From Candidatus Iainarchaeum sp. (GTDB lineage: Archaea > Micrarchaeota > Micrarchaeia > Anstonellales > Bilamarchaeaceae): a DNA stretch of 32,630 bases. Position 1 is the first letter of the stretch, and every line of letters starts with the position of its first letter. The notes below the pieces were generated by a model, which was given only the letters and a program-made list of their open reading frames with translations, made no database searches and was not told where the DNA came from. The translations under genes were made by a program, and so were the position numbers. Below, piece after piece: positions 1-32,630 of the stretch. Where the stretch lies: the NCBI GenBank assembly GCA_028714535.1, contig JAQTME010000011.1, positions 1 through 32,630 on the forward strand, written 5' to 3'.

Positions 1-3000
1 CCGTGAACCCCGATTTCAGCGTGCCGGAATACCGCTATGACAACAACAGGATGGAAATCATCGTCTACAAGGACGACCTGCACGCCATCATACGCAACAC
101 TAACATACCCCGCGGCGCTTTCAATGACATAATAGTCAACATAAGCAACCCTGCAGGCGTGGGCACCACCATCGTCGACAGCTATGCAATAGAGCTATGG
201 AACGAGTCAGGCAAGCTCAGCGACCTGTATGTGAACGGAGGAGGCTTCGATTCCGAGAGCGCCGGCTGTTTCGCCTCCAAGCCAGTCATAAACCCGCTGT
301 TCATCATCGAACAGGGCGCCTCAGTCCAGAAAACAGTCCGCATCTACATACCTGACATCGCAGGCACGCCGGCGCTCAAGGTCAAGGCCTACACTTCGTA
401 TACGCCTTACGTGGACCCGGACACCTACACGAACCCCTATTGCGAACCCCACTCGAGGATAGACAGCTACTTCAACGAATCCAACCTCACGAAGATGTGG
501 ATGCCCCTGACTAACTATTTCGGCGCCTACCTCTACAGCGACGGCGGCGTCAACAAGACCGTTTACATAAACAGCAACGGCACGCCGGCCATATCGAAGC
601 TTTACGGGAGGATGCTCGTGAGGGCGGACAGGTTCTTCACCCCGGGCGACAACATCATCGGGACAGCACCGTCCTATGATGCCGGGGTGCCGATCGCGCT
701 GATAGTGAAGGAATGGGCGAACACCTACCCCTACCCGACGGCAGGCGACACGAGCGGCTGCAGCCGCTTCAACGTTTCGCTTACCGCCCCCGCGCAGCTC
801 TATCGCGGATTCACCCAGGACGTCACAGTCATGGTCAACACGAGCTGCAGCGAAACATACGGCATATCCGGCATCTCCGTAGAGGCCTACAACTCGACCA
901 GCGGCGACATAATCCACCAGTTCATAGTGGACAACTACGAGGCGACAATCTCGCCCTCGTCCAACCTGTCCAGGACATACACCATCTACGTGCCAGCGAC
1001 CCTGCCTGACACGCCGGACGTCAGGATCAGGGCCAAAGTAACGAGGCTCCTCGGCAGGGAGATGGAGCTGCCAAACGGCTGGACGACCGGCTTCACCAAC
1101 TGGTATTACGACGTCATCCCAGGGTCTTTCACGTCGAGGGGCTGGCAAGCCTACGACGACGGCGACAACATCACGCTCGCAGATGCGCTCGCATCTGATT
1201 ACAGCGACTGGCAGCCGCTCCACGTGTCCAACCTGAACTACGAGGCATTCTCAGCCAGTCCCGGCGGCCCGACCGGCGGAACCTATTACCGCGCAGGCAA
1301 CTACACGATGTCGAGCAACTACCACCAGGGCTACTTCGGAGCGACCACCTACGTGTCCAACGCCAGCAACGCCGAGGCGCTCGTAAACACCTACACGCAG
1401 ACCATGCACACCTACCCGCTCAGCGACGAGCCGATGAACGTCGCCCTGTCCAGGACCGCGCCCAACGTCAGCCTTGCAGTCAACGGCGTAATAGGCGGCA
1501 ACGCATCCTCCGGCGTGAACCGCGTGCTGGCATTCTCGAACGGCACCACCGACTACCTCGCCAACGTGCCGGCAATCATGGAGCACGAGACCAGCGTGGG
1601 TGAATCCTCTTCCACCGTGTCAGACCCGCCCACGCCTGCGTTCGACGTGCAGGCAGACATCATAGGCGACCTGCGGCCCGGCAGCGATGCGGTCCTGCGC
1701 TTCAACGTCACCAACAACGCAGGCTCGTCCATAATCATACGCAGCATAATATTCGAGCTAAGGAACGGCTCAGGCGGCGCGCCCATCCAGGAGGTGTTCG
1801 GCGACGCCAACAGGGACATAGGCGCCGGCGAGTCGTTCTCTGCCAATTCCACCGTGCACCTGGCCGACAGCCTGTCAGCGTTCCCGTCAATCTCGCTCAC
1901 TTCGAAAGTGGAATGGGAAATCTCCTACAACATGTCGTTCGAGAGGTACCTCGGCAACGTCAGCGGTGCAGAATCGGCCAACGCGTACGCGGCATCCATG
2001 AGATACCCATACAAAGGCAGGTACATCCTCTGGCTGGACAACGTTTCCAGCTCCGAAGTCACCATATTCAAGCCGATGGGCCTGACCAACAAGACCTGGG
2101 AAAGCAACGCGCTGCTCTACGACAACGGCAACCTCGCATTCAACTACTCCGGCTCCATGGACACCTGGACGGTGAGCGCATACTGGGGCAAGTACATATC
2201 CTTCAAGTTCCCGCGCTGGAGCCAGTATTCGCTGTTCAATGCCAGCCAGGGCAGGAACATCCTCGTATACGACCTTGACAAGAGGACCGCGGACGCAGCC
2301 GGAACGGCAGCGCAGGTCAGGATACTCTCGTACAGCGAGCAGGACCTCGGCCTCATCAACGCCTCCACCGGCCCGATGGCGGACTTCGACCTGGTGAACG
2401 GCTCGGCCCTTGAGGCGACCACCAACATGTTCATGACCCTGCAGGTCAACCTGTCCAACGACAACTATGTCCCGGTCCAGTTCGATTCCATAGAGGTCTC
2501 CTACATAAACGGCAGCAGTTTCCTGCCACTCTACCGCTACATGAACGGCACCTACCGTGTGACCAGCAGCCCGTCGCTGCCATCGCTGGAGGACGGGAAG
2601 ATAACCGTGCAGCCCAGGAGCTCCACCCTCCTCCCGCTTGAAATCTACCTCCCTGGAGGCCTTCAGAGCGGCCAGATACGCGTGAGGGCTGTGAGGACCG
2701 TCTACCTGGACAACCTTTACAGGGGCTTCACGGATGGCATCAGCGGCTATACGACACCGTCGTTCAACGACACCGGATGGAGATACAACATACCTTCCGC
2801 CAGCCAGTACTACCGCAAGACATTCTACACTGAAAACTCAGCGCTCGGTGTATTCCTGCGGCCGAGGTCATCGAACGTGTCCGCCAGCGGGCCCGAGGTG
2901 TGGCTGGACGGCACCCGCATATTCGGCAGTGCCATAACCAGCCTGGGCACCTGGACCGGCAGGGACTACTACTGGCATGCGTTCAGCGTGGACAGCGGCA

Positions 3001-5354
3001 GGCATACCGTCGCGTTCAACACCTGGGACGACAACGCCACCTTCGACGACGACGCCATGCGGCGCAACCAGAGCTTCCTCATCGGCTACTCCTATGCCAT
3101 AGACCACGTCTATAACATCACGCTGAACCAGTCAGCCGGCTACACCACCCAGGGAAGCCTCGGGAGCGAGGTGTTCAACGTCACCGCCAACAGCACCAAC
3201 GTCAGCTTCCTGCTCAACTTCACCAACGACATGAACCGCGGCATAAAGGAGCACGCGCGGGTGTACGTGTCCGACCTCGACAACAACGTCACCTACCTAG
3301 TCCACACGATGCCAGTGGATGTGCCGGCCATGTCGACTGCAATCGCATCGGGCGACGCGCTCATGCCACGGAGGTTCATCACAAAGGGCGCGACTGTAGC
3401 CAGCTCAGCCGGCGCGGTGAAGAAACTGTTCGTGCCGACCACATTCGGCCTGAACGACACCAAGACCTACCTCCTCTATAGGTATAGCGGCCTTCCGCGC
3501 AGCGTCACGCTGAGTTTCAGCGTGAACAGCAGCGAGCTGGCCAGCCATGATTACATAGAAGTGCTTGCGGCAGGCGTGGTTTCCTGCGAGGACGGCTTCC
3601 CGCACACCCCCGCCTTCCTGTGGACCATCGGGCCGAGGAGCGTCTACACGTCCTGCGAACCAAGGACGTACTTCGACCATGCCAGCAACATCTCGATAAT
3701 ATTCGAACCGCGGTTTGCAGCGACCAATGTCTCGTTCGCAGCCGATGCCGACATGCAGACATACAGCAGCGACTCTGTTTATTCGGGCTTCTACCATGTA
3801 TTCATACCGTCGGATGTACTGTCAGCAGGCACCAATGCGATTACCGTGTCCCCATCAGCCAAGGCCGGCTTCATCGGCTTCTACAGGCCCACCCCGGAGA
3901 GGAACATCTGCGACTACGTTTCATTCTGCAACAGGAGCTACACCCCGTCGAACAACCTGATGGTGGTCCCAGTCGCCCTGAGGTTCTCGGAGCAGGAAGG
4001 CAAGACGATGTCCTGGGCGTATTCCTACAGCGAGCAGGCCGGCGCCATAGCAACCGGCTGGAGCGCTGACGCCTGGCTGAGAGGCCCGCCGAACGGTTAT
4101 CCGACCCGCGCGAATCCAGACTTCCAGGAACCGCCCAAATACTACTACAGGACCGAGATGTTCATACCCTTCGACGCCAAGGAGGTTTCCATCCCGCGCG
4201 CCAGCAGCATATGGATAAACGGCCAATTGATCCCGGTAGGGACGATAACCACCTCATCGGTGGTCAACAACAACATCAACGTGTTCACCTACCTGGCCGA
4301 CACGTCAGCGCCGTTCGCCGCAGGCTATGAAAGATACTACACCCCCATGATAGTCTATGTCGTGCAGTCGTACGGCTACACGCTGCTGCCCGAGGCGATG
4401 AATATCACGGGCGTGCCAGGGCTGATGGCGGTTTCACTCAACCTCTCCAACACAGGCAACCAGCAGCTCAACGTATCCTTCTCGACCAACCAGAGCTTCA
4501 TGGTCCCCAACCAGACCAGCATCAGCATCGCGCCATACGTCCTCGACCAGCCGGTATGGTTCATAATAAACACAACCGGCCTTGCGCCCAACTACTACAT
4601 GATAAACGTGACCGCGTCAGAGCCGAACGCTGGCAACAAGAGCAGCATCCTGAACCTGAGCCTAGCGCCGACGTACGACTTCTCAGTGCAGCCGCCGCTG
4701 ACGATACTGTACAGCACGCCCTTCAACGTCACGCCGTCCTATGCGTACATAAACGTGACCAACACCGGCAACATCCCGATAGACCTCAACTTCACCGTCA
4801 ACCAGACGTTCGCCACCCTCAACGTCACCAACGTGACAGCACTGGCTGTCGGCGACATGGTCCAGATAGAGGTGATGCTGAACGTATCCACGCTGAACGG
4901 CACCAGGTTCGACGTCAACTTCACCGCCTCCAATTCGTCCATGAACCGCTCTGCGCTCATAAGGCTGATGCTCAACACCACGCCGACCACGTGCATCCTG
5001 GAAGTGTCGCCCAGTTCCATATCGTTCGGCACCATGGCTTATGACTCGCTGGGCTATTCCAACCTCACGCTGTCCAACACCGGCACCCTCGACGGCAACC
5101 TGACCGTGGGCGCCACCAACTTCACCACCATTACCAACGTCACTCTTGCATCCAACTACACCAGGAGGACCGCAGACCCAGCCTATTCCGCATCCTACGG
5201 CAATATGACCGCGCTCTTTGGGGCGCCTGCGGCCATGGGCGCTCTCAATTCGTCCGTCAACAGCACTGACTATCTGGGCCTCCTAGCGCCGCCGCCCGGC
5301 ACGCCCGGCCTCACATATACACAGACGATAACTTACACCCTTGACTGCGGCTGA
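1..5354 (+). CDS. Giant secreted surface glycoprotein, 5' end outside window
   Basis: The reading frame is open from the left edge (first full codon at 3) to TGA at 5352-5354, giving at least 1783 residues. No signal peptide is visible, so the true start lies upstream. I counted about 75 N-X-S/T sequons, which suggests a heavily N-glycosylated exported protein. It is built of beta-rich segments. Residues about 905-1045 contain a short FNDTGW motif and resemble a jelly-roll, galactose-binding-like fold (tentative). Three Ig/CARDB-like repeats containing NLSNTG, NVTNTG and LSNTG occupy about 1466-1750. The protein ends in YTLDCG with no membrane helix, GPI-like or sortase-like anchor, so it is either released or held by partners. 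An S-layer or adhesin role is plausible; no enzymatic motif was recognised. It heads a block of secreted proteins on the same strand. Confidence 0.85.
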   Translation, partial: VNPDFSVPEYRYDNNRMEIIVYKDDLHAIIRNTNIPRGAFNDIIVNISNPAGVGTTIVDSYAIELWNESGKLSDLYVNGGGFDSESAGCFASKPVINPLFIIEQGASVQKTVRIYIPDIAGTPALKVKAYTSYTPYVDPDTYTNPYCEPHSRIDSYFNESNLTKMWMPLTNYFGAYLYSDGGVNKTVYINSNGTPAISKLYGRMLVRADRFFTPGDNIIGTAPSYDAGVPIALIVKEWANTYPYPTAGDTSGCSRFNVSLTAPAQLYRGFTQDVTVMVNTSCSETYGISGISVEAYNSTSGDIIHQFIVDNYEATISPSSNLSRTYTIYVPATLPDTPDVRIRAKVTRLLGREMELPNGWTTGFTNWYYDVIPGSFTSRGWQAYDDGDNITLADALASDYSDWQPLHVSNLNYEAFSASPGGPTGGTYYRAGNYTMSSNYHQGYFGATTYVSNASNAEALVNTYTQTMHTYPLSDEPMNVALSRTAPNVSLAVNGVIGGNASSGVNRVLAFSNGTTDYLANVPAIMEHETSVGESSSTVSDPPTPAFDVQADIIGDLRPGSDAVLRFNVTNNAGSSIIIRSIIFELRNGSGGAPIQEVFGDANRDIGAGESFSANSTVHLADSLSAFPSISLTSKVEWEISYNMSFERYLGNVSGAESANAYAASMRYPYKGRYILWLDNVSSSEVTIFKPMGLTNKTWESNALLYDNGNLAFNYSGSMDTWTVSAYWGKYISFKFPRWSQYSLFNASQGRNILVYDLDKRTADAAGTAAQVRILSYSEQDLGLINASTGPMADFDLVNGSALEATTNMFMTLQVNLSNDNYVPVQFDSIEVSYINGSSFLPLYRYMNGTYRVTSSPSLPSLEDGKITVQPRSSTLLPLEIYLPGGLQSGQIRVRAVRTVYLDNLYRGFTDGISGYTTPSFNDTGWRYNIPSASQYYRKTFYTENSALGVFLRPRSSNVSASGPEVWLDGTRIFGSAITSLGTWTGRDYYWHAFSVDSGRHTVAFNTWDDNATFDDDAMRRNQSFLIGYSYAIDHVYNITLNQSAGYTTQGSLGSEVFNVTANSTNVSFLLNFTNDMNRGIKEHARVYVSDLDNNVTYLVHTMPVDVPAMSTAIASGDALMPRRFITKGATVASSAGAVKKLFVPTTFGLNDTKTYLLYRYSGLPRSVTLSFSVNSSELASHDYIEVLAAGVVSCEDGFPHTPAFLWTIGPRSVYTSCEPRTYFDHASNISIIFEPRFAATNVSFAADADMQTYSSDSVYSGFYHVFIPSDVLSAGTNAITVSPSAKAGFIGFYRPTPERNICDYVSFCNRSYTPSNNLMVVPVALRFSEQEGKTMSWAYSYSEQAGAIATGWSADAWLRGPPNGYPTRANPDFQEPPKYYYRTEMFIPFDAKEVSIPRASSIWINGQLIPVGTITTSSVVNNNINVFTYLADTSAPFAAGYERYYTPMIVYVVQSYGYTLLPEAMNITGVPGLMAVSLNLSNTGNQQLNVSFSTNQSFMVPNQTSISIAPYVLDQPVWFIINTTGLAPNYYMINVTASEPNAGNKSSILNLSLAPTYDFSVQPPLTILYSTPFNVTPSYAYINVTNTGNIPIDLNFTVNQTFATLNVTNVTALAVGDMVQIEVMLNVSTLNGTRFDVNFTASNSSMNRSALIRLMLNTTPTTCILEVSPSSISFGTMAYDSLGYSNLTLSNTGTLDGNLTVGATNFTTITNVTLASNYTRRTADPAYSASYGNMTALFGAPAAMGALNSSVNSTDYLGLLAPPPGTPGLTYTQTITYTLDCG

Positions 5355-5366
5355 AACCAAAACCTG

Positions 5367-5409
5367 TTTAAAAAGATAGGTTGTAATATATAGGTGGGTG
5401 AGGGGGTGG
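5367..5409 (+). promoter_or_regulatory. Promoter and Shine-Dalgarno for the type IX-tailed protein gene
   Basis: TTTAAAAA at 5367-5374 fits an archaeal TATA box that would start RNA near 5397. The resulting leader of about 17 nt carries GGGGGTGG (5402-5409), just ahead of the ATG at 5414. A second AT-rich box, TAATATATA (5384-5392), lies 26 nt before the ATG and could instead give a leaderless RNA. The sequence alone does not decide between them. Confidence 0.55.
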
Positions 5410-5413
5410 ATAG

Positions 5414-7207
5414 ATGAGGCTCGCCTATAGTAAGGCCGACGCTGCCATGTGCCAGCCCCACGAGAAGCGCGCGGCCTCGTTTTCCAGGTTCAAGGATGCT
5501 ATCATGAAGGTTGCATCGGCAACGGCCGCTGCAGCGGTTTCCTGCTTTCTCCTCATGACCCCGGCCACAATGCTTTTCTCACGCGCCCACGCCGCCGAAG
5601 TCCCCTCCTCCATAGTATGGACGCCCGGCATCGACTGGGCCAAGCAGCCAGTGCGCGACTATTTCACGTCAAATAACATCCCGATAACCAAATACACCAT
5701 CCAGCAGGAAATGCCCCTCGGGCAGATGGTGCCGCTCACGCAAAAGCTAGGCACTGCAGTTTCGCCGTTCAGCACAAGGAACCTCGGCACCGGCATGTCC
5801 TTTGTCATCCACATGAGCCACGGCTTCTCATACGTTGGCGGCGATTCGTTCAAATACCAGATAGTGTACTACTGTCCCTATTCGGCCGGTGCCATAAGGG
5901 CGCGCGTCTACAGCGGCGAAATCGCCAAATACAGCCAGCTTTCGCGTGTGGACCCCAGATGGTCAAGCAGCCACCCCTCCTACATCTTCAACCAGGAAAA
6001 CGCAGCCCGTTTCATGCTCATCGGCTCCATTGGCCAGTGGACCTCTGAACTCCTCAGGGAGTTCGACTGGGCCAGCGGCAGGATAACCGACACGACATAC
6101 GTCCTGACCAACAGTACGTCATTCCAGTTCTGCCATGCATGGAACCACGGCAAGGGCAACTGGGGAAGCAAAAGGATGTGGTTCGGCTTGAGCAACATAG
6201 ACAACGGCTACGAGGGCGTTTCAATAGCCGATATCCCGGCATTCGCAAAGCGCCAGCTTGTGCGGCCGGGCGTATATCCGTTGCCCAATCCTGACAGTTC
6301 CAAATCATTCGTCGGCTGGGTGCTGGATACGGTATTCTGGAAGGTCGCGCGCAGCGATTCCACAGCCCCATACGACCTGGCAGCGAGGGTGGATTCCGCA
6401 AGGTTCATGACGGCAGTGCTGGATACCAACATGTTCTATGTGCGCCCCTACGACCTTCCGGCCGGGGAAACGGACACGGTGACCGTGAAGCCGTACGACG
6501 TTTTCAAGCTGCCTATTCCAAGGCGCCTCGTTCCTTTCGCTGATTACGGCGGCAGGCACGGCGAACTTGCCAACCCCTGGTACCAGCTTACCAACATCCA
6601 CAACCCGGACATCGACTATTACACGGTTAATGGCGTGGTGATATCCCCCTTCGAGCTCGTCTTCTTCCAGGACAGCACAGCCAAATCCGGGCCGTGGTAC
6701 ACCCGCATGACCGGCAAGGTAGCCAAGAACGTCGTTTCCGAAGGCGTAGTGGATACCGGTTCAGTATTTACTCTCGATTCATTGAAAATGTGGAGGTTCG
6801 TCAGGATGCCGCAGGCAGGCGACACCTCCTTCATTAGCATCGGGGACGAATTCAACACGCAGTTCCGCGTCCCTGACTCGCTCTGCGGCGCAACTTCCGC
6901 TTATGACCCGCTGCTCTGCGGCTTCATCCGCGGCGTCAACTACACTTCGGTGGGCGCTCCAGAACCGCAAAGAATCAGCATGCCCGCGTTCAGGCCGGTT
7001 GGCCCCGGTAGGTACGAGATAAGCTTCAGGGACGGTGCCAGCCACGAAGTCGGCATCTACGACATGCAGGGCAGGCTGGTCCGCTCTGTCGAGGCGCCGC
7101 ATGGCCATGCGCTCGTCGGCCTTGACGGCCTCCCTGCAGGGGCCTACATGATAAGCACGGAAGCGGGCCGCTCGCACATCACGTTCAGGGCGCTGCTGCT
7201 CCGCTGA
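5414..7207 (+). CDS. Secreted protein with type IX secretion-like C-terminal sorting domain
   Basis: 597 residues. The N-terminus has a basic region and a hydrophobic stretch at about 31-57 followed by RAHAAE, which reads as a signal peptide with a cleavage site near residue 61. The central part has no family I recognise. It has aromatic and Asp-rich segments and only two N-glycosylation sequons, against about 75 in the upstream neighbour. The last ~66 residues read as a beta-sandwich tail: GRYEISF, then VGIYDMQGRLVRS, then LDGLPAGAYMIS, and a basic end (RALLLR). This is the pattern of the type IX secretion (Por) C-terminal sorting domain of Bacteroidota and Fibrobacterota. In an archaeon it suggests transfer from bacteria, with the tail reused as an Ig-like surface domain. 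The start ATG is chosen for the GGGGGTGG just upstream. The function of the main domain is unknown. Confidence 0.85.
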   Translation: MRLAYSKADAAMCQPHEKRAASFSRFKDAIMKVASATAAAAVSCFLLMTPATMLFSRAHAAEVPSSIVWTPGIDWAKQPVRDYFTSNNIPITKYTIQQEMPLGQMVPLTQKLGTAVSPFSTRNLGTGMSFVIHMSHGFSYVGGDSFKYQIVYYCPYSAGAIRARVYSGEIAKYSQLSRVDPRWSSSHPSYIFNQENAARFMLIGSIGQWTSELLREFDWASGRITDTTYVLTNSTSFQFCHAWNHGKGNWGSKRMWFGLSNIDNGYEGVSIADIPAFAKRQLVRPGVYPLPNPDSSKSFVGWVLDTVFWKVARSDSTAPYDLAARVDSARFMTAVLDTNMFYVRPYDLPAGETDTVTVKPYDVFKLPIPRRLVPFADYGGRHGELANPWYQLTNIHNPDIDYYTVNGVVISPFELVFFQDSTAKSGPWYTRMTGKVAKNVVSEGVVDTGSVFTLDSLKMWRFVRMPQAGDTSFISIGDEFNTQFRVPDSLCGATSAYDPLLCGFIRGVNYTSVGAPEPQRISMPAFRPVGPGRYEISFRDGASHEVGIYDMQGRLVRSVEAPHGHALVGLDGLPAGAYMISTEAGRSHITFRALLLR

Positions 7208-7215
7208 TATTCCCC

Positions 7216-7227
7216 TTTATTTATTTT
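7216..7227 (+). promoter_or_regulatory. TATA box for the small secreted protein gene
   Basis: TTTATTTATTTT lies in the short gap after the preceding stop codon. Its centre is about 27 nt before the ATG at 7247, the spacing expected for a leaderless archaeal transcript. This favours that ATG over the upstream TTG (7226) and ATG (7235). Confidence 0.6.
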
Positions 7228-7246
7228 GCCGTGCATGGTATGGCCA

Positions 7247-7765
7247 ATGCCAACCCTGCGCATTCTCATCGCCCTCATGGTCGCCCTGCCTTGCGCGTTC
7301 CCAGCCCTCGGCCTCTCAGGCGCGTCCATCGAATACGGGTTCAACGGCTCCTCATTCTCTGCAATCAGCCCCATGTGCGCGATAAACACCGGCGGCGAGG
7401 CCGTAAGCGCATCCCTCTCTGCCAACGACTCGTGCATCATGGCAACTTTCGCCAACGGCATGAATGCGACGCAGATAGCGCCGGGCGGCGAGGAGTGCAT
7501 CTCCCTGGAGCCGCTCTGCGGGAACGTTTCGGCGAACTCAGTGAAAATAACCGCCACCCTGGCCGGCACAAGCGTCAGCGCTGCTGTCGCCCGCTCGGCG
7601 AAGATAACCTCCTTGCCGGCAGCCGGCATCCCGCAAAACGCCTCAACCCCTCAAAACAGCGGCGCCCAGCCATCCGGCGCGCCTTATGAAATCGTTTTAA
7701 TACTTGTCATAGTAATTGCTGCGGTGTCCGCATGGTATTTGACAAAATATCACTATCCGCATTGA
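7247..7765 (+). CDS. Small secreted protein with C-terminal membrane anchor
   Basis: 172 residues from the ATG at 7247; the frame is open to a TTG at 7226, but the TATA spacing favours 7247. Residues 1-24 form a signal peptide (MPTLRILIALMVALPCAF...). An extracellular part of about 100 residues follows, with several N-X-S/T sequons and four to five cysteines. A Pro/Ser/Asn/Gln-rich linker leads to a single C-terminal membrane helix (about 147-165: EIVLILVIVIAAVSAW) and a short cytoplasmic tail. It is probably a membrane-anchored surface protein. No known domain was recognised. Its 3' end overlaps the next gene by 34 nt, so the two are likely expressed together. Confidence 0.75.
   Translation: MPTLRILIALMVALPCAFPALGLSGASIEYGFNGSSFSAISPMCAINTGGEAVSASLSANDSCIMATFANGMNATQIAPGGEECISLEPLCGNVSANSVKITATLAGTSVSAAVARSAKITSLPAAGIPQNASTPQNSGAQPSGAPYEIVLILVIVIAAVSAWYLTKYHYPH
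7695..7702 (+). promoter_or_regulatory. Possible internal TATA box before the Cys-rich membrane protein gene
   Basis: TTTTAATA inside the end of the preceding gene lies about 33 nt before the ATG at 7732. It could give this gene its own transcript in addition to read-through from upstream. The spacing is slightly long and the box also encodes membrane-helix codons, so support is weak. Confidence 0.35.
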
Positions 7766-9171
7766 TTTTCCTGTTTTTGGCCTCTGCAGCATTCAGCGCT
7801 GACGTCGGCATCGACTTCGCGCTCGTAAACATGCCACCGACCGTGAACCTTACCCTTTCGCCCCTCAGCCCGTTCCCCGGCACCATAACCTTCAATTCCG
7901 ACGCCACCTACCATGACACCGAGATGCAGACCGGCAGCGTGAATCTGACCTGGTATGTCGGCGCCACGATGGTGCAGCCCGGCGGGTTCTACCCTGCGGT
8001 CGCCCCCGGGGGGACCGTTCCAGCAATCTCATTCACGGCTCCGTTGAGCAGCGGCCAAACGGTGCGGATATGCGCTGACGTATCGGACGGCATCAACCCA
8101 CCTGTCGTGGCCTGCAGGTCCACGGTGGTTCAGACGCCGGGCGGCCCGTCAAAAGGCCTGATCACAATAGCCGCCCCCGACTCCCCATGCCCCAATTCAC
8201 CAATGGAGCTGACGTTCACGCGCAGTGGCAGCAGCGCAGGCGCATTCACCCTGTTCATAAGGCAGCCCAACAGCAGCATCGAGACCATACGCATCGAGGC
8301 GACCAGGGAGTCTTACACTTACGTCCCCACACAGAGCGGGGAATACTATTTCGGCGCCATAGAGGCGGGCAACAATGACGTCGTCGACGATACAGCCAGG
8401 GTGGGCGAGATATTCCCCATAATACGCATGCCCGCCTGCAGCTTCATGGAAGACCCGCGTGACCGCTCCCTTTCACCCACCGGCGATCCGGTCACCGTCT
8501 ACATAGTCGACAACACCGGCGTCGCGCAAGACGGACAGATAAACATCACCTGGAATGCGAACGGCCTGCCGCAGTCAACGTCACAGTCAGGCGGCTCGTT
8601 TTCATTCGTGCCAAGGAGCCAGGGCTCCTACCACATCGAAATCCAGACCGCCTCGTGCACGGCAGCCACGGATTTCAATCCCAATGTCTGCCTGGGCAAC
8701 CAGACAATCAACGAGACAATACAATACACGATGGGGAACCAGACATTCTATATCTGGAGGATGCCGCCCTACATGGGAGCCGGCAAAGGCTGCAGCCCGG
8801 TGTCGTGCAACGTGACCGCCGACTGCTGCGAAGGCTACTGCTTCAACAAGAAGTGCGTCATCCCGCCGGCTGCGCCTGAGCAGCCCTGGCTGACGCTCAA
8901 GACCGGCTGCTACGGGCTGGCGCAATGCACGGACCCTGCAATCTGCTGGTTCGTATGCAACCTGGTCTGGGTGCTGCTCGTTGCGGTTTCCGGATATGCA
9001 GCATACATCAGGCGCAAGGTAAGGGAAGAATCAGTCATGCTCTTCCTAATCCCGCTTTTCGTCGCGGTAGTCTTCATCCCGCTGGCCGGCCTTGTCGCGG
9101 CTTTCGGCGCACTTGGGGCGGCGTTCTACCTGAAGCGGATGGAAGCGAAGAAGAGCGCCCCTAAGGCCTGA
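7732..9171 (+). CDS. Ig-like, Cys-rich surface protein with C-terminal membrane helices
   Basis: 479 residues. The N-terminal signal peptide (about 1-22, ending AAFSA) is followed by about three beta-sandwich, Ig-like stretches (25-130, 140-230, 250-320) containing sequons such as NLT, NSS, NIT and NQT. A cysteine knot-like segment follows at about 360-385 (CSPVSCNVTADCCEGYCF), a spacing I associate with secreted Cys-rich archaeal and bacterial proteins. Three hydrophobic helices (about 403-424, 437-452, 454-467) and a basic tail ending KKSAPKA close the protein. The large N-terminal part is therefore predicted outside the cell. Its job is unknown; the design fits a surface receptor or an envelope-assembly protein. 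The gene overlaps the previous one by 34 nt and completes the block of surface genes. Confidence 0.8.
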   Translation: MVFDKISLSALIFLFLASAAFSADVGIDFALVNMPPTVNLTLSPLSPFPGTITFNSDATYHDTEMQTGSVNLTWYVGATMVQPGGFYPAVAPGGTVPAISFTAPLSSGQTVRICADVSDGINPPVVACRSTVVQTPGGPSKGLITIAAPDSPCPNSPMELTFTRSGSSAGAFTLFIRQPNSSIETIRIEATRESYTYVPTQSGEYYFGAIEAGNNDVVDDTARVGEIFPIIRMPACSFMEDPRDRSLSPTGDPVTVYIVDNTGVAQDGQINITWNANGLPQSTSQSGGSFSFVPRSQGSYHIEIQTASCTAATDFNPNVCLGNQTINETIQYTMGNQTFYIWRMPPYMGAGKGCSPVSCNVTADCCEGYCFNKKCVIPPAAPEQPWLTLKTGCYGLAQCTDPAICWFVCNLVWVLLVAVSGYAAYIRRKVREESVMLFLIPLFVAVVFIPLAGLVAAFGALGAAFYLKRMEAKKSAPKA

Positions 9172-9182
9172 AGAATCGTGTT

Positions 9183-9905
9183 TTATGCGGCCGGCGCCTG
9201 GAAAAGCACGCCGACCAGCCATCCGGCCACGGCAGCCGCCCCGCCTATGAGCATGAGCTCAAGGCCGCCTTTCAGCCATTTGCCCGATGTCATCCTGCTT
9301 TTGTATGCCCCGACAACGAAAAGCACTGCGAGCGATGCGGCCAGGGCAATTGGTATGGACGCCCCCACTGGCAGGAAGAAGAATGTGGCGATTGGCACCA
9401 AAGAGCCGACGACTGCGCTGCCGCCCACGAGGACCGCCTGCCAGAAAGCCGACATCCCCTCGGACGGGTTCTCGAGCCCCAATTCGTCGCGCATCATCGT
9501 GCCGAGCCACACCTTCCTGTTGGAGCATATCTTGTCCACGACCTGCTTGAGCAGCTTTCCGGAGAACCCTTTCTCGCGGTAGATGTCCTCTATCTCCTTC
9601 CGTTCCCTGTCCGGTATCTCGTCAATCTCCTTGAGCTCGCGCCTGACCTCTGACTCGTAATGCTCGATTTCCGCGCGTGTGGACGTGTATGCGACAGCGG
9701 CCATGCTGATGCTTTCGGCGAATGTGGCCGCCAGCCCTGCCAGGAGGACGATGTACGTGGAATTGGTGGCCGTCGCCACGCCAAGGACTATGCCCAGGAC
9801 GTTCACCACGCCGTCCTGGCCGCCGAGTATGACGTTCCTGAATATGCGGCCTAATCCTATGGTGTGGTGCTCCCCGTCATCGCTTTTCGCGTTTTTCTGC
9901 ATCAT
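9183..9905 (-). CDS. VIT1/CCC1-family metal (Fe/Mn) transporter
   Basis: 240 residues. It matches the VIT1/CCC1 family (PF01988). An N-terminal helix pair begins with a GGQDGVVNVLGIVLG motif (about 29-43), followed by a membrane helix containing ESISMAA. A cytoplasmic acidic helical region (about 80-140, with E-rich stretches such as RRELKEIDEIP and RDELGLE) corresponds to the metal-binding domain of plant VIT1. Three more membrane helices (about 160-178, 183-197, 210-232) complete the five-helix topology. The family moves Fe2+ or Mn2+ out of the cytoplasm. Two Met codons occur in tandem at the start; the TATA spacing slightly favours the second (9902). The gene converges on the surface-protein block with an 11-nt gap and stands alone. 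Confidence 0.9.
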   Translation of the reverse strand: MMQKNAKSDDGEHHTIGLGRIFRNVILGGQDGVVNVLGIVLGVATATNSTYIVLLAGLAATFAESISMAAVAYTSTRAEIEHYESEVRRELKEIDEIPDRERKEIEDIYREKGFSGKLLKQVVDKICSNRKVWLGTMMRDELGLENPSEGMSAFWQAVLVGGSAVVGSLVPIATFFFLPVGASIPIALAASLAVLFVVGAYKSRMTSGKWLKGGLELMLIGGAAAVAGWLVGVLFQAPAA

Positions 9906-9920
9906 CCGGCTTTTTGATGC

Positions 9921-9932
9921 AAATTTAATAAT
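9921..9932 (-). promoter_or_regulatory. TATA box for the VIT/CCC1-like gene
   Basis: On the minus strand this reads ATTATTAAATTT. Its centre is 22-25 nt before the two tandem start codons, consistent with a leaderless transcript. Confidence 0.5.
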
Positions 9933-9961
9933 GGTTGCCTCAATACTTTTTCTTGAATCCG

Positions 9962-9970
9962 CTATTTATA
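9962..9970 (+). promoter_or_regulatory. TATA-like box upstream of tRNA-Ala
   Basis: CTATTTATA is the only good TATA-like match ahead of the tRNA on the plus strand. It would start RNA near 9990, leaving a 5' leader of about 43 nt to be trimmed. The element also reads acceptably on the minus strand, so its direction is uncertain. Confidence 0.4.
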
Positions 9971-9988
9971 GCCGGGCTTGCAGCTTCT

Positions 9989-10007
9989 TTTGACCCGTTC
10001 GGTCAAA
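9989..10007. repeat. 7-bp inverted repeat in the tRNA-Ala leader
   Basis: TTTGACC (9989-9995) and GGTCAAA (10001-10007) are perfect inverse complements separated by CGTTC. The element lies between the candidate TATA box and the tRNA, so it could be a hairpin in the pre-tRNA leader or a dyad bound by a regulator. Confidence 0.5.
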
Positions 10008-10032
10008 TGACTCCAAGACCTCACATTAGTTC

Positions 10033-10104
10033 GGGCTTGTAGCTCAGCAGCAGAGCGCTCCGTTCGCATCGGAGAGGCCGGGGGTGCGAGTCCCCCCAAG
10101 TCCA
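10033..10104 (+). tRNA. tRNA-Ala (anticodon CGC)
   Basis: The 72 nt fold as a cloverleaf. The acceptor is GGGCTTG/CAAGTCC with the G3-U70 pair that marks alanine tRNAs. The D-stem is GCTC/GAGC, and the anticodon stem CTCCG/CGGAG encloses TTCGCAT, so the anticodon is CGC and reads GCG. The T-stem is GGGGG/CCCCC. The discriminator is A73, and CCA is not encoded. There is no intron. The D-loop is short (7 nt, AGCAGCA) and lacks the usual GG pair, and the T-loop is TGCGAGT with G at position 55 instead of U. The D-loop/T-loop elbow therefore departs from the normal G18-U55 and G19-C56 contacts. Acceptor-stem sequences are echoed on both sides of the gene. Confidence 0.9.
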
Positions 10105-10155
10105 TTTCCCATATGTCATTCTCATGCGGCTGGAGTTTGCCTCATGGGAAATGGA
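10101..10155 (+). repeat. 12-bp inverted repeat overlapping the tRNA 3' end
   Basis: TCCATTTCCCAT (10101-10112) and ATGGGAAATGGA (10144-10155) are perfect inverse complements with a 31-nt loop. The left arm includes the last four bases of the tRNA (TCCA), so in the precursor this stem would compete with the acceptor helix. A second hairpin, GTGCC-GGCA-GGCAC (10162-10175), follows at once. It may be a processing or termination structure or a small RNA; the sequence does not decide. Confidence 0.55.
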
Positions 10156-10207
10156 CGGGAAGTGCCGGCAGGCACAACAAGTCCATACCAGGCCCATTTT
10201 CATAAGA

Positions 10208-10222
10208 CTTTTATGCTTTATT
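10208..10222 (+). promoter_or_regulatory. Promoter of secF-secD
   Basis: CTTTTATG (10208-10215) or GCTTTATT (10215-10222) can serve as the TATA box. The first would start RNA near 10238, just before a GAGG (10237-10240) that lies 6 nt from the TTG at 10247. Confidence 0.5.
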
Positions 10223-10246
10223 GTGCTTAGATGCATGAGGACCTAA

Positions 10247-11353
10247 TTGCGATTTGATTCCATGGAAGTTCCTAACATATACAAGGGAGACTACCGCAGG
10301 ATTGCCGCAGCCCCGCTGCTGCTGATACTGGTCTCCCTCATCTTCATACCCAACATACAGCCCGGCGTGGACTTCAGGGGCGGCACCCTGGTGTCGCTCG
10401 CGCTCAACCAGAGCGTGGACGGGCCTGGCCTGCAGGCCAAGCTGCTTCAGGAGGGCCTTGACGCGAAAGTGCAGGTGTACAAAACGCCAACGGGCTATAC
10501 GGCCGAGATAGAGGTCCCGCAGAGCCCTGACCTGGTGAAGGCAGAGGAGCTCAAGAGCAGCTTCTCCAATCTTATGCCCGAGGTCTCCGAGCTGGAGGTG
10601 CGCTCCTACCAGAACAGCAGCTACGAGGCCAACTACACCGCGAAGAAGGCAGAGCTGGACGCGCTGGCAGACCAGATGTTCGCGCTCGCCAAGACCGACC
10701 GCTCGCAGCTCAAGATAGGCGGCCTCAATGACCTCGAGAAGCGCGTTTCTGAATCATATTCGCGCGTCTACCTGCTCTACCAGGAGTCCATATCCAAGCC
10801 CATCAACAAGTACGTCTCCTACAATTCCATATCCGTGCAGACAGTCAGCCCGGTGCTGTCAACGCACTTCATAGAGAAGGCGCTCAACGTGGTCCTCTTC
10901 TCCGCGGTCCTCAGCGTCATACTCGTCTTCCTGTTCTTCAGGTCAATCGTCCCAAGCATCGCCGTGCTCACCGGTGCGGTGTGCGACGTTACCATAGCCA
11001 TGGGTGCCATGGGCCTTTTCGGCATACCGCTGACGCTGCAGTCTTTCGCGGCCCTGCTCATGCTAATCGGCTTCTCGCTTGACACCGACATACTGCTCAC
11101 GACGCGGATTTTGAAGCGCAAGGGCGACCTGCGCGAGAACGCATACGACGCCATGAAGACCGGGCTGACCATGAGCGTCATGGCCATAGTGGCGTTCGCA
11201 TCGCTGTTCGCGCTTTCTGTCATCATGCATATCCCAACCTACTACGAGATATCCGCCGTGGCCCTGGCAGGGCTCGTGGGTGACATGTTCGCCACCTGGG
11301 GCATAAACGGCGTGATGATACTATGGTACGCCGAACGGAGGAAGGTGGCCTGA
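10247..11353 (+). CDS. secF: Protein-export membrane protein SecF
   Basis: 368 residues from TTG at 10247, preferred because of GAGG six bases upstream; ATG at 10262 is the alternative. SecF works with SecD to drive late steps of Sec-dependent export using the membrane potential. The sequence shows a first membrane helix (about 20-37), the SecD/SecF signature VDFRGGT soon after, and an extracellular domain with a helical insert (about 120-190). Five closely spaced helices then follow, including SVILVFLFFRSI and IGFSLDTDILLTTRILKRKG, the conserved SecF region in helix 4-5. It overlaps secD by one base (TGATG), so the two are translated together. Nearby surface-protein genes are likely cargo, but that link is only by position. 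Confidence 0.93.
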   Translation: MRFDSMEVPNIYKGDYRRIAAAPLLLILVSLIFIPNIQPGVDFRGGTLVSLALNQSVDGPGLQAKLLQEGLDAKVQVYKTPTGYTAEIEVPQSPDLVKAEELKSSFSNLMPEVSELEVRSYQNSSYEANYTAKKAELDALADQMFALAKTDRSQLKIGGLNDLEKRVSESYSRVYLLYQESISKPINKYVSYNSISVQTVSPVLSTHFIEKALNVVLFSAVLSVILVFLFFRSIVPSIAVLTGAVCDVTIAMGAMGLFGIPLTLQSFAALLMLIGFSLDTDILLTTRILKRKGDLRENAYDAMKTGLTMSVMAIVAFASLFALSVIMHIPTYYEISAVALAGLVGDMFATWGINGVMILWYAERRKVA

Positions 11354-13062
11354 TGGACTTCTACACAGACAGGAAATTCCAATTCCTTGTCCTCATGTTC
11401 GCCGTTTTCGCCGCAGGCCTGCTGGTCTACCCGCTTTTCGCAGGCCTGCTCCTCATAGCGGCGCTCATATTCTTCGGCACGTTCTCGCTCATGTGGAAGG
11501 AGCCGCACATAAAGCTGGCGGGCATGGTCCTGCTGGTCGTGCTCGCGCTGCTAAACGTATCGGCCAACCACATGAAGTTCGGCATAGACTTCGTCGGCGG
11601 CACCCGCATCCCGGTCATCCTGGAGCACCAGGTCGACCAGGCCACCATGGACGAGCTCGTACAGACGATAAAGAAAAGGGCGAGCGTGCTCGGCCTGAGC
11701 GAGGCCAAGGTGCGCGCCATAGGCAGCACGGAGATAATAGTCGAGATATCCAACAACGACGAGTCCGTCATACGCTCCATAGAGGACACGCTGTCGCACC
11801 AGGGCGTGTACGAGGGCATCGTGGACGGCCAGCTGGCCGTGAGCGGCGAGCGCATCTACCCGTCATCCATACGGGCTCTGGGCTCCTCGGAACTCGTCCA
11901 GCAGCGCGCCGACTGGGGCGTCGGGTTCTCAGTGGACCGGCAGGGCGCAGAGCAGTTCGCACAGGCAGCCAAGGGCAAGGCGGACTATCCGATATACATG
12001 TTCCTTGACCGCCCACAGGACGCGGCATTCTTCTATGAAAGGGCAGACTTCAAGTCGGCCATCCCGCAGGATTCCGGCGAAAAGGAGGCGCTCAAATCGA
12101 TGCGCGACGCGCTTAGGCTGAACGGCAGCGACATCCAGGTGTACCTGGTGGAGGACGCTGCCAACGCCACGCCGATGACGAACAAGACCAGGGCATTCAT
12201 CTCAGCCAACGCGTCCGCGGCTTCAAAGAGCCTCCTCAGGGAACGCGGCTTCACCGTCGTGGAGGTCAACGCCAGCCAGATCAGGCCTGAATTCACGCGC
12301 ACCAACAGCGGCGTGCTCATAGTCAGCAATCTTGAGGCGTCCGGCCTGCTCACCGCGCCCCTGCTGGGCGGCGGCATCACAGGCGGCATACCCAACTACA
12401 ACTACGTCGTGACCGGCTCTGTGCAGGAGACGAACGCGCAGCTCAAGGCGCAGGAGGCCTCAGCCAAGGTCAAGAGCATAGAATCCATACTCAAGGGCGG
12501 CTCGCTGCCGGTCCAGATATCGCTCGGCTCGCGCACGACGCTGCCCGCATCGCTCGGCAACGAATTCCTCAAATACAGCCTCATAGCCATCGCGTTCTCG
12601 CTGGTCGCCATATCCGTGCTCATAGGCCTGCGCTACCGCAACCTCACCGCGACCATGCCGATAGTGCTCATCAGCCTCGCCGAGCTCGTCATACTCCTCT
12701 CCATACTGGGCTCGTTCACCATAGACCTCGCCGCCATGGCGGGCATCATAGCGGCCATCGGCGTCGGCGTGGACGCGCAGATAGTCATCACCGACGAGCT
12801 GCTCAAGAGGGACGAGCACAGCACACGCGAGAAGATAGGCCTGGCGTTCGGCATAATCAAGACCAACGCCATCGTGGCCATATCCTCCATGATACCGCTG
12901 CTTTTCTCAGGGCTCGTCGAGGTCATAGGGTTCGCCATTTCGACCATACTGGGCGCGCTGCTCGGCTACATGCTGACAAGGCCCGCCTATGCGGCCATCG
13001 TGGAAAGGGTGCTCGCCGCAGAGAAGAAAACGCCTGAAACGCAGCAGGCCGGGCAGTCCTGA
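11353..13062 (+). CDS. secD: Protein-export membrane protein SecD
   Basis: 569 residues from the ATG at 11353, which overlaps the secF stop and has GGAGG and AGGTGG just upstream. SecD motifs are clear: FGIDFVGGT after the N-terminal helices, RASVLGLSEAKVRAIG and EIIVEI (P1 head), GVGFSVDRQGAEQF, GSRTTLPASLG before the second helix, and GVGVDAQIVITDELLKR in the C-terminal membrane block. The C-terminal block has five helices (about 395-530). The N-terminus carries three hydrophobic helices (about 8-25, 27-47, 53-70) rather than the single one usual in bacterial SecD. The protein ends in a polar tail. Together with SecF it forms the SecDF export complex; SecY, SecE and other Sec genes are not in the window. 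Confidence 0.94.
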   Translation: MDFYTDRKFQFLVLMFAVFAAGLLVYPLFAGLLLIAALIFFGTFSLMWKEPHIKLAGMVLLVVLALLNVSANHMKFGIDFVGGTRIPVILEHQVDQATMDELVQTIKKRASVLGLSEAKVRAIGSTEIIVEISNNDESVIRSIEDTLSHQGVYEGIVDGQLAVSGERIYPSSIRALGSSELVQQRADWGVGFSVDRQGAEQFAQAAKGKADYPIYMFLDRPQDAAFFYERADFKSAIPQDSGEKEALKSMRDALRLNGSDIQVYLVEDAANATPMTNKTRAFISANASAASKSLLRERGFTVVEVNASQIRPEFTRTNSGVLIVSNLEASGLLTAPLLGGGITGGIPNYNYVVTGSVQETNAQLKAQEASAKVKSIESILKGGSLPVQISLGSRTTLPASLGNEFLKYSLIAIAFSLVAISVLIGLRYRNLTATMPIVLISLAELVILLSILGSFTIDLAAMAGIIAAIGVGVDAQIVITDELLKRDEHSTREKIGLAFGIIKTNAIVAISSMIPLLFSGLVEVIGFAISTILGALLGYMLTRPAYAAIVERVLAAEKKTPETQQAGQS

Positions 13063-13125
13063 AACGTTTTCAGCCGTCGGGCGTGGTGCCCACGTCGTTA
13101 AAGCCCATTTTCCACCATACACCCC

Positions 13126-13133
13126 TTTAAAAT
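13126..13133 (+). promoter_or_regulatory. TATA box for kinase 1
   Basis: TTTAAAAT is centred 27 nt before the ATG at 13157, with no Shine-Dalgarno between. This is a typical leaderless archaeal start. A small dyad, CGTGG-TGC-CCACG, lies about 40 nt further upstream after the secD stop. Confidence 0.65.
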
Positions 13134-13156
13134 CCTTTTGAAACATAAATTATCAC

Positions 13157-14722
13157 ATGCAGCAAGGTCCACAACAGTCCCCGAAAGGTCCCCAGCATTC
13201 CAATCCTTCCCTGGCCGCCACTACGAACCACGCCGTAATGACGATGAGATCTCCGGGTTCCCCGCTGGTTGATGCGCAGGACCCGTTTAAGGGAAGGGTC
13301 ATCACAAGCGACATCGCACAGTACAGGATTTTAGATAAGATAGGCGCCGGCGGCATGGGCGTGGTTTACAAGGCTGAAAAAATCAGCCCCCCTTCCAACG
13401 ACAGCATCGTCGCGGTGAAGTTCCTCGGCCAGGACGCGGCAACGGCAGGGCCTGACACTATGGAACGCTTCCGTCGGGAAGCCTATGTCCTGAGCAAGTT
13501 GAAGCACCCTCACATAGTGGAGCTGAGGGACTTCGGCAAGGACAGCCACATGTTCCTTGTCATGGAATACCTGGACGGGCGCAGCCTGGCTGCCGAGCTT
13601 CCTGACCTGACGAAGGGTGAGCCCAAAAACCCCAAACTGCTCGCCTGGGACCGGATAAAAAGCATCCTGCTCCAGACCTGCGACGGGCTGTCAGCTGCAC
13701 ACTCCAAGAACATATACCATCGCGACATAAAGCCGGAAAATATAGTCCTGATCAAACACAACGAGATGGCGGACTGGGTCAAGCTCCTTGACTTCGGCAC
13801 TGCCAAAGATACCTCGAACGTCACCCTGACCCAAACAGGGATGGTTGTAGGTACGCTCCTATACCTGCCCCCCGAAGCCTTCATGTTCCCGGAAGAGTTT
13901 GCGGAACTGTTCGGAGACGTGTCCAAGGACCGCCTTAACATCGCCAGGGAGGTCTACAGCACAGGCGCGGTCCTGTACCAACTGCTTACTGGCACCACCC
14001 CGTTCTACGCAACGTCCAATGCGGTCCTGGCACGCCAGGTTTTAACCGAACCAGTGATCCCTCCGTCCCAACGCGCGCCATTCCGGGGCATACCCCGTGA
14101 CTTGGACAGATTCTTCGTGGATGCGCTCGCCAAGGGCCCCCTTGAACGTTTCCATTCCATCGATGCATTCAGATATGCGTTGAATTCAATAGAATGGGAC
14201 GGCCTCCGCAGGCGGACCTTCAGCGGCTTCAGGGCAAAGCGCAAGCTCGGCTTCCTGACCAAGATAGTTCTTGGCGCGGCGCTCGTTATAGGCGCTGGCT
14301 GGGTCATCACGAACCCCGACCGGGTCCGTTCTTTCTTCACCAACGCCCAGCACGACACGTATTCCTTTTACAACGACCATATACGCCCGTCTTTCCTGAA
14401 GCACAATTTCAATGTCCCCAAGGCCCAGCTTCCTGAAAGGAAATACTCGGTATCCATAACCTCCAACGTGGATAGCGCCAGGGTGTACCTGAACGTCGCC
14501 GGGAAGCGGGAATACGTGGGCATGACCCCGCTGACATATCCCCTCAGCGGCGAGATCACGCGCACCTTCACTGTCAAGCACAACAAGCAGGTCCAGCAGG
14601 TGAGCGTTTCGCCAAATAAAACAGCAGTGACCGTGCATTTCGCCGCACCGCACCCTCAGAAGCCAAAACGCCAACCCGAGCCAGAGGATACTGAGGATTC
14701 TATAGAAGTAGGAAGTGAGTAG
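13157..14722 (+). CDS. Membrane Ser/Thr protein kinase with PEGA-like C-terminal domain (bacterial PknB type)
   Basis: 521 residues. A Pro/Gln/Ser-rich N-terminus (about 1-50) precedes a complete Hanks-type kinase domain. It has the glycine loop GAGGMGVVYK from residue 63, the ATP lysine K88 in VAVKFL, and the catalytic loop HRDIKPEN at 188-195. DFG is at 212-214, followed by GTLLYLPPEAF and REVYSTGAVLYQLLTGTTPF. All residues needed for activity are present. After the kinase comes one membrane helix (about 370-388) and an outer segment with a PEGA-like repeat (about 430-495: VDSARVYLNV...GMTPLTYPL). The layout (kinase inside, sensor outside) matches bacterial PknB-type receptors rather than the RIO or Bud32 kinases common to archaea, so bacterial origin is likely. 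Kinase 2 follows directly, then a TadA-like ATPase. Confidence 0.9.
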   Translation: MQQGPQQSPKGPQHSNPSLAATTNHAVMTMRSPGSPLVDAQDPFKGRVITSDIAQYRILDKIGAGGMGVVYKAEKISPPSNDSIVAVKFLGQDAATAGPDTMERFRREAYVLSKLKHPHIVELRDFGKDSHMFLVMEYLDGRSLAAELPDLTKGEPKNPKLLAWDRIKSILLQTCDGLSAAHSKNIYHRDIKPENIVLIKHNEMADWVKLLDFGTAKDTSNVTLTQTGMVVGTLLYLPPEAFMFPEEFAELFGDVSKDRLNIAREVYSTGAVLYQLLTGTTPFYATSNAVLARQVLTEPVIPPSQRAPFRGIPRDLDRFFVDALAKGPLERFHSIDAFRYALNSIEWDGLRRRTFSGFRAKRKLGFLTKIVLGAALVIGAGWVITNPDRVRSFFTNAQHDTYSFYNDHIRPSFLKHNFNVPKAQLPERKYSVSITSNVDSARVYLNVAGKREYVGMTPLTYPLSGEITRTFTVKHNKQVQQVSVSPNKTAVTVHFAAPHPQKPKRQPEPEDTEDSIEVGSE

Positions 14723-14729
14723 CGATCAC

Positions 14730-16190
14730 ATGGCAGCACACAGATCCAGCGGTCCGCTTAGTAAAAAGGACGCGCCACGGCCACTGGTCATGAAAGACCC
14801 CCTCGTTGGCAAGACCGTGCCCAATCGCTACCATCCTGAGCAGAGGTATCGTATCGAAGCCCTGCTGGGCTCGGGCGGCAATGCCAAGGTATACCGGGCC
14901 GTTGACCAGACAACCGAAAATCCGGTTGCACTTAAGTTCGCACCGACGCTGGAAGAAATAAGGCAGAAGGCAAATCTGAGCAACACCGAGGCCCTCGCGC
15001 AACAAAAAGACATATACCTGCGCTTCATGCGGGAAGCCGAAACTCTGAAAAACATAAGCTATCCACCGCTCGGCCACTCGAACGTCGTCAAGGTATACGG
15101 GGCCGGAGGGATAGATGTGGAGGGAAGTGCTGAGCCGCTGCCCTACATGGCCATGGAACTCATCGACGGCATGCTGCTGCCGCAACTTCTTGAGAATGGG
15201 CCGATACTGTGGCCGGATACAAAGAGCATCTTCCTCCAGGTCTGTGACGCTCTTACCTACGTCCATCAAAAAGGAATCCTCCACCGTGACCTCAAATGGA
15301 ACAACGTCGTGCTCAAGATGCTTTCCGAGGACCTCCGTAAGCTTTCGTGTGAGACTTACCATGCAACCCTCATAGACTTCGGTTCGGTGTTGCTGCCAGA
15401 TGCCCGTACCATGACGATAAGCGGGGCCACCCTCGGCACCATGCCCTACATGTCCCCGGAGCAGCTGAACAACTCCCACAATGTAACCGTCAGGTCGGAG
15501 GTATATTCCCTCGGCTGTATGCTGTACGAGATTATTACGGGAAGCCTGCCGTTTGTTTCACAGGAGCAAGTCCCGCTCATGACTTCCATAATGCAGGACA
15601 AACCAGAATCGCCCCGGAAGCGCGCTCCGGACCGCGGCATACCCCGGCAGCTGTGCGCAATCGCCCTCACGGCGCTTGAGAAGAAACCGGAAAACCGCTA
15701 CCCCGACGTCAGGGCCCTGGCAGCTGCCATAAGCAGCGTCAAGTGGAACGACAAAGGGCCGCGCAAAACGCTCCACCCCATCCTCTGGCTTACGAAGCAT
15801 CCTCGCACATTCGGCCTCGCCATCGGCGCCACAGCTCTTGTGGCGGCCGGAAGCGGCTTCTGCCTTTATAATCACTTCCGCACGCCAGAGATGGCTGCAA
15901 CCCCGGCTCCTGCTGCAATGCCTGCCAGGCCTCTAACCGAGCCGCCTATCGCTGAACCAGCGGATTCAGGAGGGCTTAAGCCGGAGGCTGAAAGCACCGC
16001 GGTGGACAGCCTCAAGCCGAAGCCTGAAACGCTTTCAACCACTATGCGGCCCCCTCCGTATTCAAATCCATACAAGCTCAAAAAACCTGCCAAAAGGCCG
16101 CCAGCGGCAAAAAAAGACACTCTCCACGGGGCTGCCAAACGCCCGTTAATCACCCCCCACCTCCGCTACAACACCCCGCAAAAACGCTAG
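14730..16190 (+). CDS. Second membrane Ser/Thr protein kinase
   Basis: 486 residues from ATG 14730; a GTG at 14715, overlapping the stop of kinase 1 by 8 nt, is the alternative start. The Hanks motifs are complete: GSGGNAKVYR from residue 47, K69 in VALKFA, HRDLKWNN at 185-192, DFG at 216-218, GTMPYMSPEQL and SEVYSLGCMLYEIITGSLPF. A single membrane helix lies at about 361-379. The outside part is a disordered Pro/Ala/Lys-rich stalk with no folded sensor (repeats such as LKPEAES and LKPKPETLS). It is related to kinase 1 but diverged, so this is a kinase pair rather than a recent copy. The two genes are almost certainly co-transcribed. Substrates are unknown; the following TadA-like ATPase is a candidate by position only. 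Confidence 0.88.
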   Translation: MAAHRSSGPLSKKDAPRPLVMKDPLVGKTVPNRYHPEQRYRIEALLGSGGNAKVYRAVDQTTENPVALKFAPTLEEIRQKANLSNTEALAQQKDIYLRFMREAETLKNISYPPLGHSNVVKVYGAGGIDVEGSAEPLPYMAMELIDGMLLPQLLENGPILWPDTKSIFLQVCDALTYVHQKGILHRDLKWNNVVLKMLSEDLRKLSCETYHATLIDFGSVLLPDARTMTISGATLGTMPYMSPEQLNNSHNVTVRSEVYSLGCMLYEIITGSLPFVSQEQVPLMTSIMQDKPESPRKRAPDRGIPRQLCAIALTALEKKPENRYPDVRALAAAISSVKWNDKGPRKTLHPILWLTKHPRTFGLAIGATALVAAGSGFCLYNHFRTPEMAATPAPAAMPARPLTEPPIAEPADSGGLKPEAESTAVDSLKPKPETLSTTMRPPPYSNPYKLKKPAKRPPAAKKDTLHGAAKRPLITPHLRYNTPQKR

Positions 16191-16200
16191 AAAGGACAGC

Positions 16201-16210
16201 TTTTAAAATT
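16201..16210 (+). promoter_or_regulatory. TATA box for the TadA/CpaF-like ATPase gene
   Basis: TTTTAAAATT directly follows the kinase 2 stop and is centred about 25 nt before the ATG at 16230. The gene can therefore be transcribed separately from the kinases, with a leaderless start. Confidence 0.6.
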
Positions 16211-16229
16211 CCGATTGGATAGTAGGCGC

Positions 16230-18737
16230 ATGTGCAACCTGTATCTCGAAGGCACCAGAGCCATAGTGGACTTGGCCAAATGCCCCTATGAGTTCGCCTC
16301 CCCCGAGTTCCTCAACCTCCACCTGAAAGACCTGTCGACGACCGAATCGCCAATAAAGACCATCCGCTACGAAGAGGAGATTGTCGTCGAGCTGGATGAG
16401 CAGAAGAGTCTCATACTGACCGAATATGCGGCGTTCATCCGCCAACTGGAGATGATAATCCTCAGGGAGGACATCTACGGCCTCAAGCAGGACCCTGCCT
16501 ACGACACCAGGCGGGCGCTGATAAAGCGCTTCTACGAATACGTGTTCCTCAATCCGCTCCTTGCCGCGCAGCAGCTGGACGACTATAACGAAAACGAGCC
16601 CGAGAAGTCAATATACCAGAAGGGCTTCCAGACCTTCAAGGGCTGGGTGGCAGGCATACTGAAGCGGTACACCTCCACCCGGCTATACAACCTTGTGAAG
16701 GAAACCGGCGACCTGCGCGCGGCATTCCTGCAGATCGTCGGGCTTAAGACGCTCTATTTCGTCCCGTCCCTTGTCCTGGACATCCCAAAGAACGCAGTTC
16801 CCATCAACACGCCTGAGGGTCACTACATGCTTCCGTTCGGCGTGGAAGTGCAGATATACGAGATTCCGGGCGAGGAGGCGTACCTCTACGTCCAGAAGAA
16901 CAATTCCATATCCGCCCTGAAGCCTGAGCTGAACAAGCTGCTGAAGGCGACCATAAACGAGCAGTTCAAGGAGCAGTTCACCAACGTGGACTGGGACATC
17001 CTCATGAACCTCAAGACCAGGGAGTACAGGCAGTTCTTCATAGACAAGGCGCTCATAGAGGGCATCCCGATAACGCCGCAGGAAGCCATGGCCATGGGCC
17101 GCGAGTGCTCGGCCTGGGTGGTCGGCCTCGGCGCGCATATAGAGAACCTCGCACTTGACAAGGAGAACGTCACTGACATCTACATAGACAGCGAGAACTC
17201 GCCCCTGTACATCGAGCACAGGAAGTTCGGGCTGTGCCACACGCTCTTCAGGTACAACCGCGACCTGCTCGACCACGCCTTCAGGAACATCGTCTATACG
17301 CTCAAGGGCGTGAGAAAATTCGACGAATCCAGCCCCATCCTCGACGTGGTGCTCAAGCGGCTTTCTATGAGGTGCCACCTCCAAAGGCCGCCGGCGACCT
17401 TCGAGGAGCTGCAGGGCGCGCTGAGGATAATGAAGGAGGAGCCTTTCACATACGCGCAATACCTCAACTTCCGCTCCTTCACGCCGTTCTTCGCAGGCTA
17501 CGACGACACCATGGTCTCGCTCGGCTGCTCCGAGGCGGTGCTCGGCCTGAAAGGCGTAGGAAAGACAGCGTTCACGGCTGCGAAAATAACCTCCATAGGC
17601 ACGCGCAGGAGGATAATCCCAGTCCAGGACATCGAGGAGATCCCGGTCCGCGCCTTCAGGAAGCGCGGCTTCCACATCGGCGCAGCCAGGGTGCAGAGCT
17701 CGGACTCCGAGGAAACCACGACCAAGGAGCTGGACCTGGTCACCATGGCAAACGTGCTCCTGCGCATGGGCGATGCCGCGCTCATCATCAACGAAGTGCG
17801 TTCCCGTGTCGCCGTGCAGGGCATCATCAACCTGCTCAACACCCAGCCCGGCGTGTTCCTCCTCTACAACCTGCACGCCGAATCGCTCCGCGACATCCAG
17901 GACCGGCTCGAACTGGTCTTCGGCATGCCGGCCGCCAGCATGTACGCGACCGACCGCTACACGTTCCTCAAGAAGATCAGGTTCGGCAGGCGCGGCAGGA
18001 TATACCGCGTCCTCGGCTTCGAGTACGAGAGCGACGTGGAGGAGAAGAAGTTCGTGGAGATATTCCGCTTCCGCCGCGGCGACGGCATAGAGAAGTGCAC
18101 CTGGGAGGCGAAGTTCGTGCGCAACCCCGAGGCCGCCCAATGGGACTTCAGCAAGGTTGACCTGAAGAAGCTGTCCAAGGACCTCGACCTGGCATTCATC
18201 CCGCCTGCCCTGGCCAGGAGGAGCGAGGAGACCGGCATATCGCCTGAGCAATACGTCATGCAGGCGTTCTGGAAGGGCAAGATGTACTATGACATCTACA
18301 GGCTGAGCCAGCAGCTGAACGACAAGCTGCTGCTCGAGCTGGACTTCGTCCTGAAGGTCAACACGGCCGCATCGAGGCTGCTCGTGTCCATGGAAAAGGA
18401 CCAGGGCGAGATAGACTTCGGCGATGCATGGGCCAAATGGGAGCCGATGTTCAAGGAAATCGTCAAGACCGAGGTGGAGAAAAGGAAGCTCGGCGGCCCG
18501 GTGGAGATACCGGAGGTCGCCGTAGCCGCGCCCGGCCGCACCGTCGGAGGACGGGAAGTGCCGCCTCCCCCTTCGAAAGCCGCAGAAGAGGAGGGGGCCG
18601 GCGAGGAAGAGGGGGAAGAGGAGCCGGAACCGCCCAGGCCTACGCCCAAAAAGGAGGCCAAAGAGACCACTACAAAATCACTGCTCGACCGCCTCCGGGA
18701 GAAGAAAAAGGAGTCAGAGAAGAAAGGGAAGAAGTAG
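16230..18737 (+). CDS. Type II/IV secretion system ATPase, TadA/CpaF/VirB11-like
   Basis: 835 residues from ATG 16230; the frame is open to a TTG at 16215, but the TATA spacing favours the ATG. The core matches the GspE/TadA/FlaI family. VTDIYID and LYIEHRKFG mark the N-terminal domain, RLSMRCHLQRPP the linker and RIIPVQDIEEI the Asp box. The Walker A GLKGVGKT is at 439-446, the Walker B with INEVRS at about 520-525, and the His box reads YNLHAES. The P-loop departs from the usual TGSGKT. Such ATPases power pilus assembly, archaella or secretion. At least 200 extra N-terminal residues and a Glu/Pro/Lys-rich tail (about 755-835, ending KKKESEKKGKK) make it longer than most relatives. No TadC-type membrane partner, pilin or archaellin is beside it, so the machine it drives cannot be named. 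Two membrane kinases lie just upstream. Confidence 0.9.
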   Translation: MCNLYLEGTRAIVDLAKCPYEFASPEFLNLHLKDLSTTESPIKTIRYEEEIVVELDEQKSLILTEYAAFIRQLEMIILREDIYGLKQDPAYDTRRALIKRFYEYVFLNPLLAAQQLDDYNENEPEKSIYQKGFQTFKGWVAGILKRYTSTRLYNLVKETGDLRAAFLQIVGLKTLYFVPSLVLDIPKNAVPINTPEGHYMLPFGVEVQIYEIPGEEAYLYVQKNNSISALKPELNKLLKATINEQFKEQFTNVDWDILMNLKTREYRQFFIDKALIEGIPITPQEAMAMGRECSAWVVGLGAHIENLALDKENVTDIYIDSENSPLYIEHRKFGLCHTLFRYNRDLLDHAFRNIVYTLKGVRKFDESSPILDVVLKRLSMRCHLQRPPATFEELQGALRIMKEEPFTYAQYLNFRSFTPFFAGYDDTMVSLGCSEAVLGLKGVGKTAFTAAKITSIGTRRRIIPVQDIEEIPVRAFRKRGFHIGAARVQSSDSEETTTKELDLVTMANVLLRMGDAALIINEVRSRVAVQGIINLLNTQPGVFLLYNLHAESLRDIQDRLELVFGMPAASMYATDRYTFLKKIRFGRRGRIYRVLGFEYESDVEEKKFVEIFRFRRGDGIEKCTWEAKFVRNPEAAQWDFSKVDLKKLSKDLDLAFIPPALARRSEETGISPEQYVMQAFWKGKMYYDIYRLSQQLNDKLLLELDFVLKVNTAASRLLVSMEKDQGEIDFGDAWAKWEPMFKEIVKTEVEKRKLGGPVEIPEVAVAAPGRTVGGREVPPPPSKAAEEEGAGEEEGEEEPEPPRPTPKKEAKETTTKSLLDRLREKKKESEKKGKK

Positions 18738-18738
18738 C

Positions 18739-19890
18739 CTACGCTTTCATGAACTTGGCGATGCGGTTGAACGCCTCGTCGAGCTGCTCGGGTTTCGGCA
18801 GGAACACCATGCGGAATGCCTTGCCCTGCATCTTGGGCGCGAACCCGGAGCCGGGCACTGTGACCACGCCGTGCCTGAGGAGCCCGTGCACGAACTCCTT
18901 GTCGTCCTTCCACGGCCCGTCGACGTTGATGAACGCGTAGAACGCGCCCTTCGGCGATGAGGTGCTGAGGCCCTCGATCTCGTTGACGCGCTTCATGACC
19001 ACGTCGCGGCGTATCCTGAGCTCCGCGTTGAACTTCTTTATGTGGTCGTGCGGGCCCTTTATGGCCGCGATATAGGCGCGCTGCATCTCCCAGTTGACCG
19101 AGAGCCGCTGGTTGCACAGCCTCTGCATCGCCTCCTTAACCTTGTCCCAGCCCTGGCCGTGGAAGGCAAGGTAGCCTGCGCGCGCACCAGGGTATATGTA
19201 GTTCTTCGACAGGCTGTTGCCGCAGACGACCGGCACGTCCTTGCAGATGTCGCGCATGTGCGTTATCTCGCCGTCGAACACCATCTGGTCGTAGACGTCG
19301 TCTGATATTATGGGGAGCTTGAACTCGCCTGCGAGGTCCACGATGCCCTCCAGCGTCTTGCGCGAATATACCGCGCCGGTGGGGTTGTTCGGGTTGATTA
19401 CGAGTATGGCCTTTGTATAGCCGGTTATGTTCTTCCTCATGCTGTCCAAATCAGGCTCGAAATGCTCGTCAGAGTCGTAGAACTCCACTGTTCCGTAGCT
19501 TATGCGCTCCTTGGTGAGGTAGAGCGGGTAGGTCGGCGTCGGGAGTATGATGTTCCTCCCGGGGTCGACCAGTGCCTGGAAAAGGAAGTCAATGCCCTCG
19601 CTAAGGCCCGCGGTTATGAAAACGTCCTCCGGGGCCACCTTCTCGTACCCTGCGACCGTCCGTTTGAGCTCAGGGTCCCCGTCCGACGGCGCATAGCCCG
19701 AGTAGTTCTGCTTCAATGCGTCGGCTGCAGCGTCAAGCACGTGCTGCGGCGGCCTGAAGCCGAACGGTGCAGGGTCGCCTATGTTGAGCCAGATCATCTG
19801 GATGCCCTGCTTCTCGAGCTTCTTGGCCTCCTGCACTATGTCCCTTATGGGGTACGTGACAAGTTCGCTGCGCTTCGACGCTTCAATCAA
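18739..19890 (-). CDS. PLP-dependent class I/II aminotransferase, alanine/aspartate aminotransferase-like
   Basis: 383 residues from a TTG start 4 nt after the spt4 stop. This is a fold-type I aminotransferase. SGYAPSDGDPELK is an N-terminal substrate-loop segment, NPNNPTG is at 166-172, and the Asp of SDDVYDQM contacts the PLP ring nitrogen. SLSKNY holds the Schiff-base lysine K229, GARAGY follows at 235-240, and an Arg in KAFRMVFLP is the expected substrate carboxylate clamp. The sequence most resembles AlaA-type alanine/glutamate aminotransferases, but the exact substrate cannot be fixed from motifs. It is the last gene of an apparent rpo7-spt4-aminotransferase operon. Its 3' end lies 1 nt from the convergent TadA-like gene. 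Confidence 0.92.
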   Translation of the reverse strand: MIEASKRSELVTYPIRDIVQEAKKLEKQGIQMIWLNIGDPAPFGFRPPQHVLDAAADALKQNYSGYAPSDGDPELKRTVAGYEKVAPEDVFITAGLSEGIDFLFQALVDPGRNIILPTPTYPLYLTKERISYGTVEFYDSDEHFEPDLDSMRKNITGYTKAILVINPNNPTGAVYSRKTLEGIVDLAGEFKLPIISDDVYDQMVFDGEITHMRDICKDVPVVCGNSLSKNYIYPGARAGYLAFHGQGWDKVKEAMQRLCNQRLSVNWEMQRAYIAAIKGPHDHIKKFNAELRIRRDVVMKRVNEIEGLSTSSPKGAFYAFINVDGPWKDDKEFVHGLLRHGVVTVPGSGFAPKMQGKAFRMVFLPKPEQLDEAFNRIAKFMKA

Positions 19891-19894
19891 GCAA

Positions 19895-20077
19895 TCACTT
19901 CACTTTGATGGCATAGCTGCCCACTGCATTCACTTCGACGACCTTGGCTATCTCAGAGCGCTCGGGGTCGAGCACGATGACCATGCCCGAGAACTTCTCC
20001 GAAAGCTCGCCCCCGCACTTCGGGCAGGCCTTGTAGTCCGTATAGATTATGTAGCGGCAGTTCTTGCAGGCCCTCAT
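19895..20077 (-). CDS. spt4: Transcription elongation factor Spt4 (RpoE'')
   Basis: 60 residues, the usual size for archaeal Spt4. A zinc site is formed by C4, C7, C18 and C21 (RACKNC and ACPKCGG), followed by the beta-strand region SGMVIVLDPERSEIAKVV. Spt4 binds Spt5 and stabilises elongating RNA polymerase. Its start overlaps the rpo7 stop by 4 nt (ATGA), the conserved archaeal arrangement in which rpo7 and spt4 are translationally coupled. No spt5 gene is in the window. Confidence 0.95.
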   Translation of the reverse strand: MRACKNCRYIIYTDYKACPKCGGELSEKFSGMVIVLDPERSEIAKVVEVNAVGSYAIKVK

Positions 20078-20661
20078 TTGGCATCACCCTTTTTCTTCTT
20101 CTTCTCGGCCTTGGCCGGCGCGGCCTTCTTTGGCTTGAACCATTCCGGCTTGCCCAGCCCGTCAGGCCTCATGGTAAGGCCTATCTTCGTGTCGGACGAG
20201 GTGGACTTCAGGCTCACCGTGGATACCTTGACCAGCACCTCGTCGCCCTTTTTGACGGCCCTGCCTGCCTCCCTGGACGAGAGCGTCTTGGCCTTCTTGT
20301 CGTAGTAGTACTTCTCCTTGCCTATCTGGGAGACGTGCAGGAGCCCCTGGAACGGCCCTATGGACGCGAAGGCGCCGAACTCGACTATCTCCTTCACCTC
20401 TGCCCTGTAGACCTCGTTGACCACAGGGATGAACGTGAGCGCCTCGAACGACACGGTGTAGTATGCGCCGCTGTCGCCCGGTATGATGGCTCCCTCGGTG
20501 AGCACCTTGGGCTGGTCTATGGAGAGCACGATGCCCAGGTCCTTGTATATGCGGCCCTCGTAGCGCTCGCGCAATATCCGTTGAACGGCATCTTCGAGCT
20601 CGCTGCCGAACATTTCCGGCGGTACGCGTATGCGGTCCTCTATCGTCTTGATGTGGTACAT
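20074..20661 (-). CDS. rpo7: DNA-directed RNA polymerase subunit Rpo7 (RpoE')
   Basis: 195 residues. The start is ATG at 20659-20661, preceded by GGAGG; the longer open frame upstream runs through the neighbouring gene and is rejected. The N-terminal half is the RNP-like tip domain (MYHIKTIEDRIRVPPEMFG...). The C-terminal half is an S1/OB RNA-binding domain (AEVKEIVEFGAFASIGPFQGLLHVSQI). Rpo7 pairs with Rpo4 to form the polymerase stalk that contacts nascent RNA and factor TFE. A Lys/Ala-rich tail (KKAAPAKAEKKKKKGDAK) extends beyond the usual end. It leads an operon with spt4 and an aminotransferase gene. Confidence 0.95.
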   Translation of the reverse strand: MYHIKTIEDRIRVPPEMFGSELEDAVQRILRERYEGRIYKDLGIVLSIDQPKVLTEGAIIPGDSGAYYTVSFEALTFIPVVNEVYRAEVKEIVEFGAFASIGPFQGLLHVSQIGKEKYYYDKKAKTLSSREAGRAVKKGDEVLVKVSTVSLKSTSSDTKIGLTMRPDGLGKPEWFKPKKAAPAKAEKKKKKGDAK

Positions 20662-20746
20662 AAATCGATCCTCCGTCAGTCGCCTTCTGCATGCGCAAAA
20701 GGAGAGTCTAGCCGGCTTCTGCCGACGTAACTGCTTTGTTGGAGGC

Positions 20747-20757
20747 TCTTTAAAAAG
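20747..20757 (-). promoter_or_regulatory. Promoter of the rpo7-spt4-aminotransferase operon
   Basis: On the minus strand this reads CTTTTTAAAGA, beginning a few bases after the stop of the PLP fusion gene. RNA would start near 20727, giving a leader of about 65 nt that ends in GGAGG before the rpo7 ATG. This is one of the few long leaders in the window. Confidence 0.5.
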
Positions 20758-20764
20758 GGCTATG

Positions 20765-22177
20765 TCAGCGGATGGGGCGAGTGGGGTCATACCCACGGAC
20801 GTAATAGCCGCCGAAGCTGTATTTCCCGTACAGGAACGGGATTTCCGGGTGGAGTGTTTCACATCTAAAAGTGCCCTTCTCATATCTCAGTTGCAAATCC
20901 GCCATCATCAACCTTGTTATGTTATCGGTGGTCATGCTCGCAAGCCTTTGGTAGCGGACATAGAATTCAAGTTCCCTTGGCGTTATATCGCTGTAGTCCA
21001 GTCCGCTGGCGCTTTCTGCGCCCATGCCCCTGATTAGGTACAGCATTTCCTTGCCTTCCTTCTCATCCACGATTGAGCTCCGGTCTTTGTCAGCATAGAT
21101 GTAGGCTTCTCTCCAGAGCGCCCGGTAAGCCAGATTTTCCCTGTCGGCGAGCAGTCCCCATCCAGCAGCGATCACCGCCACTGCGGTTCCAAGCGCCACG
21201 GCCGCATATTTCAGTCCCCGTAACAGCCTTCTCATCCATCTCTTTTCGACCGCGGACTGGTCATAGATGCCCTTGCCTGTGTTTATGATGACTACTGTGT
21301 CAGTAGGTTTGAGGTCGTATTTCACAGCGCCGCAGAACGCAGCCGCCGCGGACGGCTCTGCTGAAATGCCATGTGCATTCAGCCACTTGTACTCTCCTGC
21401 CAGCTCCCCTTCGCCGGCAGTCCTGAGCTCTATCCTGCCCTCGGCAACCATCTTCTTGACCAGAGGGTTGAACTTCGAGTATCCGCTCACCAGCTTGTCT
21501 GCTATGCTCCGTCCTGGCTTTTTGAGGAATTCCTTCGCCTTCGCCAGGATGTTCTGCCTTATGGTCACGCCGACGATTTTCGGGGCCCCATTGCCCCAGG
21601 TTTCGGCTGCCTGGGCTGCAAGCTCGGTTGCAAGTTCCCCGCCGCCAACAGGGCAGAAGATGTAGGTCGGCTTTACGCCGTCTGCGGCGATTTCCTTGAT
21701 TATCTGGCGGTAGCCATCCACAAGGCCGTGGCTTTCGACGCTGATGACGTTCTTTTCATCCACATGCCTGCCTGTCCGTTCACTCACGCACCTCATGGCA
21801 ATGTCCCTGAGCGCATCATCGCTTATTATCCCGCGTGAGAGGTCCATCCGATGGACGATTGAGCAGCTTTCCAGCTTTTTTCTTACGGCCCTTGGAATGC
21901 CCTTGTCTACGACGTTGACAACCTGCACCTTCTGGCCGTTTTTATCGTTCCAGGCATTCGCCAGCATGCCCATGCTGTACCCTGAATTGCCTGAAGTTAT
22001 GTGCACAAAAATCGCGTTCGGGTTGTCTGAGGCCTCTAGGAGGGCGACACAACGCCTGTCCTTGAACGTGCCGAAGGGGGTCTTATCCTCCCTCTTGACG
22101 TAGACGGTGGCGCCACACCTGCCGGTGAGCTCTATGCTCTTGTATAACGGGGTGCTGCCTACCTTTAGCTGGCCCAT
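20765..22177 (-). CDS. PLP fold-type II enzyme (threonine synthase-like) fused to membrane helix and EF-hand-like domain
   Basis: 470 residues. Residues 1-305 are a threonine synthase/cysteine synthase-type PLP enzyme. The Schiff-base lysine is expected at K39 in GTFKDRR, SGNSG lies at 62-66, and the glycine-rich phosphate loop GGGELA is at 178-183. EPSAAAAF is at 274-281 and NTGKG near 299-303. Residues 323-344 form a membrane helix. The part beyond it holds an EF-hand-like loop D363-E374 (DKDRSSIVDEKE) and an aromatic C-terminal region. Family members are normally soluble, so this would be a membrane-tethered enzyme with a possible calcium-binding domain outside. A Met at 315 (MRRLLRGLKY) begins what could once have been a separate small protein. 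The substrate is uncertain; no other threonine-pathway gene is nearby. Confidence 0.85.
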   Translation of the reverse strand: MGQLKVGSTPLYKSIELTGRCGATVYVKREDKTPFGTFKDRRCVALLEASDNPNAIFVHITSGNSGYSMGMLANAWNDKNGQKVQVVNVVDKGIPRAVRKKLESCSIVHRMDLSRGIISDDALRDIAMRCVSERTGRHVDEKNVISVESHGLVDGYRQIIKEIAADGVKPTYIFCPVGGGELATELAAQAAETWGNGAPKIVGVTIRQNILAKAKEFLKKPGRSIADKLVSGYSKFNPLVKKMVAEGRIELRTAGEGELAGEYKWLNAHGISAEPSAAAAFCGAVKYDLKPTDTVVIINTGKGIYDQSAVEKRWMRRLLRGLKYAAVALGTAVAVIAAGWGLLADRENLAYRALWREAYIYADKDRSSIVDEKEGKEMLYLIRGMGAESASGLDYSDITPRELEFYVRYQRLASMTTDNITRLMMADLQLRYEKGTFRCETLHPEIPFLYGKYSFGGYYVRGYDPTRPIR

Positions 22178-22207
22178 GGTTCTCGCATCTATACGTGCGC
22201 GATTGTT

Positions 22208-22216
22208 CTTTTAAAT
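22208..22216 (-). promoter_or_regulatory. TATA box for the PLP fusion gene
   Basis: On the minus strand this reads ATTTAAAAG, about 35 nt before the ATG at 22177. It predicts a short leader without a clear Shine-Dalgarno. Confidence 0.45.
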
Positions 22217-22285
22217 GTTTCTTTATGGTTTTTCGTGGTCATACCCCTGATTTTGCGGTCCCCTCCCGCTGTACGGCGGCAGCAT

Positions 22286-22294
22286 CAATATATG
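22286..22294 (+). promoter_or_regulatory. TATA-like box for the HerA/VirB4-like ATPase gene
   Basis: CAATATATG lies about 39 nt before the ATG at 22329. RNA would begin near 22315 with a leader of about 14 nt. It shares the 150-nt divergent gap 22178-22328 with the promoter of the PLP fusion gene; nothing else was seen in that gap. Confidence 0.4.
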
Positions 22295-22328
22295 CGGCAA
22301 AGGGGCGAATGATTACAAGTGGTTTATT

Positions 22329-24422
22329 ATGGAAGTAAGGGAAATGCACCTCTACTCGGAAAAGGTGGAGGCCGAGGACGTCAAGAACCTGTTCAACAGG
22401 GTCACCAAGTCCAGTTTCCCGCTTTTCGGCTTCCTGGAGCTTTCCGAGATCCTCTCCCTGAACGCCCTGACGCTGGTGGTGAAGCGCAACAACAACACCG
22501 TCCGGTTCTACCTCAAGGAGAAGGGATGTCTCCAGAACATATCCGCGCTCGTCTTCCCGTTCAGGCTCTGCGAAACGACTATTCTCAAGCTCTCCCACGG
22601 CTCCTTCTTCCCGTTCCCGCGCATGTACATGATAGGCGGCGGCAGCCACGACTTGCTGGACTTCATACTCAAGGAGAAGATAGAGCAGCTCACGCTCAAC
22701 ATCACGAAGGTGCTGGGCAAGTCCGTGGTGACCGGCACGGCCATAGACGAGAACGGCCACAAGGGCATAGTGTCCATAGCCAGCCCGGACAAGTTCCTGA
22801 AAATCAACCTGGAGAAGAACCCGTCCATCTACATCGAGCTGCTTGAGCCCCTGCCCAAGCAGATATCCATGAGCTCGCGCTACCCTGTCTTCGAGGAGCA
22901 GGGCATGAGCATGGGGGTGGACAACTTCGACCCCCTGCAGCACACGGTCATAGCAGGCACGTCCGGCTCAGGCAAGACCAAGGGCATGTACGTGCTCCTC
23001 AAGGCGGTGGAGGAGAAATACAGGGATGGCGTCAGGGTGGTGGTCGTGGACCCCCACGGCGAGTTCGCCAAGCTGCTCCCCCACGCGCACATCGTGAACT
23101 TCGTTGACAATTATGTAGAGCCGCTTGACGTGGGAAGGGACCGCACGCCCATGCTGACGCAGCTGGTGTCCCAGCTGCTGGCGTCATCCGTCGGCCAGGA
23201 GAACAAATACTCGGAGAGGGTGCTGTTCTACACGGTCCACCTGCTCTCATCCATAGGCAAGCTGAGCCTGGGCAACATAAGCCTGCTCCTGACCGACCCG
23301 TCTGTCAAGGCCGAGTACGTCGGCATGTGCGACAATGACGAGGTGAAGCGGTTCTTCGACGAGGAATACAATGACATACACATGCACCACTTCAACGATG
23401 CGATACTCCCGATACTCAACTTCATAGGCGAATACCAGCTCTACCTGGGCAAGGAGAAGAAGCAGGAGAGCCTGCAGGAGCTGCTCAGGAAGAACAGGAT
23501 CACAATCATCTCGTTCGACCCGCACTTCTTCGGGAGGCGCATGATAAGCTTCCTCGCAGGCGCGGTGATAAACCAGATGTACATAATGGCCATAACCGGC
23601 AAGCTCCAGGAGAAGCCCACCGTGCTCGTCGTAGACGAGTTCCCGCGGGTGGAGACAAGGGTCACCAAGGACATTCTCGCCGAGACGAGGAAATTCAACC
23701 TCTTCGCAAGGCTCTCCTGCCAGTATCTCGGCCAGCTCAGCAAGGAGGTCCTGGACTCCATAGTGTCCAACTCCCGCAACATCATATGCTTCAAGGTGAA
23801 CAGGCAGGACGCGACCATGCTCAGTTCCATCATGGAGATAAAGGTCGAGGAGTATTTCAAGAAGCACAGGGCGACGACCGAGCTGGAGGAATCCAAGAAG
23901 GAGATGTTCGTCAGGCTCCACCAGCGGGAGTGCATAGTGCGGCTGTTCGACGGCAACAAATACCTCCTGCCCATGAAGGTCAGGATAGTGGACGTTGCCA
24001 AATGGGGGCTGAGGGACGGCGTTGCCCCGCCCTACCAGCCGGCGCGCAGCCCACCCGGTCCATCCCCTTATCCTTCAGCCAGGGCTCCTGTGCCCGCTGA
24101 CAGTACCGAGTTCCCTCCGGCTGCCAGGGGCCTCTACTACAATGGAGCGCAGCCCAGGGGCCGGGAAGCAGGCGTAGGGGAAGGGGATCGGGAAGCAGGC
24201 GAGCAGCAGGACGGCGGTGAGCAGCAGAACGAGGATAAGGCGAGGCAGGAGAGGCCTGAACTGCCAGGGCCCATGGAGGAGAACGCCCTCCTCAGGGAGA
24301 CCCCTGAGGCGATATACCAGCTCGAGAAGGCAAAGCTCGCAGCAGTGCAGAACGGCGCTCCCAAGCCGCCCCCGGCAGAGCCTTCCTCCGGCGCAAAAGG
24401 CGGCAAAAAGCCGAAAAAGTGA
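22329..24422 (+). CDS. HerA/VirB4-like translocation ATPase
   Basis: 697 residues. An N-terminal domain of about 190 residues precedes a RecA-like ATPase of the HerA/FtsK/VirB4 class. Walker A GTSGSGKT is at 210-217, followed by VVVVDPHGEF, and Walker B VLVVDEFPRV has D436 and E437. A sensor-like segment LSCQYLGQL and NSRNIICFKV follow, as in VirB4/TraG-type proteins. The last ~130 residues are a disordered Pro/Gly/Gln/Glu-rich tail ending in KGGKKPKK. HerA proteins pump DNA during repair with NurA; VirB4-type proteins drive type IV secretion. No nurA, mre11 or rad50 is adjacent, and a TadA-like ATPase is encoded 3.6 kb upstream, so a secretion or DNA-transfer role is possible but unproven. 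The gene ends 2 nt from the convergent module protein B. Confidence 0.88.
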   Translation: MEVREMHLYSEKVEAEDVKNLFNRVTKSSFPLFGFLELSEILSLNALTLVVKRNNNTVRFYLKEKGCLQNISALVFPFRLCETTILKLSHGSFFPFPRMYMIGGGSHDLLDFILKEKIEQLTLNITKVLGKSVVTGTAIDENGHKGIVSIASPDKFLKINLEKNPSIYIELLEPLPKQISMSSRYPVFEEQGMSMGVDNFDPLQHTVIAGTSGSGKTKGMYVLLKAVEEKYRDGVRVVVVDPHGEFAKLLPHAHIVNFVDNYVEPLDVGRDRTPMLTQLVSQLLASSVGQENKYSERVLFYTVHLLSSIGKLSLGNISLLLTDPSVKAEYVGMCDNDEVKRFFDEEYNDIHMHHFNDAILPILNFIGEYQLYLGKEKKQESLQELLRKNRITIISFDPHFFGRRMISFLAGAVINQMYIMAITGKLQEKPTVLVVDEFPRVETRVTKDILAETRKFNLFARLSCQYLGQLSKEVLDSIVSNSRNIICFKVNRQDATMLSSIMEIKVEEYFKKHRATTELEESKKEMFVRLHQRECIVRLFDGNKYLLPMKVRIVDVAKWGLRDGVAPPYQPARSPPGPSPYPSARAPVPADSTEFPPAARGLYYNGAQPRGREAGVGEGDREAGEQQDGGEQQNEDKARQERPELPGPMEENALLRETPEAIYQLEKAKLAAVQNGAPKPPPAEPSSGAKGGKKPKK

Positions 24423-24424
24423 CG

Positions 24425-26026
24425 CTATCTCATGTACTCCGAGTAGTGTAGCTTGGACTTCTTCCCACTTATCCCGAAGATGCTCCAGGGAATGTCGCCG
24501 CTCTTCTCCAGCTCACCGGCAATCTGCCCGATTAGGGAGTTCCGTATGCCCTTGTACTTGCCCTGCTCGAGTTCCATGTTGCCTATTGCGTGCCGCTTAC
24601 CCTTCGCATTGTAGCAGAACATGGAGTCCATCAGGCCCTCGGAATTGTGGCAGAACATCGAGCCGGTGCAGTTCGACGAGCTGTCCATCTCCAGGCACCT
24701 GCTGAGGTGCGCGGAATTGTAGCACTTCAGGCAGAACTCGGACTCCACAATTCTGTAACAGCCGAAGGTGTATTTTGAATTGAGGCTCATGGAACCGAGG
24801 CCCGCGTATTCACAAAAGGTCGCGTCGTAGATGCGGTACACATTCGACGCGTTAAAAACCAGCGGCGACTCTATCGCGTTCCTGATCTCGCCGTCAGCCA
24901 TTTCCGCCGTGAAGAATGCAATCTCCCCGAGGCCGTCCCTTATGCGGTCGAGGGAGCCGAGGAACTTCTCATCCATCCTCCTCCCGCCCAGCGCCATGGC
25001 CTCCCGGAACGACACCGTCCTGCCGGGCGGCAGCATGGAGAAATACGCCAGCGCCTCGTCATCCGGCAGTAACGTGCGGCGGCCGAACGGCGATTGCGTT
25101 TCCTTCACCGAAGGTATGGACTTGAGCAGCCATTTCTCGTACCTCCCGACGCCCTTTGTCTCCCCACCTAGCAGGACTCTGAAGGTGGAAGAGAATGCCT
25201 TCTCGATAGGCTCCATCTCCGCCTTTTCGTCCACTGCCTCCAACGAAAGTGAACCCCCTCCCTTCTTTTCCCGTACCATCTCCATCAGCGAGGGCAGCTT
25301 TTTCCTAGCGACCAGATCATCCCGCATCTCGGCCAGCAGCTTTGACTTCAGCGCCACATATCTGTCTTTCGGAAGCTCGATATTGCCGATGCAGCAGCGC
25401 TTGTGCCTCTGGGAGAACGAGAACATCATGTCATGGCAGCCGAGCATGTTGTGGGAGTAGTAGATATCGCTGCAGTCCGCCAGGAGACTGCTGTCAAGCA
25501 CCCTGCTGTCGTTGAAGCCTGCGAACAGCCGGATTGCGAACTCGCTCTTGCCGGCGTATCCGGCGCCGAACGAGTACTTGCTGCCGGTCCTCATCATGAA
25601 GGACGAATCGACGTAGGCCGAGTCCGTGATGGTCGTGGAATTGTACACGTTCTGCGAGTCCATGACGATGTCGGACGATTCCACCATGGAAGAATTGCCC
25701 TGCACCCGGTTGCCTGTGTATTCCCACCGCTCCGACACGGCCCGGACCAGCGAGTCCATGTCCTTTATGTCGTTGATGCTGAGCGGCTCCGTCTTCCGCC
25801 CCGTTATCTCGTCCATGGAGATGAAGCGCGCGCCGTCGCAGTAGCGTGGGTTGGCGACGGTCACGTCCCTGCCGGATACGTGAGACTTCACCCTTCCCAC
25901 CGGCGGCAGGTATTCGCCCAGCCATTCCTCATAGTCCTTCAGCTCGCCGACCTCCCCGCCGAGGACGACCCTGCAGGTGGTTTTCCACGCCTTGTTAAGC
26001 GTGCTATAAAGCTGGGGCGACATCAT
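24425..26026 (-). CDS. Duplicated-module Cys/Ser/Asn-rich protein B (unknown function)
   Basis: 533 residues from the first of two tandem ATGs; the start overlaps the stop of protein A (ATGA) and follows GGGAGG. A longer in-frame extension inside gene A is rejected. The protein has two copies of a ~260-residue module. Each opens with a helical part holding a [VL]LGGE-type motif (RVVLGGE at 19-25, RVLLGGE at 283-289). A run of short Ser/Asn/Cys-rich repeats follows, such as NSSMVESSDIVMDSQNVYNS and CYNSAHLSRCLEM. Each module ends with an IGN motif (213-215, 481-483) and a helical tail (LPKDRYVALKSKLL). The repeats look like a right-handed parallel beta-helix. From memory, the ends resemble hypothetical proteins of CPR bacteria and DPANN archaea sometimes labelled CaiB/BaiF. 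No enzyme motif, signal peptide or membrane helix is seen. Confidence 0.8.
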   Translation of the reverse strand: MMSPQLYSTLNKAWKTTCRVVLGGEVGELKDYEEWLGEYLPPVGRVKSHVSGRDVTVANPRYCDGARFISMDEITGRKTEPLSINDIKDMDSLVRAVSERWEYTGNRVQGNSSMVESSDIVMDSQNVYNSTTITDSAYVDSSFMMRTGSKYSFGAGYAGKSEFAIRLFAGFNDSRVLDSSLLADCSDIYYSHNMLGCHDMMFSFSQRHKRCCIGNIELPKDRYVALKSKLLAEMRDDLVARKKLPSLMEMVREKKGGGSLSLEAVDEKAEMEPIEKAFSSTFRVLLGGETKGVGRYEKWLLKSIPSVKETQSPFGRRTLLPDDEALAYFSMLPPGRTVSFREAMALGGRRMDEKFLGSLDRIRDGLGEIAFFTAEMADGEIRNAIESPLVFNASNVYRIYDATFCEYAGLGSMSLNSKYTFGCYRIVESEFCLKCYNSAHLSRCLEMDSSSNCTGSMFCHNSEGLMDSMFCYNAKGKRHAIGNMELEQGKYKGIRNSLIGQIAGELEKSGDIPWSIFGISGKKSKLHYSEYMR

Positions 26027-27612
26027 GTTACCGGCCTCCCGCCGATGTTGTAGATGTCCCATTTCAGCTCCTTGTTCTGCTCCAGCTCGTCGGCCATCTG
26101 GGCGAGCAGTGCCCCCTTCACCCTCCTGTACTGCTCCGGCGGCAGCGGGCTGTTGCCTATGGCCGAATGGAGGTTCTTGGCGTTGAAGCAGAACATCGCG
26201 TCTCGCGCGTTCTCGCAGTTGTGCGCGAAATACACGTCCGAACAGTTGTTGCAGCCGTCCGCTTCGAAGGCCCGCGAGAGGTTCGTGGAATAGTTCGCAT
26301 TCATGCAGAAGCTTGAAAGGAACGCCAGCGCAGAGCCGAACATGTATTTCGAGTTCCTCGCCCAGTAGGAATAGGCTGTGTTCTCGTTGAAGGACGCTAT
26401 GCCGCAATGGTAGCAGTTCAGTGATGTGTTCACCACGGCCACTTCCGGGATGTTCCTGCTCTCGCCCACCATGCCCTCTGGGCAGAAGTAGGCGATGCGC
26501 CCTGCGGCCTTTTTCAGCTTTTCAAAGCTTTCTATCTCTGAAGGCTCGAGTTTCGTGAGGACGCCCATCTTCCAGACCTCGTCCTGCTTCACCAACCTGT
26601 CCTTGAGCATGAGATTGTAGGGCACTATGTCATTCACGTATACCGACCGGCCGCTCACCACAGATCTCGCCTTTTGAGTGGCAGGAACGTGCCTCATGAG
26701 CCAGTTTTCGTAGCTCCGGAGGCCATCCAGCGGCCGCCCAAGCAGGACGCCCGTGGTCTTCCGGAACGCCTCCTCCATGGGCTCCAGGTCGCCTGCCTGC
26801 TCAGCATCAGGCTCCGGGAGCTCCACCCTCGTGAGGGGTGCGCTCGACGATATTATGTCCATCAGGGAAGGGAGCCGCCCCTTGCGCTCCAGTTCCTCAC
26901 GCATCTCGCCGACCAGTTTCGCCTTGAGCGCGAGGTATTTATCCTTCGGCAGTTCCAGGTTGCCGATGACGTGCCTCCTGTTCCTCAGGTTGAAGGAGAA
27001 GATCGCCTCCTGCGACGCCTCGACGCAGGAGCTGAAGTAGCAGTCGCTGGACTCGAAGCACTCCCATGCCTCGAAGCACCTGGCCTGCTTGAAAGTCTCG
27101 AAAACCCTTATCATGTGCGAGGACGAGCGGTCGCTGAAGACGCTGAAAAGGTATTTGCTGTCGCTGCAATATGAGCTGTAAGCCACGTACTTGCAGTCGT
27201 GGATGAAGTTGGCGTTGAGCACGTGGAAGGAGTTGTGCACGTCGGAACTCTGTTCCACGTTGCTGGAATTGCCCAGCACCATATTGCCGCAGTAGGCGAA
27301 CCGTTCGCCTAGCGCGTCGATGATTGAATCAATGTCCTTTATCTCATTGATGTTCAGCGGCGCGAACTTCTGCCCGAAATCTATCTCTTCCAGCGAGAGG
27401 AACCTGGCTCCGGGGGCGTAGTCCGGCATGGCACAGCACACGTCCTTCCCGGAAAGCGCTGATTTCTTCTTCAGCATCGGTGCCATGTGCTCGCTGAGCC
27501 ACGGCTCGTACCTCCCCAATTCGCCTATCTCGCCGCCAAGGAGCACCCTACAGGTCGATTTCCATGCCCTGTTCAATGCTTCATATGCCTGTGAGTTTGG
27601 AGGGTTATTCAT
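26023..27612 (-). CDS. Duplicated-module Cys/Ser/Asn-rich protein A (unknown function, paralogue of B)
   Basis: 529 residues. It has the same two-module design as the gene that follows. Module 1 runs about 8-255, with CRVLLGGEIGELGRYEPWL from 21, a Ser/Cys/Asn-rich ladder at about 113-208, and RRHVIGNLELPKDKY from 212. Module 2 runs about 277-520, with GVLLGRP at 288, a ladder at about 390-475 including YFAHNCENARDAMFCFNAKN, and IGN at 485-487. The ladder is consistent with short beta-helix coils, and many cysteines (SDCYFSSC, DGCNNCSD) may bind metal or pair. The first module contains SGKDV and the second SGRSV at matching positions. The protein appears cytoplasmic. The start ATG sits about 28 nt after a strong TATA box. 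The gene is translationally coupled to its paralogue, so four modules are made in one operon. Confidence 0.8.
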   Translation of the reverse strand: MNNPPNSQAYEALNRAWKSTCRVLLGGEIGELGRYEPWLSEHMAPMLKKKSALSGKDVCCAMPDYAPGARFLSLEEIDFGQKFAPLNINEIKDIDSIIDALGERFAYCGNMVLGNSSNVEQSSDVHNSFHVLNANFIHDCKYVAYSSYCSDSKYLFSVFSDRSSSHMIRVFETFKQARCFEAWECFESSDCYFSSCVEASQEAIFSFNLRNRRHVIGNLELPKDKYLALKAKLVGEMREELERKGRLPSLMDIISSSAPLTRVELPEPDAEQAGDLEPMEEAFRKTTGVLLGRPLDGLRSYENWLMRHVPATQKARSVVSGRSVYVNDIVPYNLMLKDRLVKQDEVWKMGVLTKLEPSEIESFEKLKKAAGRIAYFCPEGMVGESRNIPEVAVVNTSLNCYHCGIASFNENTAYSYWARNSKYMFGSALAFLSSFCMNANYSTNLSRAFEADGCNNCSDVYFAHNCENARDAMFCFNAKNLHSAIGNSPLPPEQYRRVKGALLAQMADELEQNKELKWDIYNIGGRPVT

Positions 27613-27635
27613 GTCGTTATATTAGTTACAACCGC

Positions 27636-27643
27636 ATATATAT
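27636..27643 (-). promoter_or_regulatory. TATA box of the two-gene module operon
   Basis: ATATATAT is centred about 28 nt before the ATG at 27612, a leaderless arrangement. The short gap to the upstream regulator gene holds nothing else. Confidence 0.6.
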
Positions 27644-27665
27644 CGCCGACGCCGTTGTAGAGCGG

Positions 27666-28382
27666 TTACTTCATGAATCTCATGATGTCGTTCAGCACTG
27701 GCAGCAGTTTCCGCTCCGCCTTGCGCAACAATTCAGCATATGTCGACGGGCTGACGCCCAGCCGGCCTGCGAGCTCCTCTATGCTGGTCTTCTTCGGCTC
27801 CTCGTAATAGCCGTAGCGGCAGGCCAGGTCGAACGCCTCCATCTGCCTCTCGGTGAGCAGCTGGCTGGCGAACTTGAGCTTGGTGAACCCCGAGGTGCGG
27901 AAGGTGTCCAGGGAGACCGCCTCATCCGGCTTGATGTAGTGCTTGGACTTGATTTTCAGGTCGTACCCCTTCTCCTTTACAAGGTCCATGAACGCCCTGA
28001 GGTTCTTGTAGCTCGGCGCCAGCATGGTGACGTGGTCCACGTCCTTCTCGGTCCAGGTCGGCTGCAGCCACATGGTGCCTGTCTTCGCCAGGTAGGGCGC
28101 CGTGGCGACCGTCTTGTCCTGCCGCACCGTCAGTTGGGACCGCTTCGGCCCCAGCAGGACCACCTGCACTTCCCTCACATTCCTGTGTTCCCTCAGCTTT
28201 CTTACCGTCAGCTTCAGGTGCTCGCTGTCCACCTCGAACAGGTTCGTGACGGTCTTATTGTCGCCGCCGACTGTGGAGAGCCACTTTATCCTGACGTCCC
28301 TGAGCCTGTCGCATACCTCGATGGAGGTGCACTGGTGCGACTGCTCCAGCTCGACTATGAGCGGCTGGTTCTTCTCAGGCAT
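27666..28382 (-). CDS. HTH_10 (Bat-type) transcriptional regulator
   Basis: 238 residues. The C-terminal ~60 residues are a classic HTH_10 domain (PF04967): LTERQMEAFDLACRYGYYEEP, then SIEELAGRLGVSPSTYAELLRKAE. The N-terminal ~175 residues are a sensory or dimerisation part without recognisable PAS or GAF motifs; they contain several possible metal-ligand residues (HQCTS, EVCDR), but no clear site. Proteins of this family regulate bacteriorhodopsin (Bat) and other genes in archaea. It is divergent from inositol-1-phosphate synthase and lies 53 nt upstream of the module genes on the same strand, so either could be a target. Autoregulation is also possible. The start at 28382 is supported by a TATA box about 28 nt upstream. 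Confidence 0.88.
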   Translation of the reverse strand: MPEKNQPLIVELEQSHQCTSIEVCDRLRDVRIKWLSTVGGDNKTVTNLFEVDSEHLKLTVRKLREHRNVREVQVVLLGPKRSQLTVRQDKTVATAPYLAKTGTMWLQPTWTEKDVDHVTMLAPSYKNLRAFMDLVKEKGYDLKIKSKHYIKPDEAVSLDTFRTSGFTKLKFASQLLTERQMEAFDLACRYGYYEEPKKTSIEELAGRLGVSPSTYAELLRKAERKLLPVLNDIMRFMK

Positions 28383-28405
28383 GATGATACCCCGCCATTC
28401 ATCCT

Positions 28406-28418
28406 CTTAATTATTTTG
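28406..28418 (-). promoter_or_regulatory. TATA box for the HTH_10 regulator
   Basis: On the minus strand this reads CAAAATAATTAAG, 24-36 nt before the ATG at 28382. It lies in the 115-nt divergent region shared with the promoter of the inositol phosphate synthase gene. Confidence 0.55.
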
Positions 28419-28440
28419 CCCGGGCCTCGGCGCACCGCAT

Positions 28441-28450
28441 ATAATTAAAA
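28441..28450 (+). promoter_or_regulatory. Promoter of inositol-1-phosphate synthase
   Basis: ATAATTAAAA is a candidate TATA box giving RNA from about 28470. The leader of about 28 nt carries GGTGA six bases before the ATG at 28498. Confidence 0.5.
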
Positions 28451-28497
28451 CATTGCTACTATTTAACAATTATAAGATAGTTGACGTGGTGATATTT

Positions 28498-29607
28498 ATG
28501 CCAAAGATAAGGTGTGCGGTCGTCGGCGTGGGGAATTGCTTCGCAGGGCTCGTCCAGGGGATTGAATATTACAAGCGGCACCCAGAAGAGAAAGTGATTG
28601 GTGTCATGCATGAAAAGATTGGGGGATACACCATCCAGGATATCGAGTTCGTCGCTTCTTTCGATGTCGGCGAGAACAAGGTTGGCAAATCCCTCGGTAA
28701 GGCCGTATACGAGTATCCTAACAAAGTGCGGTGGACAGATGCTGTTTCCTGCTGTTCGGGAATCGTGAAAGAGGCCCCTATACTGGACGGCATCGGTATT
28801 TACGTCGAAAACATGATAAAACCCATAAAACAGACAAAGACCGTAAAACAGCTGAAGGAAGAGGCCGTTGCGGAGATAAAACGGACCGGTGCGAGGATAA
28901 TCCTGAACCACCTCCCCGTGGGTTCGCAGAAGGCGACCGAGTTCTGGGCCGAAGTCGCCCTCGAAACCGGCTGCGGCATGGTCAATGCGATGCCCGTATT
29001 CATAGCCAGTACCCCCGCCTGGGCCAAGCGGTTCAAAGAGAAGGGCCTGCCTGTCCTGGGAGATGATTACAAAGGCATGGTGGGGGCCACAATAGTCCAC
29101 AGGACGCTCGCCAAGCTCTGTGATATGCGTGGCACAAAAATAGACAAAACATATCAGATTAACGTCGGTGGGAATACCGACTTCAGCAACATGCTGGAAC
29201 GTAGCAGGCTGCAGAGCAAGAAGATTTCCAAGACCGAGTCTGTCCAGTCCCAGCTCTCCCAAAGGCTCGAAGACGATCAGATTTACGTCGGTCCATCTGA
29301 TTTCATACCCTTCCTCGGCAACACCAAGCTGATGTTCATGCGCATTGAAGGCCGCATGTGGGCCAACATTCCGTACAATCTGGAGGTGCGACTGGAGGTC
29401 GACGACAAAGCGAATTCCAGCGGCGTGTCAGCCGATGCGCTCAGGTACGTGCAATTCGCTCTGGATAAGAAGATTGGAGGCCCTCTAATCGGGCCCAGTG
29501 CCTGGCTGATGAAGCACCCACCGTTCCAGTTCAGCGACAGCGAAGCGAAAGACCTGGCAGACCGTTTCGAGAAGGAAGGATTCAATACGCCTCCTTCAGG
29601 CCGCTAA
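28498..29607 (+). CDS. ino1: Myo-inositol-1-phosphate synthase
   Basis: 369 residues from ATG 28498, chosen for the GGTGA Shine-Dalgarno; an in-frame upstream ATG at 28453 lies in the promoter. The enzyme makes L-myo-inositol 1-phosphate from glucose 6-phosphate using NAD+, the first step toward archaeal inositol phospholipids (archaetidylinositol) and solutes such as di-inositol phosphate. Family features seen are the NAD-binding start CAVVGVGNCFAGLVQG, SFDVGENKVGKSL, NHLPVGSQKATEFWA, CGMVNAMPVFIAS, and the active-site region GDDYKGMVGATIVHR followed by NVGGNTDFSNM. The length is normal for archaeal and actinobacterial enzymes. Its codons look less GC-rich than the ligase and ATPase genes. 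The last 26 bases overlap the end of the convergent endonuclease gene. Confidence 0.95.
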   Translation: MPKIRCAVVGVGNCFAGLVQGIEYYKRHPEEKVIGVMHEKIGGYTIQDIEFVASFDVGENKVGKSLGKAVYEYPNKVRWTDAVSCCSGIVKEAPILDGIGIYVENMIKPIKQTKTVKQLKEEAVAEIKRTGARIILNHLPVGSQKATEFWAEVALETGCGMVNAMPVFIASTPAWAKRFKEKGLPVLGDDYKGMVGATIVHRTLAKLCDMRGTKIDKTYQINVGGNTDFSNMLERSRLQSKKISKTESVQSQLSQRLEDDQIYVGPSDFIPFLGNTKLMFMRIEGRMWANIPYNLEVRLEVDDKANSSGVSADALRYVQFALDKKIGGPLIGPSAWLMKHPPFQFSDSEAKDLADRFEKEGFNTPPSGR

Positions 29608-30598
29608 AATCAAACGGGTCTATCGACTTCCGTCCCAGTGCCTTCAAGGCGCCGTTTAACATATCCGCAGGTATGCCAGACTCTCCCCTCCGCATGTGTT
29701 CGAATTGTCTGTACGTATATTCCATTTTTGATAAATTATTTACTATCTCGACGGCTTCTCTATCTGTGCCGGTTTTGAGCTTTAACTCCTGCAATATGTG
29801 CGAACCGTATCTGATGCGGCGATGGGTGCGAAGCCGTAAAACAACTAATCTCAATTTGTCTTTCTTCTTTTTGTTCAGAAATCCTATATGCTTGTAAAAA
29901 TTAATGACTGAACGGCCATTTGTTACGAATAGCATGAGCGTGAATTTGTCTTTCTTGCAATGTCTGACGTGGATTTTGCCGCTTTTGATTCCGAATTCGG
30001 AAAGAATGGCAGCCAGTTGCTCCAAAAAAGCCTCGCCGCTTTTTATGAAATCCATGTGCTTGTTGGTTACAAAATTAAGTGCTACTGCAGTGTGCCTTTG
30101 CTTCTTCAATGAAAGGCTGCCATCGAAGTTGAAGAGAATTTTGAGAAAGGAGGCTTTGATTTTGTGCGTGCCATTCACTACCCATCCCGGAACGAGGTAC
30201 GCAGTTTTGGTTTTGTCTCCATAAGGAATACCTATAGACGCGAGCAGTTTTGCGAGAGGCGCTGAATGTATGACCGCTTTGTAAGAGTAAGCATCTGAGA
30301 ACCCCGTTGCAGGTTTGTACCTGACGGTTCGACCCATGACCCCGAATCTGGCGTAAATCAATCTGAGAAACCATGCGCATTCCAACCGGTCATCTGAATA
30401 AAGAACTATCTTGCACATTTTCGGCTTTCCGTTCCTGAGCTGAAATGCTAAGTGTCCATCACTCATGAGTGCCGCAGCTATCGCTGCGAGTTCTTTTGAG
30501 GCAAACAACGGGAACCAGCTCCTTGCGGTGTTGATTTCGTATGGTTGAATCTCGTTTTTGGAAAGAAACTCATGAACCCTCAAAATGACTGTTCTCAT
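29582..30598 (-). CDS. Free-standing LAGLIDADG endonuclease-like protein with C-terminal HTH-like region
   Basis: 338 residues from ATG 30598, chosen because a TATA box lies about 27 nt upstream; the open frame extends to an ATG at 30643, which has no promoter. Two LAGLIDADG helices are recognisable: LAAIAAALMSDG at 37-48 (acidic residue D47) and FLKILFNFDGSL at 151-162 (D159). Each is followed by a basic beta region, giving a single-chain two-repeat enzyme. The C-terminal part (about 285-325: MEYTYRQFEHMRRGESGIPA) looks like a Cro/C1-type helix-turn-helix. Base composition is clearly more AT-rich than both neighbours, a sign of transfer. It is not within an intron or intein, since both neighbours are intact. 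It may be a homing endonuclease or a domesticated regulator of WhiA type. Both acidic residues are kept, so cleavage activity is possible. Confidence 0.8.
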   Translation of the reverse strand: MRTVILRVHEFLSKNEIQPYEINTARSWFPLFASKELAAIAAALMSDGHLAFQLRNGKPKMCKIVLYSDDRLECAWFLRLIYARFGVMGRTVRYKPATGFSDAYSYKAVIHSAPLAKLLASIGIPYGDKTKTAYLVPGWVVNGTHKIKASFLKILFNFDGSLSLKKQRHTAVALNFVTNKHMDFIKSGEAFLEQLAAILSEFGIKSGKIHVRHCKKDKFTLMLFVTNGRSVINFYKHIGFLNKKKKDKLRLVVLRLRTHRRIRYGSHILQELKLKTGTDREAVEIVNNLSKMEYTYRQFEHMRRGESGIPADMLNGALKALGRKSIDPFDFSGLKEAY

Positions 30599-30620
30599 AC
30601 GCTGGTGACCTGAGCCGAGA

Positions 30621-30628
30621 ATATAAAG
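30621..30628 (-). promoter_or_regulatory. TATA box for the LAGLIDADG gene
   Basis: On the minus strand this reads CTTTATAT, centred about 27 nt before the ATG at 30598. It lies downstream of the alternative ATG at 30643, which is why the shorter protein is preferred. Confidence 0.6.
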
Positions 30629-30712
30629 ACTCGGGCGGTTCATTTCCGCGGAAACCCAGCGACGATGAGGCCCACAGGCAGGCAGACCTCTTCATCAAGG
30701 GCTGAACGCCTG

Positions 30713-30724
30713 CTTTTTATTATT
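30713..30724 (+). promoter_or_regulatory. TATA box for DNA ligase
   Basis: TTTTTATTATTT is centred about 25 nt before the ATG at 30743, indicating a leaderless transcript and supporting that start over the upstream ATG at 30665. Confidence 0.6.
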
Positions 30725-30742
30725 TCTCAGGGATTGCCATCC

Positions 30743-32470
30743 ATGCTCCTGTTCTCCGAAGCTGCCGCCGTCTTCAGCGAAATCGAGAAGCGGAGCGGCA
30801 GGCTGGAGATGACAGACCTGCTCGCAGCCCTGCTCAAGAAGGCCGAGGGGGCGGAAATCGGCAAGCTCACCTACCTCCTGCAGGGCATGCTCGCCCCGCC
30901 CTACGAGGGCATAGACCTGGGCGTGGGCGAGCGGTTCGCCATAGAGGCCATCGCCGCGTCCGCAGGCTACTCCAAGAAAGAGGTCGAGGCGCACTACAAG
31001 AAGAGCGGGGACCTGGGCGACACGGCAGAGGCGCTCATCGGGAAGAAAAAACAGACCGCGCTTTCCACCACGGAGATGGGCGTCACCTACGTCTATGACG
31101 CCATGCTCCAGATAGCCAAGGCGTCCGGGCCTGGGAGCCAGGAGATGAAGATAAAGCTGCTCACCGAACTGTTGAACAACGCATCGCCGCTGGAAGGCAG
31201 GTTCCTTGTCCGGTTCGTGCTCGGTCGGCTTCGCCTCGGCGTGGGCGACCCGACGATAATTGATGCGCTGTCCGTGGCGCACGTGGGCGACAAGTCGCTG
31301 CGCGAGCCGCTCGAACGGGCGTATAACGTCTGCTCCGACCTCGGCTACGTCGCGAAAGTGTTCTACGAGAGCCCCGAGCGCATAGAAAAGTTCACGGTCC
31401 AGCCGTTCAAGCCGCTCATGCCGGCGCTGGCCGAGCGCCTGAGCACGCCCAAGGAGATAATCGAGCGGCTGAAGAAGTGCGCGGTGGAGATGAAATACGA
31501 CGGCTTCAGGCTCCAGTGCCATAAGAGCGGCGAGCGCGTCGAACTATACTCACGCAGGCTGGACCGCATGACGGCCATGTTCCCTGACGTCGTAGATGCC
31601 ATAAAAGGCGTGAAGGCGAAGGAGCTCATCTTCGAGGGCGAGGCATTGGCCTATGACAGCGCGAAAAAGCGCTACTACCCGTTCCAGCAGACCATGCGCA
31701 GGCGGAGGAAGCATGGCATAGAGGAGGCGTCCAAGGAGTTCCCGCTCAACCTGTTCGTCTTCGACGTGCTCTACGCCGACGGCAGGGACATGACCAACGA
31801 GCCCTATGCCAAGAGGCGCGCCCTGGTCGAGAAGCTGTTCAAGGGGAAGATATTACAGCCCAGCCAGGCTCTGGTGGTCGACAGCACCAAGAAGCTGAAG
31901 GAGATATTCGACGAGTCGCTCTCGGAAGGGCTTGAGGGCATAATGGCCAAGGACCTGGCTGCGCCCTATACCGCAGGCAAGCGCAAGTTCGCCTGGATAA
32001 AGCTCAAGAAGTCCTACGGCAAGGCCGTGGACACCATAGACGGCGTCGTGGTGGGCTATTACCTCGGCCATGGTGCAAGGGCCGAGTTCGAGTTCGGCGG
32101 CCTGCTGATCGCCGTCTACAACCCCGAGCGCGGCAAGCTCGAGACCGTCGCCAAGATAGGCTCGGGCTTCTCAGAGGCGGAGATGGTCGAGCTGGAGAAG
32201 ATGCTGGAGGAAATAAAGGCCGCCCGGCCGCCGGAAGAGCTGGACTACCGCATAGAGCCTGAGTTCTGGGTGGAGCCGAAATACGTCGTGGAAGTGGCGT
32301 TCGACGACATAACCCAGTCGCCGACGCACACCTGCGCCATGCAGGACGGCAAGGGCTATGCATTGCGCTTCCCGAGGCTGGTGCGCATCCGCACGGACAA
32401 GGGCGTGAGGGAGATTACGACGAGCAGCGAAGTGGCAGAGATGTACGAGCTCCAGCGCTCGAAAGGATGA
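30743..32470 (+). CDS. lig: ATP-dependent DNA ligase
   Basis: 575 residues from ATG 30743, a normal length for archaeal replicative ligases; an upstream frame to ATG 30665 adds 26 residues with no homology and runs across the promoter. It has the three-domain layout. The helical DNA-binding domain is at about 1-210, with FVLGRLRLGVGD near its end. The adenylation domain carries motif I KYDGFR with the AMP-linked lysine K251, then FEGEALAYD (motif III), LFVFDVLYADG, SEGLEGIMAKD (motif IV) and FAWIKLKKSYG (motif V). The C-terminal OB domain includes GGLLIAVY and FPRLVRIRTDK (motif VI region). It seals nicks and joins Okazaki fragments. It is divergent from the endonuclease gene. A 10-bp inverted repeat overlaps its stop codon. 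Confidence 0.96.
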   Translation: MLLFSEAAAVFSEIEKRSGRLEMTDLLAALLKKAEGAEIGKLTYLLQGMLAPPYEGIDLGVGERFAIEAIAASAGYSKKEVEAHYKKSGDLGDTAEALIGKKKQTALSTTEMGVTYVYDAMLQIAKASGPGSQEMKIKLLTELLNNASPLEGRFLVRFVLGRLRLGVGDPTIIDALSVAHVGDKSLREPLERAYNVCSDLGYVAKVFYESPERIEKFTVQPFKPLMPALAERLSTPKEIIERLKKCAVEMKYDGFRLQCHKSGERVELYSRRLDRMTAMFPDVVDAIKGVKAKELIFEGEALAYDSAKKRYYPFQQTMRRRRKHGIEEASKEFPLNLFVFDVLYADGRDMTNEPYAKRRALVEKLFKGKILQPSQALVVDSTKKLKEIFDESLSEGLEGIMAKDLAAPYTAGKRKFAWIKLKKSYGKAVDTIDGVVVGYYLGHGARAEFEFGGLLIAVYNPERGKLETVAKIGSGFSEAEMVELEKMLEEIKAARPPEELDYRIEPEFWVEPKYVVEVAFDDITQSPTHTCAMQDGKGYALRFPRLVRIRTDKGVREITTSSEVAEMYELQRSKG

Positions 32471-32492
32471 AAAATTTCCGCAAAATTTTTCA
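32468..32492 (+). terminator. Inverted repeat at the ligase stop, possible terminator
   Basis: TGAAAAATTT and AAATTTTTCA form a perfect 10-bp inverted repeat with a 5-nt loop (CCGCA), starting in the ligase stop codon. The right arm holds five T residues. Archaeal polymerase stops at T-runs, so this may end ligase transcription. The stem is AT-only except for its outermost C-G pair region. Confidence 0.5.
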
Positions 32493-32520
32493 GTATTGGA
32501 CGCCCAATAAGATGACAAAT

Positions 32521-32559
32521 CTATATATACTTTTTCCACTTATAGGCTGCAGGGTGAGG
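32521..32559 (+). promoter_or_regulatory. Promoter and Shine-Dalgarno for the right-edge gene
   Basis: CTATATATAC (32521-32530) is a strong TATA box. RNA would start near 32550, and GGTGAGG (32553-32559) lies just before the TTG at 32562. Confidence 0.6.
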
Positions 32560-32561
32560 CT

Positions 32562-32630
32562 TTGACCAGGTATGTATTCAGCGATTTCTCAATAGCGTGG
32601 CTCAAGGAGAACCGGTTCAGCGACGAGGAG
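32562..32630 (+). CDS. Start of an unidentified gene, 3' end outside window
   Basis: Twenty-three codons are open from a TTG at 32562 to the window edge. The initiator is supported by GGTGAGG three bases upstream and a TATA box. The visible product (MTRYVFSDFSIAWL...) has an amphipathic, aromatic start and ends in acidic residues at the edge. It is too short to assign a family. Confidence 0.55.
   Translation, partial: MTRYVFSDFSIAWLKENRFSDEE

Follow-up and report, generated by a model that had tools for sequence, protein, structure and literature searches.

We identified a family of cysteine-rich beta-solenoid proteins in Micrarchaeota that co-occurs with a HerA/VirD4-type ATPase, whose gene is usually found next to one of theirs. 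Two members, proteins A and B, are encoded within the window, by which we mean the whole 32,630-nucleotide stretch of DNA analysed, from a 1.14 Mb MAG. At the level of sequence we could show that the modules pair, how long the coil is, that the cysteines lie in the core, and that the genes are linked and co-occur. Quite possibly, although we put this somewhat short of probable, A and B belong to an undescribed motor-plus-solenoid system in which the solenoids serve as substrates or adaptors of an ATPase that moves or unfolds something. Among the libraries and papers searched we found no account of the family, nor any known system in which an ATPase of this kind is combined with proteins of this kind; the function is a proposal. 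The window contains the following features:

20765..22177, minus strand: PLP-dependent fold-type II enzyme homologue (PF00291, E 2e-30), transcribed divergently from the ATPase; a membrane helix is predicted at its C terminus
22329..24422, plus strand: HerA/VirD4-type ATPase, 697 aa, with DUF87 and TrwB_AAD_bind above the Pfam cut-off; runs towards B, and the two stop codons are 2 bases apart
24425..26026, minus strand: protein B, 533 aa, fused N-C solenoid pair; its start codon overlaps the stop codon of A (ATGA)
24428..25252, minus strand: C-type module of B, boundary approximate (aligned with A)
25253..26026, minus strand: N-type module of B, boundary approximate (aligned with A)
26023..27612, minus strand: protein A, 529 aa, fused N-C solenoid pair (sequence; AlphaFold2 pLDDT 89.3, pTM 0.90)
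26026..26826, minus strand: C-type module of A, residues 263-529 (half-half alignment, tree, profiles)
26152..26460, minus strand: ladder of the A C-module, residues 385-487 (column profiles, periodicity)
26827..27612, minus strand: N-type module of A, residues 1-262 (module tree and profiles)
26965..27276, minus strand: ladder of the A N-module, residues 113-216, 12-residue coils (periodicity)
27635..27644, minus strand: TATA-like box gatatatatg, starting ~30 bp before the ATG of A (sequence)
27666..28382, minus strand: HTH_10 (bacterioopsin-activator type) regulator (PF04967, E 7e-19), directly upstream of A

A preliminary description of this DNA had read A and B as overlapping paralogues carrying four similar modules, each with a VLLGGE-type start and an IGN motif, and the sequences agree with it. 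Aligned over their full length, the two proteins share 39 % identity. Each contains two homologous modules of ~260 aa, with 29 % identity across 242 residues between the N and C halves of A (E 5e-30 in a two-sequence comparison). The ATGA overlap and both motifs were found, although the second module of A has VLLGRP instead. The ATG at 26026 is likely the start of B, a 660-aa ORF of B opening on TTG beginning too early. The TATA box that had been proposed before A corresponds to the TATA-like run at 27644-27635, whose spacing from the ATG is consistent with a leaderless transcript. A 19-residue hydropathy scan gave maximum means of 0.83 (A) and 0.58 (B) with no sign of a membrane segment, as had been expected, and neither signal peptide nor membrane segment is apparent in the modules. 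The earlier impression that the proteins belong to no known family also held, neither Pfam nor NCBIfam giving a match to A or B at a threshold as loose as E 10, the modules having no match in PADLOC, and searches of the PDB by sequence and by profile returning nothing significant.

The repeat ladder within each module is real and lies above chance. The family-mean hydrophobicity of the ladder displays strong peaks at periods of 3, 6 and 12 residues, and similarity between alignment columns is highest at lag 12 (0.42 in N-type and 0.35 in C-type modules), followed by lag 24 (0.31 and 0.26). None of 5000 shuffles reached the lag-12 similarity, including shuffles in which the 3-residue phase was preserved, and distant modules likewise peak at lag 12. 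Column similarity at lags 12 and 24 indicates a coil of 12 residues with four core positions, and judged by these sequence periodicities the ladder is a beta-solenoid in which every third residue faces the core, largely in line with the scaffold suggested earlier. AlphaFold2 returned two models (pLDDT 84.8 and 89.3, pTM 0.86 and 0.90) in which each ladder is flanked by predicted helical caps and the first coils per ladder are the least certain. Foldseek searches of the two models against the PDB, plus BFVD, produced no match with E < 0.05, and the solenoids therefore offer no significant structural match from which a function could be borrowed.

Cysteines account for 3.8-4.6 % of module residues, and those of the ladders occupy the core-facing phase in 95-96 % of cases (994 of 1050 in N-type and 1366 of 1427 in C-type modules). 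Cys makes up 90 % of alignment column 200 and 96 % of column 475, while most core Cys columns also tolerate Ser, Val, Ala, Thr or Ile. Core packing fits this pattern better than a set of ligands does, which gives no support to the metal binding through cysteines that the preliminary description had considered.

The insect antifreeze protein TmAFP (PDB 1ezg) has a 12-residue coil with a core residue at every third position. The modules share this coil length and inward phase, but their profile match to TmAFP is weak and not significant (E 3.1), there is no Pfam match and no common family, and whereas TmAFP is extracellular and disulfide-linked with a TxT ice-binding face, the modules are cytosolic and Thr-poor. 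An ice-binding role was dropped because of the low Thr content, and a DNA-mimic role because the mean net charge is only ~ -0.5 to -0.7 per module. Left-handed hexapeptide beta-helix proteins (LpxD, gamma carbonic anhydrase) were the top Foldseek matches and recall the 6-residue sub-period of the modules; however, all of these matches had E > 0.05 and TM < 0.25, Pfam gave no match at E 10, and the 18-residue coil expected of this fold is at odds with a similarity at lag 18 of 0.18 (N) and 0.12 (C) against 0.42 and 0.35 at lag 12. A pentapeptide repeat was rejected on a negative lag-5 similarity and the lack of a Pfam match. The modules would represent a soluble cysteine-core solenoid whose 12-residue coil is near the smallest known.

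In an unrooted tree of 187 modules all 72 first halves and all 72 second halves were placed in separate clades, with a support of 0.998 for the C clade and a low 0.10 for the N clade. Fusion genes were exclusively of the order N-C (n = 61; C-N, n = 0). Split single-module genes (~260 aa) were present in 27 loci (27 N and 26 C), and for 26 of the 27 split N genes the next gene is a C gene in the same orientation, at a gap of -86 to +53 bp, the remaining one extending to the end of its locus. Fusions restricted to N-C, together with split genes arranged N-then-C, are the pattern expected of two obligately pairing proteins with fusion as a later step, which makes an N·C heterodimer the probable working unit. 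Given that the natural unit is one N-type plus one C-type module, A and B each constitute a complete pair and are not two halves of one. The heteromeric design anticipated in the preliminary description is thereby retained, but not as a partnership of A with B: the evidence implies an N-module with a C-module within each gene or split gene pair. More distant relatives carry an unpaired single module (G097, G114, G231) or arrays of single modules (G187, G188), suggesting, on a tree that is not formally rooted, an evolutionary order from single module to pair to fusion.

Relatives of the modules were detected in 46 of 99 near genomes and in 54 of 301 genomes of the phylum, or 52 with an independent profile built from distant single modules. 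Merging these searches and dropping one weak match gives ~53 positive genomes among the 301 of Micrarchaeota, the majority of the positives being Anstonellales. A match in G007 was treated as noise (5.7e-4 in the search that gave 54 genomes, missing with the distant-module profile), and what looked like a remnant in G047 is a module truncated by a contig end. The 75 loci that we retrieved from the genome collection all derive from Micrarchaeota or archaeal MAGs, in agreement with the DPANN origin proposed earlier; one genome of the same genus as that of the window is MAG LFW-283_2, Ca. Bilamarchaeum dharawalense (PMC8561730), which places the window in the Bilamarchaeaceae, order Anstonellales. 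Since many assemblies from separate studies carry the family, it is no artefact of assembly. In four genomes that were scored completely we counted 10 to 35 matches each, and we estimate that the family fills ~2-3 % of some reduced genomes (22-35 matches, most of them full-length and ~1.6 kb long, per genome of 1.3-1.8 Mb).

The nearest relative of a full-length protein lay within the same genome for only 8 of 133 proteins and in another genome for the other 125, with a median identity, under uneven sampling, of 37 % between paralogues of one genome and 55 % to the best match elsewhere. The paralogues are thus old lines maintained across species. Many fixed roles fit such paralogues better than rapid antigenic change does, and their age weakens the case for recent amplification or antigenic variation.

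Tabulation of gene neighbours revealed the ATPase next door and the HTH_10 regulator upstream, both absent from the preliminary description, which had likewise missed how large and how old the family is. The ATPase is present in 51 of 301 genomes. Across the 301 genomes, ATPase and modules were found together in 50, modules alone in 3 (G018, G060, G074), the ATPase alone in 2 (G046, G052) and neither in 246, a table which counts one contig-end ATPase fragment in G231 and whose Fisher p of 8e-51 is inflated by shared ancestry, related genomes not being independent. Even in the genus of the window the distribution is patchy (6 of 17 genomes), and both parts come and go together. The gap from the ATPase to the nearest module is ≤ 800 bp in 36 genomes (tally from coordinates), and relatives of the ATPase adjoin module genes in almost all of the loci that we inspected. 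Most genomes have a single ATPase; a few have two or three matches, which are fragment-like. The distant relatives with an unpaired module have the ATPase next to it (G097, G114, G231) and G187 has it beside a head-to-tail array, on the same strand in each case. This position, directly upstream of a single module, indicates that the link predates pairing. We consider the linkage of motor and modules very probably functional.

The ATPase has a Walker A motif (GTSGSGKT) and resembles the VirD4/TrwB coupling ATPases in matching both TrwB_AAD_bind (PF10412, 34.1 bits against a cut-off of 20.5) and the HerA central domain above the Pfam cut-offs; coupling proteins, moreover, work as one motor with many partners. 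It is thus VirD4-like in its core and a candidate coupling protein, but may differ from that group in having no convincing N-terminal membrane helices (19-residue hydropathy maximum 1.57 at residue 33, borderline) and no linked T4SS genes, neither T4SS channel genes nor a relaxase recurring beside it by neighbour clustering and reading of neighbourhoods; its module partners resemble no known substrate. CedD (NF053655) is its best NCBIfam relative, but at 41.7 bits it falls below the 600-bit equivalog cut-off, and membership of that family was rejected. CedD and CedB, which belong to the Ced system for DNA import in Crenarchaeota, are, like it, archaeal HerA-like ATPases with an extra N-terminal domain (PMC11868833). 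The CedD match is however limited to 66 residues, no Ced genes are linked to the window ATPase, and the passages of the source on which we draw report no counterpart of the solenoids (PMC11868833). Assignment to the HerA repair helicases (NF040819) was also rejected, with 18.5 bits against a cut-off of 970 and no NurA operon, Pfam scans of the window neighbours having returned no match to NurA; the neighbours of the ATPase are modules, the PLP enzyme and regulators. Two further DUF87 ATPases with VirB4/CedB-like sequence are encoded in the same genome.

The order of an HTH_10 gene followed by a module gene recurs in many relatives, while dispersed module copies are often adjoined by a divergent Lrp/AsnC-type regulator. 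The HTH_10 family is also present in system-free genomes and is therefore a companion and not a marker. Of 43 genomes, 12 have a homologue of the PLP enzyme, including 2 without the system; it partners the ATPase in Bilamarchaeaceae only and may be part of a local version of the system or mere synteny. Glutamine synthetase, a ZIP transporter and purine genes are conserved beside dispersed copies and look like local synteny.

The motor-plus-solenoid reading can be laid out as follows. One part would be a single motor ATPase, hexamer-type and from the HerA-FtsK superfamily, near the VirD4/TrwB coupling proteins and CedD, and the other a repertoire of soluble beta-solenoids formed as obligate pairs of N-type and C-type modules with a cysteine-rich core. 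In the C ladder the second half is much more conserved than the first (column entropies), and the solenoid pairs may bind the ATPase, probably via these conserved last coils and the C-terminal helix, with the variable first coils, which differ among paralogues, giving each an individual role. The ATPase would then move or unfold protein or DNA, in what could be export to a partner cell, transfer of DNA or a process inside the cell, and each solenoid would be turned on by its own regulator of the HTH_10 or Lrp/AsnC type, as such genes adjoin many module genes. A translocation or coupling function is suggested by analogy with VirD4, one motor serving many substrates. That the solenoids act as dedicated substrates or adaptors we advance tentatively. 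Counting against the reading are the genomes that have one of the two parts alone, the occurrence of HTH_10 genes outside the system, the lack of a linked membrane channel or other T4SS gene, the lack of an apparent signal peptide or membrane segment in the modules, and the lack of a significant structural match for the solenoids.

Other readings account for parts of these data. A defence or conflict system, with the ATPase as effector or motor, the solenoid pairs as sensors and a patchy distribution through gain and loss, would suit the presence in 6 of 17 genomes of one genus, the numerous paralogues and the matches of the ATPase to the PADLOC mad8 (1.9e-13) and HerA (5e-7) models. These PADLOC matches are however partial and common to the whole superfamily, the modules match none of its models, no linked nuclease or toxin domain was identified, and the paralogues are old, with orthologues kept in other species, unlike fast-turnover defence genes; we consider this reading unlikely. 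Ced-type DNA exchange, in which the ATPase and CedB/VirB4-like proteins would act in DNA uptake or transfer with the solenoids regulating or gating it, is distinctly unlikely. It is favoured by the relation to CedD, by the two further VirB4/CedB-like ATPases of the same genome and by the cooperation of CedD and CedB in Sulfolobales (PMC11868833), but the CedD match is far below its cut-off and covers the Walker A region only, a CedA-type channel was not seen at the locus, and the near-zero net charge of the modules gives no DNA-mimic or DNA-binding signal.

The many copies, obligate heterodimers and solubility of the solenoid pairs, and the possibility of end-to-end stacking, would also be compatible with an internal scaffold, shell or filament whose assembly or disassembly is driven by the ATPase. 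The helical caps predicted on each ladder should block such stacking, the ~37 % identity of paralogues within a genome is unusual for subunits of one lattice, and filament assembly is unknown for HerA/VirD4 ATPases, making a structural system quite improbable. A metal- or redox-storage family that adjoins the ATPase by chance is highly improbable: the Cys content (3.8-4.6 %) and columns 200 and 475 (90 % and 96 % Cys) would fit it, but the cysteines lie in the core phase, most Cys columns accept Ser, Val, Ala, Thr or Ile, and chance linkage is excluded by the co-occurrence (p 8e-51).

DPANN archaea have very small genomes and mostly rely on partner cells, with which their mode of interaction is largely unknown. 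Were the motor-plus-solenoid reading confirmed, it would provide a defined, testable machine in these archaea. A broader version, in which ultra-small archaea, and perhaps CPR bacteria, contact partner cells by means of a VirD4/HerA-like motor that delivers, or acts through, up to ~35 ancient, individually regulated solenoid heterodimers with a 12-residue coil, is rather doubtful. Orphan VirD4 homologues are common in CPR bacteria, where 5,713 were counted in 2,918 genomes, only 148 of them near virB4 (PMC12102498), and these bacteria are a place to seek the motor-module link.

Viral contigs queried with A and with the family profile, and phages and plasmids searched by tblastn, yielded no relatives. 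Degenerate motif scans of viral contigs gave 36 matches attributable to chance, most of them in unrelated lysine-rich repeat proteins, and 1 true-looking fragment, at the end of contig L163, which reads CEGLRKKQYCILNKQYTKEEYEEIL (E 1.9e-7 in a small search) and whose NKQYTKEEY resembles the conserved C-terminal end of the ladder. The same end is matched in part by phrog_15341 (E 5.5e-5 with the distant module L129, 0.03 with A and B), although both likenesses are partial and neither shows module pairing or an ATPase. These two are the only independent traces of the likeness to CPR proteins that the preliminary description had raised. The C-terminal motif of unpaired modules (e.g. KKYCIANMQFTKEEY) also looks similar to that of CPR cysteine-repeat proteins, which we take to end in N-K-Q-Y-T-K-E-E-Y.

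Dispersed genes for the beta-solenoid modules were located close to a gene for a ZIP-type metal transporter or glutamine synthetase at a number of loci (L034, L044, L101 and L102; L081, L099 and L122), at each of which a regulator gene also adjoins the module genes. The proximity to the transporter and glutamine synthetase genes may reflect synteny. Genome searches identified two genomes, G046 (locus L212) and G052 (locus L213), in which the HerA/VirD4-type ATPase is kept and no module gene was found; the completeness of one of the two is given as 100%. Beside the ATPase gene, the window encodes a threonine-synthase-like PLP protein (20765-22177, minus strand) with an extra domain and a predicted C-terminal membrane helix, which scores far under every NCBIfam equivalog cut-off.

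At the end of the viral contig L163, the stretch 5830-5966 (plus strand) codes for a cysteine-repeat protein's C-terminal part, which carries an NKQYTKEEY-type motif like that of the unpaired modules. This contig has genes that were read as phage-tail-like.

Four large plus-strand ORFs of the window (3-5354, 5414-7207, 7732-9171 and 16215-18737) gave no Pfam matches at E 1e-4. Other genes include an overlapping pair of kinase genes, within a very small archaeal genome, and a free-standing LAGLIDADG gene:

13157-14722, plus strand: eukaryote-like Ser/Thr protein kinase (PF00069, E 7e-42)
14715-16190, plus strand: eukaryote-like Ser/Thr protein kinase (PF00069, E 1.5e-34)
29582-30643, minus strand: LAGLIDADG gene, flanked by inositol-1-phosphate synthase and ATP-dependent DNA ligase genes
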